Of a DNA stretch of 64,000 bases, positions 1-64,000 are shown piece by piece; within the stretch, counting starts at the first letter, position 1, and each line of letters begins with the position of its first letter. The translations under genes were made by a program, and so were the position numbers. The stretch comes from Methylogaea oryzae (GTDB taxonomy: Bacteria; Pseudomonadota; Gammaproteobacteria; Methylococcales; Methylococcaceae). The notes below the pieces were generated by a model. The model made no database searches. It was not told the DNA's origin and saw only the letters and a program-made list of their open reading frames with translations. The stretch spans positions 3,156,001-3,220,000 of the forward strand of contig NZ_AP019782.1 of NCBI RefSeq assembly GCF_019669985.1, read 5' to 3'.

Positions 1-108
1 CCGCTCGTGGAAATCCAGCACGGTGCGATGCACCAGCAAGCCCGAAGGCTTGTGCACGGCGACGAAGTGGTCGTCCTGGTAGACGATGGGTAGGGTTTCG
101 CGGCTCAC
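1..108 (-). CDS. truC: tRNA pseudouridine synthase C, N-terminal fragment (window edge)
   Basis: Only the first 36 codons lie in the window. The frame opens with GTG at 108, overlapping the TGA stop of the Hsp70 gene (105-107), so the two are probably translationally coupled. The peptide carries YQDDHFVAVHKPSGLLVHR, the N-terminal signature of RluA-type pseudouridine synthases; the HKPSGLLVHR form resembles TruC, which modifies U65 of tRNA. The catalytic Asp lies beyond the edge. The RluA superfamily is firm; TruC rather than another member is an inference from this short stretch. Confidence 0.72.
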   Translation of the reverse strand, partial: MSRETLPIVYQDDHFVAVHKPSGLLVHRTVLDFHER

Positions 109-2975
109 TGGAGCAGCTTCAGCCCCGGCGGCAAATCTTCACCGAATATGCGCTTCTCGTCGCTGGCGTCCAGTTCCGCCACCGTGGTGACCATTTCCAG
201 CCAGGACTTGGGCGATTTGCTTTCGCGCAGCCGGTCGGCGACCTGCTCGCGCACCGTCTCGTCCACGTCCCGCTCCCGATCGCCGCTCATGCGGGCGATC
301 AGGGTCGCGGCAAAGCCCACGGCCGGCGTTTTTTTCCAATCCTGCTTGAGCAGCACGGCCAGCCACTCGGCCGCCGTATCCCGCGCCAGCACTTCGTGGG
401 CGCTGCCGTGGAACGGCACGCGACCGCCGATGCGGCCCAGGGCCCACCAGCTTTCTTCCGGCTCGCCGGCTTTCTCCAGGCGCTTGAGCAGCCACTGGCC
501 CAGTTGGGCTTTTTGCGCAGCCGGCAGGCGTTCCAGGGAAGCCGCCAGCCGCAGCATGTTGACGTAGCTGCGTTTGGGCAGCCAGCCGGCGATGGGGTGG
601 CGTTTGGCGGTGTCGGGATTGATGTAGTCGGCCAGGTCGGCGAACAGGGTTTGCTGGGCGGCACCGTCCAGCCCGCCGGCCACCCGCCGCCACAAAATCC
701 ACCATTCGGCCCAGTTCTGCGCCTCGTTGACGTACTGGATGCCCTGGCCGTACAGCGGCCACAGCTGCTCCACCCGCCAGTCGTCCAAGGGATAGCCGAA
801 GCCGGGGCGCAGGGTGTAGCCGGTCAGGCTCAGCCAGACGCGCTCGTGGTCGGCGGAACGGCGGCGGCGACCGGCGCCTTGCAGCAGGGCGCCGAACAGC
901 TCCCGCGCCAGCGGGCCGTCCCAGCCATCGCGGCCGCCGAGGATTTTTTCCAAGTCGGCGCGCAGGGACTTCACCGCCTTGGGCGAGACTTCGCTCTTGG
1001 CCGATCCGTAGCAGGTTTCCACCAGTTTGGCGGCCTCAAGAAAGCGGGGGTGCAATTGCTGCCCGGCCAGTTCGGAACGGGCGCTGGCGTCGCCGCGCAG
1101 CTGGAACTCCAGCTTCCAGCGCCGGGCCGGATCGTCCACGGCGACGCACTGCACGCGCAGCGTGCCCACCTCGGTCAACTCGGCCGCCAGCTGCACGGGA
1201 ATCTCCTGGCGGCCGCCGGCGCTGCCCGCGTCCAGGGCCAAGGCCAGGGGCGGCAAGCGGCGGAAGTTGTCGGTATCGTCCACCTCGGCGATATCGCCCG
1301 GCCGCCAGGCGGTGTCCTCCACCGTGGCCGCCAGGTTGAGCCGCACCGGCTGGCCCAGGCGCAGGGAGAAAGTCCGTTCGGCCAGGAACACTTCCTCGCC
1401 TTCCTCGCTGCCTTTGGGCAACAAGCAGACGCCCTGCACGCCCCCTCTCCCGCTTGCGGGAGAGGGGGCCGCATCCACCAGCAAAAAATAACTGCGCGCC
1501 GAACCGCCGCCGATCTTGCCGTGGAAGCCGCGCCGCGCCAAACCATAGGCCACGGCGCCGTAGGCCACGGCCAAGTCGGGGCGGGGATTGTCCAGATGCC
1601 TGGGGCGTTGCGCCGTCCAGTGGTCGAGCAAGTCCAGCACGCGGCCGGCGATCAAGGGGCTTCTGAACACGCCGCCGTTGAGCAGCACCGCGTCGGCCAT
1701 GGGCCGGCCGTCGGCATCGCCCAAGGCGTCGATGGCCGCCTGGCGGTGCTGCTGGAGAAACGCCGCGATGTGCTTGCTCACCGCCGGTTCCGCCGCGTAG
1801 GGCAGGCCGAATTCCACCACGCCGCTGCGCTTGGCCTGGGGCAGATCGTCCGGTGCGCTGAGGGGGAAGAAGCCGTCCAGCACCAGCGCCCGCACCTCGT
1901 CACGGCTGAATTCCACCGAGCGCGCGCCGCCGATGAGGCGGGAACCGCCGCCCAACAGGGTGACTTTGGCCGACTCCGGAGCGTTGTCCGACAGCAGCAG
2001 TTCCTTGGCTGCGCGGCACTGCTCCAGCAACTGGCTCAGCTCCGCCGCCGACAGGCGCTGGCCGGGGGATTTGAGGCGCTGCTCGGCCAGATGGGCCAGA
2101 GTCAGGTCCATATTGTCGCCGCCCAACATCAGGTGGTTGCCCACGCCGACGCGCAGCAACTTTGGCTCGCCGCCGCCGTGCTCGACGCGGATCAGGGTCA
2201 GGTCGGAAGTGCCGCCGCCCACGTCCACCACCAGCATCAGCCGCGCGCCGTCCAATTGCGCGCGCAAATCGCCCTTGTGTGTCCACAGCCAGTCGTAGCA
2301 CACCGCCATGGGCTCTTCCAGCAAGCGCAGTTCCGGCAGGCCGGCCAGCTTGGCGGCTTCCACCGTGAGGGCACGGGCGGCTTCGTCGAAAGAGGCCGGA
2401 ACCGTCACCACCACGTCCTGCTTTTCCAGCGGCGCATCGGGGAAACGGCGGTTCCAGTCGGCGCGCACATGAGCCAGATAGCTGGCGCTGGCCGTAACCG
2501 GCGACACTTTGGCGACCTCTTCCGGCGCGCCCCAGGGCAGAATGGCCGACTCCCGGTCGGCGGCGCCGTGGGACAGCCAGCTCTTGGCGCTGGCCACCAG
2601 CCGGCCGTGGGTCTTGGCGCCCAGGGCGCGAGCCCACTCGCCCAGCACGGCGTTGGGCACGGGATCGTTAAAAAAAGCGCAGCGGCCTTGTTCCCCCTCT
2701 CCCTCAGGGAGAGGGTTGGGGTGAGGGGAGCCACTCCAAGGCAAAGCGCAATCGTGCGCCGACAGCTCGTCCGCCGCCGGGTGATAGCGCACCGACGGCA
2801 GCAACGGCCGCTGCGCCGTGGCGCCGGGACCGACCAGCTGCTCGATGGGGAACAGCTGTACAGCCGGTTGGGCGCCCTGGCTCAAATCGGCGTAAGCGAC
2901 GGCGGTGTGGGTGGTGCCTAGGTCGATGCCGACCAGGTAGCGGGGGGAGAAGTCGAAGGATGAACGAGAACGCAT
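105..2975 (-). CDS. Large Hsp70-family protein with C-terminal extension
   Basis: A cytoplasmic Hsp70-type ATPase of 956 residues. The nucleotide-binding domain is visible: phosphate-1 loop VGIDLGTTHTAV (about 15-26), VVDVGGGTSDLTL (about 249-261) and adenosine motif AVLLNGGVF (about 432). It exceeds DnaK (about 640) because of a C-terminal region (about 690-956) rich in Trp and Arg, of the kind I recall as DUF3731. It does not end in the DnaK EEVD-like tail. It is paired with a shorter paralogue (3585-5501) and a DUF2760 protein, a grouping seen in other proteobacteria; clients are unknown. Two palindromic repeats lie inside the frame. Compared with the paralogue, one adds about 26 residues after LPWSG (about 80-107). 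Start is ATG at 2975. Confidence 0.88.
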   Translation of the reverse strand: MRSRSSFDFSPRYLVGIDLGTTHTAVAYADLSQGAQPAVQLFPIEQLVGPGATAQRPLLPSVRYHPAADELSAHDCALPWSGSPHPNPLPEGEGEQGRCAFFNDPVPNAVLGEWARALGAKTHGRLVASAKSWLSHGAADRESAILPWGAPEEVAKVSPVTASASYLAHVRADWNRRFPDAPLEKQDVVVTVPASFDEAARALTVEAAKLAGLPELRLLEEPMAVCYDWLWTHKGDLRAQLDGARLMLVVDVGGGTSDLTLIRVEHGGGEPKLLRVGVGNHLMLGGDNMDLTLAHLAEQRLKSPGQRLSAAELSQLLEQCRAAKELLLSDNAPESAKVTLLGGGSRLIGGARSVEFSRDEVRALVLDGFFPLSAPDDLPQAKRSGVVEFGLPYAAEPAVSKHIAAFLQQHRQAAIDALGDADGRPMADAVLLNGGVFRSPLIAGRVLDLLDHWTAQRPRHLDNPRPDLAVAYGAVAYGLARRGFHGKIGGGSARSYFLLVDAAPSPASGRGGVQGVCLLPKGSEEGEEVFLAERTFSLRLGQPVRLNLAATVEDTAWRPGDIAEVDDTDNFRRLPPLALALDAGSAGGRQEIPVQLAAELTEVGTLRVQCVAVDDPARRWKLEFQLRGDASARSELAGQQLHPRFLEAAKLVETCYGSAKSEVSPKAVKSLRADLEKILGGRDGWDGPLARELFGALLQGAGRRRRSADHERVWLSLTGYTLRPGFGYPLDDWRVEQLWPLYGQGIQYVNEAQNWAEWWILWRRVAGGLDGAAQQTLFADLADYINPDTAKRHPIAGWLPKRSYVNMLRLAASLERLPAAQKAQLGQWLLKRLEKAGEPEESWWALGRIGGRVPFHGSAHEVLARDTAAEWLAVLLKQDWKKTPAVGFAATLIARMSGDRERDVDETVREQVADRLRESKSPKSWLEMVTTVAELDASDEKRIFGEDLPPGLKLLQ
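1441..1468. repeat. Intragenic palindromic repeat
   Basis: A perfect 13-bp inverted repeat with a TT spacer (CCCCCTCTCCCGC and its complement) inside the large Hsp70 gene. It encodes PSPASGRGG. It belongs to the CCCTCTCCC/GGGAGAGGG family seen at 2695, 4257-4344, 6252 and 50602. Confidence 0.85.
2695..2715. repeat. Intragenic palindromic repeat
   Basis: CCCTCTCCC-TCA-GGGAGAGGG inside the large Hsp70 gene, followed by TTGGGGTGAGGGG. On the coding strand it is read as PHPNPLPEGEG, a peptide that the paralogous Hsp70 lacks. Confidence 0.88.
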
Positions 2976-3034
2976 GGCTAATTATATTCGGAACTGGGGT
3001 GGGCTGAGATTACCCGCCACCCATCTAAAATATC

Positions 3035-3040
3035 TATAAT
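3035..3040 (+). promoter_or_regulatory. -10 box of the toxin-antitoxin pair
   Basis: A perfect TATAAT about 32 bp before the antitoxin start. An ATG overlaps it (3039) but cannot be the start if transcription begins near 3047. No good -35 box is seen. Confidence 0.5.
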
Positions 3041-3071
3041 GGACAAAATAGATTCTTTCGAAGGACATCCC

Positions 3072-3329
3072 ATGTCTACTGTACCCGCCACCGAAGTCAA
3101 GCAACGCTTGGGACAATACCTGGACAGCGCCAAAACCGAACCGGTGTTCATCGAGAAATCCGGCCGTCCGTCGGCGGTGCTGCTATCCATCGCCGAATAC
3201 GAACGGCTTTGCGCCCTGGAAGACCGTTACTGGGGCGAGATGGCGAAGAAAGCCGAAGCCTCGGGCTATGCCGGCGCCGAAGAAACGCTACGCCAGCTTC
3301 GGGAACGAACGGGCGATGCTGAAGCTTAA
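3072..3329 (+). CDS. Phd/YefM-type antitoxin
   Basis: An 85-residue protein with the Phd/YefM N-terminal DNA-binding pattern: VPATEVKQRLGQYLDSA, then EPVFIEKSGRPSAVLLSIAEY. These antitoxins bind their own promoter and neutralise a RelE/ParE toxin. ATG at 3072 is chosen over 3039 because GAAGGA lies about 8 bases upstream and because a -10 box overlaps the earlier ATG. The C-terminal tail (about 60-85, rich in Glu and Ala) should be the toxin-binding part. The gene overlaps the toxin start by 14 bp. The pair lies on the opposite strand between two Hsp70 genes. Confidence 0.85.
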   Translation: MSTVPATEVKQRLGQYLDSAKTEPVFIEKSGRPSAVLLSIAEYERLCALEDRYWGEMAKKAEASGYAGAEETLRQLRERTGDAEA

Positions 3330-3588
3330 CCTGTCACGCGATGCGTTGGACTTCCTGAAGTCCTTGCCCGGCAAGCAGTACAAACAAGTGGTCGGCACGC
3401 TCTTCAAGCTGCTGGAGCTCCCGGAACCTCACGATTCCCAGCCGTTAAAAGGCTATTCCTATCGCCGGGTGGACATCGGCGAGTACCGCATCGTTTACAG
3501 CGTCCAAGAAGACGAACTGCGCATACCGCTGATCGGCAAGCGTAACGACGATGACGTGTACAAACGCTTGGAGCGCAAAGAAAACTAG
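3316..3588 (+). CDS. RelE/ParE-superfamily toxin
   Basis: A 90-residue protein starting MLKLNLSRDALDFLKSLP with the RelE/ParE core GYSYRRVDIGEYRIVYSV and a C-terminal basic segment (KRNDDDVYKRLERKEN). RelE members cleave mRNA on the ribosome and ParE members poison gyrase; the sequence does not settle which. The arrangement YRIVYSV...IGKRNDD is closer to RelE/YafQ-type plasmid toxins. The start at 3316 overlaps the antitoxin end by 14 bp, as is usual. The stop TAG (3586-3588) shares a CTAG palindrome with the stop of the convergent Hsp70 gene (3585-3587). Confidence 0.85.
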   Translation: MLKLNLSRDALDFLKSLPGKQYKQVVGTLFKLLELPEPHDSQPLKGYSYRRVDIGEYRIVYSVQEDELRIPLIGKRNDDDVYKRLERKEN

Positions 3589-5501
3589 CCGCGCCCGGCG
3601 ACCTCCTGCCCCCGCACGCTCAACTCCACCTTCCAGCGCCCTTCCCCGCCCACGGCGACGGCGTCCATTTGCAGGGTGCCCACTTCCGTATAGCTGGCCG
3701 CCAGGTTGACCGGCACCACTTCGCCGGCGCGGCGCTGATCCGGCGGCAGGACGATTTCGATTTCGTCCAGTTCCTCCAGCTCGCCGTCGCGCCAGTGCTC
3801 CAGCAAGGTGCCGACGGCATCCTCGCGGCGGGTGGTGGAGGCGAAGAAGCGGAAGCGCACCGGTTCGCCCACCACCAAGCCGAATTCGTAGGGCGGCAGT
3901 GCGGCCGAACTGCCTTCTTCCATGCCGAACGGTGCGATGCACAAAGCCTGCAGCGGCGGGGCGAAGCCGGGCACCGCCGGCATGGCGCTTTCCACGCCGA
4001 CGTAATAGGCCGCCGCCGCGCCGCCGCGAATACGCACGCCGTGGCCCTGGCGCACGTAGCCGTAATAAGCGGCGCCGCGCGCCACCGCCAGGTCCAAATC
4101 GGCGCCGTGCAGCAACCGGGCCGGCTCGCCGCCGTCCGCCTGCAGCCAGCGGTTGAGCACCGCCATGAGGCGCTCGGCCAGCATGCCGGACTTGAATACG
4201 CCGCCGTTGAGGAGGACGGCGGAGGGGCGGATGAAACGATGTTGGCCATCGCCACGCCCCTCTCCCCAACCCCGGCCCCTCGCTTCGCTCTCCCCCGTGG
4301 GGAGAGGGGCTTGCTGCTCCCCTCTCCCGCTTGTGGGAGAGGGGGCATTCGCAGCGTCCACCTGCCGGCTGAGGAAAGCCGCCAAGTGGCAGGTGATGCG
4401 GGCATCGTGGGCGTAAGGCAAGCTGAGGGTGGTCAAGCCGGCGCGGGGTTGCGCCAGGGGTTTTTGATCGATGGCGACCGGCGGGAAGAAGCCTTCCATC
4501 AACACCTTTTCGACTTCCGCGCGGGTCAAGGCCGTGCGCAGGATGCCGCCGATCAGCTGCGATCCGCGGCTGGGCACAACGACGGCGACTTCGCCCAGAT
4601 TGGGGTCGGCCAGCAGTTTCTCCTTGGCGTCGCGGCAACCGTGGGTCAGCGCCTGCACCTGCCAGTTCTCCAGGCGACGGCCCTCCCCTTCCAGCTTGGC
4701 CTTGAGGGTATAGGCCAGGGCCAGGTCCATATTGTCGCCGCCCAGCAGGATGTGGTCGCCGATAGCGATGCGCTTCAGGGCCAGGTTGCCGTCTTCCTCA
4801 TCCACGGCAATAAGGGACAGGTCGGTGGTGCCGCCGCCCACGTCCACCACCAGGATGATGTCGCCCATTTTCACCTGTTCGCGCCAATCGCCGCAGGCGT
4901 CGATCCAGCTGTACAGCGCCGCTTGCGGCTCTTCCAGCAGTGCCGCGTGGCCCAGGCCCACGGCGCGGGCGGCTTCCACGGTCAACTCCCGCGCTGCCGG
5001 GTCGAAGGACGCCGGCACGGTGATGGTGAGCGGCTGGGCGGACAAAAAAGCGTCCGGATGGGCCGCGTCCCAGGCATCGCGCAAATGCTCCAAATAGTGG
5101 ATGGAGGCCTGCAAGGGAGAAATGCGCGCCACTTCCTCCGGCGCCTGCACCGGCAGAAAGGCCGAACGGCAGTCCACGCCGCTATGGCACAGCCAGCTCT
5201 TGGCGCTGGCCACCAGGCGGATCGGCGTCTTCGCCCCCAGATGGCGCGCCACCTCGCCCGCCAGGGCGGCCGGCTTGCCGGTCCAGGGCAGGATCAAATC
5301 GGCGTGGTTCAGCTCCGCCTCGTGGGCCTGATACAAAAACGACGGCAGCTGCGGCTTTTCCGCCACCACGCCGGGCGTGGACAACTGCGGAATGGGCAAC
5401 ACGCGCGGCTCGGCATCGCCCCCGGCCAGCTCCACGTAGGACAGCACGCTGTTGGTAGTGCCCAAGTCGATGCCGACGGCATAACGGACGGTTTCGGTCA
5501 C
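3585..5501 (-). CDS. Hsp70-family protein (DnaK paralogue)
   Basis: A 638-residue Hsp70-type ATPase, paralogue of the 956-residue protein. Seen: GIDLGTTNSVLSY (10-22), VVDVGGGTTDLSL (about 217-229) and AVLLNGGVFKSG (about 427). It shares RLVASAKSWL and the following region with the larger paralogue but lacks its C-terminal extension. A segment of about 30 residues (about 385-417, PSPTSGRGEQQ then PLPTGESEARGRG) comes from two palindromic DNA repeats and sits just before AVLLNGGVF, where the paralogue has only a short linker. The start overlaps the stop of the DUF2760 gene by 4 bp, so DUF2760 and this Hsp70 form an operon; the larger Hsp70 was probably next before the toxin-antitoxin pair arrived. 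Confidence 0.88.
   Translation of the reverse strand: MTETVRYAVGIDLGTTNSVLSYVELAGGDAEPRVLPIPQLSTPGVVAEKPQLPSFLYQAHEAELNHADLILPWTGKPAALAGEVARHLGAKTPIRLVASAKSWLCHSGVDCRSAFLPVQAPEEVARISPLQASIHYLEHLRDAWDAAHPDAFLSAQPLTITVPASFDPAARELTVEAARAVGLGHAALLEEPQAALYSWIDACGDWREQVKMGDIILVVDVGGGTTDLSLIAVDEEDGNLALKRIAIGDHILLGGDNMDLALAYTLKAKLEGEGRRLENWQVQALTHGCRDAKEKLLADPNLGEVAVVVPSRGSQLIGGILRTALTRAEVEKVLMEGFFPPVAIDQKPLAQPRAGLTTLSLPYAHDARITCHLAAFLSRQVDAANAPSPTSGRGEQQAPLPTGESEARGRGWGEGRGDGQHRFIRPSAVLLNGGVFKSGMLAERLMAVLNRWLQADGGEPARLLHGADLDLAVARGAAYYGYVRQGHGVRIRGGAAAAYYVGVESAMPAVPGFAPPLQALCIAPFGMEEGSSAALPPYEFGLVVGEPVRFRFFASTTRREDAVGTLLEHWRDGELEELDEIEIVLPPDQRRAGEVVPVNLAASYTEVGTLQMDAVAVGGEGRWKVELSVRGQEVAGRG
4257..4344. 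repeat. Two palindromic repeats in tandem inside the Hsp70 gene
   Basis: The first has 12-bp arms CCCCTCTCCCCA (4257-4268) and its complement (4298-4309) around a 29-base loop; the second has 10-bp arms (4319-4328 and 4335-4344). Same family as 1441 and 2695. Together they account for the insertion in the Hsp70 protein. Confidence 0.85.
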
Positions 5502-6076
5502 AGTTCGACCTCCGCCGGCGCGACGATCTTCAGGTCATGGCCTTCCGCCATCTTCGGCAGGGACACGCCGGCGGCGCGCCAGCCCCGGTGCACCAGGGTG
5601 CCGCTGAACGGCGCTTCGCCGACGATATTACCGGTCAGCCGCACGGCGGAAGCGTCGAAGCCCTTGGGCAAGGTCACCCGCTCGCCTTCGGTCTCGCTGC
5701 GGATGGGCTCCAGTTGGAAGTGGCTTTTCAGCACCTTGCGGCAACCCTCGTGCACCACCCGCACGGCGGCGCCGATATCCGCATCGCCATAGCCGGCGAT
5801 GTCTTCCTGGAGGAAATCGATAAGGCGCGCCTCGCTTTGCAGCAGTCCCAGCAGCTGCAGCGCCGCATCGGGACCGGCCTCCTTGATGATCACCGGCGGC
5901 GGCGCGTGGCGCACCGGCTCGGCCACCGCCACCGGCGCCTGCTTGGCCTTGCGCACCGCCATCAACAGCGCCGGCACGATCAACAGCAGCAGCAAAGACA
6001 AACCGGCCAGGCTCACGTGCAGCAAGTCCAGGGTGGTGGGGAATAGGGTCAAATCAACGGGAATCGTGGCATCCAT
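5498..6076 (-). CDS. DUF2760 family membrane-anchored protein
   Basis: A 192-residue protein with one N-terminal hydrophobic segment (about 18-41, LLHVSLAGLSLLLLLIVPAL) and a soluble domain containing ALQLLGLLQSEARLIDFLQE and GYGDADIGAAVRVVHEGCR, which I recognise as DUF2760. The family is commonly encoded beside Hsp70 genes; its function is unknown. It is the first gene of the Hsp70 operon, overlapping the next start by ATGA. A plausible reading is a membrane tether or partner for the Hsp70 proteins, but nothing in the sequence proves it. Confidence 0.8.
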   Translation of the reverse strand: MDATIPVDLTLFPTTLDLLHVSLAGLSLLLLLIVPALLMAVRKAKQAPVAVAEPVRHAPPPVIIKEAGPDAALQLLGLLQSEARLIDFLQEDIAGYGDADIGAAVRVVHEGCRKVLKSHFQLEPIRSETEGERVTLPKGFDASAVRLTGNIVGEAPFSGTLVHRGWRAAGVSLPKMAEGHDLKIVAPAEVEL

Positions 6077-6187
6077 CGTTCAGCTCGAAAATCGTGGGTA
6101 GTGCAGCGGGGCGACATTGTAACCGGGGAAGCGGCAGATTCCGCAGCCTGCGGAGGCATCAGTGGGCCATGATTTGGGCCTAAAAAG

Positions 6188-6272
6188 TGGTGTGGAGGCC
6201 ATTCAACCACACCATCAAAGGTCGCGACCATTTAACCCACCCTCACCCTAGCCCTCTCCCGCAGGGAGAGGG
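6188..6272. repeat. Two inverted repeats between DUF2760 and emrA
   Basis: An 8-bp inverted repeat (TGGTGTGG 6188-6195, CCACACCA 6207-6214), then a member of the CCCTCTCCC-GCA-GGGAGAGGG family at 6252-6272. Neither is followed by a T run in either direction. This is the only copy of that family in the window that lies between genes. Confidence 0.7.
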
Positions 6273-6291
6273 GACCGGAAGCCCCTGCATT

Positions 6292-7488
6292 TTAACGAGA
6301 CAGACTTATATCCCTCTTGACGGCATTCCGCTCCACAATCCCCGCAATCAACGTATCCGCCCCTTCCAACTGCCGCGCGTAAACCTCGCTGCGGTAAGCC
6401 CCGTCCGGCACGGCGGTGGCCGGCTCCAGCACAGGACTTCCCGGCCGGCTCGTGTCGATGCGGGCGACCGCCGACAGCCCCGGCCGCAGCGGATGGGCCT
6501 TCAACTCCTCCGTATCCAGGCCGATGCGCACCGGCACGCGCTCGGCGATGTGGATGTAGTTGCCGCTGGCGTTGTCCGGCGGCAGCAGGCCGAACACGCT
6601 GCCGGTGCCGGGGTTCAGGCCCAGCACGCTGCCGTGGTAGACGACATGGGAGCCGTACAGGTCCACGCTCAGTTCCACCGGCTGGCCGGGGCGCACCTCG
6701 GTCAGGTCGCGCTCCAGAAAATTGGCGTCCACCCACAGGTAGTCCAGTGGCACGATGGCCATGAGCGGCGTTTCCGGGTGCACCGCTTCGCCGGGCTGGA
6801 TGGCGCGCTTGGCGATGTAGCCGGACACCGGCGCGACGATGTCCTGGCGCACCCGGTCGAGATAGGCGCGCTTCAAGGCGGCGGCGGCCTGCTTGACCTT
6901 GGGATGCTCGGCCACCGCCGTGCCCTGCACCAGGGCTTCGGCGCCCTGCAGTTCGGCGCGGATTTGCCGCGCGGCGGCTTCCAGCTCGCGCAACTGGAAT
7001 TCGGTGTCCTGCACCTGCTGGGCGGACACCGCTCCGTCGCCGCGCACGCTGCGGTAGCGGGCCAAGTCGCGGCGCACCCGCTCGGCCTGGGCTTCCTGGG
7101 CGGCCAGGCGCTGGCGCAGGGTTTCGGCGGCGCTGAACAGGGTTTCCACTTGGCGCACCGCTTCCGCCAGATCGGCCTCGGCCTTTTCCTGGGCCACCTG
7201 GGCGTTGAGGCCGTCCAGTCGCACCAGCACCTCGCCCTGGCGGACGAACTGGGTGTTGTCGGCGCGCACTTCCACCACCGTGCCGTCGGTTTGCGCCTTC
7301 AGGGGCACCAGGTTGCCGGCGACGTAGGCGTCGTTGGTGGTGACGTAGCGCGCCGCGTAGCCCCACCAGTAGGCGGCGAACGCCAATCCCGCCACGACGG
7401 CGACCGCCAGCACGACGCGCAGGCGGCGGATGCGCTGCCGGCGGGCGGAGTGGAAACGTCGTTTGCCGTGAATGGATGCAGTGGTCAT
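6292..7488 (-). CDS. emrA: HlyD/EmrA-family periplasmic adaptor of a tripartite efflux pump
   Basis: A 398-residue membrane fusion protein linking the inner-membrane exporter to the outer-membrane channel. Basic N-terminus, one membrane segment (about 23-43, LRVVLAVAVVAGLAFAAYWWG), then the EmrA-typical YVTTNDAYVAGNLVPL, the lipoyl/barrel half (DGTVVEVRADNTQFVRQGEVL), a long alpha-helical hairpin (about 85-195, rich in Ala, Glu, Gln) and the second half (IVAPVSGYIAKRAIQPGE). Length matches EmrA (about 390). It is last of three genes in order EmrB, outer-membrane factor, EmrA, 30 bp after the channel gene. Drug substrates cannot be told from sequence. Confidence 0.88.
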   Translation of the reverse strand: MTTASIHGKRRFHSARRQRIRRLRVVLAVAVVAGLAFAAYWWGYAARYVTTNDAYVAGNLVPLKAQTDGTVVEVRADNTQFVRQGEVLVRLDGLNAQVAQEKAEADLAEAVRQVETLFSAAETLRQRLAAQEAQAERVRRDLARYRSVRGDGAVSAQQVQDTEFQLRELEAAARQIRAELQGAEALVQGTAVAEHPKVKQAAAALKRAYLDRVRQDIVAPVSGYIAKRAIQPGEAVHPETPLMAIVPLDYLWVDANFLERDLTEVRPGQPVELSVDLYGSHVVYHGSVLGLNPGTGSVFGLLPPDNASGNYIHIAERVPVRIGLDTEELKAHPLRPGLSAVARIDTSRPGSPVLEPATAVPDGAYRSEVYARQLEGADTLIAGIVERNAVKRDISLSR

Positions 7489-7518
7489 GGTCGTAGGCCG
7501 CTCAGGCCGGGTTAAAGG

Positions 7519-8958
7519 TCAATGGATGTCGTTGCTGTCGAAACCGCCGCCCAGCGCTTCGATCAGCGCCACGGCGGCCTGCTGGTGTTCGCCCTGCAGC
7601 CGGCTCAGCTTCAAGCGCTGTTCCAGCAAGGCGGCGTCGGCGGCCAACAGCTCGTCGCGGGTGTTGAGGCCGGCCTGATCACGCCGCTGCGCCAGGGCCA
7701 AAGCCTGTTCCGCCGCCCGCACCGCCTGTTCCTGGGCGGCGTCCTGGGCGTGGCTGTCGCGCCATTCGGCCAGGGCGTCGGCCACCTGCTGCACCGCGCC
7801 CAGCAAGGCGGCGTTGTAGGCGTCCACCGCCGCGTCATAGCCGGCTTCGCCGTGGGACAGTTCCGCCTCCAGCCGGCCGCCTTCGAACAGCGGCAAGGTG
7901 ACGGTCGGTCCAATCGAATACGCCAGGCTGGAGCCGTGGGACAGGAACAGGTCCTTGAGGTTGATGCTGCGCAGGCCGGCGAAGCCCACCAGGTTCACGT
8001 CCGGATAGAAATTGGCCTTGGCCACTTTCACCCGCTGCGCCGCCGCCTCCGCCCGCCAGCGCGCCGCCGCCACGTCGGGGCGGTGGGCCAACAGCTCCAG
8101 CGGCAGCCTTTCCGGCAAGGGGAACGGCCCATGGAGGCCGCCATCCGCCACGGCGATGCCCTTGCCCCAGTCCGGGCCCTGGCCGGCCAGGGCCGCCAGG
8201 CGATGGCGCAACAGTTCGCTTTCCTTTTGCAGGGCGGCCAGGCGCTGGCGCGCCGCCGCCACGCCCTGTTCGGCGGCGCGGACCGGGTCCATGGCGGCCA
8301 AGCCTTTCTCCCAGCGCACGCGGGCCAGTTCCAGCACCGCCTCGGCCCGCCGCAGCAGGTCGCCGGCCAGGCGCGTTTCCTCCGCCGCGGCGCCCAGGCG
8401 GAAATAGGCCCGCGCTAGGTTAGTACTAAGGACCAAACGGGACACGGCCAGCTCCGCCGCCTGGGCCTTGGCATGGCCGAGGGCGGAATCCAGCGCGGCG
8501 CGGTCCTTGCCCCACAGGTCCAGGTGGTAGCGGAACACCACCGGGTCCAGATAGGCGGCATTCACCGTCTGCCCGCCCAGCGGCCCGAAGATGTCGTGCT
8601 CGGACACGTGCCAGCGCCGCACCGCCAGGCTGGCGCCGACGCTGGGCAGCATTTCCGCCGCCTGGTAATCGGCCAGGGACTGGGCCATGCGCAAGCGGTC
8701 AGCGGCGATGCGCAGGTCCGGGTTGCCTTGCAGGGCCGTGTCCATCAGCCGGTCCAGGCCGGGATTGCGGAATACCTGCCACCAGCGGGCATGGGGCCAG
8801 GCGTCGGCGCTGCGCTCCACCTCGTGGCCGGCGTCGCTTACGGTCTGCTCCAGCTGCGGCGTATCCATGAACTGGGCCTGGCTGCCGTCTTCCGGCAACA
8901 GGGCACAGCCGCCCAGCAAAGGCAGCAACATCAATAGAGATTGGGTACGCATGCTCAT
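7519..8958 (-). CDS. NodT/TolC-type outer-membrane efflux lipoprotein
   Basis: A 479-residue outer-membrane channel. The start is set at ATG 8958: it follows GGAGGAG, overlaps the emrB stop as ATGA, and gives a lipoprotein signal (MSMRTQSLLMLLPLLGGC, lipid Cys 18). The longer open frame upstream lies inside emrB in another frame and is rejected. Family traits: WWQVFRNPGLDRLMDTALQGN near the N-terminus, two outer-membrane-factor repeats with long helices, and PLFEGGRLEAELSHGEAGYDAAVDAY in the second (motifs abridged). It supplies the outer-membrane exit for the EmrAB-like pump. Confidence 0.88.
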   Translation of the reverse strand: MSMRTQSLLMLLPLLGGCALLPEDGSQAQFMDTPQLEQTVSDAGHEVERSADAWPHARWWQVFRNPGLDRLMDTALQGNPDLRIAADRLRMAQSLADYQAAEMLPSVGASLAVRRWHVSEHDIFGPLGGQTVNAAYLDPVVFRYHLDLWGKDRAALDSALGHAKAQAAELAVSRLVLSTNLARAYFRLGAAAEETRLAGDLLRRAEAVLELARVRWEKGLAAMDPVRAAEQGVAAARQRLAALQKESELLRHRLAALAGQGPDWGKGIAVADGGLHGPFPLPERLPLELLAHRPDVAAARWRAEAAAQRVKVAKANFYPDVNLVGFAGLRSINLKDLFLSHGSSLAYSIGPTVTLPLFEGGRLEAELSHGEAGYDAAVDAYNAALLGAVQQVADALAEWRDSHAQDAAQEQAVRAAEQALALAQRRDQAGLNTRDELLAADAALLEQRLKLSRLQGEHQQAAVALIEALGGGFDSNDIH

Positions 8959-10619
8959 GGCTCCTCCACCAAATCCTGCAAAGCGGCGCGGCGCAGGGCC
9001 TGCTTGGGCGTCAACGGACGCGCGGTGCGCGCACGGCCCAGCAGCCAGACGACAGCGGCCAGCAGCAGGAACAGCCAGCCGCACAGGTAGAACACATCGT
9101 CCAGGCCGAGAATGGCTGCGTGCTGGTGGGCCAAACCGGCCAGCTTGGCCTGGGCCGCCTGCAGCGGAACACCAGCCGCGTGCAGCTTGGCCATGCCCTC
9201 CCGCGCCCAGGGCTCGTACAGCGACAGGCCGTCGGCCAACCGCGACTGGTGGAAAGCGCTGCGCCGCTCCCACACCGCCGTCAGCAATGGCGAGCCGACG
9301 CCACCGCCCAGCACGCGCAACATGCCGCCCAGTTCCGCCGCCTGGCCCTGGCGCCGCGCCGGCAGCCCGGCCAGGAACAGCGCGGTGAGCGGCGCGAACA
9401 GCGCGCCCAGGCACACGCCTTCGAACACCTGCGACCAGAGCATGTCGCCGAACCAGCCCAGCCGGCCGAAAAAGTCGTAGCTCGCGGTCCAGAAGCAGTA
9501 CACGGCGAAAGCCGACAGGTTGAGGCAGGCCAAAACCCTAGGGTCGTAGCGCTGCACCCAGTGCTGCAGCAGCGCGCCCACCGGCTTGGCGAAGAACAGC
9601 AGCGGCACCAAAGTCGCGCCGGCCAGGAACGAGCTGTAGCCCGCCAGCGACTGCAAGCGCCCCAGCAGCACCGACAGCAGGCCGTACATCATCAAAAAAC
9701 TGAGGCTGAGGCCGGCCACGCCGGCGGCGACATTGCGCTTGGCGGACAGGCGCAGGTTGAGCAGCGGATGGCGCTCGCCCAGCTCCCACAGCACGAAGCC
9801 GAGCAGAGCCAGCAGGCCGACAGCGGCCAACGCCAGGATCAGCGGCGAGTTGTACCAGTCCTCGTCCTGGCCGCGGTTGAGCACCGTTTGCAAGCAAGCC
9901 AGGGCCACGGCCAGCAGCGCCAGGCCGATCCAGTCGAAAGGAGCGCCGCTGCGCCGGGTTTCCTGCGCGTCCAGCAAGGCCCAAGCAAGGCCGGCGGACA
10001 ACAGCGCCAGGGGCAGGTTGAACTGGAACAGGCCGCGCCAGCCCCACACCTCAGCCATCCAACCGCCCAGCAGCGGCCCGACGGTGAAAGGGCTAAGGGA
10101 AGCCACGCTCCACAAGGCCATGGCGCGGGGCCGCTGCGCCTCGCCGTAGCCGGCGAGGAACAGGTTCTGCGCCACCGGCAGAGCCACGCCACCGCCCAAG
10201 CCTTGCAGCACGCGGCCGGCGATGAACAAGGCGAAATCGCCGGTGACGGCGCAAGCCGCCGACCCCAGCGCCATCGCCAGCATGGCGGCGACGAACACGC
10301 GGCCGGCCCCGAAACGCTGGGCAAAGCGGCCGGCCAGGGGCAGCGCCAACCCCAAGCTGACGAAGTAATAAGTCTGGGTCCAGGTGCCGTAGCTGGGGCT
10401 GACCGCCAAAGCGCCGGTGGCGTGCAGGGTGACGGCGGCGAAAGCGCCGGAATTGAACAGCACCAGCAGGTGGCCCAGCATCAGCGCCAGGTTGAGAGCG
10501 TAGAAGCGGGAATCGCGCGGCGTTTCGCCGGCAACGGCCACCAGCCGCAAAGCATGCTTGGCGCGTAGCGACGGCGATGGGACGGACGGTCGGGCGGCGG
10601 GATGGGCTATGGAGGACAT
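8955..10619 (-). CDS. emrB: EmrB-type MFS drug exporter (DHA2 family, 14 TM)
   Basis: A 554-residue inner-membrane proton-driven exporter. About 14 hydrophobic segments are visible from residue 38 to 535. Motifs: GRFAQRFGAGRVF in the loop after TM2 (motif A region), FIAGRVLQGLGGGVALP in TM4 and SLSPFTVGPLLGGW in TM5 (motif C, proton antiporters). Length and gene order fit DHA2 pumps. First gene of the operon; no regulator gene adjoins it. No strong ribosome-binding site precedes the ATG at 10619. An N-terminal tail of about 35 residues precedes TM1. Confidence 0.88.
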   Translation of the reverse strand: MSSIAHPAARPSVPSPSLRAKHALRLVAVAGETPRDSRFYALNLALMLGHLLVLFNSGAFAAVTLHATGALAVSPSYGTWTQTYYFVSLGLALPLAGRFAQRFGAGRVFVAAMLAMALGSAACAVTGDFALFIAGRVLQGLGGGVALPVAQNLFLAGYGEAQRPRAMALWSVASLSPFTVGPLLGGWMAEVWGWRGLFQFNLPLALLSAGLAWALLDAQETRRSGAPFDWIGLALLAVALACLQTVLNRGQDEDWYNSPLILALAAVGLLALLGFVLWELGERHPLLNLRLSAKRNVAAGVAGLSLSFLMMYGLLSVLLGRLQSLAGYSSFLAGATLVPLLFFAKPVGALLQHWVQRYDPRVLACLNLSAFAVYCFWTASYDFFGRLGWFGDMLWSQVFEGVCLGALFAPLTALFLAGLPARRQGQAAELGGMLRVLGGGVGSPLLTAVWERRSAFHQSRLADGLSLYEPWAREGMAKLHAAGVPLQAAQAKLAGLAHQHAAILGLDDVFYLCGWLFLLLAAVVWLLGRARTARPLTPKQALRRAALQDLVEEP

Positions 10620-11162
10620 GGCTGGGTTTGGTGAACGAGGTAAGGCGGCTGCACCGCGTTACCTGGCTCTGAGCAAAACCCTTGCCGATGCCGGTCAATA
10701 GGAATTTAGTGAATGACTTTCAATGACTTGGCTTACAAAGAAAGAAGCCAGTCGCTATGGGAAACGCGCAACGAGAAACGATATATCGTGACTACACGAC
10801 ATGGCGTGACTCAACGCAGTTGGCGATTCCCAGCTTCTGCATACCGCGAGTGCTGTGGGACGAGTTACGTGAGGACGCTAACCCGCCCCATGTGCCGCGG
10901 ATGCCAGTGCCCCTTGGCGACTCCGCCTTTAGACGTAAACAGCAAAGTTTTTCATCGTTCCCACGCTCACGCGTGGGAACAATACCAGGGACGCTTTGCG
11001 TTCCACACCCTACCTTTGCGTTGCCCCGCGGCTTTCGTGACACGGCGCAGAGCGCCGTCGGCTACATGCCCACGCCGGAGCGTGGGAACGACAAAAAAGC
11101 AAGATCTGACACCAACTCTGGTGATCGGCAGGGAACCCGCCCAGAGCCATACGCTCAAGGCG
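10620..11162. other. 543-bp intergenic stretch rich in palindromes, no supported gene
   Basis: No reading frame here looks like a protein. It holds a perfect 10-bp inverted repeat (10957-10980), a 7-bp one ACGGCGC-AGA-GCGCCGT (about 11042-11058) and a half-degenerate CCCACGC...GCGTGGG copy (11069-11087). It separates the efflux operon from the OLD-like gene. Confidence 0.6.
10957..10980. repeat. GTTCCCACGC palindrome
   Basis: GTTCCCACGC-TCAC-GCGTGGGAAC, perfect 10-bp arms. This type of repeat is widespread in genomes that carry RAYT transposases; a diverged copy lies at about 11069-11087. Confidence 0.8.
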
Positions 11163-12938
11163 TCATACAGAAGCACATCTAAATTTCTCTAGGTTTTCGA
11201 TTAACTGCACAATCTCATCTGGTACCTCAGACGCCTTCATTGCCCCAATAACCGCTGTATGCGTAACTGTAACGCCATACACATCTTGGAGATATCCATT
11301 CAGTTGTCCTATCAACTCTTTGCCAGGAACAAGAGACAACCTATCCTTTAAGTTAATCCACAGCGCCTCAAACTCATCGAGCAAGCGCTGGTTAATCGTA
11401 GCAAAATCCAATCCGGGATCTAGCGATTTCAAATAAGCGCCTTGCTTAGATAGAAACTGGCCACTAATTCTGCTTTTCATACAGCCCGTTAACCTATCAA
11501 GGATGTCTTCAACGTTCTCAGTAAAAGTCGTTATTACCCCTGATCGCGCGGATCGCTCACTTACTCTGCCTTCTATAGCGCGCTGCAATGCGCTGCCGAC
11601 AAGCAGATAATTTTCCATTTCCTTCCTGCTATGTATGTGAGAAAGAGCGCAATATCCATCAAAGGTTTTAAGCATATCTAGAACCTCATGCGGAGCCCGA
11701 TAATCCCTATCAAAAACAACAGCCTTCAAGATCTTTGCCCCCAATGTAAGCTCAATACCCTCTGAGAAATCCTTAACCTTTACCGGGTTAAATCCCTCAA
11801 CAGGAATTACAGCGAAATCTGATCTATTTGCGACACTCTGTTTTCCGAGCTTTCGTGCAAAGGCAGACAATATCTGAAAGTCTTTTCCTTCAACAAAAAC
11901 AGCTCTTCTAGATTTTGCCAACTGAGTCAGTATTGGATTAAGGTTAGAACCAAGAACACCGAAAATACTTTGAAGCTGAGAAGGGTTGCTGATTCTTTTT
12001 GCTGACTGGCTCTTCTTGTTTACAACCAACAAATCCCCCGGATCTGCCTCGGAAATTATTTCGGTAGAATGGGTTGCTATTATTATATCAGGCGGCACAC
12101 GCCTTAGTATCTCAACCAACTGCCTTTGCAAATCGGAATGAAGATATATATCTGGCTCATCAATTATTAGAAGCGAGTCCTTCCGGGACCTTACAATGTA
12201 AGTGAGCATCTGACACCATACCTGAAAGCCGAAACCGGCCCAAAACACCTCCCTAGGATAGCGCTCCTCCGGACAAAACATATGCAACAAAGGCTTATCA
12301 TGCGTCCGATCTACCTCTGGCCGATCGACATCCATTCCAGGCCAAGTTGTACGCAGCATCTCCCGGAATTCGTTAAAATCTTCCGGGTAATGATACCAAA
12401 TATTTCGAAAGTTTCTCGATGCCCTGTGCGAGAGCAATGCTTGCCTGGCAGCCTCTTGTTGGTAAAGTGGCTCATCATGCTCCACCGGACCGAGCACTGG
12501 CACAAACCCAATAGAAGCCTGATAAGCAGCCCTAAACTCAGATGGCGTCCTGACAGGCTTTCCTTTAGGATTGCATACAAGGTAGCAAACGCGGTTTTCC
12601 GGAAACACCAGTCGCAGCTTATTACCAGAAGACAACCTAAACTCAATAATAGCCGGCTCAGAATCATCGTAATCCGTGAAAATATTATCAATTGCAACCG
12701 GTATATCATCCAAAGGTATATTATACCCCCATGCGCTCACACCAGCCGCGCCAATATATTGAGCCTTACGCGCCGATGCCTTACGCATACCCTCATACAG
12801 TATCTTAAAGGCACCTATAATCGTAGATTTTCCAGCATTATTTGGCCCAACGAGCACATTAAACTCATTCAGAGACAAGGAATATTTCTTTAGCGCTTTG
12901 TAGTTCTTGAACGTAACCGATGTAAATCTATCTTTCAA
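11163..12938 (-). CDS. OLD-like ATPase with C-terminal TOPRIM-type domain, probable antiphage protein
   Basis: A protein of about 591 residues. The N-terminus is an ABC/SMC-type ATPase: Walker A GPNNAGKSTI (about 29-38), ABC signature region, Walker B LLIIDEPDIYLH with a following IIATHSTEII. The C-terminal half has FVEGKDFQIL, VFDRDY and SRKEMENYLL, the Glu and Asp-x-Asp pattern of TOPRIM/DUF4435 nuclease domains. This is the build of OLD-family nucleases and of fused PARIS AriA/AriB proteins. The start is set at TTG 12938, preceded by AGGAGA at ideal spacing; a longer frame to 12962 would include that site. It is visibly AT-richer than its neighbours and stands alone, without a UvrD-like helicase, so it looks acquired. 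Confidence 0.78.
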   Translation of the reverse strand: MKDRFTSVTFKNYKALKKYSLSLNEFNVLVGPNNAGKSTIIGAFKILYEGMRKASARKAQYIGAAGVSAWGYNIPLDDIPVAIDNIFTDYDDSEPAIIEFRLSSGNKLRLVFPENRVCYLVCNPKGKPVRTPSEFRAAYQASIGFVPVLGPVEHDEPLYQQEAARQALLSHRASRNFRNIWYHYPEDFNEFREMLRTTWPGMDVDRPEVDRTHDKPLLHMFCPEERYPREVFWAGFGFQVWCQMLTYIVRSRKDSLLIIDEPDIYLHSDLQRQLVEILRRVPPDIIIATHSTEIISEADPGDLLVVNKKSQSAKRISNPSQLQSIFGVLGSNLNPILTQLAKSRRAVFVEGKDFQILSAFARKLGKQSVANRSDFAVIPVEGFNPVKVKDFSEGIELTLGAKILKAVVFDRDYRAPHEVLDMLKTFDGYCALSHIHSRKEMENYLLVGSALQRAIEGRVSERSARSGVITTFTENVEDILDRLTGCMKSRISGQFLSKQGAYLKSLDPGLDFATINQRLLDEFEALWINLKDRLSLVPGKELIGQLNGYLQDVYGVTVTHTAVIGAMKASEVPDEIVQLIENLEKFRCASV

Positions 12939-12966
12939 CGCATATCTCCTGCGATAAAGCACGTAG

Positions 12967-13039
12967 GCTGGGTCGGAGCGAAGCGGAAACCCAGCATTCC
13001 TGGGTCATTGCAGGGATTTCGCTGCGCTGCATCCCAGCC
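12967..13039. repeat. REP-like repeats downstream of the RAYT gene
   Basis: Two hairpin-forming units: GCTGGGT...ACCCAGC (12967-12995) and GGGATTTCGCTGCGCTGCATCCCAGCC (13013-13039, given in parts: GGGAT...ATCCC). The second closely matches 13654-13682 on the other side of the transposase and in the same orientation. Confidence 0.7.
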
Positions 13040-13073
13040 CACACGACCGCTGTGATTAACCTTCCCTGCCGCA

Positions 13074-13604
13074 TCAATCCCAGGGATATTCGACCATATC
13101 CACTGGCTTGGCCCAATCCACAGGATACGCGCCGCGCTTGGCCCACTGATGTATCGAGGAATACGGCCATTCTTGCGGGGAGCGTGCATAGCCATGCTTC
13201 ACCGGGTTGTAGTGAATGTAATCCATGTGGCGTTGGCAATCCAAATCGTCGCGGATGGCGTTTTCCCAATAGCGGCGTTGCCATAGACCTCTTTCCCCTT
13301 TGCGTCGACGACTCGGGGAAATCCGCTCGCCCGTTTCGATGCTGCGGGAAAAGCGTGCCTTGATCAAGCGCCAGCGGGTGGAGAAGTCGTCGTCGTTCTC
13401 CGACATTTGCCAAAGGCAATGCAGGTGATCCGGCAGAACCACGGCTGCCACCATCTGAAACGGGTGATCCTGGCGGGTTTTCCGGAACGCATGGCGCAAC
13501 TCGGCGATGTGCCGCGTGAGGAGATCGTTTCCGTGTCGCTCGGCGAGATTGACCGTGAAGAAATTCATGGCCCCGGCGATCCTCAGGCGTTTGTAGTTCC
13601 GCAT
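13074..13604 (-). CDS. REP-associated tyrosine transposase (RAYT, IS200-like Y1 family)
   Basis: A 176-residue single-domain Y1 transposase. Seen: VVLPDHLHCLWQM with the metal-binding His-x-His (H60-L-H62), GLWQRRYWENAIRDD, and DYIHYNPVKHGYA (candidate catalytic Tyr 129 or 132). RAYTs are domesticated relatives of IS200/IS605 transposases that act on REP hairpins. The first residues RNYKRLRIAGAMNFFTVNLA match the RAYT N-terminus. REP-like units in direct orientation lie on both sides (13013-13039, 13654-13682). The frame appears intact. Confidence 0.9.
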   Translation of the reverse strand: MRNYKRLRIAGAMNFFTVNLAERHGNDLLTRHIAELRHAFRKTRQDHPFQMVAAVVLPDHLHCLWQMSENDDDFSTRWRLIKARFSRSIETGERISPSRRRKGERGLWQRRYWENAIRDDLDCQRHMDYIHYNPVKHGYARSPQEWPYSSIHQWAKRGAYPVDWAKPVDMVEYPWD

Positions 13605-13653
13605 CGGATTTTCCTTCCTATGGATGGCGGGGGGTGCTTGGATAGGAGCTGCC

Positions 13654-13682
13654 GGGATTACGCTAGCGCTTCATCCCAGCCT
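13654..13682. repeat. REP-like repeat upstream of the RAYT gene
   Basis: GGGATTACGCTAGCGC then TTCATCCCAGCC, a hairpin with GGGAT/ATCCC arms and a central CGCTAGCG palindrome. Partner of the copy at 13013-13039. Confidence 0.7.
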
Positions 13683-13811
13683 ACCCGGTTTATCTGGCGC
13701 TTTTCAATCGAGTCGCATCTCCATGCGCCGTCGCACGCCCCATTGACCGGGATGATCCTCTCGTCCTGAATCAACGCGCGATGCGCCGGCCAGCGTCGGC
13801 AATACGGGGGC

Positions 13812-15620
13812 TTAATACGAACGCGGCTTGGCGATGCCCAGCTTCTGCATGCGCGAGCGCAGGGTGTTGGGATTGAGCCCCAGCACCGCCGCGGCGCCTC
13901 TTGGGCCGGCGATGACGCCGCCGGTTTGTTCCAGCACTTGCAGGATGTGGTTGCGTTCCACCTCTTCCAGGGTGCCGGCGGGGGCGGCGGGGCGGCTGTC
14001 CGGCAGGCCTAGGGACAAGGCTTGGTCGATTTCCAGCAGCGGGCCGCGGGCCAGGATGACGGCGCGTTCGATGACGTTTTGCAGTTCGCGCACGTTGCCG
14101 GGCCAGGCGTAGTCGGACAGACGGGCCAGGGCGGCGGGGGCGATGTCCGTCACCGGCTTGCCGAACTTTTTGGCGTATTTCGCCAGGAAATGCCGCGCCA
14201 GCAGGGGAACGTCGGAACGGCGCTCGCGCAGGGCCGGCACCTGCACGGGGAAGACGTTGAGGCGGTAGTACAAATCGGCGCGGAAGCGGCCGGCGGCCAC
14301 CTCCTCCGCCAGGTCGCGGTTGGTGGCGGCGATGAGGCGCACGTTCACTTTCAAGGTAACGGTGCCGCCGACCCGCTCGAATTCCTGCTCCTGCAAAGCG
14401 CGCAGCAGCTTGGCCTGGGCCGCCGGCGGCAGCTCGCCCACTTCGTCCAGGAACAGCGTGCCGCCGTCGGCCAGCTCGAAACGGCCCTTGCGCTGCTGGG
14501 TGGCGCCGGTGAAGGCGCCTTTTTCGTGGCCGAACAGCTCGCTTTCGATGAGCTCGGCCGGGAGGGCGGCACAGTTGACCTTGACCAGCATGCCGTCCTG
14601 GCGGCCGCTGAGGTTGTGGATGGCGCCAGCCAGCAGTTCCTTGCCGGTGCCGGTTTCGCCCAGCAGCAGTACCGGCGTATCGGCGGGGGCGACCAGGCGG
14701 ATTTGTTCGAACACCGCCGCCATTTCCGCCGCGCCGCTGACGATTTCCTGGAAGTTGTGGTCGCTGTTGGCCTGCTCTTCCAGATAGCCCTTCTCCGACT
14801 GCAAGCGGCTCAGTGCCTGCTCGGCCTGGCGGCGGTCGTTGACGTCGCGCAGGATCACCGTGCAATAGCGGCGGCCGGCCAGTTCCAGGGGCGAGAAAGT
14901 CGCCTCGATGGGGAAAGCCTCGCCGTCGGCGCGCTGGGCGATCAGTCCCTGCGGCGCCCAGGCGGCCGGCGCCTGGCGGGTGTCGAGGAACTGCTGGAAC
15001 AAGGCGCGGTGGGACGGGACGATGAAGCGTTCCAGCGGCTGATCCTGCGCCAGGTCGGCGGCGCAGCGGAACATGCGCTGGGCGGCGGCGTTGAACAGGG
15101 TGATGCGGTGCCGGTCGTCCACGGTGACGATGGCGTCCATGGCCGAGCCGAGGATGGCGGACAAGCGCTGTTCGCTGTCCTGCAGCGCCTGTTCGGCCAG
15201 CTTTTGCGCGGTCATGTCGCGCTGGCTTTCCACCACCGCCACCACCCGCCCCTGGGCGTCGGTGATGGGTCCGGCCACCACGGCTACGTAGACTGGGCGG
15301 CCGTCGGGCATCACGCCCCAGTTTTCCGCGTGCCAGGTGTCGGCCAAATAGGTGGAACGGGCGGCGTGGGCGTAGAGCTGGGACAGGCCGCCCAGTTCGC
15401 CGTCCAGCAGCAGGTCGGCCAGGCAGGGACGCCGCTCGGTGTAAAACCCCCGCCAGTGCTGATCGGTGCCGACCACGTCGGCGGCCGCGATCCCGGTGAA
15501 TTGCTCGCAGGCGCGGTTCCACATCGACACCCGGTGCCGGCCGTCCAGCACGAAAGTGGGCACCGGCAGCTGTTGCAGCAGGTGGGCGGCGAAGGTTTTC
15601 GGGTCGAGGTCGTCCAGCAT
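13812..15620 (-). CDS. PAS-domain sigma54-dependent transcriptional activator
   Basis: A 602-residue enhancer-binding protein. Two PAS domains (about 10-135 and 150-272), a short coiled coil (about 270-300), then the AAA+ domain (about 310-535) with Walker A GETGTGKE, the sigma54-contacting loop GAFTGA, Walker B GGTLFLDEVGEL and LIAATNRDL. The C-terminus is a Fis-type helix-turn-helix (LEEVERNHILQVLEQTGGVI...AAAVLGLNPNTLRSRMQKLG). The GAFTGA loop is intact, so it should activate sigma54 holoenzyme. Its signal is presumably small-molecule or redox sensing through PAS. It is divergent from the PhnD-like gene 75 bp away, which may be a target. Confidence 0.92.
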   Translation of the reverse strand: MLDDLDPKTFAAHLLQQLPVPTFVLDGRHRVSMWNRACEQFTGIAAADVVGTDQHWRGFYTERRPCLADLLLDGELGGLSQLYAHAARSTYLADTWHAENWGVMPDGRPVYVAVVAGPITDAQGRVVAVVESQRDMTAQKLAEQALQDSEQRLSAILGSAMDAIVTVDDRHRITLFNAAAQRMFRCAADLAQDQPLERFIVPSHRALFQQFLDTRQAPAAWAPQGLIAQRADGEAFPIEATFSPLELAGRRYCTVILRDVNDRRQAEQALSRLQSEKGYLEEQANSDHNFQEIVSGAAEMAAVFEQIRLVAPADTPVLLLGETGTGKELLAGAIHNLSGRQDGMLVKVNCAALPAELIESELFGHEKGAFTGATQQRKGRFELADGGTLFLDEVGELPPAAQAKLLRALQEQEFERVGGTVTLKVNVRLIAATNRDLAEEVAAGRFRADLYYRLNVFPVQVPALRERRSDVPLLARHFLAKYAKKFGKPVTDIAPAALARLSDYAWPGNVRELQNVIERAVILARGPLLEIDQALSLGLPDSRPAAPAGTLEEVERNHILQVLEQTGGVIAGPRGAAAVLGLNPNTLRSRMQKLGIAKPRSY

Positions 15621-15695
15621 GGTCCTTACGTCAGCAAGCGCCGCGCATCCATCGCCCGGCCAAACGGCAATTTGGCGAAATGCTAGAATGCAGCT

Positions 15696-16592
15696 ATGCG
15701 CCTATTGTACCTGTTGCTATTCGTAGGGATGCTGATCGGATGCGAGGACGCATCGACAACGGCGGCTTATCATCCGCAGTACAGCCGCAGCCCGCCGGAA
15801 CCTTTCAAGGAATATGTTTTCGGCGTTCACCCCCTGCACAATCCGGAGCGGCTGCACGTGCTGTTCGGGCCGATCATGGACCACCTCAGCGCCCATATTC
15901 CCGGCGCGTCGTTTCGCCTGGAAGCGTCCCGCGACTACGCCTCGTTCAACGACAAGCTGGTCCGGCGCGATTTCGATTTCGCCCTGCCCAACCCTTACCA
16001 AACCATCAAGTCCCTGCAGCACGGCTATCGCGTGTTCGGCAAAATGGGCGACGATTTCAATTTCCGCGGCATCATCCTGGTGCGCAAGGACAGCCCCGTG
16101 CGCGAAGTGGCCGATCTCAAGGGCTTGGCGGTGAGCTTCCCCGCTCCCACGGCCTTGGCCGCCACCATGCTGCCGCAATACTTCCTCTACCAGCACGGCC
16201 TGGACGTCATGCACGACATCGACATCCGCTACGTCGGCTCGCAGGAATCCTCCATCATGAGCGTCCACCTCGGCAACGTCGCCGCCGGCGCCACCTGGCC
16301 GCCACCGTGGCAGGCCTTCAGCCGCGAGCACCCGGAAGTGGCGGAAAACCTGCGCGTGGCCTGGACGACGGAATCCTTGCCCAACAACGGCCTGGTGGCC
16401 CGCGACGACGTGCCGGAAGCGGTCGTGCAGGAAGTGGCCCGGCTGCTGCTGACCCTGCACGAAGACAAGGACGGCAAGCTATGGCTGGCGCGCATGGCGC
16501 TGAGCCGTTTCGAAGCGGCCGACGAAAGCACCTACAAACCGGTGGAGGAGTTTCTGCAGCGCTTCGGCAAACAAGTGCGGCCGGTGGACTGA
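15696..16592 (+). CDS. PhnD-like substrate-binding lipoprotein
   Basis: A 298-residue periplasmic binding protein of the phosphate/phosphite/phosphonate type. The signal peptide ends in a lipobox (MRLLYLLLFVGMLIGC, lipid Cys 16). Family traits: YVFGVHPLHNPERLHVLFGPI near the start, DFDFALPNPYQT, and FRGIILVRKDSPVREVADLKG. No ABC permease or ATPase gene is near. It is followed after 4 bp by a membrane GGDEF-EAL protein, so it more likely acts as a ligand sensor feeding cyclic-di-GMP signalling than as a transporter part. The ligand is unknown. Confidence 0.82.
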   Translation: MRLLYLLLFVGMLIGCEDASTTAAYHPQYSRSPPEPFKEYVFGVHPLHNPERLHVLFGPIMDHLSAHIPGASFRLEASRDYASFNDKLVRRDFDFALPNPYQTIKSLQHGYRVFGKMGDDFNFRGIILVRKDSPVREVADLKGLAVSFPAPTALAATMLPQYFLYQHGLDVMHDIDIRYVGSQESSIMSVHLGNVAAGATWPPPWQAFSREHPEVAENLRVAWTTESLPNNGLVARDDVPEAVVQEVARLLLTLHEDKDGKLWLARMALSRFEAADESTYKPVEEFLQRFGKQVRPVD

Positions 16593-16596
16593 AGCG

Positions 16597-19431
16597 ATGT
16601 GGCACCGACCGGTAAAATTTTTCACGCGCTCCATCCGTCGCCAGCTGGTGCTGGGCATCATGGCCGTGCACGCGGTGCTGATGACCCTGTTCGTCTACGA
16701 CTTGGTGGAACGCCAGCGGGATTTCCTGCTGGCGCAGAGCCTGGACCAGGCCCATTCCCTGGCGGGCACCCTCGCCGCCAACAGCGTGTCCTGGGTACTG
16801 GCCGAAGACGTTTCCGGCTTGCAGGAAATTTTGCGCGCGCAAACCCGTTATCCCTATCTGCGCTACGCCATGCTGCTGTCGCCCCAGGGCCGTGTGCTGG
16901 GACACAGCGACCCGGCCTTCACCGGCCAGTACATCAGCGACCCGACCAGCTTGGCGCTGCTGCGCATCCACAACCCCAATCCGCAAACCTTGCAGAACGA
17001 TGCCCGCTCGGTGGACGTGGCCGAGCCGGTACTGGCCAACGGCCGGCTTATCGGCTGGGCCCGCGTCGGCATCGGCCAGGAGCACATCGCCAACGGCCTG
17101 GCGCTGGTAACGCGCAACGGCTTGATTTATACCGCCATGGCCATTTTGTTCGGCACGGCGTTCGCGCTGCTCATGGCGCGAGGGCTCACCTCCGACCTGC
17201 GGCGGCTTTCCCGCGTGGCGACGCGGGTCAAAGGCGGCAGCCTGAACGAGCGCGCCGACGTGCGGCGGGAGGACGAAATCGGCCTGTTGGCGGCCGCCTT
17301 CAACCGCATGTTGGACGCCCTGCACGAAAGGGCGGTGGAAAACGAAATCGCGCACCAGAAGCTGGCCAACTCCCAAGCGCAGTTCGCCGCCATGTTCCGC
17401 GCCATTCCCGACGCGGTGATCGTGACGGACGACGAGCGCCGGGTGCGCATGGTCAACCCGGCCACGGAAGCCATGTTCGGTTACACGGCCGAAGAACTGC
17501 AAAACCGCAATATCGAAGTCGTCTACGCCAGCCGCGAAGAATACGAAGCGACCGCCCAGCTGGGTAGCGGCAACGGCACGCAAAACCTGGGCGAGGCCCG
17601 ATTCAGGCACCGCGACGGACGCCTCATCCTGGGCCAGATATTGCGCGCAGCGGTCTACGACAGCCGGGGCATACGCGTCGGTTCCATCGCGCTGTTCCGC
17701 GACATCACCGAACGCAAGGCGGCGGAAGAGCGGCTGCGCCTGTCCGCCAGCGTATTCAGCCACGCCCACGAAGGCATCATGATCACCGATGCGAAAGGGG
17801 AAATCGTCGAAGCCAACAACAGCTATTGCACGCTGACCGGCTATTCCCAGGACGAGCTGCGCGGACGCAATCCCCGCCTGCTCAAATCGGGCGCCCAGGA
17901 CGCAACCTTCTACCAAGACATGTGGCGCAGCCTGCTGGAAAACGGCTACTGGCACGGCGACCTGTGGAACCGGCGCGCCGACGGCGAGCTTTACGCCCAG
18001 CTCACCCGCATCAGCGCCATATACGGCGACAAAGGCGAGGTGCTCAACTACATCTGCCTGGCCACAGACATCACGGCGGTGAAAAACAGCCAGTTGATGC
18101 TGGAAAAAATGGCCTATTTGGACCCGCTGACCCAGCTGCCCAACCGCACTTTGCTGGCCGACCGCATGCAGCAGATCATGGCCCAGTGCCGCCGCGACGA
18201 AACGTTGCTGGCGGTGTGCTACCTGGACCTGGACGGCTTCAAGCCGGTCAACGACCGTTGGGGCCACGCCGCCGGCGACGCCTTGCTGATCGCCGTCGCC
18301 CAGCGCCTGCGCGAAGCAGTGCGCTCCGGCGATACCGTGGCGCGCATCGGCGGCGACGAGTTCGTGGTATTGCTCGGCGGGCTGGACAACACCGCGGCCT
18401 GCGACCTTTCCTTGCGGCGCGTCCACGAAGCGATACAACGGCCGTTCACCCTGGACCAGGGCGTGGCGCAGATTTCCGCCAGCCTGGGCGTCAGCCTGTT
18501 CCCCAAAGACAGCAGCGATCCGGACACCCTGCTGCGTAACGCCGACCAGGCCATGTATCAGGCCAAGCAAGCGGGCCGCAATCGCATACACCTGTTCGAC
18601 CCGGAGCGCGACCGGCAGGCCCGCGTCCGTCTCGAAGCCCAGGCCAATGTGCGCGAGGCGCTGGCCCGGGGGGAATACCTGCTGCACTACCAGCCCAAGG
18701 TGGACATGGGGCGCGGCAGGGTCGTCGGCATGGAAGCGCTGATCCGGCGGCGCCATCCGGAGCTCGGCCTGCTGCTGCCCGGAGAATTTCTGCCCGCGCT
18801 GGAAAACGGCAACCTGATTCAGGAAGTGGATTGGTGGGTACTGGAAACCGCGCTGAGCCAAACGGCCGATTGGCTGAAACAAGGTGTGCGGATGCCGGTC
18901 AGCGTCAACCTGTCCGCCCGGCTGCTGCAAACCCCGGATTTCACCGACCGCTTGCGCGCGCTGCTCAAGCGGCATGGCGAAGCCGACTTGGCCGACCTAT
19001 TGGAGCTGGAAATCCTCGAAACCGTCGCCCTGCAGGATTTTCGCCATATTTCGCAGTTGATGACCGAGTGCGAACCCCTGGGCATCGGATTTTCCCTGGA
19101 CGATTTCGGCACCGGCTACTCTTCGCTGTCCTACCTCAAACACCTGCCGGCGAAAACTTTGAAAATCGACCAGTCCTTCGTGCGCAACCTGTTGAGCAAC
19201 GACGAAAACCACGCCATCGTGCAGGGCGTGATCGGCTTGGCCAAGGCATTCCACCGCCAAGTGGTGGCCGAGGGCGTGGAAACCGTCGGCCACGGGCAGG
19301 AGCTGTTGCGCATGGGCTGCGAGCTAGGCCAAGGCTACGGCATAGCCAAGCCCATGCCGGCGGAGGAAGTCATAGAGTGGGTACGGCAATGGCAAGCGCC
19401 GCAGGCTTGGCGCCAAGAAGGCGCCGGCTGA
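16597..19431 (+). CDS. Membrane-bound PAS-GGDEF-EAL cyclic-di-GMP enzyme
   Basis: A 944-residue inner-membrane signalling protein. TM1 (about 15-37), a periplasmic sensor (about 38-170), TM2 (about 172-195), HAMP (about 195-250), two PAS domains (about 262-375 and 380-500), GGDEF (about 505-670) and EAL (about 685-935). The GGDEF site is intact (RIGGDEFVVLL). The EAL domain keeps GMEALIRRRHPELG, DDFGTGYSSLSYLK and LKIDQSFV, so both synthesis and breakdown of cyclic-di-GMP look possible. The gene follows the PhnD-like lipoprotein by 4 bp, as one transcript; the lipoprotein is a likely input to the periplasmic domain. Confidence 0.92.
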   Translation: MWHRPVKFFTRSIRRQLVLGIMAVHAVLMTLFVYDLVERQRDFLLAQSLDQAHSLAGTLAANSVSWVLAEDVSGLQEILRAQTRYPYLRYAMLLSPQGRVLGHSDPAFTGQYISDPTSLALLRIHNPNPQTLQNDARSVDVAEPVLANGRLIGWARVGIGQEHIANGLALVTRNGLIYTAMAILFGTAFALLMARGLTSDLRRLSRVATRVKGGSLNERADVRREDEIGLLAAAFNRMLDALHERAVENEIAHQKLANSQAQFAAMFRAIPDAVIVTDDERRVRMVNPATEAMFGYTAEELQNRNIEVVYASREEYEATAQLGSGNGTQNLGEARFRHRDGRLILGQILRAAVYDSRGIRVGSIALFRDITERKAAEERLRLSASVFSHAHEGIMITDAKGEIVEANNSYCTLTGYSQDELRGRNPRLLKSGAQDATFYQDMWRSLLENGYWHGDLWNRRADGELYAQLTRISAIYGDKGEVLNYICLATDITAVKNSQLMLEKMAYLDPLTQLPNRTLLADRMQQIMAQCRRDETLLAVCYLDLDGFKPVNDRWGHAAGDALLIAVAQRLREAVRSGDTVARIGGDEFVVLLGGLDNTAACDLSLRRVHEAIQRPFTLDQGVAQISASLGVSLFPKDSSDPDTLLRNADQAMYQAKQAGRNRIHLFDPERDRQARVRLEAQANVREALARGEYLLHYQPKVDMGRGRVVGMEALIRRRHPELGLLLPGEFLPALENGNLIQEVDWWVLETALSQTADWLKQGVRMPVSVNLSARLLQTPDFTDRLRALLKRHGEADLADLLELEILETVALQDFRHISQLMTECEPLGIGFSLDDFGTGYSSLSYLKHLPAKTLKIDQSFVRNLLSNDENHAIVQGVIGLAKAFHRQVVAEGVETVGHGQELLRMGCELGQGYGIAKPMPAEEVIEWVRQWQAPQAWRQEGAG

Positions 19432-19434
19432 GCC

Positions 19435-19737
19435 TCAGCCTTCGGCGGCGTCGCCTTTTTTCGCCGCGCGGTTGCGGCGGGCTTCCTTGGGATCGGCGAT
19501 GAGCGGCCGATAGATTTCGATGCGATCGTTGGCGCGGGGCACATGGTCCATGCCGCAAGCCTTGCTGAAAATGCCCACCTTGGCCTCGGCCAAGTCGATT
19601 TCCTCAAAGCGCGCCAGGATGCCGGAACGGCGGATGCACTCCTCCACCGTCGCGCCAGGCTCCACCAGGATGCTCAACAGCACTTGTTCTTCCGGCTTGG
19701 CGTAGGCCACTTCCACTCGGATTTTCGTATCAACCAT
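19435..19737 (-). CDS. rnfH: RnfH-family ubiquitin-fold protein
   Basis: A 100-residue protein beginning IRVEVAYAKPEEQVLLSILV and containing VGIFSKACGMDHVPRANDRIEIYRPL (in parts), typical of RnfH (also called RatB/PasI), a small beta-grasp protein. Its role is uncertain. The gene overlaps the end of ratA by 8 bp, the standard pairing. The C-terminal tail is basic (RRNRAAKKG). Confidence 0.9.
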   Translation of the reverse strand: MVDTKIRVEVAYAKPEEQVLLSILVEPGATVEECIRRSGILARFEEIDLAEAKVGIFSKACGMDHVPRANDRIEIYRPLIADPKEARRNRAAKKGDAAEG

Positions 19738-20161
19738 ACAATTGCTTCGCCCGCTCGCTGAATGCGCTCACCATGGTGCCGCAGATTTGATTGAAAACCG
19801 CCCCGAACGCCAAGCTGGCCAAGGCGCCCGACAGCTCGAAACGCAAGTCCAACGCGATCTTGCTGGCGTCCTCCCGCAGCGGCGTGAATGTCCACACCCC
19901 CTCCAGGAAATCGAACGGCCCGCGCAGCAAGGTCATGCGCATTTCCTCCCCCGGCTTGAGCAGGTTGCGGGTGGCGAAAGATTTGTTGAAGCCGCCGCGG
20001 GCTATGTCCAGTTCCGCCTCCACCACATCGGGGCTGCGGCTCAGCACGCGGCTGGCGCTGCACCAGGGCAGGAACTCGGGATAACGTTCGATATCGTTCA
20101 CCAAATCGTACATGGCGGCGGCGGGAAAGCGCACCAAGGCGCTCTTCTGAATGACTGTCAT
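19730..20161 (-). CDS. ratA: RatA-like START-domain protein
   Basis: A 143-residue protein of the RatA/Coq10 START family: VRFPAAAMYDLVNDIERYP, FLPWCSASRVLSR, LRGPFDFLEGVWTFTPL. In E. coli RatA was reported to hinder ribosomal subunit joining, and relatives bind ubiquinone; which holds here is open. It is the first gene of the ratA-rnfH pair and is divergent from smpB (94 bp away), the usual neighbourhood in gammaproteobacteria. Confidence 0.9.
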   Translation of the reverse strand: MTVIQKSALVRFPAAAMYDLVNDIERYPEFLPWCSASRVLSRSPDVVEAELDIARGGFNKSFATRNLLKPGEEMRMTLLRGPFDFLEGVWTFTPLREDASKIALDLRFELSGALASLAFGAVFNQICGTMVSAFSERAKQLYG

Positions 20162-20255
20162 GGATGAAGCCGGGCGTTTACGGCGATGGGCTGGGAAAAG
20201 ATCGGGTAAAATAGCAAACTTCTCCCCTTCCGTCAGTTCGTTTTAAGGCGATTTA

Positions 20256-20738
20256 ATGTCCGCGAAAAAAGGCAAAGGCCAGTCCGACAACGATGTCATC
20301 GCGCTGAACCGCCAAGCCACCCACGACTATTTCATCGAGGACCGCTTCGAAGCCGGCCTGGTGCTGCACGGCTGGGAGGTGAAGAGCCTGCGCGAAGGCC
20401 GCGCCCAGCTCAAGGAAAGCTACGTCGTCATCAAGGACGGCGAAGCCTTCCTGTTCGGCTGCCACATCTCGGCCCTGCTGTCCGCCTCCACCCACGTCCA
20501 CCCCGAAGCCCTGCGCACCCGCAAACTGCTGCTGCATCGGGAAGAACTGAGCCGCCTCATCGGCGCGGTGGAACGCAAGGGCTATACGCTCATTCCCCTC
20601 AAGCTGCATTGGAAGCGCGGCCGAGCCAAGCTGGAAATCGGCCTGGCCAAAGGCAAGAAACTGCACGACAAGCGCGCCACCGAGAAAGACCGCGACTGGC
20701 AGCGCGAGAAAGAACAGCTGATGAAACACGGCCGCTGA
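20256..20738 (+). CDS. smpB: SsrA-binding protein SmpB
   Basis: A 160-residue RNA-binding protein that delivers tmRNA to stalled ribosomes. Clear SmpB features: [47 protein letters not shown], and the basic C-terminal tail [19 protein letters not shown] that enters the mRNA channel. The tmRNA gene begins 80 bp downstream. Confidence 0.97.
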
Positions 20739-20818
20739 AGCCATCGGCAAACGGGCGTCAAAAATCTGTCACTACCACGGAACCTTTTGGGACGGTATAC
20801 TGTCATATTGTTAGTACC

Positions 20819-21177
20819 GGGGGCGACTTGGCTTCGACGTGGATCGCGAAACCCTAGGTGCATGCCGAGGCGCAGAGGACCTCGTAAATCCAACTGCAAA
20901 CTTTATAGTTGCCAACGACGACAACTACGCTCTGGCTGCTTAAGTCAGCCAGCCTTCGTGAGAATGCCTGCTTATGGGCGTTCTTCTCGGGGGGCATCCA
21001 AGCATAAGCTACGCGGTGAGGTAGGTCCGGGACCGATCCGCTAAAACTTTTCGGAATCGCTGGTTGCGCTCCCTGCCCGTCGGGCAGCCGCCAGTTAAAT
21101 CAATAGACAGGGATAAGCATGTAGAGCCGAAGGCGGAGGGTTTGCGGACGCGGGTTCAATTCCCGCCGCCTCCACCA
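20819..21177 (+). ncRNA. ssrA: tmRNA
   Basis: Starts GGGGGCGACTTGGCTTCGACG-like (20819 onward, first 20 bases: GGGGGCGACTTGGCTTCGAC) and ends in a tRNA-like T arm GGGTTCAATTCCCGCCGCC and CCTCCACCA with encoded CCA at 21175-21177. The tag frame runs 20911-20943: GCC resume codon, peptide ANDDNYALAA, TAA. The upstream ATAGTTGCC matches the E. coli context ATAGTCGCA, which fixes the resume codon. The 3' end is the integration target of the adjoining element; the mature sequence is kept whole. A possible -10 (TATACT) lies at 20797-20802. Confidence 0.96.
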
Positions 21178-21178
21178 A
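21164..21178. repeat. attL core (ssrA 3' end)
   Basis: CGCCGCCTCCACCAA, the last 14 bases of tmRNA plus one. It matches 29791-29805 at 14 of 15 positions. Confidence 0.75.
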
Positions 21179-21212
21179 TTCAATATCTAGCAACATCCAA
21201 AGACACCTACCA

Positions 21213-21236
21213 AGCCCGCTAAATGCGGGCTTTTTT
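21213..21236 (+). terminator. Rho-independent terminator after tmRNA
   Basis: AGCCCGC-TAAAT-GCGGGCT followed by six T. It lies inside the element, so the element supplies a new terminator for ssrA; the presumed old one is at 29818. Confidence 0.85.
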
Positions 21237-21291
21237 GTTTATACTTCGTCCACTGGCGTCCAACAAGATGCCCCAACATCCCTGTGATTTT

Positions 21292-21340
21292 GGGGGCACA
21301 TACGGGGGCATAGGCTCATGCCCCCGGCGCGGATGCCCCC
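21292..21340. repeat. Arm-type integrase sites, left end (candidate)
   Basis: GGGGGCA at 21292-21298 and 21304-21310, then the reverse form TGCCCCC at 21319-21325 and 21334-21340. Two direct GGGGGCA copies with almost the same spacing lie near the right end (29709-29727). Such paired sites at both ends are typical of arm-binding sites of lambda-type integrases. Confidence 0.55.
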
Positions 21341-21381
21341 AAGCGACGCGCAAGCCGCATCACAACTGGACGGAGTAGGAC

Positions 21382-22569
21382 ATGCTAAACGATCCCGCCT
21401 GCAAAAATGCCAAGCCCAAGGAGAAACCCTACAGGCTGGCCGACGAGAAAGGGCTTTATCTGGAAGTCATGCCGAACGGCTCGAAATACTTCCGCATGAA
21501 ATACCGTTTCGGCGGCAAGGAGAAGCGGCTTGCTCTGGGCGTCTATCCAGAAACCGGACTCAAACTAGCCCGCGACAAGCGCGACGAGGCCCGCAAGCAA
21601 CTAGCCCAAAACATTGACCCTAGCCAAAACCGCAAGGCTATGAAAGCAGCGTTAGCGGCTGACGCTGACACGTTTGAAGTGGTAGCACGGGAATGGTTCG
21701 CCAAGAATGCGCCTACCTGGGCCGAAAATCACAGCAACCGCACTTTGCGCCGACTGGAAAGGGATATTTTTCCTTGGCTAGGAAATGCCCCCATTCGCAG
21801 CATTGATGCCCCCAGACTGCTTGGGGCACTTCGCCGAATCGAAAACAGGGGAGCCGTGGAAACCGCACACCGGGCCTTGCAGAACTGCGGGCAGATATTC
21901 CGCTACGCCGTTGCCACCAGCCGAGCAGAGCGAGACCCTACTGGTGACCTAAAGGGAGCGCTCACACCCGTCAAGGGAGGAAATTTTGCAGCGATGACCG
22001 ACCCGAAACAGGCGGCAGAATTGCTCCGGGCTATTGAGGCATACGAGGGCACCCTCCCCGTGCGTTGCGCCCTGAAACTGGCTCCGCTGGTTTTTGTCCG
22101 CCCCGGTGAGCTACGGCAGGCGGAATGGGCACACTTCAACCTTGACGCCGCAGAGTGGAGTTACGTTGTGACAAAAACCGGAACCCCGCATATTGTCCCG
22201 CTGGCAACTCAGGCCGTGGAAATTCTGCGCGAGCTTCATCCGCTAACCGGGCATGGTCGCTATGTGTTCCCCTCCGCGAGAACACCCAACGGCTCGCGGC
22301 CTATGTCAGACGTTGCTTTGCTGGCCGCCCTACGGCGCATGGGTTTTGGAAAAGATGAGATGAGCGTCCACGGCTTCCGGGCGCTAGCCCGCACCGTTCT
22401 TGATGAAGTCCTGGGCTTCCGTCCCGATTTCATCGAACACCAACTGGCCCATGCGGTGCGCGACCCCAACGGCCGAGCGTATAACCGTACAGCGCACCTT
22501 TCTGAACGCCGGAAGATGATGCAGCAATGGGCGGACTACCTCGAGCAGTTACGCGAAAGCCGAGGATAA
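21382..22569 (+). CDS. int: Tyrosine integrase (P4/DUF4102 type)
   Basis: A 395-residue site-specific recombinase. N-terminal arm-binding DUF4102 domain (about 1-85: KPYRLADEKGLYLEVMPNGS, KRLALGVYPETGLKLARDK), a core-binding domain (about 95-185) and the catalytic domain with RPGELRQAEW (Arg I), HGFRALART (His-x-x-Arg), HQLAHAV and YNRTAH (Tyr nucleophile). The frame is complete, so the enzyme may be active. Its position next to the ssrA 3' end is typical of tmRNA-targeting integrases. It is followed by a strong terminator at 22581. Confidence 0.95.
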   Translation: MLNDPACKNAKPKEKPYRLADEKGLYLEVMPNGSKYFRMKYRFGGKEKRLALGVYPETGLKLARDKRDEARKQLAQNIDPSQNRKAMKAALAADADTFEVVAREWFAKNAPTWAENHSNRTLRRLERDIFPWLGNAPIRSIDAPRLLGALRRIENRGAVETAHRALQNCGQIFRYAVATSRAERDPTGDLKGALTPVKGGNFAAMTDPKQAAELLRAIEAYEGTLPVRCALKLAPLVFVRPGELRQAEWAHFNLDAAEWSYVVTKTGTPHIVPLATQAVEILRELHPLTGHGRYVFPSARTPNGSRPMSDVALLAALRRMGFGKDEMSVHGFRALARTVLDEVLGFRPDFIEHQLAHAVRDPNGRAYNRTAHLSERRKMMQQWADYLEQLRESRG

Positions 22570-22580
22570 GCCCTCACTAA

Positions 22581-22605
22581 AGCCCGCCACCTGGCGGGCT
22601 TTTTT
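22581..22605 (+). terminator. Terminator after the integrase gene
   Basis: AGCCCGCCA-CC-TGGCGGGCT followed by a T run. Confidence 0.85.
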
Positions 22606-22840
22606 ATACAAAAAACTCCACAACAAGGAAGCTATCTATTCACCTTTAGGCAACTATAAGTTCCGTAGTGATTATTCATTATGACCGGGGCTGAAGTTGC
22701 ATGACTCGCCGTGAAATATGCCGGCTTATTGCCGTCGGCATCACGGCGGAAACTCGACTTTTTGGAAATCCCGCAGGAAGAGCGAAGCCAGCCAAGTTTT
22801 GAAAATGCGTCCCGGTTTTAACTGGACACACCGAGACCTT

Positions 22841-23038
22841 ATGAGCAACTTGAATCGCATCGTCCGCTTGCCGCAGGTAATGGACCTCACCGGGCTGGCT
22901 CGCAGCACAATCTACGCAAAAATCTCGTGCAACGACTTCCCGGGACCTATCCGCCTTGGTCCGCGCGCTGCCGGTTGGGTTTTAGCTGAAATAGAACAGT
23001 GGATTGCCGAGCGTATAAACGCCCGCAACGGCCAATAA
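22841..23038 (+). CDS. AlpA-family transcriptional regulator
   Basis: A 65-residue MerR/AlpA-type DNA-binding protein: RIVRLPQVMDLTGLARSTIY (recognition helix), then FPGPIRLGPRAAGWVLAEIE and WIAERI. AlpA proteins control excision or early genes of P4-like elements. ATG at 22841 is chosen because the AlpA fold begins there; an in-frame ATG at 22718 would add 41 residues unlike the family. First gene of the element's second transcription unit. Confidence 0.88.
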   Translation: MSNLNRIVRLPQVMDLTGLARSTIYAKISCNDFPGPIRLGPRAAGWVLAEIEQWIAERINARNGQ

Positions 23039-23056
23039 AAAAGGGATACCACCGAC

Positions 23057-23344
23057 ATGGCACCCCTTAAAAATACTTCCGCTCGCAAGTTTAAACAAAG
23101 AAAAAACGGGAATCAATCCACCCGTGAGCACCTTCCGTTTTTTCGAAAAGTTGCGAAGGCCCGTCAATACACGCCAGCCTGCGCAGCGATCTATCGCCTA
23201 TCCCACGAATTACTGAAGATCAGCCAAACTCAAGCAACCGCCATCCATTATTTGCGCCTGCTGAATGATGCAGGTCTTCCCAGGCTGCTGGTGGCTGAAA
23301 TTGTGACCGCCGCCGCATTGGTTCGTAAAGGCGGTGCAGCATGA
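23057..23344 (+). CDS. Unknown element protein
   Basis: A 95-residue basic protein, not recognised. It begins with a Lys/Arg-rich stretch (KFKQRKNGNQ) followed by a predicted helical part (LSHELLKISQTQATAIHYLRLL, in parts). It lies 18 bp after alpA and overlaps the next start by ATGA, so it belongs to the same operon leading to the primase. A small replication or regulatory accessory is a guess. Confidence 0.6.
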   Translation: MAPLKNTSARKFKQRKNGNQSTREHLPFFRKVAKARQYTPACAAIYRLSHELLKISQTQATAIHYLRLLNDAGLPRLLVAEIVTAAALVRKGGAA

Positions 23345-23688
23345 AGCGTCCACCGTTTGAAGCCCGGGATTTTGGGAAGCCACTGGAAAAGGGTCTGGTC
23401 CGCGCCTGGGGGGCTTGTGCAACCCACATCGTTACACCGCGCCCTGCGCAATTTCTGAGCGAAGCCCACCGGCACGCCTGCACGCAATATATGGCCTGGT
23501 GGCTGCTGCGGATGGTTTTCACGTCCAAACGGGTGAATCCTCGTTATAACCGGATGCGCATTGCCGCCACACTGGCAACTTGGGCGCACCTAGCACCGCC
23601 AGATGCGCCTTGCCCGCTTGACCGGCTGGCATTCGAGCGGATGGCGATTGATGCGCTGCACCTCCTGAAAATGAGGGGTGAAGTATGA
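23341..23688 (+). CDS. Unknown element protein
   Basis: A 115-residue protein, not recognised. Basic and aromatic (YMAWWLLRMVFTSKRVNPRY), rich in Ala and Leu at the C-terminus. It overlaps both neighbours by ATGA, which suggests translational coupling of the three genes up to the primase. Confidence 0.6.
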   Translation: MKRPPFEARDFGKPLEKGLVRAWGACATHIVTPRPAQFLSEAHRHACTQYMAWWLLRMVFTSKRVNPRYNRMRIAATLATWAHLAPPDAPCPLDRLAFERMAIDALHLLKMRGEV

Positions 23689-26081
23689 GTGCGCCCGCAA
23701 AAAACAACGTGCCGCCAATCGCCGATGATGCCGCGCGCTATGTTTCCGAGTACGGAATCCACATCGTCCCGCTGCCGCCTCGCATGAAGCGGCCGAAAGT
23801 TGACGATTGGGGGCTACCGTGCAATCTGCTGAGCACGCCCGAAGCCGCCCGCGCCCACTATCTGGCAAACCCTTCTAAGAACCTGGGGGCGGCTCTGGGA
23901 CCCTCAAGGCTTTGCTCACTCGACATTGACGACGCCGAAGCATTCCACCTGATCTGCGCTGAATTCGGCTGGAGCCTCGCCGACCTAACCGCCGCCCACC
24001 CGACCATTCAAGGCCAGGCCCCTGGTGTGCGCGTAATGTTCCGCGTGCCCGAGGGAGAAACGCTGCCATACCACGCGCTTACCTGGCCGAAGCGCGAGAG
24101 CAAAGGCCGTTTCACCGTGTTCGAGGTGCGTGCAGCCGATGAACAGCAGCGGCAGGACGTGCTGCCGCCTTCAATCCACCCGGATACAGGCAGCCCCTAC
24201 ACCTGGATCACGCCACCCGAGGCCGTACAAGGCTTCAGCGAACCGCCGCGCTGGCTGCTGGCCTTGTGGAACAACTGGGCCGCCCTGAAGCCGCAGCTTG
24301 AGGCCGTATGCCCTTGGGCACCGTGCCGGCTACCCAAGACGACCGCCAAGCCGCGAGTGCAGCAGGCCGGGGATAGCGTCATTGACGCCTACAACGCGGC
24401 CCACAGCATCGAATCCGCGCTGTCCCGCTACGGCTACACCGGGCAGGGCCGCCGCTGGCTGTCCCCGCACAGCACCACGGGCCTGCCTGGCGTCAATCTG
24501 ATCGGCGACAACCGGACGTTTATTCATCATGCATCGGACCCGCTGTGCTCGACCGAATCGGGCCAGCCTGTCGCGCCGTTTGATCTGTTCCGGCACTACG
24601 AGCACGGCAATGACGTTAGCGCCGCCGTCCGCGCCGCAGCCTCTGAACTAGGCATGCGATCCACACCGAGGGCACCAGCTAGCAGGATCGACAAGGACAC
24701 CGGGGAAATCATCCCGGCGAATGACAACGACCTACCCGAACATCGCAAGGTGGTTGCCGAATTGAACCAAAGCCATGCCCTGGTTCTGACCGGCGACAAG
24801 GTGGTGGTGCTGCGCGAAACTATCGGCGAGCGCGACGGCAAGGAAGTGCTGTATCTCTCAACGAGTGCTTTCAAGACCTGGTACATGAACCGCACCGCCG
24901 CCGTGGAGGCGACCGACAAGAACGGCAAGGCGATCACCAAGCATGTGCCGATTTCTGATCTGTGGCTGAAATCGCCCGAGCGCCGCCAGTATGAGGGCGT
25001 AACGTTCGCGCCGGCCAAAAATGCGCCAAGCAGCTACTACAATTTGTGGTCCGGGTTCACTGCCGAGCCGGTTGATTGCACGCTGGCCCGCGCCGCCATG
25101 AAGTGCCGCCGCCTGCTGTCGCACATGAAATTCAACCTGTGCGGTGGTAACAAGCGGTATTTCCGCTACTTGCTGGCATGGGCCGCCGACATGGTGCAAG
25201 ACCCTGACCGGAAGAAGGGCGTGGCGCTGGTTATGCGCGGCCTGAAGGGCACCGGTAAATCGACGTTCGCTGAAGCGCTTTCGGCACTGCTGGGGCGACA
25301 CGCCATGAGCGTTTCGCACATGCGCCACCTGACTGGCAACTTTAACCGCCACCTGGCCGACAAGCTGCTGATTGTTGCAGAGGAATCCTACTGGGCGGGC
25401 GACAAGGCCGACGAAGGGCCGCTGAAACACATGATTACCAGTGACCGCCTGACTATCGAGGCCAAGGGAATCGACGCGGTGGAAATGCCTTCGTTGTGCC
25501 GGATCATGATGATTACGAACAACGAATGGGCAGCGCCGGCAAGCAGCGACGAACGCCGCTATTTCGTGCTGGACGTGAGTGACCGCCACCGACAGGACTT
25601 CGCATATTTTCAGGCGATCAAGGACCAATTGGACAAGGGCGGGCTGGCCGCGCTGCTGACGCTGCTGCTGAAGTTCCCGCTTCATTCCGTCCAGTTGCGC
25701 CAAGTGCCGGAAACCGAAGCCCTGCGCAAGCAACGCGCCTTGAGCCTGGAGCCGCACGACCAGTTTGTTTTCGATGCGCTTTCTGACGGCGTGCTGGTTG
25801 GCAAGGAATGGGACGGACCGCTGGAGGTTGGCAAGGACGCGCTGTATGACGCCTACGTGGGGGCCAGCCGCAAGCGCGGAAAGCTGCACCTTCTGGACAA
25901 GGCACGTTTCGCCAAGAAGTTCATCAACGCGACCGGCGCAACGTCCGCCAAGCTGCGCGACGGTTACAACCGCGTGCCTTCGTACCGTGTTCCGGGATGG
26001 GCTGCTGCCTCCGTCAATTTTCAGAAGTGCTGCGGTGTCGATGTTGAGCGCATCGAAGAAGAAGACGACCGCCCGTATTAA
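23685..26081 (+). CDS. Primase-polymerase/helicase replication protein
   Basis: A 798-residue two-part replication protein. The N-terminus (about 10-210) resembles Prim-Pol domains: ARYVSEYGIHIVPLPPRMKR, acidic LDIDD (about 84-88), GVRVMFRVPEG. The C-terminus (about 480-680) is a phage-type superfamily 3-like helicase (DUF5906): Walker A GLKGTGKST (about 519-527), LLIVAEESYW, LTIEAKGIDAVE, ITNNEWAAPASSDERRYFVLD. It is comparable in build to the alpha protein of P4, which primes and unwinds at its own origin. A terminator (26100) and a GGWCC repeat array follow directly, a plausible origin. Confidence 0.85.
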   Translation: MSAPAKNNVPPIADDAARYVSEYGIHIVPLPPRMKRPKVDDWGLPCNLLSTPEAARAHYLANPSKNLGAALGPSRLCSLDIDDAEAFHLICAEFGWSLADLTAAHPTIQGQAPGVRVMFRVPEGETLPYHALTWPKRESKGRFTVFEVRAADEQQRQDVLPPSIHPDTGSPYTWITPPEAVQGFSEPPRWLLALWNNWAALKPQLEAVCPWAPCRLPKTTAKPRVQQAGDSVIDAYNAAHSIESALSRYGYTGQGRRWLSPHSTTGLPGVNLIGDNRTFIHHASDPLCSTESGQPVAPFDLFRHYEHGNDVSAAVRAAASELGMRSTPRAPASRIDKDTGEIIPANDNDLPEHRKVVAELNQSHALVLTGDKVVVLRETIGERDGKEVLYLSTSAFKTWYMNRTAAVEATDKNGKAITKHVPISDLWLKSPERRQYEGVTFAPAKNAPSSYYNLWSGFTAEPVDCTLARAAMKCRRLLSHMKFNLCGGNKRYFRYLLAWAADMVQDPDRKKGVALVMRGLKGTGKSTFAEALSALLGRHAMSVSHMRHLTGNFNRHLADKLLIVAEESYWAGDKADEGPLKHMITSDRLTIEAKGIDAVEMPSLCRIMMITNNEWAAPASSDERRYFVLDVSDRHRQDFAYFQAIKDQLDKGGLAALLTLLLKFPLHSVQLRQVPETEALRKQRALSLEPHDQFVFDALSDGVLVGKEWDGPLEVGKDALYDAYVGASRKRGKLHLLDKARFAKKFINATGATSAKLRDGYNRVPSYRVPGWAAASVNFQKCCGVDVERIEEEDDRPY

Positions 26082-26099
26082 TCGAGAACCAAACCCAAC

Positions 26100-26125
26100 A
26101 ACCCGCCCGCATGGCGGGTTTTTTT
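26100..26125 (+). terminator. Terminator after the primase gene
   Basis: AACCCGCC-CGCAT-GGCGGGTT followed by a T run. Confidence 0.85.
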
Positions 26126-26130
26126 CGCCT

Positions 26131-26404
26131 GGTCCGGGTACGCACCCGGACCACCCAATTTACCCGGACCGGCGAAACCCGCATGAATACTGGGCTGGTC
26201 CGGGTGGTCCATGTGGGCCGGGTATTTTTAACCAAATCGCTGTGAGAAATTGCAGACCAGTTTCGATGCTGTAACACAGCGCACCATCCCACCTTTTTAC
26301 CGACTTTGATTTTTACCTGGACCACCCGGACCACCCGGACCAAGCCAGTAATGGCAAGGGGTTCAGCGGTCCGGGTATTTTTTTCTACCTGGACCACATG
26401 GACC
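26131..26404. repeat. GGWCC repeat array, candidate replication origin or operator field
   Basis: Eleven GGACC/GGTCC sites in 274 bp between the primase and the winged-helix gene: 26131, 26148, 26166, 26197, 26206, 26319, 26328, 26337, 26368, 26391, 26400. Three clusters are exactly 9 bp apart (26197/26206; 26319/26328/26337; 26391/26400), with the fuller unit GGACCACCC. Both orientations occur; a 108-bp AT-richer spacer without sites (26211-26318) separates the halves. This stretch has no gene. Confidence 0.7.
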
Positions 26405-26751
26405 ACATGACGGACAGACAACAGACTGCCGACCTGCTGCGCCTGGTGCTGAACGTGTCTAGGCTGCTGGGAAAGAAGCGCACCGCGTCAAATGCTGATG
26501 ACCTGCTGCTGGTGGCTGGTGTGGCGGTAGGGCAGGCAGAAGGCAAGCCGATGAAGGCGGGCAAGGGGGCGCTGTATGTTGGCATGCCAAGGGCCACCAC
26601 AATCAGGAAGCTGAGGGAGTTGGAAGCGCGGGGCGTGGTGCGTGTCCTTCCTGGTGGGCAGTATGTCCTGGGCAGCGCATTGGATAGCGAGAAGGCCACA
26701 GAAGCGATGCAGGCGGCAGTGGCGCGTGGTGGCTACCGGCAAGCCCAGTGA
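26398..26751 (+). CDS. Small winged-helix DNA-binding protein (putative)
   Basis: A 117-residue protein whose middle looks like a winged helix: TTIRKLRELEARGVVRVLPG then QYVLGS as the wing. The N-terminus is helical (DLLRLVLNVSRLLGKKR). ATG at 26398 and 26407 are both possible; both lie in the last units of the GGWCC array, so the protein could control its own gene by binding the array. Family not recognised. Confidence 0.55.
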   Translation: MDHMTDRQQTADLLRLVLNVSRLLGKKRTASNADDLLLVAGVAVGQAEGKPMKAGKGALYVGMPRATTIRKLRELEARGVVRVLPGGQYVLGSALDSEKATEAMQAAVARGGYRQAQ

Positions 26752-27000
26752 GGACGCGAGCCACCTAGAGCATCGCGGGTCCCATTCAGGCCGTATGCCT
26801 GGCGGGTGTAACGTACCCATGTAGCTAACCATTTCCGAGGGCTTCAAAAACGACTACCAAACTTCCAAGAGGTGAAATCCCGCAGGAAGAACACCCCCGA
26901 ACACCGTGGCATTATTCGAGGAAATCCCCGCAAGTGGATAGCCTCGAATGACCGGCGACACTGGCGGAACCCTTTCAACTACTGAGAAATCCGCCACTTT
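26752..27000. promoter_or_regulatory. Leader of the capsid-like gene with repeats
   Basis: No gene. It holds GAAATCCCGCAGGAAGA (about 26873-26889), also present before alpA (about 22765-22782), a looser copy GAAATCCCCGCAAG (26921-26934), and an 8-bp inverted repeat ATTCGAGG (26914-26921)/CCTCGAAT (26942-26949) enclosing it. A regulatory or DNA-packaging site is possible. Confidence 0.4.
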
Positions 27001-27960
27001 ATGAAACGCCAAGCCCTTTTTGATGCAGTCAAGACCCGCAGCCTTCGCAGCATGCTGACGGAAGTCGAATCCGCGCCGAACGTTGAAACCCACACGCCCA
27101 CCGGCTACCACGAGCCGACCCACCGCATCCCGGTAACGCCCGCCGTTGTCGGCACTGTGTCCCTGGATGGCGAAACCCTGCCGGCTGCAACTGCTGCCGA
27201 AGCCCTGGGCCTTCACTATCAGCCGCTGGCCGATGGCAGCGTGGGCCAGCTTGTGAAGCTGTCGCACTTGGTGGTCAAGCATTCCCGCTTTTGTGAAGCC
27301 GGCGGCAATCTGGTGCTAGCCAACCAAGCCCCGAAGGGCACCACTCAAGCCGGCGGCGATCCTGGCTTTTACACCCGTCCCGAGCGTTTGCGCCTGATTA
27401 AACCCGCCGCCTTCTCCCTGCTGGGCGATGGCCTGGAAGTGGCCGAAACCGACTACCCCGCCAAAGAGCTGGAAGTGAAGATTGGCGACGCCGCCAACTA
27501 CTCCGTTTTCTTCAAGGTGACGCGCAAGAGCCAAAAGAGCCTGGCCCCTGACCTGCTGGCCTACGAAATCGCGCTGGCCGTTTCGCGTGGTGTGGCTAAC
27601 CTGGTGGACAAAATCATGCTGGAGGCAATCAAGGCCGCCGCGCCCGGCGCGTTCAGTCTGGGCACCCTGGCCGGCAATGACGTGCGGATTGACGAACTGC
27701 GCGCCATTGTGGGCACCAATGCTGCCGGTGCTGCCTGGCGCGGCGATGGCATGTTTACCGCTGCCAACATCCCCGCCGAACTAGCCCCCGCCATTCCTGA
27801 AACCGTGGCCGGCGCATTCAATCGCGCCTTTGTCGTACTGAGTGACGAAACCCGCATAGTGCTGCGTCGGAATGACGTACTTGGCGCAATGGACGTGCTG
27901 TGCCACGTAAACGTCAAACCCGGCCTGGTGGACAAGGCCTTCTTCGGCATGGTGGCTTGA
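27001..27960 (+). CDS. HK97-like major capsid protein (putative)
   Basis: A 319-residue protein that reads like a phage major capsid protein of HK97 fold. After a variable N-terminus: PERLRLIKPAAFSLLGDGLE, a beta-rich stretch (ELEVKIGDAANYSVFFKVTR), a long helix (LLAYEIALAVSRGVANLVDK, spine helix candidate) and a C-terminal half ending VVLRRNDVLGAMDVLCHVNV. The match is to pattern, not to a named sequence. No scaffold, protease or portal gene is beside it. Its start has no strong ribosome-binding site. Alternatives: another oligomeric structural protein of the element. Confidence 0.5.
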   Translation: MKRQALFDAVKTRSLRSMLTEVESAPNVETHTPTGYHEPTHRIPVTPAVVGTVSLDGETLPAATAAEALGLHYQPLADGSVGQLVKLSHLVVKHSRFCEAGGNLVLANQAPKGTTQAGGDPGFYTRPERLRLIKPAAFSLLGDGLEVAETDYPAKELEVKIGDAANYSVFFKVTRKSQKSLAPDLLAYEIALAVSRGVANLVDKIMLEAIKAAAPGAFSLGTLAGNDVRIDELRAIVGTNAAGAAWRGDGMFTAANIPAELAPAIPETVAGAFNRAFVVLSDETRIVLRRNDVLGAMDVLCHVNVKPGLVDKAFFGMVA

Positions 27961-27961
27961 A

Positions 27962-28324
27962 ATGTTGGGCATATTTAAACGCCGCAAGGCTGCACCCGAA
28001 GCCGTAGAAGCCCTACCCCTGAGCGTGGAATCCGCTCTGTGTGGCCTGTCGGTGATAAGCCGGCCCGATAGCGAAGGCAGCCCGCGCACGCTGCTGCAAT
28101 GGGTGACCGATGGCGGGGTTGCCTCCTGGTATCACAACACGGACACCACCCGCGCCCGAATGGCCGAGGCGTTCCCTGCCCTGACATCTATTCAGCTTGA
28201 CCAGGCTTGCCTTGCTGTGGCCGGCCTGGTGCGCGCCGCGCAATCCGAAGGGCCAGCACCTTCTCGCCGCCGCAGTGAGTGGGCCAGCTGGAAGCCGATC
28301 CGCAGCATTGAAGAACTCCACTGA
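27962..28324 (+). CDS. Unknown element protein after the capsid-like gene
   Basis: A 120-residue protein starting 1 bp after the capsid-like stop. Basic start (MLGIFKRRKAAPE), a middle with LLQWVTDGGVASWYHNTDTT and a helical LDQACLAVAGLVRAAQ, ending in a Trp-rich tail. Not recognised. Position after a capsid gene makes a head-related role possible but unproven. Confidence 0.55.
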   Translation: MLGIFKRRKAAPEAVEALPLSVESALCGLSVISRPDSEGSPRTLLQWVTDGGVASWYHNTDTTRARMAEAFPALTSIQLDQACLAVAGLVRAAQSEGPAPSRRRSEWASWKPIRSIEELH

Positions 28325-28333
28325 GCACACGCC

Positions 28334-28525
28334 ATGAAAACCGAAACCCACGACGACAAGCAAACCAAAGTGACCGTAGTTGCTGGCCGTGAACTGCTGG
28401 ACAGCATCAAACGCCACCGCGAAAGCCTGCGTAGCCTGACCGGCTTGAGTGTGAGCATGTCCGCCGCCGCTGCTGCGCTAATCCGCGCCGGCCTGGATGC
28501 GAAGCGCGCCGCACAAGGCCACTAG
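28334..28525 (+). CDS. Small ribbon-helix-helix-like protein (putative)
   Basis: A 63-residue protein: TKVTVVAGRELLDSIKRHRE as a possible beta strand and first helix, LTGLSVSMSAAAAALIRAGL as second helix. The pattern suits small CopG/Arc-type repressors. It starts 9 bp after the previous gene. Confidence 0.5.
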   Translation: MKTETHDDKQTKVTVVAGRELLDSIKRHRESLRSLTGLSVSMSAAAAALIRAGLDAKRAAQGH

Positions 28526-28622
28526 CTTTTGGTCAACACTGCCCGCGCTGGTGTTCCTCTCGTACTGCCGGCGAAGCGCGGCCCCCTCCAGGTGGGTGGC
28601 AGGAACCTGAGACAAAAGGCTG

Positions 28623-28655
28623 TGTGGGGCCTAAATGCTCCCCCTGTGGGGCCTA
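28623..28655. repeat. Two direct repeats 22 bp apart, operator-like
   Basis: TGTGGGGCCTA at 28623-28633 and 28645-28655. The 22-bp period is two helical turns, so a protein would meet both on one DNA face. They lie in the 215-bp gap (28526-28740) that separates the capsid block from the Nu1 block. Confidence 0.45.
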
Positions 28656-28740
28656 CACCGTAACCCGGCGCGCACAGGGAGCCGGGACCTTTTCCGCCGT
28701 GACACTGCGGCCAAATATCTGACAGCCTGAGGGCCGAGCA

Positions 28741-28950
28741 ATGATCTACGACACCATTTCCCGCTTGGCGGGCTACTGGGCGGAAATGCCCTTCAGAAAA
28801 AAGCCCACCACCGAACCCCTAGCCCCCGCAAAGCCCACCCCAAAAGCCGGCCGCCGCCGCAAGCTGAAGGCCAAGGGATGCGCCTACCGTGGCCCCGCGC
28901 GCCTGGACGCTGACCGCCCGATTCTGGGCCAAATGCGTAGCAATGGTTGA
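28741..28950 (+). CDS. Small basic protein (uncertain)
   Basis: A 69-residue frame: MIYDTISRLAGYWAEMPF then a Pro/Lys/Arg-rich tail (KPTPKAGRRRKLKAKG). It ends 8 bp inside the Nu1-like gene. Not recognised; it could be spurious, but the start follows the gap with the paired repeats. Confidence 0.4.
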   Translation: MIYDTISRLAGYWAEMPFRKKPTTEPLAPAKPTPKAGRRRKLKAKGCAYRGPARLDADRPILGQMRSNG

Positions 28951-29422
28951 AAGCATCCCGCCACAAACCCTGGTGACAGACGCCACGCTGGCCGCCCTGA
29001 CCGGCGTGTCATCGCGACGCATCCGCCAGTTGGCCGAGGCCGGCACTCTGGAGCGCGTGGAGCGTGGCCGCTACGAGCTGGGGCCGAGCATCCGCGCGCT
29101 GCTGGACGATGCCGCCGACAAGGGAAGCGAGCTGCAACGCGAGCGCACGCGCAAGGTGCGCGCCGATGCTGACCTGGCTGAACTGGAATTGGCACGTCAG
29201 AAGGGCTTGGTGGCCCCGGTAGAGCAATTTGAAAAGGTATGGGGCCACCGCTGCCGGCTAATTCAGATAACCATGATGCAGCTCCCGCAGCGCGTAATTA
29301 CTGCACTCGTCGGGGAGACCAACGAGCGCCGCATAAAGGATGTTCTAACCGCAGAAATCAAAGACGCCCTGAACCGGGCCGCCGATTCTGTCCCCACCCC
29401 TGAGGAAATCGAAGAGCTATGA
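28943..29422 (+). CDS. Nu1-like terminase small subunit (putative)
   Basis: A 159-residue protein from ATG 28943. The N-terminus is a winged-helix like lambda Nu1: TDATLAALTGVSSRRIRQLA then GRYELGPSIRALL. A charged helical middle follows: RKVRADADLAELELARQKG with LVAPVEQFEKVW, typical of Nu1/DNA-packaging proteins. Small terminases select DNA for packaging; in PICI satellites a own small subunit redirects the helper phage's large subunit to satellite DNA. No large subunit is encoded here, which fits that strategy. It overlaps the next gene by ATGA. Confidence 0.7.
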   Translation: MVESIPPQTLVTDATLAALTGVSSRRIRQLAEAGTLERVERGRYELGPSIRALLDDAADKGSELQRERTRKVRADADLAELELARQKGLVAPVEQFEKVWGHRCRLIQITMMQLPQRVITALVGETNERRIKDVLTAEIKDALNRAADSVPTPEEIEEL

Positions 29423-29625
29423 AAAAGATGACCGTAGCCCAAGCTGAACGAAACGCCGCTGTGTTCCTGCTGCCGCCGCGTGCGACTGAAGCGGAACGCG
29501 CCGAAGAATTGGCAGAAGCGACAAAGCTAATGCGCACCGCTACCGAAAAGCTGGTGCGCGCTGGCCGTGATGACCTAGCGCTGGCTGCCCAGCTGGTTGC
29601 GATCAAATCCAACGACAGCGGGTGA
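29419..29625 (+). CDS. Small helical protein, last gene of the element
   Basis: A 68-residue, Ala/Glu/Arg-rich protein (ERAEELAEATKLMRTATEKL), almost fully helical, coupled to the Nu1-like gene by ATGA. Not recognised. Confidence 0.5.
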   Translation: MKKMTVAQAERNAAVFLLPPRATEAERAEELAEATKLMRTATEKLVRAGRDDLALAAQLVAIKSNDSG

Positions 29626-29708
29626 CGCACAACAGCCCCCCCCCCAGTCCAGAACGTTGCTCAATCGCGCACGTGGAAAAATTTTACCAACCTTGGAACA
29701 GCAAACAC

Positions 29709-29727
29709 GGGGGCATTTACGGGGGCA
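29709..29727. repeat. Arm-type integrase sites, right end (candidate)
   Basis: GGGGGCA twice (29709-29715 and 29721-29727) separated by TTTAC, almost the same as the pair at 21292-21310 (separator CATAC). Confidence 0.55.
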
Positions 29728-29790
29728 TAAACGAAGCGTAACAAATAAAAATAATTATAAAACCATAGCCTACAACAGTGTTTCGGTAGT

Positions 29791-29805
29791 CGCCTCCTCC
29801 ACCAA
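29791..29805. repeat. attR core (ssrA remnant)
   Basis: CGCCTCCTCCACCAA, 14 of 15 matching the ssrA 3' end. It is what remains of the original tmRNA terminus, or an element-borne copy. Confidence 0.72.
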
Positions 29806-29817
29806 CTTAAACGAAAA

Positions 29818-29845
29818 GGGCTGCCTGAAAGGGCGGCCCTTTTTG
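29818..29845 (+). terminator. Probable original ssrA terminator
   Basis: GGGCTGCC-TGAAAG-GGCGGCCC (one G-T pair) followed by TTTTT, 13 bp beyond attR. Its place relative to attR is what a terminator of the intact ssrA gene would have. Confidence 0.75.
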
Positions 29846-30094
29846 TTTACCCGCGGGGCGGGTTCACTCCATCGCCCGAAGCGATCTTGAACAGCCGGAG
29901 ACTGGCCCCGAAAGGATGCGGGCCAAGGACGAGCCGCCTAGCGCCTTCCTCCGGGCGCCCTGTTTCCGGCGCATTTTCGCTCCCTGCCACCCGCCTAAAT
30001 TTTTGCGAGAAACGACCCCGCACCGCAGCCGCCTGGTTTCGGCGCGACAGCCTTTCCTTGGCTAATATCAAAGGATGAACAAAGAGAATCAACG

Positions 30095-32908
30095 TTGAAA
30101 ATGCTCAGTTTTAGGCGCCCTCCAATAGGCTCGACCAGGCTGGATCGCCGAGCCGATACGAAACACATCTTTCCGAAGCGGGCGGTCTGGTTCTTAGCGC
30201 TATGGATCGCTTTGCCCTTGTTCGCCCCGGCTCACGCCCTCGAGCCGGTTACGCTGCAACTCAAATGGACCCATCAATTCCAGTTCGCCGGCTACTATGC
30301 CGCGCTGGAAAAAGGCTACTACCGAGAGGCGGGCCTGGAGGTCAAACTGGCCGAAGCGATGCCGGGACAATCGGCGGTGGATGCGGTCCTGGAAAACAAG
30401 GCCGAATTCGGGGTGGGCACCAGCGAACTGCTGTTGCTGCGCATGCGGGGAAAGCCCGTTGTGGTGCTGGGCGTCATCATGCAGCATTCGCCCATCGCCT
30501 TACTGAGCCATGGGCCGCCCCGTATCCAGAACATCCAGGATCTCGCCGGACGTTCGATCATGATCGAGCCCGGCTCGGCCGAACTGTTCGCCATGTTGCG
30601 CCGTGAAAAGCTGCCGGACAACGCATCGCTGCGAATCGAATCCCATAACTTCGACGTCCGGGACGTCATTAAAGGACGCGTGGATGCCATGAGCGTCTAC
30701 GTGACCGACGAACTCTACGAGGTGGAACGCCAAGGCATACCGCATTTGCTGTTCCGCCCCCTGACTTCCGGCATAGATTTCTACGGCGACAACCTGTTCA
30801 CCACGGAAGCCCAGATACGGGATCACCCCGAGCGCGTCAAAGCTTTCAGGGCGGCCAGCCTGAAAGGCTGGAAATACGCAATGGAAAATCCGGCCGAAAT
30901 CATCCGGCTGATCCGGGAGCGCTATTCGCGCCACAAAACCCAGGAACATCTCGAGTTTGAGGCCGCTGCGATGGCGCGGCTTATGCAGGTCGGCCTGATC
31001 GAACCCGGCTACATGTACCCAGGCCGTTGGCAGCACATCGCCGACACCTATGCGGAAGTGGGCATGATCGACCGAGCGGCCGACCTGAAGGGATTCCTCT
31101 ACGAAAACGACCCCGCCGCCGACCACGCCTGGCTCTACAAAAGCCTGGGCGCAACGTTGGCCGGGCTGCTCTGCGTGGGGCTGGTGGCCTTACGTTATTT
31201 CAGGCTGTCGGCCGCCTATCAGGAAAGCGAAGGCCGCTTCCGCGCCCTGTTCGAGCAGATGCCCGACCCAGCGTGGATTACCAAGGGGCATCGTTTCATT
31301 GAAGCCAATCAAGCCGCGCTGAAGGTGATGGGGTACAACCACAAAGCCGATTTCCTGTCCCTGCATCCTTCGCAGCTTTCGCCCGAATTGCAACCGGACG
31401 GCGAGCCCTCCCAGGCCAAAGCGGAAAGGCATTTGCAGGCCCTGGAATCGCAAAGCGTGCTTCGCTTCGAATGGGTCCACGCCAAAGCGGACGGCACGCA
31501 GCTTCCCGTCGAAGTTACCCTCACCCACATCACCCTGCGGGGCGAGCGGGCCGTCTATTGCGTCTGGCGTGATATCAGCGAACGCAAACAAGCCGAACAG
31601 GCCTTGCGCGCGGAAAGCGAAAAAAACCGGGCGTTGCTCATCAACGCAAGCGACGGCATCGGTATCCTGGATTCAGAGGGCCGGCTTGTGGAAGTTAGCC
31701 ATTCGCTGTGCGACATGCTGGGATACCGTAGGGAGGAACTCCTGGGCATGCATGTCTCCCATATCGATGCCTATTTCGGCAACGAGGAGTTGAACAGCTT
31801 AATCGAACGTCAACTTGAAACGCCGACACGGATCCAATTCGAAACCCGCAACCGGCGCAAGGACGGCAGCATGATCGACATGGAGGTCAGCGGCCTTGCG
31901 GTCGTGCTGGGGGATAAAAAGTTCGTATTCAACAGTTCCAGGGACATCACCGAACGCAAAAGAGTCGAGCAAAAGCTTCGCTTGGCCGCAAGCGTGTTCA
32001 ACCACGCCAACGAAGGGATCGTCATCAGCGGGCCGGACGGAACCATTCTCGACGTCAACGAAACCTTCACCCGCCTCAGCGGCTACAGCCGCAAGGAGGT
32101 GATAGGCAAGAATCCGCGTTTATTGCGCTCGGACCAGCATCCGCCGGAATTTTATGCGGCGATGTGGCGGCGCTTGCTGGAGGAAGGGCATTGGCAGGGC
32201 GAAGTGTGGAACCGGCGCAAGAACGGCGAGCGCTACGCCGTGCGGCTCACCATCAGCGAAGTACGCGGCCCCCAGACCGAACTCGCGCAGTACGTCAGCC
32301 TGTTCACCGACATCACCGCCCAAAAAGAGTACGGACAACGATTGGAGAGGCTTGCCCACTATGACACATTGACCGGGCTGCCTAACCGCGCGCTATTCTA
32401 CGACCACCTGCGTACCGCGTTGGCCTTGGCGCGCCGCAACGGCGAGCGCCTGGGCGTTCTCTTTCTCGACCTGGACGGGTTCAAAGCCGTCAATGACCAG
32501 TACGGCCACGAGGCGGGGGACGAATTGCTCAAACAGGCGGCCGACAGGATCAGCGACTGCGTCCGCGAATCCGATATGGTGGCGCGCCTCGCAGGGGACG
32601 AGTTCACTTTAATCCTGGGCGCTTTGACCGACCCTGTGGATATGCAGCGGGTTTCCGAAAAAATTATCGAGGCGCTGAACACGGCCTTCCAGCTCGGCGA
32701 GGTTCGTTGCCAGATCGGAGCCAGCGTCGGCACAGCGCTCTATCCCGATGACACGGACGGCGAGGCGGACATGGATGCGTTGATCCGGTGCGCCGATATC
32801 GCCATGTACAGAGCCAAGGCGGCGGGCAAAGGAAAAATCGTTCGATACTCCGATCCGGTCGTCAACTTAGAGAACAAGACGCAAGCCGTCCTTTCCGCAA
32901 TCACTTAA
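30095..32908 (+). CDS. NMT1-like sensor, PAS, diguanylate cyclase fusion
   Basis: A 937-residue sensor. Signal/TM near 30-48, then a periplasmic NMT1/THI5-like binding domain (about 50-335: LKWTHQFQFAGYYAALEKG, GVGTSELLLLRMRGKPVVVL, VDAMSVYVTDELYEVERQG), TM (about 350-372), three PAS domains (about 385-505, 512-630, 635-755) and a GGDEF domain (about 765-925). The active site reads LAGDEF instead of GGDEF; A-GDEF variants can be active. No EAL domain. It should couple a periplasmic ligand to cyclic-di-GMP synthesis. Ligand unknown. Confidence 0.9.
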   Translation: MKMLSFRRPPIGSTRLDRRADTKHIFPKRAVWFLALWIALPLFAPAHALEPVTLQLKWTHQFQFAGYYAALEKGYYREAGLEVKLAEAMPGQSAVDAVLENKAEFGVGTSELLLLRMRGKPVVVLGVIMQHSPIALLSHGPPRIQNIQDLAGRSIMIEPGSAELFAMLRREKLPDNASLRIESHNFDVRDVIKGRVDAMSVYVTDELYEVERQGIPHLLFRPLTSGIDFYGDNLFTTEAQIRDHPERVKAFRAASLKGWKYAMENPAEIIRLIRERYSRHKTQEHLEFEAAAMARLMQVGLIEPGYMYPGRWQHIADTYAEVGMIDRAADLKGFLYENDPAADHAWLYKSLGATLAGLLCVGLVALRYFRLSAAYQESEGRFRALFEQMPDPAWITKGHRFIEANQAALKVMGYNHKADFLSLHPSQLSPELQPDGEPSQAKAERHLQALESQSVLRFEWVHAKADGTQLPVEVTLTHITLRGERAVYCVWRDISERKQAEQALRAESEKNRALLINASDGIGILDSEGRLVEVSHSLCDMLGYRREELLGMHVSHIDAYFGNEELNSLIERQLETPTRIQFETRNRRKDGSMIDMEVSGLAVVLGDKKFVFNSSRDITERKRVEQKLRLAASVFNHANEGIVISGPDGTILDVNETFTRLSGYSRKEVIGKNPRLLRSDQHPPEFYAAMWRRLLEEGHWQGEVWNRRKNGERYAVRLTISEVRGPQTELAQYVSLFTDITAQKEYGQRLERLAHYDTLTGLPNRALFYDHLRTALALARRNGERLGVLFLDLDGFKAVNDQYGHEAGDELLKQAADRISDCVRESDMVARLAGDEFTLILGALTDPVDMQRVSEKIIEALNTAFQLGEVRCQIGASVGTALYPDDTDGEADMDALIRCADIAMYRAKAAGKGKIVRYSDPVVNLENKTQAVLSAIT

Positions 32909-32944
32909 AGAAGACAAAAAATCGCCACCGACAAAAAAAAACCG

Positions 32945-32950
32945 TATAAT
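32945..32950 (+). promoter_or_regulatory. -10 box of the tRNA-Val/tRNA-Asp unit
   Basis: TATAAT 17 bp before tRNA-Val. No clear -35 match upstream. Confidence 0.5.
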
Positions 32951-32966
32951 GGTTGGCTCAGTGACC

Positions 32967-33042
32967 GGGTGCTTAGCTCAGCTGGGAGAGCATCGCCCTT
33001 ACAAGGCGAGGGTCGCAGGTTCGATCCCTGCAGCACCCACCA
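32967..33042 (+). tRNA. tRNA-Val (UAC)
   Basis: GGGTGCTTAGCTCAGCTGGG start, anticodon stem TCGCC/GGCGA with loop CTTACAA (anticodon TAC), T arm GCAGGTTCGATCCCTGC, acceptor AGCACCC, encoded ACCA. Confidence 0.97.
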
Positions 33043-33048
33043 AACACT

Positions 33049-33125
33049 GGAGTGGTAGTTCAGTTGGTTAGAATACCGGCCTGTCACGCCGGGGGTCGCG
33101 GGTTCAAGTCCCGTCCACTCCGCCA
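33049..33125 (+). tRNA. tRNA-Asp (GUC)
   Basis: GGAGTGGTAGTTCAGTTGGT start, loop CTGTCAC (anticodon GTC), T arm GCGGGTTCAAGTCCCGT, acceptor CCACTCC, encoded GCCA. It lies 6 bp after tRNA-Val, on one transcript. Confidence 0.97.
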
Positions 33126-33132
33126 GTTCGAA

Positions 33133-33163
33133 AACCCGCAACCCGACTGTTGCGGGTTTTTTT
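33133..33163 (+). terminator. Terminator of the tRNA unit
   Basis: AACCCGCAAC-CCGACT-GTTGCGGGTT followed by seven T. Confidence 0.9.
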
Positions 33164-33287
33164 ATGGGCGTCGTCGGGAATCACTCCGCCCCGGCTCCCG
33201 CTAGCCGCCATGGCTACCCTCCCCACCAGCGCACACCGACATTTCCGTTTGGCGACGAAAGACTGAAAAACCGCCCTTGCGGTGGGC

Positions 33288-33315
33288 AAAAAAAAAAAGC
33301 CCGTCGGGGACGGGC
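33288..33315 (-). terminator. Terminator of the 36-residue protein gene
   Basis: On the minus strand GCCCGTC-CCC-GACGGGC followed by eleven T (33298 down to 33288), 90 bp after the stop of the small minus-strand gene. Confidence 0.8.
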
Positions 33316-33404
33316 CATAGGGAGGAGACAACGGAATAGCTGGGAGGGCAAAAAGGGGCCAGAACTAAGCCTGGCCAAGTTTCTCGCACCAAGGAGTCTG
33401 TCGA

Positions 33405-33515
33405 TCAGGAGGCTTGCGACGATTCGGCGCTGATGTAGTGGGCGCGGCAGAAGGCCACGGTTCCGCCAACTACGCCACTCATGACGGCTATCAATACGGC
33501 TTCCAACAGAGTCAT
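33405..33515 (-). CDS. 36-residue single-TM protein
   Basis: MTLLEAVLIAVMSGVVGGTV then AFCRAHYISAESSQAS. The first 22 residues can span a membrane. A GAGGAAA ribosome-binding site lies 7 bases before the ATG, and a textbook terminator follows on the same strand, so this is a better-framed gene than most small frames. Family not recognised; small subunits or regulators of membrane complexes look like this. Confidence 0.55.
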   Translation of the reverse strand: MTLLEAVLIAVMSGVVGGTVAFCRAHYISAESSQAS

Positions 33516-33612
33516 GATTCTTTCCTCGCAAGGTCTGGGGTGTCGTTCATCTTGGTGGTTACTTTAATCCAGCCAAGTTATTAGCGATACTCAGTATTTC
33601 TTCTGGTTTTCA

Positions 33613-33618
33613 TATAAT
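33613..33618 (+). promoter_or_regulatory. -10 box upstream of the 30-residue protein
   Basis: TATAAT in an AT-rich stretch, 120 bp before the small gene at 33738. No good -35 match seen. Confidence 0.4.
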
Positions 33619-33737
33619 GCAACTTATGCATAAAACCTCGACTTGCCGGATAACGCCGCAATCAAGTTTTCCGCCGCCATGACGCTAACCTGATCGTGGG
33701 ACGAATCATCGCCCGCTTTTCACCAGGAGAACGCATC

Positions 33738-33830
33738 ATGTTTACCGTGGGCTTTTGTTTGGTGCTATCGGCCAGCACATGGGCATACCGCCGCAGTCGG
33801 CAGGTTGCCGTGCCGGTGAAGAGCCGGTAG
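33738..33830 (+). CDS. 30-residue peptide (putative)
   Basis: MFTVGFCLVLSASTWAYRRS then RQVAVPVKSR: a short hydrophobic N-terminus and basic tail. AGGAGA lies 8 bases before the ATG, a -10 box lies upstream, and a 10-bp perfect hairpin with a T-rich tail follows 25 bp after the stop. Possibly a small membrane or antimicrobial-like peptide; unknown. Confidence 0.45.
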   Translation: MFTVGFCLVLSASTWAYRRSRQVAVPVKSR

Positions 33831-33855
33831 TTTTTAAGATTTTCGACGGCGACAC

Positions 33856-33895
33856 GGCCGGTCGGCGCAGGATGCCCGACCGGCCGTTCGTTTTT
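33856..33895 (+). terminator. Terminator after the 30-residue gene
   Basis: GGCCGGTCGG (33856-33865) and CCGACCGGCC (33876-33885), then GTTCGTTTTT. Confidence 0.75.
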
Positions 33896-33948
33896 GCGCG
33901 CCCAGGGCTTGGCCGCGAAACCACGGAGGAAAAGCGCGGCCCCATAAA

Positions 33949-34013
33949 GCGAAAGCGCCCACGAGGGGCGCTTTCGCGATAAACCGCACGCCGCCCCGAC
34001 CCGCGGGGCGGCG
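33949..34013. terminator. Two strong hairpins downstream of fae
   Basis: GCGAAAGCGCC/GGCGCTTTCGC (33949-33977) and CGCCGCCCCG/CGGGGCGGCG (33989-34013). The second is 10 bp from the fae stop and should end or stabilise its mRNA; T runs are weak. Confidence 0.55.
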
Positions 34014-34023
34014 ATGAAGCAGC

Positions 34024-34536
34024 TTACTTGTGGGCGGCGAACGGATGTTCCACCGAACCCTTCTGAGCCACTACGTCGGCTGCCTTCGGCTCGCCGGCTA
34101 CGGCGCGCTTGATGGCCAGCTTGGTGGCTTCATAGTTGTAGTCCTGGATCTTGGCGTCGTCTTCGGCCAACCAGTGGATGAACACGCCCACGCAGATGAA
34201 CAAATCGTCGGCTTCGTTGGCCGGGATGGTGCCGTCTTCCACGCAATCCATCACTGCCATGGCCACGCCGCGCTGCGCCGGTCCGAACATCTGGACGGCT
34301 TGCTTGCCGTTCTTGATGGTCACTTTGTTGAACATCACGGTGTTCGGCTTGCACATCAGGTTCGGAGCTACCACGGCCAGCAGGGACGAGAAGCCGTCCT
34401 TGTTGTTGGTGACGCAGTTGGCGAAGGCGCTTTCAGCGGCGCTGCCGCGCGGCCCCAGGATCAGGTCGATGTGGGCGATTTCGTTGCCGCCGCCGCACAG
34501 TGCTTCACCGACCAACAGTTTGTTCACTTTAGCCAT
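34024..34536 (-). CDS. fae: Formaldehyde-activating enzyme
   Basis: A 170-residue enzyme that condenses formaldehyde with tetrahydromethanopterin, the entry to the C1 oxidation pathway of methylotrophs, in the cytoplasm. The whole length matches Fae: [20 protein letters not shown] with the conserved active-site His, [43 protein letters not shown] and [17 protein letters not shown] precedes the ATG. It is monocistronic here. This gene is the best single sign of a methylotrophic host. Strong hairpins follow, in keeping with high expression. Confidence 0.96.
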
Positions 34537-34779
34537 AGATCTCTCCAGAGTTTTAACAATCGAAATTTGCTCTTATTTACGAGGCAGAAGCGATCTTCCG
34601 CTACCCGGCGAATCGCGTTCCATTCGCCGCGCACCGTAAAACCGCTCTTCGGCCCTCGAATTCTACCTTTCAGCCAACCCTAGCGCTTGTATGTAAACGA
34701 ACCCGTCATTGGCCTTGCGCCGATGACCCGGCGGGCCTATAAAAGCGGCTTTTCTCTACGGCAACGGAAAGGGGGCCAA

Positions 34780-36351
34780 ATGCCTTGGTTGGTGCGCGGC
34801 GATATCGACGGTTTTTTCGGCTTGGCGCTGGATAACCTGGTCCAACTCTTGGTGATCGTCGGCTTGTGCGGCGGCCTTTTGGGATTTCCCGCCGAGCTGC
34901 TGTACGGGCATATTCTGCCCGGCGTCGCGGTATCGCTGCTGGTAGGCAACGGCTTTTACGCCTGGCAGGCGAAAAAGCTGGCGGAAAGCACCGGCCGCAC
35001 CGACGTTTGCGCCCTGCCCTACGGCATCAACACCGTATCGCTGTTCGCTTTCGTGTTCCTGGTCATGCTGCCGGCCAAGCTGGCGGCCCAAGCCGCGGGC
35101 GCCGCCGACCCGGCGCGGACCGCCTGGCAAGCGGGTTTGCTGGCCTGCTTCGGCTCCGGCCTCATCGAATTCGGCGGGGCTTTTGTGGCGGAAAAACTGC
35201 GCAAAGCCACGCCTCGGGCGGCGCTGCTATCCACCTTGGCCGGCATTGCCCTGGGTTTCATCGCCCTGGGTTTCCTGTTTCGCGCCTACGCCCATCCCGT
35301 GGTGGGACTGACCACCCTGGGCGTGATCCTGCTGACCTACTTCGGCCGGGTGCGTTTCAAAGGCGGCCTGCCCGGCGGCCTGGTGGCAGTGCTGCTGGGC
35401 ACCATGCTGGCGTGGCTCAGCGGCGTTGCACCGGTGGGGCCATCGCCCAGCGGCGCCGGCTGGCACTGGCCGGTGCCGGTATTGGGCGACTTGCTGGCGT
35501 CCATGCGCGCCGACCTGTTGACGGCCTATTTGTCGGTAATCATTCCCATGGGCTTGTTCAACCTGCTGGGTTCGCTGCAAAACATCGAGTCGGCGGAAGC
35601 GGCCGGCGACCGCTATTCCACGGAAAGCTCGCTGGCGATGAACGGCTTGAGCACCTTGGCCGCCTGCGCCTTCGGCTCCTGCTTCCCCACCACCATCTAC
35701 ATCGGCCACCCCGGCTGGAAAGCCCTCGGCGCCCGCGCCGGGTACTCGGTGCTCAACTGCGTATTCATCACTTTCATTTGCCTAACCGGCACCTTGAGCT
35801 ACATCGCCTGGGCGGTCCCCGTGGATGCCGGCATGGCCATCATGCTGTGGATCGGCATCGTCATGGCCGCCCAGGCCTTCAGCGCGACGCCCACGGCCCA
35901 TGGCCCGGCCGTGGTGCTGGGCATCCTGCCCGGCATCGCCGCCTGGGGCGCGCTGATGGCGAAAAGCGGCTTGCGCGCCGCCGGCTACGGCACGCCGGAC
36001 GGCCCGGCTTTTTCCCCCGCGTTGCTGGACGCGTTCCATCAAGCCGATGTGTGGATACACGGCGCTTTCGCCTTGGAGCAGGGCGCTATTTTCACATCCA
36101 CCATCCTTGCCGCCGTCACCGTAGCGGTCATCGAGCGGCGCTTTTTGCAGGCCGCCGCGTGGTGCGGCGTCGCAGCGCTCTTATCCTCCCTCGGACTGAT
36201 GCATAGCTACCTCTGGACCCCCGCCGACACGGCCCTGTCGTTGACGCCCGCTTGGCCTTGGGCACAGGCCTATGCGCTGATGGGCTTGGTATTTTTCGCC
36301 GCCCGCTGGGTAACGGTGGCGGATGACGCAGCCGCCGACGGCCATCGCTGA
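34780..36351 (+). CDS. NCS2/AzgA-like purine-type permease (14 TM)
   Basis: A 523-residue inner-membrane protein with about 12-14 hydrophobic segments. It opens with RGDIDGFFGLALDNLVQLLV and contains DVCALPYGINTVSLFAF and MNGLSTLAACAFGSCFPTTI, which resemble the NAT/NCS2 fold (nucleobase or xanthine/uracil carriers), though substrate residues are not diagnostic to me. ATG at 34780 is preferred because GGAAAGGGGG lies just before it; an earlier frame to 34687 adds 31 residues without a site. An imperfect hairpin (36364-36392) ends the unit. Confidence 0.75.
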   Translation: MPWLVRGDIDGFFGLALDNLVQLLVIVGLCGGLLGFPAELLYGHILPGVAVSLLVGNGFYAWQAKKLAESTGRTDVCALPYGINTVSLFAFVFLVMLPAKLAAQAAGAADPARTAWQAGLLACFGSGLIEFGGAFVAEKLRKATPRAALLSTLAGIALGFIALGFLFRAYAHPVVGLTTLGVILLTYFGRVRFKGGLPGGLVAVLLGTMLAWLSGVAPVGPSPSGAGWHWPVPVLGDLLASMRADLLTAYLSVIIPMGLFNLLGSLQNIESAEAAGDRYSTESSLAMNGLSTLAACAFGSCFPTTIYIGHPGWKALGARAGYSVLNCVFITFICLTGTLSYIAWAVPVDAGMAIMLWIGIVMAAQAFSATPTAHGPAVVLGILPGIAAWGALMAKSGLRAAGYGTPDGPAFSPALLDAFHQADVWIHGAFALEQGAIFTSTILAAVTVAVIERRFLQAAAWCGVAALLSSLGLMHSYLWTPADTALSLTPAWPWAQAYALMGLVFFAARWVTVADDAAADGHR

Positions 36352-36411
36352 CCGCAGAAAAAAGCGGAACCGGCTGTCGAAGCCGATTCCGCCGTGCGTA
36401 AGCCGGGGAGA

Positions 36412-37479
36412 TTAAACCGAATAGTCGATTTGCTGCACGGTGCCGGCGCTGCCGTTTTCCCGCAGGAACAGGCCGGTGCTGACCACGTCGCCTTGGGTGA
36501 CGTTGGCGGCGTTTTTATAGGTAAAAGGCGTCGACACGTGGCCCAGGTAGATGGCGCCGACGTTTTTGGCTCCCAGCGCCAGCAATTGCCCTTTTCCTTG
36601 CCCGTCCTGCTGCCAGATGCGCAGTTTGTTGTAGATGCTGTCGCCTTCGTCGATGAAGCCGTTTTTGTCTTCGTCGTAAGCGGCCAGTTCGGCGAAGCCG
36701 TTGCCGCTGGCCGGGCCGAACAGCTCGCTGCCGTTGTTGACGACGCCGTCGCCGTTTTTGTCCAAAGCCAACAAGCCGCTGCCGGGCTTAAGCACGGCGA
36801 TTTGCTCCTGGCGGCCGTCCGAATCCAAATCGAACTGGAATTTGGTGTCGCCCAACTCGGCGGCGTTGCCGTCGAAGTTGATCACGAGCGGATCGACTTT
36901 CTTGGCATCGCCCAAACGCAGGGTTTCGCGGTTTTCCGTGTAAAACTCCCGGCTCATGTTGAGCTGCACGGAAAACTGGATTTCCTTGCCGTCGGCGGTT
37001 TTGACCGTTCCCTGGGCACTATAGGAAACCGCTTCGGATTCGAAGTGGGATTCGTAATGATCGTAAACCAAGCCGAAGCCGGCCGACGGCTGCTGCGCGG
37101 CGGCTTGCTGCAACTGGGCGGTCGCCTCCGCGGAGGACTGCTGCGCCTGGGCGATTTTGTCGGCCAAATCGCTCGGGGAAAACAGCTTGAGATCGCGCCC
37201 GGTAAGCGCCTTAATCATGGACCGCAAAATGTCGGCGATGAGCCGGTCGCGGGGAGTGAGCTGCTGATCGTCGTCGACGTTCAGCGTTTTGCTGACCGGC
37301 TGGCTGGCCTGGGCCTGGGGCGTCAAGGACAGCTTGTCGGCAGCCGGCGGCGGGCTGGCCGGCTCCGGCGCTCGGCGCCGCCGATCGCCCACCCAAAATT
37401 CCAAAGACTCTTTTGTTACCGATGACTGCACCTCTTCATGCAGCGCACCGGCACTGATCTTGGCTGATTCGATACGCAT
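36412..37479 (-). CDS. EF-hand/VCBS-type calcium-binding protein
   Basis: A 355-residue protein of unknown function. Three calcium-loop-like motifs occur in the C-terminal half: DLDSDGRQE (about 214), DKNGDGVVNNGSELFG (about 235) and DEDKNGFIDEGDSIY (about 262), in the order seen in VCBS/FG-GAP-like gammaproteobacterial proteins. The N-terminus is Pro/Gln rich and helical (about 30-130). No signal peptide is clear. It precedes no obvious partner; the class I adenylate cyclase lies upstream on the same strand, 125 bp away. Confidence 0.7.
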   Translation of the reverse strand: MRIESAKISAGALHEEVQSSVTKESLEFWVGDRRRRAPEPASPPPAADKLSLTPQAQASQPVSKTLNVDDDQQLTPRDRLIADILRSMIKALTGRDLKLFSPSDLADKIAQAQQSSAEATAQLQQAAAQQPSAGFGLVYDHYESHFESEAVSYSAQGTVKTADGKEIQFSVQLNMSREFYTENRETLRLGDAKKVDPLVINFDGNAAELGDTKFQFDLDSDGRQEQIAVLKPGSGLLALDKNGDGVVNNGSELFGPASGNGFAELAAYDEDKNGFIDEGDSIYNKLRIWQQDGQGKGQLLALGAKNVGAIYLGHVSTPFTYKNAANVTQGDVVSTGLFLRENGSAGTVQQIDYSV

Positions 37480-37604
37480 GGCGCGACCTCCTAAGGGTTG
37501 TCGAGCGCCGCGACAATTTCACGGCGCTGTCCGTGAAGCTGTCGGCATTTTCTTGAAAAACTTGAACGAAATGGGCGTAGGCCTGCGGAAGCAGGCCGCG
37601 CCGA

Positions 37605-40469
37605 CTAAGTGACCGGCTCGCCGCCCGTGCTAAGCATCGCCTCGATCTTGTCTTTGTATTTGAGGAAATAAATGGTTTGCAGCTGGGATTGGCTATCGAT
37701 GCCCATGGCGGACACCGGCACGTCCATGTCGGTGACATAGATGGGATAGCGCTCCCCGCTCTGGCGCCGCTGATACACATATTCCGCGGCCCGTTTGAAC
37801 AGTTCGCGGCCGTCCTCCATGGTGGAAAACTCGCGCTCGTCGGTGTAGATCGTGTAGGCGACGCGACCCGGCGCCATTTCCTGGCCGATGACGCGGATGT
37901 CGATTTTGGAAGAAATGCCGCGCGCGACGAAGGAGATTTTTTCTATGACATATTCGTTGCCGCTGCCTTTGGCCACCCAGTGATACTCCACGGCGGAGCC
38001 GCCGGCCAACGCATAGCGTTGCTGCACCGCCTCCAGAAACGTGGCGTAGGGATTCAGCACTTGCTGCACCTGAGAGCTGGCATGGCGGCGGAAATACAGG
38101 GAGCCGCGCTCGTCGAGTATAAACATGTCGACGTTTTGCTTATCCGACATGGCAAACACCTGCACCACCCCTTCGCGATTAAGGGCGCAAATGTCCGGCA
38201 GCGGCAAACCGTCCAGCGCGATGGGATCGAACCGCACCGGACTGAACTCCGGGATGGGCAGCGACATCACCTGCAACAGCCGCTCCACGCTGGCCGCCTT
38301 GTCGTAGCGCAAGACGCCTTCGCGCCGGCTGAAAATATAGAAGCTCCGCTCCCCCCGCACCACATAGCGGGGCTGGCGCTCCGCGGCCGTGCAGAACACC
38401 CGCCCCAAATCGTCGTACAGCTGCTGCACCCGGCGGGCGATGGCGTCGCCCCGGGTAGGAATCAGGCAATGGCTTTGGAACCCCGGCTTGGCCTGCCCCT
38501 CGCCGGCTTGGTTGTATATATCGCACAAACACTCGAACAACCCCTCCAGCCCTTCGTAGCGATGCGTCATCACCTCGCGCCACGACGTGAGGCTGATCTG
38601 TTCGGTACTGATCACCAGGCTGGATTGATTCATGCCATAGCAAAACGGATCGTTGCGCCCGGTATATGCCGGCTGGGTGGCGATGCGCGTGACGGCCGAC
38701 TCCTCGCCCACGTTGATCAATAGGCAAACGTTCTGGATTTTCGAGGGGCTCAGGTACACATCCAGAGAATCCCCCTCATGGACATTGTGCGCCAGGAATT
38801 TGTCCAGCAGCTTCATGACGCGGCTCAGTTCCTGAGACGGCAGGATGCTGTGAATGGTCTCGATGGTGAAATGGGTTTGCGCGTTGTAGATGCCGTTGGC
38901 GACCATCCACACCAGGATTTCCAGCAGGCTGCTGGCCTTTTTGACCGGATCGCGGCGCCGCGCGTCCGCCGGCCGAATGCGCCCGATATAAAGACACCAA
39001 CCGTAGGTTTCGTCCGCCATGCGGACCTGGCAAAGAGAGAACTCCTGCTCCTCGACGCCTTTTTCCTGGTCCACGGCGAAAATATCCACCTTGCCCGGCT
39101 TTTTTTCCAGCGCCGCGAACAGCATGCGGCCGATCAGCACCACCTCCTGGTCCTCATAGGAGGTGGTCTGCACGTGCTCGCCGGAAAACTGGCGAATGGA
39201 CTGGTAACAACCGCGCAAGCCGCGCACGATTTCCTTGCGTTCCTCGATCATGCTGAGCAGCATGCGGCGCCGGCGGCTGTCCAGGATATGCAGCTGCCGA
39301 TTGCCCCACCCCCACTCCTGGATCAATCCCAACAAGGTGCTGCGGCGCTGCTGGTTGGACCGGCCGGTGCTGTCTTGGCTGAGCGCCTCGTTGGCCTTGA
39401 GGTAGAAGCTTTGCCGCGCCAACTCCAAGCGCTCGTGCTCCCCCTTGGCGTCGAGGTATTGCTCCACTTTGCGGTACATGAGGATGTACGGGTCCAAGCT
39501 GTTGGCATCCACCAAGCCGCCGTATACGGCGCGCTTCAGTTGGGTGCTGACCCATTCCACCGCGGGATACTCGCTGGCGTAGCTTTCCATGAGGAGCAGC
39601 TTGAGCAGCGACTTGTGCGGCGAGGCGATGGCCTTGTACAAATGCCAGAGGGAAGCGGCCAAAAATTCGTCGGCGGGCATGGACTCCAACCCGCCGAAAT
39701 CGAGGTATTCCGATTCGGCCACCAAACCGCTGCCTTTGAGCATATCGGTATAAAGGCCATAACTATGCTCATGCTCCGGCGGCACCAGCCACCAAATGGG
39801 AATGCGGCCGGCGATAAAGAACGCGCTACGGTAAAACTCCTCCAGCAAGAGGTGATGCTGGATGCTGCCGGTGCTTTCCTTGGAAATGGGACAGCCGACG
39901 CCGCTGCGGAATTGATCCACGTCCATGAAAAAGAAATGGACCTCCAGATCCAGGGTGGCGGCCCACAATTCCACCGCCTTGGCCTTTTCTCCCAGCGCCT
40001 CCAATTCATCGGCCTCGAGGAATGGGGCGTGGCACAGCCAAATATCCAGGTCCGACGACTTGGAATAAGCGACTGTGCCGACGCTGCCCATAATGTACAA
40101 GCCGTAAATGGGGAAACGGCGAACCGCCGGACTACGGATGCTGATGTTGCGCGCCAGCCGGGAAACGGCCTTGCGAGTATCCTCCGTTGCTGCGTAGCCG
40201 CTGATGCCGCAGGGGGTGCTGGCGGTCACGTACCCCGGCAGCTGCGGATAATTGCAATGGAACAACAGCGGCAGCAGGTGCAGGAAATCGCCCTGACGCG
40301 CCGTCAAGGTATCCATCATGCGCTGCATGCGCTGGCCATTGAGCGCGCGGAAACGCGCAATCGCCGTGTCCAGCTCCCGACGGCTGGGAGTCGTGATGGT
40401 TTGCGTTCCGCTCGGTTTTTCCGCTTGGCTGCTCATCGATGCACTGTTAATGACTATCCGCAGTTCCAC
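37605..40469 (-). CDS. cyaA: Class I adenylate cyclase
   Basis: A 954-residue enzyme making cyclic AMP from ATP, related to enterobacterial CyaA. The catalytic nucleotidyltransferase region is clear: LPGYVTASTPCGISGY, IYGLYIMGSVGTVAYSKSSD with the following LDIWLCH (G-S and D-L-D metal site, about 122-148), and HFFFMDVDQFRSG. The C-terminal half is the long regulatory region (E. coli CyaA is about 850). The frame opens at GTG 40469; ATG at 40436 is an alternative and neither has a strong ribosome-binding site. Confidence 0.92.
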   Translation of the reverse strand: MELRIVINSASMSSQAEKPSGTQTITTPSRRELDTAIARFRALNGQRMQRMMDTLTARQGDFLHLLPLLFHCNYPQLPGYVTASTPCGISGYAATEDTRKAVSRLARNISIRSPAVRRFPIYGLYIMGSVGTVAYSKSSDLDIWLCHAPFLEADELEALGEKAKAVELWAATLDLEVHFFFMDVDQFRSGVGCPISKESTGSIQHHLLLEEFYRSAFFIAGRIPIWWLVPPEHEHSYGLYTDMLKGSGLVAESEYLDFGGLESMPADEFLAASLWHLYKAIASPHKSLLKLLLMESYASEYPAVEWVSTQLKRAVYGGLVDANSLDPYILMYRKVEQYLDAKGEHERLELARQSFYLKANEALSQDSTGRSNQQRRSTLLGLIQEWGWGNRQLHILDSRRRRMLLSMIEERKEIVRGLRGCYQSIRQFSGEHVQTTSYEDQEVVLIGRMLFAALEKKPGKVDIFAVDQEKGVEEQEFSLCQVRMADETYGWCLYIGRIRPADARRRDPVKKASSLLEILVWMVANGIYNAQTHFTIETIHSILPSQELSRVMKLLDKFLAHNVHEGDSLDVYLSPSKIQNVCLLINVGEESAVTRIATQPAYTGRNDPFCYGMNQSSLVISTEQISLTSWREVMTHRYEGLEGLFECLCDIYNQAGEGQAKPGFQSHCLIPTRGDAIARRVQQLYDDLGRVFCTAAERQPRYVVRGERSFYIFSRREGVLRYDKAASVERLLQVMSLPIPEFSPVRFDPIALDGLPLPDICALNREGVVQVFAMSDKQNVDMFILDERGSLYFRRHASSQVQQVLNPYATFLEAVQQRYALAGGSAVEYHWVAKGSGNEYVIEKISFVARGISSKIDIRVIGQEMAPGRVAYTIYTDEREFSTMEDGRELFKRAAEYVYQRRQSGERYPIYVTDMDVPVSAMGIDSQSQLQTIYFLKYKDKIEAMLSTGGEPVT

Positions 40470-40546
40470 ATTGGCCTTTGAGGCCCCTACTCCGCACGAA
40501 CGAAATTAACGGGAACGCCCGAAGCGCGGTTCCCGAAAACTAAAAA

Positions 40547-41161
40547 CTATAAGACGCCACCATGGAACAGCAACTGGTAAAACGGCGGCCCGTCGCTGGC
40601 TCGATCACACTGTATGCGGGTCACGGCGGCATTGTCCACCTTGATGCGGAACAAACTCGCCAAGGGTAAATCCAGGGCCAACGCGACGCACACCCGCATC
40701 ACGCCGGCATGGCCCACCACCAGCACGTGCCGACCGGCGTAATCCCGGCACAAATCCTCCCAGCCCTCGGCAACGCGACGGCGAAACCGCTCGAGCGGCT
40801 CCGCGCCGGGCGGCGGATTGGCCACCGGATCGGCGTAAAAGCGCATGAGAGCACCGGGCTGCTCCCGCTCCACCGCGTCGGCCGTCAGGCCTTCCCAGCT
40901 GCCGAAACCGATTTCCTTCAGGCGATCGTCCAGCTGCAAAGGCAGGCCGTGACGGCGGCTCAGCTCCTCGGCGAACGCGCGGCAACGGCTCAAAGGGGAG
41001 CTGACGACCGCCTGCCAGGGACAACGATCGCCCACCGCCTCGCGCATCTGCGCCCAACCTTTCTCGCTGAGGGGATCGTCACGATGACCGCGATAACAGC
41101 GCCCTCCCACCGGCTCCCCATGGCGAATCAAGTCCACCAGGGTCGTGATGTTAGCGGACAT
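40547..41161 (-). CDS. Histidine phosphatase family protein (CobC/PhoE-like)
   Basis: A 204-residue phosphoglycerate-mutase-fold phosphatase: LVDLIRHGEPVGG (phospho-accepting His), SSPLSRCRAFAEEL, GFGSWEGLTAD and VVGHAGVMRV (second His). The RHGEP and short length fit alpha-ribazole phosphatase-like proteins, but no cobalamin gene is near, so the substrate is open. It lies 23 bp after argH on the same strand and may share its transcript. Confidence 0.85.
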   Translation of the reverse strand: MSANITTLVDLIRHGEPVGGRCYRGHRDDPLSEKGWAQMREAVGDRCPWQAVVSSPLSRCRAFAEELSRRHGLPLQLDDRLKEIGFGSWEGLTADAVEREQPGALMRFYADPVANPPPGAEPLERFRRRVAEGWEDLCRDYAGRHVLVVGHAGVMRVCVALALDLPLASLFRIKVDNAAVTRIQCDRASDGPPFYQLLFHGGVL

Positions 41162-41184
41162 AGCTTCAGGCTTGCTTATCCCAA

Positions 41185-42561
41185 TTACCCGCGCGCTCGG
41201 GCGATGGCCGCCCTCACCTGGTTGGGGGCGGTGCCGCCGAGAATATCGCGCGCCGCCACCGAGCCTTCCAGGGTCAGCACGCCGTACACATCCTCACCGA
41301 TGGAAGGGGAAATCGCCTGCAATTCCGCCAGGGAAATCTCCGCCAGGTCGCGGCTGCTTTCCACCCCCAGGCGCACCGCCTTGCCGACGATTTCATGGGC
41401 GTCGCGGAAGGCCACGCCCTTGCGCACCAGGTAGTCGGCCAGGTCGGTGGCGGTGGCGAAACCCTGCTTTGCGGCCTCGTACATGCGCTCCCGCTTGGGC
41501 TGCACGTGGGGCATCATGTCGGCGAAAGCGCGCAGACAGTTCTTGATGGTGTCCACCGTGTCGAACAAGGGCTCCTTGTCCTCCTGGTTGTCCTTGTTGT
41601 AGGCCAAGGGCTGGCTCTTCATCAGCACGATCAACGACATCAGATGACCCACCACCCGGCCGGTCTTGCCGCGCACCAGTTCCGGCACGTCCGGGTTCTT
41701 TTTCTGCGGCATGATGGACGAGCCGGTGCAGAAGCGGTCAGGCAGGTCGATGAAGGCGAATTGCGCCGAGGTCCACAGCACCAGCTCTTCGGAAAAGCGC
41801 GACAAATGCACGGCGATGAGGCTGGCGGCGGCGGTGAATTCGATGGCGAAATCCCGGTCGCTGACCGCGTCCAGGGAGTTGTAGCTGGGTCGCTCGAAGC
41901 CCAACAGCTCCGCCGTGTAGTCGCGGTCCAGGGGATAGGGCGTGCCGGCCAGGGCCGCGGCGCCCAAGGGCATGACGTTGACCCGCTTGCGGCAGTCCAG
42001 CAGCCGTTCCCGATCGCGGCAAAGCATCTCGAACCAGGCCATCATGTGGTGGCCGAAAGTCACCGGCTGGGCCACCTGCAGATGGGTGAAGCCGGGCATG
42101 ATAGTGTCGGCTTCCCGTTCGGCCAGGTCCAGCAGCGCCTGGCGCAAGCGATCCAGCTCGGCGACGATGGCGTCGATCTCGGCGCGCAGGTACAAACGCA
42201 CGTCGGTGGCCACTTGGTCGTTGCGCGAGCGGCCGGTGTGCAGCTTTTTGCCGGCGATGCCGATGCGGTCGGTAAGGCGCGCCTCGATGTTCATGTGCAC
42301 GTCTTCCAGTTCCACCGACCAGAAGAAGTCACCGCGCTCGATCTCCACCGCGATGGCCTCCAGGCCGTCGACGATGGACTTGCACTCCGCCTCGGTCAGC
42401 ACGCCGACCTTGTGCAGCATGCGAGCGTGGGCCAGGGAACCCTGGATGTCGTAAGGAGCTAAACGCTGATCGAAATCCACCGAGGCGGTGAAAGCTTCCA
42501 CGAATGCGTCGGTGGCCTGGGTGAAACGGCCGGCCCAAGGTTTGGCGGTGTCGCTGGACAT
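41185..42561 (-). CDS. argH: Argininosuccinate lyase
   Basis: A 458-residue cytosolic enzyme splitting argininosuccinate into arginine and fumarate, the last step of arginine synthesis. The superfamily signature [11 protein letters not shown] is present, with [20 protein letters not shown] at the N-terminus, [16 protein letters not shown], and [16 protein letters not shown] (catalytic His). Length is typical. Divergent from the histidine kinase gene. Confidence 0.97.
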
Positions 42562-42674
42562 AATGGCTTTGATTAATTCAATATCGGACGTTAATTATAA
42601 TCGACCTTACAGCGCGCGGCGCGTCCCAAGCCGCCGCCGGCCCGGTTATTTGCCCGCCCACGACACGAGAGACC

Positions 42675-43754
42675 ATGCCGCTTAACGCCGCTAAGCCATT
42701 GGAGCAGTCTCCGCCCGCCGGCTTCCTGCCGGACTTCCGGCGATTCGAGGCGCTGTTCCCGCTGCTGCTGCTCACCGAGCTGGCGGCGCTAGTGCTGTCG
42801 CTGTCCGCGGAGCCGACGAACTTCTGGATCGACCTGGGCGGCCGGTCGCTGTTCATGCAGTGGATCGCCCTGGGCAGCGCCATCCTGCTGACCCTGCTGC
42901 ACCGCCCCCTGGCTCGCTTGCCGGACCACTGGAGCGGTCCGCTCGCCTTCCTGCTGGTGCAGGCGGTAGCCCTGCTGACCAACTGGCTGGTCTACCTCGG
43001 CTTGCCGGCGATGGGCTGGTTCTTCGTGCTGGTGCCGGCCGACCAAATCCCCACCGTCCTGGCGCGCAATATGACGGTTAGCGGCATCATCGCCGCCGTG
43101 CTGCTGCGTCACATGACCATCCACGCCCGCTGGCGCAGCCAGATCAAAGCGGAAGCGGAAGCGCGGCTCGACGCCCTGCAAGCGCGCATGAGGCCGCACT
43201 TTCTATTCAACAGCCTCAACACCATCGCCAGCCTGCTGCGTAGCCGGCCGGATCAAGCCGAGGAACTGGTATTGGATCTGGCCGACCTCTTCCGCACCAG
43301 CCTGCGACGAGACCAGCGCTGGACCACCCTGGCCGATGAAACCGCCCTGGCCCGACGCTACCTCAACATCGAACAGCAGCGGCTGGGCGACCGCCTGCGG
43401 GTGGAATGGCGCTTGGATGCGCTGCCTGAAGACGCCCTGCTGCCGCCCCTTAGCCTGCAACCGCTGGTGGAAAACGCCGTGTACCACGGCATAGAGCCCT
43501 TGCCGCAAGGCGGCTGCCTGGAAATAGCCGGCACTCGACGGGGACGGCGCGGCGCGCTACTGTGCCTGACGGTCAGCAACCCCATCGGCCCGGACAAACA
43601 GCGGCGCGACGGCAGCCACCAAGCCCTGGACAACCTTCGGGCGCGCTGGAGCGCCTGCTTCCCCCGTGAGGGGAGCTTGGAACTGGAACAGAGCGGCGGC
43701 GTATTCCACGCGTCCCTGGCTTTCCCGTATTTGAGCCGGGCCGATGACGAATAA
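42675..43754 (+). CDS. LytS/AlgZ-like sensor histidine kinase
   Basis: A 359-residue membrane sensor kinase of the His_kinase (PF06580) type: four hydrophobic segments (about 28-140), then RMRPHFLFNSLNTIASLL with the phosphorylated His, and an ATP-binding end (LPPLSLQPLVENAVYHGIEP, N box). It is paired with the LytTR regulator that starts 21 bp after. In pseudomonads the AlgZ/AlgR pair controls surface and exopolysaccharide genes; the target here is unknown. Confidence 0.9.
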   Translation: MPLNAAKPLEQSPPAGFLPDFRRFEALFPLLLLTELAALVLSLSAEPTNFWIDLGGRSLFMQWIALGSAILLTLLHRPLARLPDHWSGPLAFLLVQAVALLTNWLVYLGLPAMGWFFVLVPADQIPTVLARNMTVSGIIAAVLLRHMTIHARWRSQIKAEAEARLDALQARMRPHFLFNSLNTIASLLRSRPDQAEELVLDLADLFRTSLRRDQRWTTLADETALARRYLNIEQQRLGDRLRVEWRLDALPEDALLPPLSLQPLVENAVYHGIEPLPQGGCLEIAGTRRGRRGALLCLTVSNPIGPDKQRRDGSHQALDNLRARWSACFPREGSLELEQSGGVFHASLAFPYLSRADDE

Positions 43755-43775
43755 CCATGGGAGGCCACGCTACCG

Positions 43776-44537
43776 ATGAGAATCCTCATTGTCGACGACG
43801 AAGCCCCTGCGCGGCGAAGGCTTCAGGACTTGCTGGCGGAAACCGCGCCGGAAGCCGCCGTCGTCGGCGAAGCCGCGGACGGGGCCTCCGCCCTGTTGGC
43901 CTGGGCCGAAACCCGCCCCGACCTGGTCCTGCTGGACATCCGCATGCCGTTGATGGACGGCCTGGAGACGGCGCGGGAGCTGGCGCGCATGGACGAACCG
44001 CCGGCGGTGGTGTTCGTTACCGCCTACGACGAGCACGCGCTGGCGGCGTTCGACTTGAACGCGGTGGACTATCTGCTCAAACCGGTGCGCAAAGAACGAC
44101 TCGCCCTGGCGCTGGGCAAGGCGCGGCGTTTCGGCGCCGAACGCTGGGAACAACTGCAACGCGACCTTCCCGCCGCCCCCCGCAGCCACATCTGCGTGCG
44201 GCAACAGGGCAATCTACGCCTGATTCCCTTGGAGGAAATACGCTGTTTCAGCGCCGACATGAAATACACCACGCTGTACACCGCCAAGGAAGAAGCGCTG
44301 ATCGACGACTCCCTCAAAAGCCTGGAAGAAGAATTCCCCGACCGTTTCCTGCGCGTGCATCGCAACGCCCTGGTAGCTTTGGCGCACATCGTAGCCTTGG
44401 AAAAAAGCCCGGCGGGCACGCTGCGCGTGCGTCTGGCGGGACTGGCCGAACCAGTGGAGGTCAGCCGGCGCCATGCCAGCGCGGCGCGCCAGCGTCTGCG
44501 CCGTTTGGAACACGAAAGAGGCGCGCGAACCCCATGA
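43776..44537 (+). CDS. AlgR/LytR-type response regulator
   Basis: A 253-residue regulator. Receiver domain (1-120): [35 protein letters not shown] with the phospho-Asp, [15 protein letters not shown] and YLLKPV. LytTR DNA-binding domain (about 140-245): [40 protein letters not shown]. Partner of the kinase upstream. The stop overlaps the ATG of the next small gene. Confidence 0.92.
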
Positions 44538-44722
44538 TGCGGTTCGAACTTCTAGTCGCGCTGTTTTTTATCTCCCTCGTCGATGCGGTGGTGCCGCTGC
44601 CCATATTCGGCTTCATCGCTTTATACATCGTGCTAAAACGCCCGCCGTGGTTCCTGCGGCTCGTGCTGAAGATATACCGCCGCGGCCCCCAGGGCAGGAA
44701 GCTGGCGAAAAAAGACCATTGA
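44534..44722 (+). CDS. Small two-TM protein after algR-like gene
   Basis: A 62-residue protein: two hydrophobic stretches (about 5-22 [18 protein letters not shown] and 24-35) and a basic C-terminus ([17 protein letters not shown]). The ATG overlaps the regulator's TGA (ATGA), so it is coupled to the two-component operon. Unknown, probably membrane-bound. Confidence 0.6.
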
Positions 44723-44724
44723 TA

Positions 44725-44730
44725 TATAAT
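44725..44730 (+). promoter_or_regulatory. -10 box of metK
   Basis: TATAAT about 97 bp before the metK GTG. No SAM riboswitch-like structure is evident in between. Confidence 0.4.
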
Positions 44731-44826
44731 TGCGCGGTTTTCAATCGTTTTCCCAGGGCGCTCGCCCGCATCGACGACGATTCCCGAAATTCCAAATTTA
44801 CCGCACTAGTAAAAGGGTTCCCAACA

Positions 44827-45987
44827 GTGAGCAGAAATTACATCTTCACTTCCGAATCGGTGTCAGAAGGCCATCCGGACAAAATGGCCGACCAGATTTC
44901 CGACGCTGTGTTGGACGCGCTGCTGGCGCAGGACCCCAAGTCCCGCGTGGCCTGCGAAACCCTGGTGAAAACCGGCATGGTGGTATTGGCGGGTGAAATC
45001 ACCACCAACGCCTGGGTGGACATGGAAGCGCTGGTGCGCGGCGTGGTGAAGGATATCGGCTACGACGACCCGGCCATCGGTTTCGACTCGGAAACCTGCG
45101 CCGTCATGGTCGCCCTGGGCAAGCAGTCCGCCGACATCGCCATGGGCGTGGACGAATCGGCCAGCCACGAACAAGGCGCCGGCGACCAAGGCCTGATGTT
45201 CGGCTACGCCACCAACGAAACCGACGTGCTGATGCCGGCTCCCATCACCTACGCCCACCGCTTGGTGGAACGCCAGGCCGAAGTGCGCAAGAGCAAAATG
45301 CTGTCCTGGCTGCGCCCGGACGCCAAGAGCCAGGTGACCCTGCGCTACGAGAACGACAAGCCGGTGGCGGTGGACGCCGTGGTGCTGTCCACCCAGCACT
45401 CGCCGGACGTGCCCTACAAGACCCTGCAGGAAGCGGTGATGGACGAAATCATCCTGCACGTGCTGCCGAAGGAATGGATCCACAAGGACACCAAATTCCA
45501 CATCAACCCCACCGGCCAGTTCGTCATCGGCGGCCCGGTCGGCGACTGCGGCTTGACCGGCCGTAAGATCATCGTCGACACCTACGGCGGCATGGGCCGT
45601 CACGGCGGCGGCGCTTTCAGCGGCAAGGATCCGTCCAAAGTAGACCGTTCCGCCGCCTACGCCGGCCGCTACGTGGCGAAGAACATCGTCGCCGCCGGCC
45701 TGGCCGACCGTTGCGAAATCCAGATTTCCTACGCCATCGGCGTGGCCGAACCCACCTCCATCGAAGTGGACACCTTCGGCACCGGCCGCATCGCCGAGGA
45801 ACGCATCGTGCAACTGGTGCGCGAGCACTTCGACCTGCGCCCGAAAGGCCTGATCGCCGCCCTGGACCTGCTGCGCCCCATCTATCGTCCGACTGCCTCC
45901 TACGGCCACTTCGGCCGCGTCGGCGACAACTTCACCTGGGAACGCACCGATAAAGCGGCCGCCCTGCGCGCCGCGGCTGGGCTGTAA
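44827..45987 (+). CDS. metK: S-adenosylmethionine synthetase
   Basis: A 386-residue cytosolic enzyme forming S-adenosylmethionine from methionine and ATP. GTG at 44827 is chosen because the family starts with the segment (V)[18 protein letters not shown]. Also seen: [16 protein letters not shown], and the P-loop-like [19 protein letters not shown]. Length matches E. coli MetK (384). It starts a SAM-cycle block with ahcY, metF and bioA. Confidence 0.97.
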
Positions 45988-46117
45988 GCTGACAAGTCCG
46001 GCAATCCGCCGTTCCACTGGCAGTGGAAAGCGCTCCAACGCGCTTTCCGCTTTCGGCCGCACAGAAAAACCGTGCCGACCGCTCAAGAAAACCATGCCTA
46101 GCTAAATTCACGCCGTG

Positions 46118-46194
46118 CCGCCGAGGGGCGCTGCAACCCCGAAAACTACGGGGCCAGGCTCGGTGGCAAGCGTTTCATCAACGCAACGGCGCCC
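46118..46194 (+). promoter_or_regulatory. SAH riboswitch
   Basis: The leader of ahcY contains CCGAGGGGCGCTGCAACCCC, a GGGGC/CCCCG stem, CCAGGCTCGG and a final CAACGGCGCCC. The CGAGG...GCGCUGCAAC core with later GGCUCGG and the pseudoknot partner is the S-adenosylhomocysteine riboswitch (RF01057 type). SAH binding is known to switch on ahcY. It ends 25 bp before the ATG, so ribosome-binding-site access is the likely mechanism. Confidence 0.88.
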
Positions 46195-46219
46195 GTTCAT
46201 TCTCTTGGAGACCACTCGA

Positions 46220-47611
46220 ATGAACGACTACAAAGTCGCAGACATGTCCCTGGCCGATTGGGGCCGCAAGGAAATCCGCATCGCCGAAACGGAGATGCCG
46301 GGCCTGATGGCCACCCGCGAGGAGTACAAAGCCAGCCAGCCGCTGAAAGGCGCTCGCATTTCCGGCTCCTTGCACATGACCATCCAGACCGCCGTGCTGA
46401 TCGAAACCCTGGTGGCGCTGGGCGCCGAGGTACGCTGGGCTTCCTGCAACATCTTCTCCACCCAGGACCACGCCGCCGCCGCCATCGCCGCCGCCGGCAT
46501 CCCGGTGTTCGCCTACAAGGGCGAAACCCTGGAAGAGTACTGGGAATATACCCACCGCATCCTGGAATGGCCGGGCGACGCCGGCCCCAACATGATCCTG
46601 GACGACGGCGGCGACGCCACCGTGCTGGTGACCCTGGGTTCCCGCGCGGAAAAAGACCCGTCCCTGCTGGACAACCCTACCTGCGAAGAAGAGGAAGTAT
46701 TGTTCGCTTCCATCAAGAAGACCCTGGCCGCCAAGCCGGGCTGGTATTCGAAAATGCAGGCGGGCATCAAGGGCGTCACCGAGGAAACCACCACGGGCGT
46801 GCACCGCTTGTACACCATGCAGGCCGAAGGCCGCTTGCCGTTCCCGGCCATCAACGTCAACGACTCGGTTACCAAGTCCAAGTTCGACAACCTGTACGGC
46901 TGCCGTGAGTCCTTGGTGGACGGCATCAAGCGCGCCACCGACGTGATGATCGCCGGCAAGATCGCCGTGGTGTTGGGCTACGGCGATGTGGGCAAGGGCT
47001 GCGCCCAGTCCCTGCGCGGCCTCGGCGCCACCGTGTGGGTCACCGAAATCGACCCGATCTGCGCCCTGCAGGCGGCGATGGAAGGCTACCGCGTGGTGAC
47101 CATGGACGACGCCTGCGACCAGGCCGACATCTTCGTCACCGCCACCGGCAACGTGGGCGTCATCACCCACGACCACATGGTGAAGATGAAAGACCAGTCC
47201 ATCGTCTGCAACATCGGCCACTTCGACTCGGAAATCGAAGTCGCCGCCATGAAGCAGTACACCTGGGAAAACATCAAGCCGCAGGTGGACCACATCATCC
47301 TGCCCAACGGCCGCCGCATCATCCTGCTGGCGGAAGGCCGCTTGGTGAACCTGGGCTGCGCCACCGGCCACCCGTCCTTCGTGATGTCCAACAGCTTCAC
47401 CAACCAGACTCTGGCGCAGATCGAGCTGTTCTGCCACGGCGACAAGTACAAGAACGAAGTGTACGTGTTGCCCAAGCACCTGGACGAAAAAGTGGCCCGT
47501 TTGCACCTGGGCAAAATCGGCGCGAACCTGACTGTGCTGTCCGACGAACAGGCCGCCTACATCGGCGTGCCCAAGAACGGCCCCTACAAGCCGAACCACT
47601 ACCGCTATTGA
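46220..47611 (+). CDS. ahcY: S-adenosylhomocysteine hydrolase
   Basis: A 463-residue NAD-dependent enzyme hydrolysing S-adenosylhomocysteine to adenosine and homocysteine. Seen: [35 protein letters not shown], the NAD-binding [17 protein letters not shown] and [23 protein letters not shown] at 46220 follows TTGGAGA. The frame continues upstream through the riboswitch to 46115, but that part is leader. A terminator follows at 47635. Confidence 0.97.
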
Positions 47612-47634
47612 TCCGCGGTTAGAGCCGGAAAGAG

Positions 47635-47658
47635 AAAGGGGCCGCAAGGCCCCTTTTT
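47635..47658 (+). terminator. Terminator of ahcY
   Basis: AAAGGGGCC-GCAA-GGCCCCTTT followed by TT. The next 165 bp hold a REP-like GGGACGCAATGC...CCATCCGGG stretch. Confidence 0.85.
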
Positions 47659-47823
47659 CATGGGCGCGGCAGATGTGGCGCGGATGGGACGCAATGCAAT
47701 CCGGGTAGGCAATACCCCACGCCGAATTCCGCTTTGCTCCATCCGGGCTACGGCGGTGCCGTTTTCGCGCTACAGTAGGCGCAAGAATTCCCCCTCCTCG
47801 AAGGACCGCATCGGAAAAGGACC

Positions 47824-48591
47824 ATGTTCAAAAAAATCCGCGTCACGATTTTATTGTTGATCCTGGTAGTGGTCGCCACCGAACGCTGGCGCGCCTATCA
47901 CCGCACCGATTGGACCATGGGGCTGGACGTAGCCGTCTATCCCATCAACGGCGACAACAGCCAGGAGGCCGCGGCCTATATCCAGACCCTGCAAGACGCG
48001 GACTTCGACGACATCGAGGAGTTTTTCCAAGAAGAAGCCAAGCGCTACGGCAAGGGCATGTTCCGCCCCATCACCCTGTTCCTCGGCCCGACCGTGAGCG
48101 AACTGCCGCCCGCGCCGCCCGGCCAGGGCCGCAGCAAGCTGGATATCATGCTGTGGAGCCTCAAGTTCCGCTGGTGGGCCTGGCGGCACGGCGATGCGCC
48201 GGGCCTCAAGCCCCACGTCAAGCTGTTCCTGGTTTACGTGGACCCGACCCAACGGGAAGTGGTGGAAAACTCCTTCGCCCTGCGCGAATCCATGGCTGGC
48301 ACCGCCAACCTGTACGGTATCCGCAAGCAGCACAAGCAAAACGCCGTCATCATCGCCCACGAACTGCTGCACACCCTGGGCGCCACGGACAAATACGACC
48401 CCGTCGGCAACTATCCCCGCTATCCGGAAGGGTTCGCCGAGCCCGACGCCAACCCGCGCCTGCCGCAGCAATGGGCCGAACTGATGGCGGGCCGCACCCC
48501 GGTCAGCGCCGACCATGCCACCATCCCCGCCTCCCTGCAGAAAGTGCTAATCGGCGCCAAAACCGCCGAGGAAATCGGCTGGCTCAAGTGA
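47824..48591 (+). CDS. Membrane-anchored HExxH protein (putative metalloprotease)
   Basis: A 255-residue protein with one N-terminal membrane segment (about 5-20, IRVTILLLILVVVATE) and a periplasmic domain with AVIIAHELLHTLGATDKYD, a zinc-type HExxHxxG...D motif, at about 176-194. I do not recognise the family beyond this; the motif spacing resembles metzincin-like proteases without the third His being certain. It stands between ahcY and metF on the same strand but after a terminator, so it is its own unit. It has no clear signal for cleavage. Confidence 0.7.
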   Translation: MFKKIRVTILLLILVVVATERWRAYHRTDWTMGLDVAVYPINGDNSQEAAAYIQTLQDADFDDIEEFFQEEAKRYGKGMFRPITLFLGPTVSELPPAPPGQGRSKLDIMLWSLKFRWWAWRHGDAPGLKPHVKLFLVYVDPTQREVVENSFALRESMAGTANLYGIRKQHKQNAVIIAHELLHTLGATDKYDPVGNYPRYPEGFAEPDANPRLPQQWAELMAGRTPVSADHATIPASLQKVLIGAKTAEEIGWLK

Positions 48592-48708
48592 TTGGGATGG
48601 CGGGGCGAAAATCGCCAGGATGGCAATTTTTAGCCGTCCCCATAAAATAACCGCCTTACGCCATGCCGCCCTCCGGGCATCGGCCCACCCGCCCCAAGGA
48701 CATTGCCC

Positions 48709-49551
48709 GTGAACCACAAGTTCAGTTTCGAATTTTTCCCCCCGCGCGACGACGAAGCGGCGGCCAGACTGCGCCAGACTTACCAGCGCCTCGCCGCCCT
48801 CAAGCCGGAATTTTTCTCGGTCACGTTCGGCGCGGGCGGCTCCACCCAGGAAAAAACCGTCGAAACGGTGTGCGACATACTCCAACACACCGGCATCGAA
48901 GCCGCGCCGCACCTGTCCTGCATCGGCTCGCGCCGGGACGGCATCCGCGCCATCCTGGACGATTACCGGCAAAAAGGCGTGAAACGCATCGTCGCCCTGC
49001 GCGGCGACCTGCCCTCCGGCATGCTGGCCACCGGCGAGTTCCGCTATGCCAACGAACTGGTGGAATTCATCCGGCGGGAAACCGGCGACCATTTCCACAT
49101 CGAAGTCGCGGCTTATCCCGAAGTGCATCCGCAAGCGGCCAACGCCGAAACGGACCTCCTCAATTTCAAGCGCAAGGTGGACGCCGGCGCCGACGAAGCC
49201 CTGACCCAATACTTCTACAACGCCGACGCCTATTTCAACTTCGTCGAGCGGGCGCACAAGGCGGGCGTCGACATTCCCATCATGCCGGGCATCATGCCCA
49301 TCACCAACTACTCGCAGCTGGCGCGCTTCTCCGAAGCCTGTGGCGCGGAAATCCCCCGCTGGGTGCGCAAGCAACTGGAATGCTACGGCGACGACCGCGA
49401 CGCCATCCGCGCCTTCGGCCTGGAAGTGGTGAGCGACCTGTGCCGGCGCCTGTTGGAAGGCGGCGTGCCGGGCCTGCACTTCTACACCATGAACCAGGCG
49501 GACACCATGCTGGCCCTCTGGAAAAACCTGGGACTGCCCGCCCCGCAGTAA
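48709..49551 (+). CDS. metF: Methylenetetrahydrofolate reductase
   Basis: A 280-residue flavoprotein reducing methylenetetrahydrofolate to methyltetrahydrofolate for methionine synthesis. Seen: FSFEFFPPRDDEAAARLRQT, SVTFGAGGSTQEKTVETV, LRGDLP, TQYFYNADAYFNFV and PGIMPITNYSQL. The start is set at GTG 48709, 8 bases after AAGGA; the TTG at 48703 is too close to that site. Slightly shorter than E. coli MetF (296). bioA follows after 4 bp. Confidence 0.96.
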   Translation: MNHKFSFEFFPPRDDEAAARLRQTYQRLAALKPEFFSVTFGAGGSTQEKTVETVCDILQHTGIEAAPHLSCIGSRRDGIRAILDDYRQKGVKRIVALRGDLPSGMLATGEFRYANELVEFIRRETGDHFHIEVAAYPEVHPQAANAETDLLNFKRKVDAGADEALTQYFYNADAYFNFVERAHKAGVDIPIMPGIMPITNYSQLARFSEACGAEIPRWVRKQLECYGDDRDAIRAFGLEVVSDLCRRLLEGGVPGLHFYTMNQADTMLALWKNLGLPAPQ

Positions 49552-49555
49552 GGCC

Positions 49556-51001
49556 ATGGACAACCGGCGGTGGATGGAGCGGGATGTGCGGGTGCTGTGG
49601 CACCCCTGCACCCAGATGAAAGACCACGAACAACTGCCGCTGATTCCCATCCGCCGCGGCCGGGGCGCCTGGCTGGAAGACTTCGACGGCAAGCGCTACC
49701 TGGACGCCGTCAGCTCCTGGTGGGTCAACCTGTTCGGCCACAGCCACCCCGACATCAACGCCGCCCTCAAAGACCAGGTAGACAACCTGGAGCACGTCAT
49801 ATTTGGCGGCTTCAGCCACCAGCCCGGCATCGAACTGGCCGAGCGCCTCACCCGACTCGCCCCCAGCGGCCTGACCCGCTGCTTCTACGCCGACAACGGC
49901 TCCGCCGCCGTGGAAGTGGCGCTGAAAATGAGCTTCCACTACTGGCGCAACACGGGTAAGCCGCAGAAGACGCGCTACATCACGTTGAGCAACAGCTACC
50001 ACGGCGAAACCCTCGGCGCCCTGGCGGTGGGCGATGTGGCCCTATACAAGGAAACCTACCGGCCGCTGCTGATGGACGTCATCACCGTCCCCGGCCCGGA
50101 CTGCTATCACCGAGAGGCAGGCGAAAGCTGGGAAGCCTATTCCCGCCGCGCCTTCACCCACATGGAACAAGCCCTGGAACGGCACGCCCAGGAGGTGTGC
50201 GCCGTCATTGTCGAACCCCTGGTGCAGTGCGCCGGCGCCATGCGCATGTACCACCCGGTCTATTTGACGCTCTTGCGCCAAGCCTGCAATCGCCACGGCG
50301 TGCACCTGATCGCCGACGAAATCGCCGTCGGCTTCGGCCGCACCGGCACCCTGTTCGCCTGCGAACAAGCCGGCATCGCGCCGGACTTCATGTGTTTGTC
50401 CAAGGGATTGACCGGGGGTTATTTGCCCCTGGCGGCGGTGCTGACGCGGGAGGTGATCTACCAGGCCTTCTACGACGACTACGCCACATTAAAGGCGTTC
50501 CTGCACTCCCACAGCTACACCGGCAACCCCCTCGCCTGCCGCGCGGCGCTGGCGACGCTGGATTTGTTTGAATTCCAACTCACGGACAGACCGCCGGAGC
50601 CCCCTCTCCCTCAGGGAGAGGGCAGGGTGAGGGAGTTAAAGGAAGCGTCGGCAACCATGGCGCATCCAACGTCCAACGTATTAAGCAACAACCGCCACTT
50701 GTCCCGCTGCATGGCGGAAGCCGCCGCGCCTTTGCAAGACCACCCCCACGTCGCCGAAATCCGCCAAACCGGCATGATCCTCGCCATCGAGCTGGTCAAG
50801 GACAAGGCGACCAAAGAGCCTTACCCTTGGCAGGAGCGCCGCGGCTTAACCGTCTACCGCCATGGCCTGGAACGCGGCGTGCTGCTGCGCCCCTTGGGCA
50901 ACGTCGTCTACTTCATGCCGCCCTATATCGTCACTCCCGACGAAATCCGCCTTATGGCCGAAGTGGCGATGGAAGGCATCGAATCGGCAACAGCCGACTA
51001 G
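49556..51001 (+). CDS. bioA: Adenosylmethionine-8-amino-7-oxononanoate aminotransferase
   Basis: A 481-residue PLP enzyme of biotin synthesis that uses SAM as amino donor. Seen: LWHPCTQMKDHEQLPLIPIR, SSWWVNLFGHSHPDINAAL, DNGSAAVEVALKMSFHYWRN, and the PLP lysine in LSKGLTGGYLPLA (about 283). A block of roughly 30 residues (about 344-374, with PLPQGEGRVRELKE) comes from a palindromic repeat at 50602 and lies after the ATLDLFE helix, where relatives run straight into NNR. Total length exceeds E. coli BioA (429). The frame stays open; folding effect unknown. Confidence 0.95.
   Translation: MDNRRWMERDVRVLWHPCTQMKDHEQLPLIPIRRGRGAWLEDFDGKRYLDAVSSWWVNLFGHSHPDINAALKDQVDNLEHVIFGGFSHQPGIELAERLTRLAPSGLTRCFYADNGSAAVEVALKMSFHYWRNTGKPQKTRYITLSNSYHGETLGALAVGDVALYKETYRPLLMDVITVPGPDCYHREAGESWEAYSRRAFTHMEQALERHAQEVCAVIVEPLVQCAGAMRMYHPVYLTLLRQACNRHGVHLIADEIAVGFGRTGTLFACEQAGIAPDFMCLSKGLTGGYLPLAAVLTREVIYQAFYDDYATLKAFLHSHSYTGNPLACRAALATLDLFEFQLTDRPPEPPLPQGEGRVRELKEASATMAHPTSNVLSNNRHLSRCMAEAAAPLQDHPHVAEIRQTGMILAIELVKDKATKEPYPWQERRGLTVYRHGLERGVLLRPLGNVVYFMPPYIVTPDEIRLMAEVAMEGIESATAD
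50602..50622. repeat. Palindromic repeat inside bioA
   Basis: CCCTCTCCC-TCA-GGGAGAGGG followed by CAGGGTGAGGGA. Identical core to 2695-2715 in the Hsp70 gene, here on the opposite coding orientation (read as PLPQGEG). Confidence 0.88.
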
Positions 51002-51061
51002 CCGGAACCAAGAAACAAAACCTAGGGCAAGGTACGTGACGTCCGCCGTGCAAGACGCTGT

Positions 51062-52216
51062 TCAAGCTTGATTGCAATTCAGCAAATACTGACGGACAAC
51101 CCGGTTAGGGGCGCGCCGCCATGCCGAAATTCTTTTCCCGATGGCGTTTTTAAGACCGGCTTCTGAAATCGCGCGAGCCGCCGCAACGGCAATACGCACC
51201 GGATGAGAAAAACCCGCCGGAAACATAATAAATTCCGGCTCCATCCAGCTCGGCGCGAATTTTTCCTTAAAACACCGCACGCCCTTGAAATTGTAAACCG
51301 ATTCCATATGGCCACAGGCCAGCGGGAACAGCTTTTTGGCGAATCGATAATCGCCACGGCTAACCGGCTCGCCCAGGTCCAAATAGGCGGCCAACATCGT
51401 TCCGAGCGTAGCGATCTTAGAGCCGGAGCGGGCCAGCGCGGCCATCCCCTCGACGACTAAAAGCTCCGAAGTGCCCTTCGGTGCGGCGGGATGACGAATC
51501 ACGTCCTCCAGATACCAACCGCTCCGGACAGGCATAGGACTGGCCACCAGCAGCCCGACCGCTTTTCCTTCCGGAGTCCTGGCCAAAAAGTACCGCTTGC
51601 GGTCGCTGAAACGCAGGGGATCGAGGGAAAAAAGCCAGCCGAATTCTATCGACCGGCGAGTATCCAACCAGCCATTACACAGCTCCGATAATTCGGCTTT
51701 CGAAATATCGCCCCCACGCAGTTCCTCGACCGCGACGCCGGCACGAATGGATTGGTTCACCCTTTCCCGCACCTTTTTCGCCTCACTGCCTTTAGTGCTC
51801 CACGCCTGCAAATCGAAATACGGAGATGCCCCTATAGACACCGCGTCCATGTCGAGATATTCGGCGCCCTGCGCAAGCCGCATAGTCGCCGGAACAAAAC
51901 TGACGATTTTACCCCGAGCATTCGCCACGTTCATGAAACGCTTGGCAACATCCTGAACATGACTTTCGGATGCTAAAGGGTCGCTAGCCAACCAGACATT
52001 CCCGACCTCCAGATAACTAATGGCGCCGCGTTGTTTCGAATCGATCCAGCCCCACGAGTTCGGCAAAATACCGATCAGTCCATGCGGGCTATACCCAAAA
52101 CGGTTATGAAGCTCTAAAAAGTAATCTTGACGATACGGATCGCCAGCCGATAATTGAAAAGGTTCGGATGAATTTATATTGAGGCTTTCATTCAGGCGGG
52201 GCATTTGATTTCGCAA
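51062..52216 (-). CDS. DUF2156 / phosphatidylglycerol lysyltransferase C-terminal-type protein
   Basis: A 384-residue protein of the GNAT-like LPG_synthase_C (DUF2156) type: GLIGILPNSWGWIDSKQRGA, KKVRERVNQSIRAGVAVEEL, FLARTPEGKAVGLLVASP, and LGEPVSRGDYRFAKKLFPLA. Enzymes of the family transfer amino acids from tRNA to lipids, but this one has no membrane part, so the acceptor is unknown. It is AT-richer than its neighbours and opposes bioA, whose stop is 60 bp away. Confidence 0.75.
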   Translation of the reverse strand: MRNQMPRLNESLNINSSEPFQLSAGDPYRQDYFLELHNRFGYSPHGLIGILPNSWGWIDSKQRGAISYLEVGNVWLASDPLASESHVQDVAKRFMNVANARGKIVSFVPATMRLAQGAEYLDMDAVSIGASPYFDLQAWSTKGSEAKKVRERVNQSIRAGVAVEELRGGDISKAELSELCNGWLDTRRSIEFGWLFSLDPLRFSDRKRYFLARTPEGKAVGLLVASPMPVRSGWYLEDVIRHPAAPKGTSELLVVEGMAALARSGSKIATLGTMLAAYLDLGEPVSRGDYRFAKKLFPLACGHMESVYNFKGVRCFKEKFAPSWMEPEFIMFPAGFSHPVRIAVAAARAISEAGLKNAIGKRISAWRRAPNRVVRQYLLNCNQA

Positions 52217-52528
52217 AATATCTCGTTGCTTCTCGATGACGACTCAGCATTCGGCGGCGGGGAGAAACGGCAGGAATGACAATGCAGTGCTTTGTGTGTG
52301 GGAGCATTAGTATTGACACCCCTTCCTTAACAAACGGTGAACGGCGCACAATTCCATTTCCGACAACGACGCAACCACGTCGGCAACCGGCGAGGCGGCA
52401 GTAATCCGGCGAACGGTAGACCACGAAGAGGCCGCGTCCCGAGCGTTGGCGGCGACCGCTGAGACAGGCGCGCAAACGCGCTATGCCCTCGAGGCATGAC
52501 GTGGTAACGGCATCAATAGAAGGAATAC
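52217..52528. other. 312-bp gap without recognisable gene
   Basis: Low-complexity GC-rich stretch between the DUF2156 and GDPD genes. No frame with protein-like codon use, no clear terminator or repeat; possibly degraded sequence. Confidence 0.5.
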
Positions 52529-53419
52529 TCAGCCGCTTTCGCAATCGTTCTGCGCGGCGTGCTGCGAGACGACTTTCTGGACTTTACAGGACGGGACGTT
52601 ATTGGTGCGGGCGATGTCAATGCCGCGACGAAAAATCTCGGAGCAGCCCGACGCCATACGCTCGTTGAACCCTACATATGGCCAGGAATTAGCCGATGCC
52701 CTCAAGCCGGTTTCATGAATGGCTCGAACGTTTTTGCATGTCAATGTTTTCGGATGCAACTGCATCGCAATGATGTTGATGTCTTTCAGGCGCAACCCCT
52801 CCTCTAACAGCTGCTGGCTTCCGGCAGGATTGTATTCCACCATGATTTGCTGAGACAGCGCGTATTGGCGTTCATACTGCCGAATTGCCGCATAAAAATC
52901 CGGATAAGCCGATATATAGACCCAATTATATGCATGATGCTTCGCCACCAGTTGAAGCATGGGACCGATCGAATCAAACGTCTTCGCCTCCAGATTCACA
53001 ACCGCATCCCCGTGAACCGTCGACAAAACCTCTTCCAACGTAGGGATAAACTCGCCTTTCAGTGCTTGATCGGCCATCTGACACCGGCCACGCAATTCTG
53101 ACAGCGTATAATCGGATACCTTACCAGAGCAGGAATTCAGCTTGCCGAGGCTGGCGTTATGATGAATTATGGCGATACCGTCCTTAGTCAAGCGCACGTC
53201 CATTTCAAGAACGTTGGCCCCATCGTGGATCGCGCGCAGAAACTGCGGTATCGTGCCTTGTCGAAAGTTGGAAAATTCGCCGCCTCGATGAGCCGCTATC
53301 CATCGAGGAAACCGCGTCGTCACGACATGCGTATACGGGTTGTTCGCTGTATCGGCCCATAGCAAAGTAGCGGTTAGCGACAGCGCGCACAACGCAAGGA
53401 TCAAAAGTCCTCTATTCAT
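52529..53419 (-). CDS. Glycerophosphodiester phosphodiesterase
   Basis: A 296-residue GDPD-type phosphodiesterase. A signal/anchor (MNRGLLILALCALSLTATLL) leads into WIAAHRGGEFSNFRQGTIPQ, DGANVLEMDVRLTKDGIAII and HHNASLGKL, the metal-binding HRGG, E-x-D and His. ATG at 53419 is chosen because the signal peptide begins there. The enzyme splits glycerophosphodiesters in the periplasm or at the membrane. It overlaps the small upstream frame by 8 bp. Part of a lower-GC islet. Confidence 0.85.
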   Translation of the reverse strand: MNRGLLILALCALSLTATLLWADTANNPYTHVVTTRFPRWIAAHRGGEFSNFRQGTIPQFLRAIHDGANVLEMDVRLTKDGIAIIHHNASLGKLNSCSGKVSDYTLSELRGRCQMADQALKGEFIPTLEEVLSTVHGDAVVNLEAKTFDSIGPMLQLVAKHHAYNWVYISAYPDFYAAIRQYERQYALSQQIMVEYNPAGSQQLLEEGLRLKDINIIAMQLHPKTLTCKNVRAIHETGLRASANSWPYVGFNERMASGCSEIFRRGIDIARTNNVPSCKVQKVVSQHAAQNDCESG

Positions 53420-53567
53420 GACAATGCCATAAGCAGCCAAACACTTGACATACCGTCTTACGCAATTGACCAGCCCAAAAGGCGAACGAGTAAACCTTAC
53501 CCACGAGACCGCGCCAAACGACAAAACATAAGGCGAAGGCCGTTAACCAAAGCACAACTAAATTCAT
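53412..53567 (-). CDS. 51-residue membrane protein (uncertain)
   Basis: MNLVVLWLTAFALCFVVWRG then LVGKVYSFAFWAGQLRKTVC and a short tail. One strong membrane segment. The stop overlaps the GDPD start (ATGAATAG), suggesting coupling. No strong ribosome-binding site; could be a remnant. Confidence 0.3.
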   Translation of the reverse strand: MNLVVLWLTAFALCFVVWRGLVGKVYSFAFWAGQLRKTVCQVFGCLWHCHE

Positions 53568-54144
53568 AAATGACGCCGTTTCGCGACGTTCGCTCGTTTC
53601 CGACCAAGCCGCCATCGAACGCCGACGCTTTTCCAAATTCAAAAGCCGATACATCGACAGCAAAGGCATCATTCATGCCAAGACAAACCCACGCATCGAA
53701 ACTCACGGCAAAGCCACGTATTCCATCGAATGACGCGGTTCATTGGGAATGACCAAAGGAAGTAAAACTGCGGGGAAAAGGGATCTATCTGCAAATCCTG
53801 GTAACGTTTTTTGCAGACCTACCGACAGCGACGGCGTCGGGGCTAAGTCGGGCGAGGGTTACCCGGCCAAACGGGCGACCGGTAGTTAACGGCAGCGTGC
53901 CAGGCGAGACCACGGCTTGAGCGGGAGGCACCAGAATGTCCTGCCCGGTCGGGCCGACGCGCCGACGACCGCCGATCTGGAAGCCAGGCCGGCGGAGATC
54001 AAGGCGGCGCGCCGCTATAGGGACTCAGTGAAACGACAAGTGGGCCGCCGCTGGAAGACGCGCCCCTATCCCGCCCGAGGGGTGGGCTTGGCAAAGGAGG
54101 GAAAACGGCGGAGCTGCCGCGCTGAGCCGCGCCGCCCGCCCCGT
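53568..54144. other. 577-bp gap without recognisable gene
   Basis: I see no convincing coding frame, RNA gene or strong hairpin here. Composition changes from AT-richer (left) to very GC-rich (right, after about 53850), which may mark the edge of the acquired islet. Confidence 0.5.
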
Positions 54145-55143
54145 TTAAACCAGGCCTTTCAACACCAACTTGCCCAACGTCCGGCCGCTTTCTAGGCGGG
54201 CATGGGCCTGCGCCAAGCTGGCCGGCGTCAGCGCCCCCAGGCATTCGCGCAGGGTGGAACGGATCGCGCCGCACTCCACCAGCGCCGCCACCCGGTTGAG
54301 AATGGCGCCCTGCTGCGCCATGTCGTCGGTCTGGTACATGGCGCGGGTGAACATGAACTCCCAGACGAAAGCGGCGCTTTTGGTCTTGAAAAGGTTGATG
54401 TCCAGCGGTCCCTCGGCGGACGCCAAGCAGCACACCGCTCCCTGCGGCCGCACCGCCTCGGCCATGGCGCCCCAGTAGGCATCGACGTTGCTGCAGTTGA
54501 GGATGTAATCGACGTTTGCCACGCCGGCCGCCTTGAGATTGGCAACCAGGCCGTCGCCGTGGCCCACGCATAGGTCCGCTCCCAACTCCAGACACCACTC
54601 CCGCGATTCCGGCCGGGAAGCGGTGGCGATCACCCGAAGGCCGGCCACCCGTTTCGCCAGCTGGATGGCGATGGAGCCGACACCGCCGGCCGCGCCGATG
54701 ATCAACAGGCTGCGGCCCCGATGGCCGCCGTCGGCGGCGATGCCCAAACGATCGAACAGTGACTCCCAGGCGGTAAGCGTCGTCAACGGCAACGCCGCCG
54801 CCTGCTCGAAATCCAGGGTGGCCGGCTTACGGCCGACGAGGCGCTCGTCCACCAGTTGCATAGCCGCGTTACAGCCGGGGCGCATCACATCCCCGGCGTA
54901 ATACACCGCGTCCCCCGGACGGAACAAGCTGACGGCCTCCCCCACTGCCTGCACCACGCCGGCGGCGTCCCAGCCCAGCACTTGGGGCGGCTGGCCCGGC
55001 CGCAACAAACCGCGCCGTTTGGTATCGATGGGATTGACGGCGACGGCGTCCACCCGCACCAGCAAATCGCGCGGGCCCGGGTTGGGCGTTTCCAAAGTCA
55101 CTGGCACAAATTGACGATCGCTATCGACGGCTATGGCTTTCAT
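54145..55143 (-). CDS. MDR-family zinc-independent oxidoreductase (NADPH:quinone type)
   Basis: A 332-residue medium-chain dehydrogenase: VDAVAVNPIDTKRRGLLR, VLGWDAAGVVQAVGEAVSLF, and the Rossmann IIGAAGGVGSIAIQLAKRV. The Asn in VNPIDTK and lack of the Cys/His zinc ligands fit the quinone reductase-like branch (often annotated zinc-binding alcohol dehydrogenase). Substrate unknown. Divergent from the TIGR04073 gene 111 bp away. Confidence 0.85.
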   Translation of the reverse strand: MKAIAVDSDRQFVPVTLETPNPGPRDLLVRVDAVAVNPIDTKRRGLLRPGQPPQVLGWDAAGVVQAVGEAVSLFRPGDAVYYAGDVMRPGCNAAMQLVDERLVGRKPATLDFEQAAALPLTTLTAWESLFDRLGIAADGGHRGRSLLIIGAAGGVGSIAIQLAKRVAGLRVIATASRPESREWCLELGADLCVGHGDGLVANLKAAGVANVDYILNCSNVDAYWGAMAEAVRPQGAVCCLASAEGPLDINLFKTKSAAFVWEFMFTRAMYQTDDMAQQGAILNRVAALVECGAIRSTLRECLGALTPASLAQAHARLESGRTLGKLVLKGLV

Positions 55144-55254
55144 CGAGAATCTCCCGGGTATTTGCCATAGTTTAAACGGACATTCAGACGCAATTCCCCA
55201 ACCGGCTTTTTGGTTATACTAGTCGCGCGTCACTAAACACCGAGGATAAGCACC

Positions 55255-55632
55255 ATGAAAAAACTGCAATCGCTGCTGCTTGCCGGCGCCCTGTTGGCCG
55301 CCGCCGGCGCCAACGCCGCGGAACCGTCCGAAACCTACCTATCGCGCATCAGCGGCAAATTCGGCAACGGCATCATCAACATGGCCACCGGCGTCGGGGA
55401 AATCCCCAAAGGCATGTATGTGGAATCCAATACGCAAGGAGCCGCCGCCGGCATTCCCATGGGCTTTTTCAAGGGCATGTTCAACATGATGGGCCGCACC
55501 GGCATGGGAGCGGTGGAAATGCTGACGTTTTTCATCCCCACCAAGCCGATGGTGAACCCCGCGTTCATCTGGGAAAACTTCTCGCGGGACACGACGTACA
55601 ACACCAATTGGGAAATGTACAACACCAAGTAA
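55255..55632 (+). CDS. TIGR04073-type secreted protein
   Basis: A 125-residue protein with a cleavable signal (MKKLQSLLLAGALLAAAGAN, AxA site before EPSE). The mature part has KFGNGIINMATGVGEIPKGM and AGIPMGFFKGMFNMMGRTGM then AVEMLTFFIPT, which I recall as the TIGR04073 family, often found in genomes with an exosortase. No exosortase gene is in this window. Role unknown. Confidence 0.7.
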   Translation: MKKLQSLLLAGALLAAAGANAAEPSETYLSRISGKFGNGIINMATGVGEIPKGMYVESNTQGAAAGIPMGFFKGMFNMMGRTGMGAVEMLTFFIPTKPMVNPAFIWENFSRDTTYNTNWEMYNTK

Positions 55633-55732
55633 TCCCGCCGGGCGCGCCCTTTCCTTGGGCGCGCCCTCGCGCCGGAGCCTCGTAAAGTTTTACGCGAGGC
55701 ACCGCATTCGGTTACACTACGCGCCCTCCAAC

Positions 55733-55808
55733 GTCCCCATCGTCTAGTGGCCTAGGACTCCGCCCTCTCACGGCGGCAACGGGGGTTCGAACCCCCCTGG
55801 GGACGCCA
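55733..55808 (+). tRNA. tRNA-Glu (CUC)
   Basis: GTCCCCATCGTCTAGTGGCC start, loop CTCTCAC (anticodon CTC), T arm GGGGGTTCGAACCCCCC, acceptor GGGGAC and encoded GCCA. Confidence 0.95.
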
Positions 55809-55893
55809 CTTTGATTTTTCAGCGGGAAGACGGCCCGCCCCTTCCTTCTGCTTGGGCAGATCGCAGCCTGCTCGCATCAATCGACGGTAGCGG

Positions 55894-56844
55894 ATGGTTC
55901 CACAGCAAAACACTCGCCCCGCAGCGGGGATCCCTCGCCGCTTCGCGCTGCTGTCGGTCGCAACGGCTCTGGCGACCATGGCGCTCAAGGCATGGGCGTA
56001 CTGGCTGACGAACTCCATCGGTCTACTGTCCGACGCTCTGGAATCTTCCGTCAACCTGCTGGCGGCCCTGATCGCCGTTTATGCGCTGACCGTCGCGGCG
56101 AAGCCTCCCGACGAGAAGCACCACTTCGGCCACGGCAAGGCGGAATATTTCTCCAGCGCCATCGAAGGCCTTTTGGTATTGATCGCCGCGGCGCTGATCA
56201 TCCTGTCGTCGCTGGATCACCTGCAGGCGCCGCATCCCTTGCAGCAACTGGACTGGGGACTGGCCGTCGCCGCGGCGGCGTCCCTGATCAACCTGCTGAC
56301 CGCACGGGCGCTCAAGTCCGCGGGGCGACGCTTCCGCTCCATCGCCCTGGAAGCGGACGCGGCCCATCTCATGTCGGATGTCTGGACCTCCGTGGGCGTG
56401 GCCGCCGGCTTGGGGTTGGCGTGGCTGACGGGCGAATACATCCTGGACCCCATCATCGCCCTGCTGGTGGCGACGCACATTGTCTGGTCCGGCCTGACGC
56501 TGATTTACCGGTCCGTCCACGGATTGCTGGACGCGGCCCTGCCGGCGGAGGACAACGCCGGCATTTTGCGGGTGCTGGAGAAATATCGCCTTAGCGACGG
56601 CGTCGACTTCCATGACTTGCGCACGCGCCAATCGGGAGCCCATCGCTTCGTCAGCTTGCACCTGCTGGTGCCGGGCGATCTATCGGTCAAAGCGGCCCAC
56701 GACCTGGCCGACCGTATCGAGGCGGACATCCAGGCGGCGCTGCCGGGCGCCGCTGTATCCACCCATATCGAACCGTTGGACGACCCGGCGTCATATCACC
56801 CGTCCGGCCCCATGCCGACAGAACCGACGCAGCGCCCCCGCTAA
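55894..56844 (+). CDS. Cation diffusion facilitator (FieF/ZitB-like)
   Basis: A 316-residue metal/proton antiporter of the inner membrane. Six TM segments; TM2 has GLLSDALESSVNLLA (metal site D with E replacing the usual second D), then HHFGHGKAEYFSSAIEG, and TM5 ALEADAAHLMSDVWTS (H-x3-D-type site). The C-terminal cytosolic domain has HDLRTRQSGAHRFVSLHLLV. The E for D change may shift metal choice; zinc, iron or manganese cannot be told. Starts 85 bp after tRNA-Glu. Confidence 0.9.
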   Translation: MVPQQNTRPAAGIPRRFALLSVATALATMALKAWAYWLTNSIGLLSDALESSVNLLAALIAVYALTVAAKPPDEKHHFGHGKAEYFSSAIEGLLVLIAAALIILSSLDHLQAPHPLQQLDWGLAVAAAASLINLLTARALKSAGRRFRSIALEADAAHLMSDVWTSVGVAAGLGLAWLTGEYILDPIIALLVATHIVWSGLTLIYRSVHGLLDAALPAEDNAGILRVLEKYRLSDGVDFHDLRTRQSGAHRFVSLHLLVPGDLSVKAAHDLADRIEADIQAALPGAAVSTHIEPLDDPASYHPSGPMPTEPTQRPR

Positions 56845-56992
56845 GCGCCGCCGCCGCCGGCACGGGGCCACGGCAGCGGCCAACGGCCTCTAGCCGCCAT
56901 ATAATAAGCCGGCATCGTCCTGCACCTTCGCCGCGAGCGCGAAGCCGTTCCGGCGATCCCGAACCCCGAGCGCAACCCAATCGGTGACTCCT

Positions 56993-57712
56993 ATGCCCGA
57001 CAACAACGACTCCCGGCACCATATCTCCAAACCGTTCGACCAGGAGCTGGAGGACATCCGCCGCCGTATCCAGGGCATGGGGGAGCTGGTGGAGGAACAG
57101 GTAAAACTAGCGATCAAAGCCCTGGAAGACAGGGACGCGCACCTGGCCAGGCGAGTGGTGGTCAATGACGCCGCCGTGAACTCGCTGGAATCGTCCATCG
57201 ACGAAGAATGCACGCAGATCTTAGCGCGGAGGCAGCCGACGGCCCGCGACTTGCGTTTGGTGCTGGCGGTCATCAAAACCACCGTCGACCTGGAACGCAT
57301 CGGCGACGAGGCCAAACTCATCGCGCACCGCGCCATCGACCTCTCCAACCAGCTCCCCGACCGCCGCCGGTTCGCCGAGCAGAAGCATCTCGCCGCCCAC
57401 GTGGGAACGATGCTGCGCAACGCCCTGGACGCGTTCGACCGCATGGACGTGGAACAGGCGTTCCGGGTCATGGATGACTGCAAGTCGGCCAATGTCGAAT
57501 CCGAGAGCGTCATGCGCCAGCAAGTCGCCGTTATCGTGGAAGATCAGCGCTCCATCCCCGCCTGCCTGGACATCATGTGGTCGACCCGCGCCATGGAACG
57601 GATCGGCGAACGTTGCTGCAATATCTGCGAGTACGTCGTTTACTACACCCTCGGCAAGGATATCCGCCACCTCGCACCGGACGACGCGAGGAACGCGATC
57701 GAAGACAGATAA
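56993..57712 (+). CDS. phoU: Phosphate-transport regulator PhoU
   Basis: A 239-residue protein with the two helical PhoU repeats: HISKPFDQELEDIRRRIQGM, and VIKTTVDLERIGDEAKLIAH with E/D metal motifs repeated in WSTRAMERIGERCCNICEYV. PhoU tunes PhoR/PhoB signalling through the Pst transporter; no pst gene is near. ATG at 56993 is taken over GTG at 56984. Confidence 0.95.
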   Translation: MPDNNDSRHHISKPFDQELEDIRRRIQGMGELVEEQVKLAIKALEDRDAHLARRVVVNDAAVNSLESSIDEECTQILARRQPTARDLRLVLAVIKTTVDLERIGDEAKLIAHRAIDLSNQLPDRRRFAEQKHLAAHVGTMLRNALDAFDRMDVEQAFRVMDDCKSANVESESVMRQQVAVIVEDQRSIPACLDIMWSTRAMERIGERCCNICEYVVYYTLGKDIRHLAPDDARNAIEDR

Positions 57713-57998
57713 CTCGGCGCCGAACGCCCGCTCGGCGTGTCATCAAGCTGCAATAAATCCGCGCAAGAATACGGCGGAACCAAGAGAAACGACCTTTCCT
57801 TGGACTCGGCCCGAGCGCGGGTTAGCGGCGCGAAAACGCGTTTTTTCTCCCGACTCGCCTGCTGACGCGGGGATCGCTGCCACGGAGGCGGCTTTCGAAT
57901 CGAGACACGCCGCGGCACCTCCCCGGCGACGCGCGCATCCGTTATCGACAGGCATCTTTTGCGGATTTTATGGCTTCAAACGCCGAGGGAATGCGTCC
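57713..57998. other. Intergenic stretch after phoU
   Basis: Holds a short hairpin CGCCGA...TCGGCG just after phoU (possible weak terminator). I see no gene. Confidence 0.4.
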
Positions 57999-58022
57999 TT
58001 GTTCGTCTATAGAATCAATCCG

Positions 58023-58346
58023 ATGGGAACGGATCAAGCCGCCGACGCGGCCTCGCCGGCACCGCGAGTCGTGATTTACTCGAACGCATTGAGCGTGGAC
58101 TCGCACGGGTATTGCATGAAAATCCACGCGGCCGGCTCGCACAAAACCAAATACCTGGTGGTGGGCGAATACCGTTGCCACGAGTGCAGGCAATGCGCCA
58201 AACCGCCGTTGCTGCACGACGCCATTCAAATCGTCCAAGCCGGCGTGGAGACGGAAATAAAAAGCCATGACCTGTACGTCACGGAGGAAGCCAAGCGGTA
58301 CGGACTCGACCACGGCGTCCACTTGACGAAACTGCCGGCCGACTGA
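58023..58346 (+). CDS. Small cysteine-motif protein of unknown function
   Basis: A 107-residue protein; GEYRCHECRQCAKPPLLHDA holds C-x2-C-x2-C. Ser/Tyr-rich VVIYSNALSVDSHGYCMKIH precedes it. Not recognised; a metal- or iron-sulphur-binding role is possible. ATG at 58023 has no ribosome-binding site; a TTG at 57999, in frame and 8 bases after GAGGGA, is a fair alternative and would add MFVYRINP. Confidence 0.55.
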   Translation: MGTDQAADAASPAPRVVIYSNALSVDSHGYCMKIHAAGSHKTKYLVVGEYRCHECRQCAKPPLLHDAIQIVQAGVETEIKSHDLYVTEEAKRYGLDHGVHLTKLPAD

Positions 58347-58385
58347 GCGGCCGCGCCGTCCCCATCCATTTACCGGAGCGACCCA

Positions 58386-58670
58386 ATGAACGAACCCAAA
58401 AGCAAACCGGCAACCCGACGCCCGGCTTCCGCCAACAAGAAAAGCGCCGGCGACGCAGTCCCGAAGACCAAAGCCGCCGCCGCTCCGAAAAGGGCCGCGG
58501 CCAAAAAACCGGCGGCGCCCGCCGGCGCACACGTGTCGCCGGAGGAACGTTACAAAATGACGGAAGTCGCGGCCTATTACATCGCCCAACGGGACGGCTT
58601 CGCCGGAGACGCCAAGGCTTATTGGGCCGAGGCCGAAAGACAAATCGACAACCTGCTGGCCAAGCCTTGA
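58386..58670 (+). CDS. DUF2934 domain protein
   Basis: A 94-residue protein. A Lys/Ala/Pro-rich basic N-terminus (about 1-48) leads into RYKMTEVAAYYIAQRDGFAG and AKAYWAEAERQIDNLL, the DUF2934 pattern (helix, RGF turn, WxxAE). Function unknown; the basic tail may bind nucleic acid. Starts 39 bp after the previous gene. Confidence 0.75.
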   Translation: MNEPKSKPATRRPASANKKSAGDAVPKTKAAAAPKRAAAKKPAAPAGAHVSPEERYKMTEVAAYYIAQRDGFAGDAKAYWAEAERQIDNLLAKP

Positions 58671-58671
58671 C

Positions 58672-58827
58672 TTGAAGCGCGATAGCTGTCAGCAGCGCAT
58701 CTACGCCGTCCGCCGCGTAGGCCTGGCTATCGACCGGGCGGCCCGCGCCACGTCCAAAATCGATAAACGACAAGCCGCGCGCTGGGCGACGGCCTGGGGC
58801 GTCGCCTGCGGGGTGCGCCAGTTCTAA
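58672..58827 (+). CDS. 51-residue basic protein (uncertain)
   Basis: TTG start one base after the DUF2934 stop; KRDSCQQRIYAVRRVGLAID then RAARATSKIDKRQAARWATA. Codon use resembles the neighbours. No clear ribosome-binding site; coupled translation would be needed. The 217 bp after it hold a CCCGGATTTCGGG hairpin and no gene. Confidence 0.35.
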   Translation: MKRDSCQQRIYAVRRVGLAIDRAARATSKIDKRQAARWATAWGVACGVRQF

Positions 58828-59044
58828 CCCTCCCCTCCACGGCCCGGATTTCGGGCCATCGCTTTCGCTGGTACAATTCGTGCGTCGCGGGGCCATCTGA
58901 CGCCCAACGGCCCTGCGGCGAACAACGAATTTACCAGCCGCCGCCGCGTATTCGCGACCGCGTGTTGCGCGCCGACCGGCGCACCCGCCGCGTCTCCGGG
59001 CGCGCGCGACGCTCTCCACCCCCATTCGAACCACTGCCGACCCC

Positions 59045-60472
59045 ATGATGAAAACATCGTTTGGCCTGTTGTCCCTATTGCTCATGCCCACCCTGGTTTT
59101 CGCGGGCGACGCGCCCAGCCTGCAACCGGCGTTGCCGATGGACTTGACCAATCACATCGTCGGCTATTTGTCCCTGGCGATCACTTTCCTGGCTTACGTG
59201 GCAGCCATGACCGAGGATGTCATCGAGCTGCGCAAATCGAAACCCATGGTGCTGGGCGCGGCCCTGGTATGGTTTGCCATTTGCATCTACTACGCCATGC
59301 AGGGCAATGCCAAGGCCGCTGTTACCGGATTCGAGAGCAATCTGCTCGCCTATGTGGAACTCTTGCTGTTCATCCTGGTTTCCATGACCTACCTCAACGC
59401 CATGGAAGAGCGGGGCATCTTCGATGGAATGAGAATTTGGCTGCTCAACCGGCAATACAGCTATCAGCAGCTGTTCTGGATACTGGGCACGCTGGCGTTC
59501 TTTCTTTCGGCGGTGGTCAGCGGCCTGGCCGTGGGGCTCTTGATGGGAACCATCGCCATGGCGGTGGGCAAAAACAACCACCGCTTCGTGGGACTGGCCT
59601 GCGTGCACATCGTCAGCGCCACCAACGCCGGCGGGTCTTTCAGCCCCCTGGGCGGTATCTCGACGCTGTTCGTTTGGCAGCACCACATCCTGCATTTCGC
59701 CGACTTCCTGACGCTGTTCATCCCTTGCCTGGTCAATTTCCTCGTGCCGGCCGCGATCATGCACTTCTTCGTGCCCAAGGAAGTGCCGCTGATGTCCAAG
59801 CAAACCGTCAATCTGAAGCGCGGCAGCAAACGCATCATCGCGCTCTTCGCCCTGACCCTGGTCATCACCGTGCTGTCCAACGTCTACCTGGAACTGCCCC
59901 CGGCGGCGGGCATGATGGCGGGCCTGGCCTTGCTGCAGATGTTCAGTTTCTACCTGCTGAAAACCGCCAAGGACCGGGAAACGGACGGCGTTATCGACGA
60001 GCCGCGGCCCGCTGCCTGGCTGGACGACCGCAACTACGACATCTTCCAGAAGATCGGCAATCTGGAATGGGACACCCTGCTGTTTTTCTACGGGGCGATG
60101 ATGATCATCGGCGCCCTGGGCTTTGTCGGCTACCTGGACGCCATCGCCCACTACCTGTTCGGCGAAATCAACACCACCATCGCCAACATCCTCATCGGCC
60201 TTTCCTCGGCATTCATCGACAACGGCACCTTGATGTTCGCGGTGCTGAACATGCACCCCGACATGCCCATCGGACAATGGCTGCTGCTGACCTTGACCCT
60301 GGGCGTCGGCGGCAGCCTGCTGGCCATCGGCTCTGCCCCCGGCGTGGGCCTGCTGGGGCAGATCAAAGGCATCTACACCTTCGGCTACCACATGCGCTGG
60401 ATGCCGGTGATCCTACTGGGCTACTTCGCCAGCATCGCCGTGCATTTCTGGGTCAACGCCCGTTTCTTCTGA
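59045..60472 (+). CDS. nhaD: NhaD-type Na+/H+ antiporter
   Basis: A 475-residue inner-membrane antiporter. A signal-like N-terminus (SFGLLSLLLMPTLVFAGDAP), then 11-12 hydrophobic segments with FVGLACVHIVSATNAGGSFS and PLGGISTLFVWQ, SSAFIDNGTLMFAVLNM and GSLLAIGSAPGVGLLGQIKG, as in NhaD of halotolerant and marine bacteria. It helps keep sodium and pH balance. ATG at 59045 or 59048. Convergent with the glycosyltransferase. Confidence 0.9.
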   Translation: MMKTSFGLLSLLLMPTLVFAGDAPSLQPALPMDLTNHIVGYLSLAITFLAYVAAMTEDVIELRKSKPMVLGAALVWFAICIYYAMQGNAKAAVTGFESNLLAYVELLLFILVSMTYLNAMEERGIFDGMRIWLLNRQYSYQQLFWILGTLAFFLSAVVSGLAVGLLMGTIAMAVGKNNHRFVGLACVHIVSATNAGGSFSPLGGISTLFVWQHHILHFADFLTLFIPCLVNFLVPAAIMHFFVPKEVPLMSKQTVNLKRGSKRIIALFALTLVITVLSNVYLELPPAAGMMAGLALLQMFSFYLLKTAKDRETDGVIDEPRPAAWLDDRNYDIFQKIGNLEWDTLLFFYGAMMIIGALGFVGYLDAIAHYLFGEINTTIANILIGLSSAFIDNGTLMFAVLNMHPDMPIGQWLLLTLTLGVGGSLLAIGSAPGVGLLGQIKGIYTFGYHMRWMPVILLGYFASIAVHFWVNARFF

Positions 60473-60550
60473 CGGAAGGCCGGGCCTGAGCGGCCTAGCC
60501 CCCGGCGTTTGCGCCCCCTCCGACTCGCCGTCGGCGGCGGCGCTCAAGGT

Positions 60551-61807
60551 TCAATCGGCTGCCGCCCCCAGCGCTTCGATGCGGCGCACCGCCTCCGCCA
60601 CGCCGTCGCCCCCCGCCATGCGGCGGCGGATATCCAGCGCCCGCTGCCGCATGGCGGGATCGTCGAGCACGGCTCGAATGCGTTGCGCCAGCCGGTCGGC
60701 ATTGGCCCGCTTGGCGGGCAGCGGCGGCAGCGCCAATCCCAAGGCGTGCAACCGCTGCCCCCAGAACAACTGCTCGTCCATGAACGACACCACCACCGAC
60801 GGGCAACCGGCGCGGCTGGCGGCCTGGGTGGTGCCGGCGCCGCCGTGGTGCACCACGGCGCGGCAGCGCTCGAACACCGGTTGGTGAGGATGGCGGCCGA
60901 CAAAGTAGCAGTCCCCCAGACGGGTATCCGCTGGAAAACGCGCTGAGCCGGTCTGGACGATGGCGCGGCAACCGACCTTGGCGACGGCGGCGACGAACAA
61001 ATCCATGCACCACTCCGGCATGGCCTGTTGCAGGCTGCCGAACGTGCAATAAACCGGAGCGTCGCCTTCGTCCAGAAAAGCGCGCAAGCCGTCCGGCATC
61101 GTCCAGGCCTGCGCATCGTCCTGCCAGTTGAATACGCCGCAAATCCGGTGGGGGGCGGAAGGCTCCAGCCCGGCGCAGAAGAGCGGCTCGGCCGCCACCA
61201 AGTCCAAACGGTCGGAGGCGAGCTGGTCTTCGAACACTTGGCGGACGGGCGGCTGGCCGTGCTCGCGCCACAAGCGCTCCATGGGCCGCAAATACCAATT
61301 GAACAGGCGGTGGGCCAATCGCCACAGCCAAGGATTACCCCACGCCCCCAAATCGGGACAGTGCATGGGCGGCTGGGTGGGCGTTGGAATCGCCGCCGGG
61401 CACAAAGTCACCGACACGTGGGGCTTGCGCTTTAGCCGGGCGGCCAATTTGACCGGATAGAGGAAATGATGGCCGATCAGCACGTCATGGCTGTCGGCCA
61501 ATTCGAGGCCGATTTGGAAAATCAGGTCCTCATACGGAAACAGCGCCTCGTCCAGCAACGCCCGCAACCATTGCAGGCCGTGCATGCGAAACGTGCGCCG
61601 GGCGAAGTCCTCCATGTCGAACTCCATGCGCTCCGGCACTTGGCGGTAGGCGATGCCCAGCTGGGCCGCTTCGGCGGTGTAGTAACGGTTGTCCAGGCTG
61701 CTCACGACCAGCGTCACCGCGTGTCCGCGCCGCGCCAAACCGCCGGCCAAGGCCAACATGGGGCGGATATCGCCGTTGGAACCCCAGGTTTGGATGGCGA
61801 TGCGCAT
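60551..61807 (-). CDS. GT1-family glycosyltransferase
   Basis: A 418-residue GT-B glycosyltransferase: N-terminal IQTWGSNGDIRPMLALAGGL (sterol/macrolide glycosyltransferase-type start), and donor-site motif VVHHGGAGTTQAASRAGCPS with PSVVVSFMDEQLFWGQRLHA. The acceptor might be a lipid, carotenoid or glycan; not decidable. Genes for an inositol-monophosphatase-like enzyme and mdh follow upstream on the same strand, 15 bp away. Confidence 0.88.
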   Translation of the reverse strand: MRIAIQTWGSNGDIRPMLALAGGLARRGHAVTLVVSSLDNRYYTAEAAQLGIAYRQVPERMEFDMEDFARRTFRMHGLQWLRALLDEALFPYEDLIFQIGLELADSHDVLIGHHFLYPVKLAARLKRKPHVSVTLCPAAIPTPTQPPMHCPDLGAWGNPWLWRLAHRLFNWYLRPMERLWREHGQPPVRQVFEDQLASDRLDLVAAEPLFCAGLEPSAPHRICGVFNWQDDAQAWTMPDGLRAFLDEGDAPVYCTFGSLQQAMPEWCMDLFVAAVAKVGCRAIVQTGSARFPADTRLGDCYFVGRHPHQPVFERCRAVVHHGGAGTTQAASRAGCPSVVVSFMDEQLFWGQRLHALGLALPPLPAKRANADRLAQRIRAVLDDPAMRQRALDIRRRMAGGDGVAEAVRRIEALGAAAD

Positions 61808-61822
61808 GGGCCGCGCGCCGCC

Positions 61823-62656
61823 TCAGCCGCGATCGCCGGCGGCTTGCAGCACGGCCAGCATGGCGGCGTGGATCAAGCCGTTGCTGGAAACGATGCGGCC
61901 GGAGGCGATCATGGTGTCGCCGCCGTCGAAGTCGGTGACCGTGCCGCCGGCTTCCCGCACCAGCACGATGCCGGCGGCGATGTCGTGGGGCTGCACCTTC
62001 ATTTCCCAATGGCCGTCCAACTGGCCGGTGGCGGTGTAGCACAGGTTGAGGGCGGCGGAGCCGATGCGGCGGGTGGCCTGGGCGCTGCGCTGGAACGCGA
62101 GAAAATTGCCCATATTGCTGTCGCTGGTATGGGTATCGTAAGCAAAACCGGTGATCAGCAGCGCCCGGCTCAATGCCGACGTCGCGGAAACGCGGATCGG
62201 CGCGCCGTTCAGCGTGGCGCCGCAACCCTGGGCGGCGGCGAACATCTCGTCCGTGGCGGGGTTGTAGATTACGCCCAAAGCCGGCTCGCCCTCCACGGCC
62301 AGCCCCATGGAAACGCAGTACATGGGAAAGCCGTGGGCGAAATTGACGGTGCCGTCCAGCGGGTCGATGTACCAGGTGTAGGGTTGCGACTGCGGGCCGT
62401 CGCCGGCATATTCGCCGCCTTCTTCGCCGACGATGCGGTGACCGGGGTACAGCCGGCGCAGTTCGCCGACGATGTATTGCTCGCTGCGCAGGTCGTATTC
62501 GGTCACGGGATCGATGTCGCTGCTCTTGAACTTCAGCGCCCCGCCCCGCTGCGCCCGCATGGCGGCTTGGCCTTCGCGCAGGATGCCGCCGGCATGGCGG
62601 GCGATGCCGATGGCGGTGTTCAGGATGTCGCTGAGGTTTGCGTCGGGATGCGCCAT
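61823..62656 (-). CDS. Inositol monophosphatase-like phosphatase
   Basis: A 277-residue magnesium-dependent phosphatase of the SuhB/CysQ superfamily: EYDLRSEQYIVGELRRLYPG, IVGEEGGEY, the signature WYIDPLDGTVNFAHGFPMYC and WEMKVQPHDIAAGIVLVREA. Substrate may be inositol phosphate, another sugar phosphate or PAP. Paired with the glycosyltransferase gene (15 bp). Confidence 0.88.
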   Translation of the reverse strand: MAHPDANLSDILNTAIGIARHAGGILREGQAAMRAQRGGALKFKSSDIDPVTEYDLRSEQYIVGELRRLYPGHRIVGEEGGEYAGDGPQSQPYTWYIDPLDGTVNFAHGFPMYCVSMGLAVEGEPALGVIYNPATDEMFAAAQGCGATLNGAPIRVSATSALSRALLITGFAYDTHTSDSNMGNFLAFQRSAQATRRIGSAALNLCYTATGQLDGHWEMKVQPHDIAAGIVLVREAGGTVTDFDGGDTMIASGRIVSSNGLIHAAMLAVLQAAGDRG

Positions 62657-62741
62657 GGCCGATTGATCCGAAACAGTTGATGGACTGCGGATTTTACAGT
62701 GCGGCGGCGCGAGGAATGAAGCGGGCCGGCGCGCGAACGGC

Positions 62742-63719
62742 TTAGAGCAGGGCGGCGACGGCGTCCCGTTCGCTTTTCAGCTCCGCTTCGGTGGCGGCCA
62801 GCATGCGGCGACTGAAATCGTCGATGTCCAATCCCTGGACAATGCGGTGCCGGCCGTCCTCGATGGTGACCGGATAGGAAAACATCAGGCCCGGCTCGAT
62901 GCCATAGCTGCCGTCGCTGGGAATGACCATGCTGACCCAATCGCCGTCGGCGGTGCCTGCCACCCAGGTGCGCATATGCTCCAAAGCGGCATTGGCGGCG
63001 GAGGCGGCGCTGGATTTGCCGCGGATTTTGATGATGGCGGAACCGCGCTGCTGGACGGTTTCGATGAAAAGGGTTTCGTACCATTGCCGGTCCACCCGGC
63101 TGGTGGCGCGATCGCCGCCGACGATGGCGTGGTGGATGTCGGGGTATTGGGTGGAGGAGTGGTTGCCCCAGATGATGACCCGGCGGATGTCGGTCACCGG
63201 CACGCTGCAATGGCTGGCCAACAGGCTCACCGAGCGGTTGTGATCCAAGCGCGTCATGGCGGAGAAATTGGAAGGATCCAGCCGCGGCGCGTTGCGCTGG
63301 GCGATGAGCGCGTTGGTGTTGGCTGGATTGCCCACCACCAGCACTTTGACGTCGGGATGGGCGACGTCGTTGAGCGCCTTGCCCTGCACGCTGAAAATCT
63401 GCGCGTTGACCTCCAGCAGATCTTTGCGCTCCATGCCTTCGCCACGGGGCTTGGCGCCCACCAGAAAAGCGTAATCGGCGTTCTCGAACGCCACGCGGGG
63501 ATCGGAGGTGGTCACCACGCCGCGCAGCAAGGGAAACGCGCAGTCCTCCAGCTCCATCACCACGCCCTGCATGGAGTCCATGGCCGCGGGCACTTCAAGC
63601 AGGCGCAGCACCACCGGCTGGTCCGGACCGAGAAAATCGCCGGCGGCGAGGCGGAACAACAATGCGTAGGTGATTTGCCCTGCAGCGCCGGTGACGGCGA
63701 TTTGGACTGGCGTCTTCAT
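62742..63719 (-). CDS. mdh: Malate dehydrogenase
   Basis: A 325-residue NAD(P)-dependent enzyme of the cytosolic-type MDH branch: [20 protein letters not shown] (dinucleotide loop), [37 protein letters not shown], and [20 protein letters not shown] with the catalytic His. It interconverts malate and oxaloacetate in the TCA and serine-linked routes. Monocistronic. Confidence 0.96.
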
Positions 63720-63857
63720 AGGGCTATCCTGGCGGAGCGCGTTTTTTTCTTTTTTATGGCGTTATGCCCCCGGGCGGGGCGTCAGGGGCGAAATCATAGT
63801 GGAAACGGCGCGCCAACACCAACGGGGCGAGCGGGCGGCGCGCGCTGCCATCGGGCC

Positions 63858-64000
63858 TTAAGCGCTTTTTCGCCTTTCGATCATGGCGTAGGCGGAGTGG
63901 TTGTGGATGGATTCGAAGTTTTCCGTTTCCACCTTGTAATACCCCACCCGCTGGTCGGCATCCAAGCGGGCGGCGATGTCGCGCACCGTGTCTTCCACGA
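63858..64000 (-). CDS. folE2: GTP cyclohydrolase FolE2, C-terminal fragment (window edge)
   Basis: The last 46 residues of a minus-strand gene cut by the window edge: [18 protein letters not shown] then [20 protein letters not shown]. The [11 protein letters not shown] motif is that of type IB GTP cyclohydrolase (FolE2), first enzyme of tetrahydrofolate and, in methylotrophs, also of tetrahydromethanopterin synthesis. Ends at TAA (63858-63860). Confidence 0.85.

What the first reader, a model, noticed from the sequence alone, without database searches (positions are those of the whole stretch)
21164..29805. Satellite-like element integrated in the ssrA 3' end
Direct repeats of 15 bp (one mismatch) frame an all-plus-strand gene set: integrase, AlpA, primase/helicase, capsid-like protein, small terminase, and small unknown genes, but no portal, large terminase, protease, tail or lysis genes. 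That suits a phage satellite needing a helper, in a methylotroph where such elements are little described.
Basis: partly seen in the sequence, partly recalled or inferred. Interest (0 to 1): 0.85.

Follow-up and report, generated by a model that had tools for sequence, protein, structure and literature searches.

The report
Phage satellite with own capsid-like gene
An 8.6-kb stretch of DNA sits in the end of a housekeeping RNA gene of a methane-oxidising bacterium; it looks like a parasite of bacterial viruses, and its unusual capsid-like gene recurs in similar-sized parasites of very different bacteria, including circular ones in gut bacteria.

Summary
ssrA (20819-21177) is followed by an 8,627-bp, all-plus-strand island between repeats matching at 14 of 15 bases. 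Arm-like sites lie at both ends, and a same-genus genome shows the empty site. Order: integrase, AlpA, two unknowns, primase-helicase, iteron origin, wHTH, capsid-like protein, 120-aa protein, ribbon-helix-helix-like protein, lambda-type small terminase. No portal, large terminase, tail or lysis gene was found. Best reading: a helper-dependent satellite built like a Gram-negative PICI.

New: the capsid-like protein matches no Pfam, PHROG or NCBIfam family and no record among 50,697 phages. It recurs, with the 120-aa gene downstream, in Vreelandella, a second genome of its family, Paracoccus, E. coli chromosomes (64 match; fis site in four inspected) and five circular enterobacterial records. 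A low-confidence model matches mainly HK97-fold capsids. Thirteen measured elements span 8.1-9.6 kb. The small terminase, present in 4 of 15 loci, shares its DNA-binding half with enterobacterial satellites and its other half with lambda-type phages. Likely work: it remodels a helper's capsid and redirects a gpA-type terminase. Excision, helper and particle are untested.

The parts
20819..21177 (+). ssrA (tmRNA), integration target
   Evidence: ARAGORN; Rfam RF00023, 225 bits
21164..21178 (+). left attachment repeat (attL), inside the ssrA 3' end
   Evidence: sequence; only two sites within 2 mismatches in the window
21213..21239 (+). hairpin plus T-run brought by the element; would replace the displaced ssrA terminator
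   Evidence: read directly from the sequence; a similar stretch lies after ssrA in relative G019
21292..21312 (+). left arm-type repeat pair (putative integrase arm site)
   Evidence: 0 in 100 shuffles, pattern taken from the window; same motif at both ends of L016 and L020
21382..22569 (+). tyrosine integrase, 395 aa
   Evidence: PF13356, PF22022, PF00589; phrog_1 E 8e-62; 54-55% identical to L015 (same element as L016) and L020 integrases
22841..23038 (+). AlpA-family excisionase/regulator, 65 aa
   Evidence: PF05930 E 2.7e-21
23057..23344 (+). unknown, 95 aa
   Evidence: no family in Pfam, PHROGs, NCBIfam or PADLOC
23341..23688 (+). unknown, 115 aa
   Evidence: no family in Pfam, PHROGs, NCBIfam or PADLOC
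23685..26081 (+). primase-helicase, 798 aa (Prim-Pol plus DUF5906)
   Evidence: PF09250 and PF19263; phrog_1156 E 1.4e-79
26131..26395 (+). putative replication origin: nine ACCYGGACC iterons in two clusters around a lower-GC stretch
   Evidence: 9 of the 14 window matches lie here; shuffle mean 0.94 per window; repeats; GC dip 26225-26274
26398..26751 (+). winged-helix-like protein, 117 aa
   Evidence: weak HTH matches below cut-off (HTH_Crp_2 E 0.0025); a CARF model over 32 residues
27001..27960 (+). capsid-like protein (cap), 319 aa, putative HK97 fold
   Evidence: no family; homologues; model and fold searches; leave-one-out profile E 2.8e-48
27962..28324 (+). o120, conserved partner directly downstream of cap, 120 aa
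   Evidence: E 5e-11 to L005; leave-one-out profile E 1.4e-8
28334..28525 (+). ribbon-helix-helix-like protein, 63 aa
   Evidence: syntenic relatives, (leave-one-out E 1.2e-5); the fold name is my reading of the alignment
28741..28950 (+). small ORF, 69 aa, unknown, overlaps the terS start
   Evidence: ORF only; no PADLOC match
28943..29422 (+). small terminase (TerS), 159 aa from ATG 28943
   Evidence: phrog_57 E 1.2e-28 (scanned from 28952); translation; 57% identical over 142 columns to TerS of L005 and L012
29419..29625 (+). small ORF, 68 aa, unknown
   Evidence: only weak matches
29709..29729 (+). right arm-type repeat pair
29791..29805 (+). right attachment repeat (attR)
29809..29854 (+). 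displaced host ssrA terminator, close behind ssrA in congener G016

Best explanation
An integrated, helper-dependent phage satellite that works like a Gram-negative PICI. Shown by sequence: an int/AlpA element between att repeats in ssrA, a primase next to an iteron array, a capsid-like gene with its fixed partner o120, and a small terminase without a large one. Inferred: a helper phage with a lambda-type (gpA) terminase switches on AlpA. Int and AlpA excise the island from ssrA, and the primase-helicase replicates it from the iteron origin. Cap, an HK97-fold capsid paralogue, enters or replaces part of the helper's shell and sets a small head. The satellite TerS keeps the C-terminal half that phage TerS proteins share but has its own DNA-binding half, so it brings the satellite end site to the helper's gpA. 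Tails and lysis come from the helper.
For: att repeats, arm sites and empty site. Int, AlpA, primase and TerS families. Iteron origin 3' of the primase, as described for Gram-negative PICIs (PMC6092414 section 6). Same order (integrase, HTH regulator, small gene, primase, cap, 107-aa gene, small gene, TerS) in an E. coli chromosome at fis. cap is followed by o120 in 15 of 15 cap sources put into the profile search (for the members picked by position see the leave-one-out test). TerS N-terminal 60 residues: 32 of 60 identical to L005 and L012, against 8-14 of 45-60 for 16 other viral-contig TerS; the next 86: 50 of 86 for the satellites, 24-38 of 85-86 for those contigs. In 16 of 16 of those contigs a 645-678-aa ORF follows TerS directly, and 8 of 8 tested are gpA. 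In the predicted viral library 14 matches reach E 0.001; 8 bear a name, all capsid proteins. The 50 PDB rows shown (of 394) are titled as phage or virus particles or encapsulins, SaPIbov5 and P4 procapsids among the first twelve. The 13 measured sizes span 8,113-9,573 bp.
Against: No excision, helper, particle or transfer data. The cap model is poor (mean pLDDT 53, pTM 0.57), no PDB match reaches E 0.001, Z is 7.0 at most, a level that the tool calls unsafe, and a cap profile finds no capsid among PDB sequences. TerS is not a constant part: of 15 cap sources it is clear in four (window, L005, L012, L016) and weak in L017; of 65 matching E. coli genomes 17 cover the TerS-bearing stretch to 80% or more. 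The Paracoccus element also holds a head-closure connector relative (L017 12583-12993, phrog_55 E 7e-15) and an Ant antirepressor, so not every relative is free of structural genes. The own genome has no gpA terminase, so no resident helper of that type. In EcCICFT073 deleting the capsid gene did not affect transfer by resident prophages, and all packaged DNA was phage-sized (PMC6092414 section 13).
Confidence: 0.8

Rival explanations
1. Decayed prophage or packaging remnant: a lambda-like phage that lost most of its genes.
For: TerS is related to phage TerS; capsid-like and integrase genes are phage-type; the Paracoccus relative holds a head-closure relative.
Against: The window's genes are open and on one strand, att and arm sites are precise, and the same cap-o120 module recurs in hosts of different orders and classes at 8.1-9.6 kb. 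The cap family was not met in any phage record.
Confidence: 0.06
2. Satellite of the concatemer type: Cap does not set head size, and several copies are packed in a full-size helper head, as reported for PICMIs.
For: E. coli relatives sit at fis, the PICMI site; int, AlpA and a DUF5906 primase are the PICMI core (PMC10803314 passages); one plasmid form is a dimer of 8,691.
Against: PICMIs carry no gene for capsid remodelling by description, whereas here cap-o120 is the most constant part. The narrow size range would be left unexplained.
Confidence: 0.15
3. Capsid-forming satellite: Cap alone builds a complete small shell (about T=3 by volume scaling) and takes only portal, protease and tail from the helper.
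Against: cf-PICIs encode all proteins for their capsid and packaging (PMC12409344 passage); here no portal, protease or connector was found. Scaling by volume is rough.
Confidence: 0.2
4. The cap-like protein is an encapsulin-like or defence protein, not a virion part.
For: Encapsulins are among the fold matches; satellites often carry defence genes (recalled).
Against: It lies within about 1.5 kb of TerS in the window, L005, L012 and L016, and no PADLOC model matches it.
Confidence: 0.07

Closest known systems
Gram-negative PICIs (EcCICFT073, PmCI172; PMC6092414)
   Same: Order int, AlpA-type regulator, primase with iteron origin, then a capsid homologue; the EcCICFT073 record shows this layout.
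   Different: Capsid gene of a different sequence family (no relation by profile), 8.6 kb, in ssrA.
SaPIbov5 Ccm (PMC8569155)
   Same: A single capsid-protein homologue carried by a satellite as the head-shaping gene.
   Different: Ccm resembles the capsid protein of its helper phage (abstract and passages); four members of the Cap family found no relative in 50,697 phage records.
PICMI (PMC10803314)
   Same: int, AlpA and a DUF5906 primase; small size; E. coli relatives of this family also use fis.
   Different: This one is in ssrA and carries TerS and a capsid-like gene.
cf-PICI
   Same: Satellite with a capsid gene; the top VIA-align row is the EcCI2 capsid (Z 7.0, rmsd 7.4, 170 aligned), tied with the rows just below it.
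   Different: No portal, protease, connector or large terminase found here.
tmRNA-integrated islands of Pseudomonas (I55; PMC12595487)
   Same: Same target, 14-bp repeat, integrase and AlpA (passages).
   Different: Those share an 18-kb region and carry defence systems; no capsid-TerS module is mentioned in the passages I read.

Membership tests
Gram-negative PICI | int at the left end, alpA, then primase, all transcribed rightward | tested here: met
   criteria from PMC6092414
[quoted passage not shown]
   the central stretch is only moderately AT-rich (38-48% GC)
Gram-negative PICI | capsid morphogenesis gene and/or terS (some members) | tested here: met
   TerS phrog_57 E 1.2e-28; capsid by fold only
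Gram-negative PICI | att site not used by temperate prophages of the species | not tested
   ssrA use by prophages of this host was not surveyed
Gram-negative PICI | induction and packaging by a helper phage | not testable with these tools
   needs culture
cf-PICI | encodes all proteins for its own capsid and for packaging | tested here: not met
   no portal, protease, connector or TerL match in the ten element proteins scanned; definition from PMC12409344 passage
PICMI | integration next to fis | tested here: not met
   ssrA
PICMI | int, AlpA and DUF5906 primase | tested here: met
   (the DUF3987 part of the PICMI primase model did not match)
PICMI | no capsid-remodelling gene | tested here: inconclusive
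   a capsid-like gene is present, but its fold rests on a low-confidence model
Ccm-type capsid redirectors | HK97 fold | tested here: inconclusive
   consistent matches but low model confidence
Ccm-type capsid redirectors | sequence homologue of a helper phage capsid protein | tested here: not met
   no match in 50,697 phage records with four family members as tblastn queries; the helper itself is unknown and may be absent from the collection
P4-like satellites | psu, delta, sid and epsilon genes (list recalled) | tested here: inconclusive
   no such family among the matches of ten proteins; not searched one by one

The most novel reading that the evidence does not exclude
cap-o120 founds a so far undescribed satellite lineage whose capsid protein has lived apart from phages long enough to lose every sequence trace of them. 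It sets one fixed small head that holds a single genome of 8-9.6 kb (T=3-like), and each element swaps integrase, primase, TerS and tail gene around this constant core, up to integrase-less circular forms in enterobacteria.
Probability: 0.3. Interest if true: 0.78.

Novelty: new variant of a known kind. Interest (0 to 1): 0.62.

Why it matters
One capsid-like family recurs in satellite-like elements of a methanotroph, two genomes of the Vreelandella family, Paracoccus and enterobacteria, with no phage relative met, a fixed partner gene and a narrow genome size. That makes the question of how a satellite-borne capsid protein shapes a foreign head testable in E. coli, where 64 of 5,426 complete genomes have a chromosomal match that the annotation mostly calls hypothetical proteins.

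Tried and rejected
Single-sequence folding of Cap was useless (pLDDT 34.8). A profile of nine Cap sequences found no capsid among PDB sequences, and a comparison with the EcCICFT073 capsid gave nothing. Scans with the window protein alone found nothing in genome contigs or viral contigs; alignments found two and three loci. A second alignment scan gave the same three, and one from L016 gave none. I looked for a shared end site (cos-like) between the window's non-coding stretches and nine relatives: no convincing match. The region 28526-28740 folds no better than shuffles (z 0.41). A resident helper with a gpA terminase was sought in the own genome: none; other terminase types were not sought. 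The 33-bp ssrA-like match at 2,770,737 of the own genome lies beside no relative of the element's proteins and no tRNA. The stretches after ssrA in G022 and G019 share none of the window's element proteins by blastp. PADLOC gave only weak matches: AbiEi, to the TerS DNA-binding half, and a CARF model over 32 residues of the 117-aa protein. Pfam's AbiEi_4 passes its cut-off on TerS, so an AbiEi-like reading of that half alone is not excluded. The check whether 16 other TerS contigs carry cap covers only the 5-12 kb held of each. One search covered 34 sources, not all loci fetched. A7 and A8 held members that I had picked by position, so I repeated the test leaving each out; for o120 the weakest left-out case is L017 (E 1.2e-5), and from enterobacterial members alone L017 is E 0.03. 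The 16 TerS contigs include pairs or groups with equal scores (for example L048/L049, L050/L051, L053/L055, L060/L061), so they are not independent.
Full report
Setting. The window is 3,156,001-3,220,000 of a complete 4.02-Mb genome. Two AMO/pmoA-family genes lie elsewhere in it, so the host is very likely a methanotroph.

The boundaries. ssrA runs 20819-21177. Its last bases and 29791-29805 match at 14 of 15 positions, and no other place in the window comes within two mismatches. Just inside each end lies a pair GGGGGCA-N5-GGGGGCA (21292-21312, 29709-29729), not met in 100 shuffles (the pattern was made from the window). The same motif stands at both ends of two relatives, L016 in a tRNA-Ser and L020 in a tRNA-Lys, whose integrases are 54-55% identical to the window's (L015 is the same element as L016). 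I read it as the integrase's arm site. In the same-genus genome G016 a terminator stretch starts 17 bases behind ssrA; its counterpart in the window lies behind the right repeat (46 bp at 83%). This is an empty site, though in another species.

The genes. Integrase, AlpA and Prim-Pol/DUF5906 primase are clear. The small terminase is a strong PHROG match (phrog_57, E 1.2e-28); Pfam's Nu1 model is below its cut-off and AbiEi_4 above it for the N-terminal half. Nine of the window's fourteen ACCYGGACC matches sit in 265 bp behind the primase, in two clusters around a lower-GC stretch. That is the layout described for origins of Gram-negative PICIs (PMC6092414 section 6, read). None of the ten proteins scanned gave a portal, large terminase, protease, tail or lysis family.

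The capsid-like protein. It has no family in Pfam, PHROGs or NCBIfam. Searches with four family members against 50,697 phage records gave nothing. In 72,556 plasmid records there were five hits: four circular records of about 9 kb and one dimer. They carry the same neighbours: cap, a 104-107-aa gene, a 53-54-aa gene. Of 5,426 complete E. coli genomes, 65 match the module, 64 of them on chromosomes. The 60 of 65 rows listed all start at cap. The four chromosomal copies I opened are integrated beside fis, and all four also carry a tape-measure gene. Seventeen of the 65 cover at least 80% of the query that runs from cap past TerS. Wider surveys show how rare it is: 1 of 38 genomes of the family, 1 of 369 of the class and 2 of 398 of the phylum have it, the window's own genome included in each. 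So do 2 of 201 in the family of the second find, that find included, and 1 of 385 around Paracoccus, its own genome. Genome contigs gave Vreelandella maris (L016) and Paracoccus siganidrum (L017). Leave-one-out profiles recover Cap in each of four left-out lineages (E 2.8e-48 to 1.4e-83) and o120 directly downstream (E 1.2e-5 to 3.3e-14).

Fold. With six sequences AlphaFold2 gave mean pLDDT 53 and pTM 0.57. The predicted viral library gave 14 matches at E 0.001 or better; 8 of the 14 bear a name, all capsid proteins. In the PDB list the 50 rows shown (of 394) are titled as phage or virus particles or encapsulins, best E 6.5e-3, with SaPIbov5 and P4 procapsids among the first twelve. VIA-align's top row is the cf-PICI EcCI2 capsid (Z 7.0, rmsd 7.4, 170 aligned), below the level at which that tool trusts a single match. 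The agreement of the lists is the argument, not any one score. That these capsids and encapsulins share the HK97 fold is recalled.

The small terminase. A scan of viral contigs with the TerS alignment gave 17 loci, one of them the satellite L012. In the other 16, TerS overlaps a 645-678-aa ORF, and all eight that I tested are gpA large terminases; two of two further ORFs tested are lambda-family portals. Against these 16 the window TerS shares 8-14 of 45-60 residues in the first 60 and 24-38 of 85-86 in the next 86. Against the satellite TerS of L005 and L012 it shares 32 of 60 and 50 of 86. L016 behaves like the phages in the first part (12 of 60). The simplest reading is a satellite-type DNA-binding half joined to a helper-type large-terminase-binding half; the function of the halves is recalled from lambda Nu1, not tested. 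TerS is not constant: of 15 cap sources it is clear in four and weak in L017.

Modularity and size. Replication genes differ (Prim-Pol/DUF5906 here, VapE at fis, PriCT-2/Toprim/VapE in the plasmid L003; no ORF of primase length between integrase and cap in L016 and L020). Integrases and sites differ, the tape-measure gene was seen only in the enterobacterial forms, and TerS comes and goes. The Paracoccus element also holds a head-closure connector relative and an Ant antirepressor. cap plus o120 stays. Sizes from att to att, or of circles, are 8,113 to 9,573 bp in 13 measured cases, one of them half of a dimer; L010, L011 and L065 were not measured. The cases include close relatives, so they are not 13 independent points.

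How it likely works. See the best explanation. Shown: parts, order, homology, empty site. Inferred: induction, excision, head remodelling, gpA partnership. Two rivals stay open: head made wholly of Cap, or concatemers in a full-size head. For caution: deleting the capsid gene of EcCICFT073 did not affect transfer by resident prophages, and packaged DNA was phage-sized (PMC6092414 section 13), whereas PmCI172, which encodes a capsid homologue, causes small heads (passage).

Literature. PMC6092414: passages and sections 5, 6, 13; PMC10803314, PMC12987554, PMC11773190, PMC8569155, PMC12409344, PMC12595487: abstract starts and passages only; others: search listings. Nine searches did not show a paper on this capsid family or on 9-kb circular satellites of this kind; most subscription papers are not held, so this is no proof that it is unpublished. 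PMC12987554 reports satellite-encoded tape-measure proteins in chimeric tails and putative ones in some cf-PICIs (passages), which is the likely sense of the tape-measure gene in the enterobacterial relatives.

Verdict. It is a new variant of a known kind, a PICI-like satellite, made interesting by a capsid-like family that was met here only on satellite-like elements.

Noticed in passing
L003 1-9138, L002, L005, L006 (plasmid records): Circular ~9-kb records annotated as non-mobilizable plasmids in E. coli, Salmonella and Proteus carry cap-o120, a tape-measure gene and a primase (PriCT-2/Toprim/VapE in L003) but no listed integrase, and L003 and L005 have no spare ORF of integrase length: they look like phage satellites living as plasmids.
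   Followed up: partly
L004 1-17382: The E. coli plasmid record pECQ4552_IHU03 is a head-to-tail dimer of an 8,691-bp satellite (99.96% over 8,438 bp): true dimer or assembly artefact.
   Followed up: partly
L007 11731-14019, L065 9928-12213: fis-site E. coli satellites carry a tape-measure protein, which could make chimeric tails as reported for PLE11.
   Followed up: no
L017 12583-12993 and 13585-14427: The Paracoccus cap element holds a head-closure connector relative (phrog_55, E 7e-15) on the minus strand and an Ant antirepressor.
   Followed up: no
L045 (G019), stretch after ssrA: A relative in the family has, after ssrA, a stretch 71% similar over 153 bp to the left end of the window's element but none of its proteins: possible scar of a former ssrA element.
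   Followed up: partly
L043 (G022) around 1080-8530: 27 bases of the ssrA 3' end are repeated about 7 kb downstream in another relative, perhaps framing a different island.
   Followed up: partly
L041 (G1363 C51): ssrA 3'-end sequence occurs at two places close together and again about 3.5 kb on: perhaps repeated integration.
   Followed up: no
window 46117-46201: SAH riboswitch (61.5 bits) outside the element.
   Followed up: no
window 29636-29645: Run of ten C bases in the non-coding stretch before the right arm site.
   Followed up: no
L016 11482-11955: The Vreelandella element ends with a protein matching a late transcriptional activator family (phrog_836, E 2.3e-7, scanned as L015 8145-8615), a possible switch on helper late genes.
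   Followed up: no
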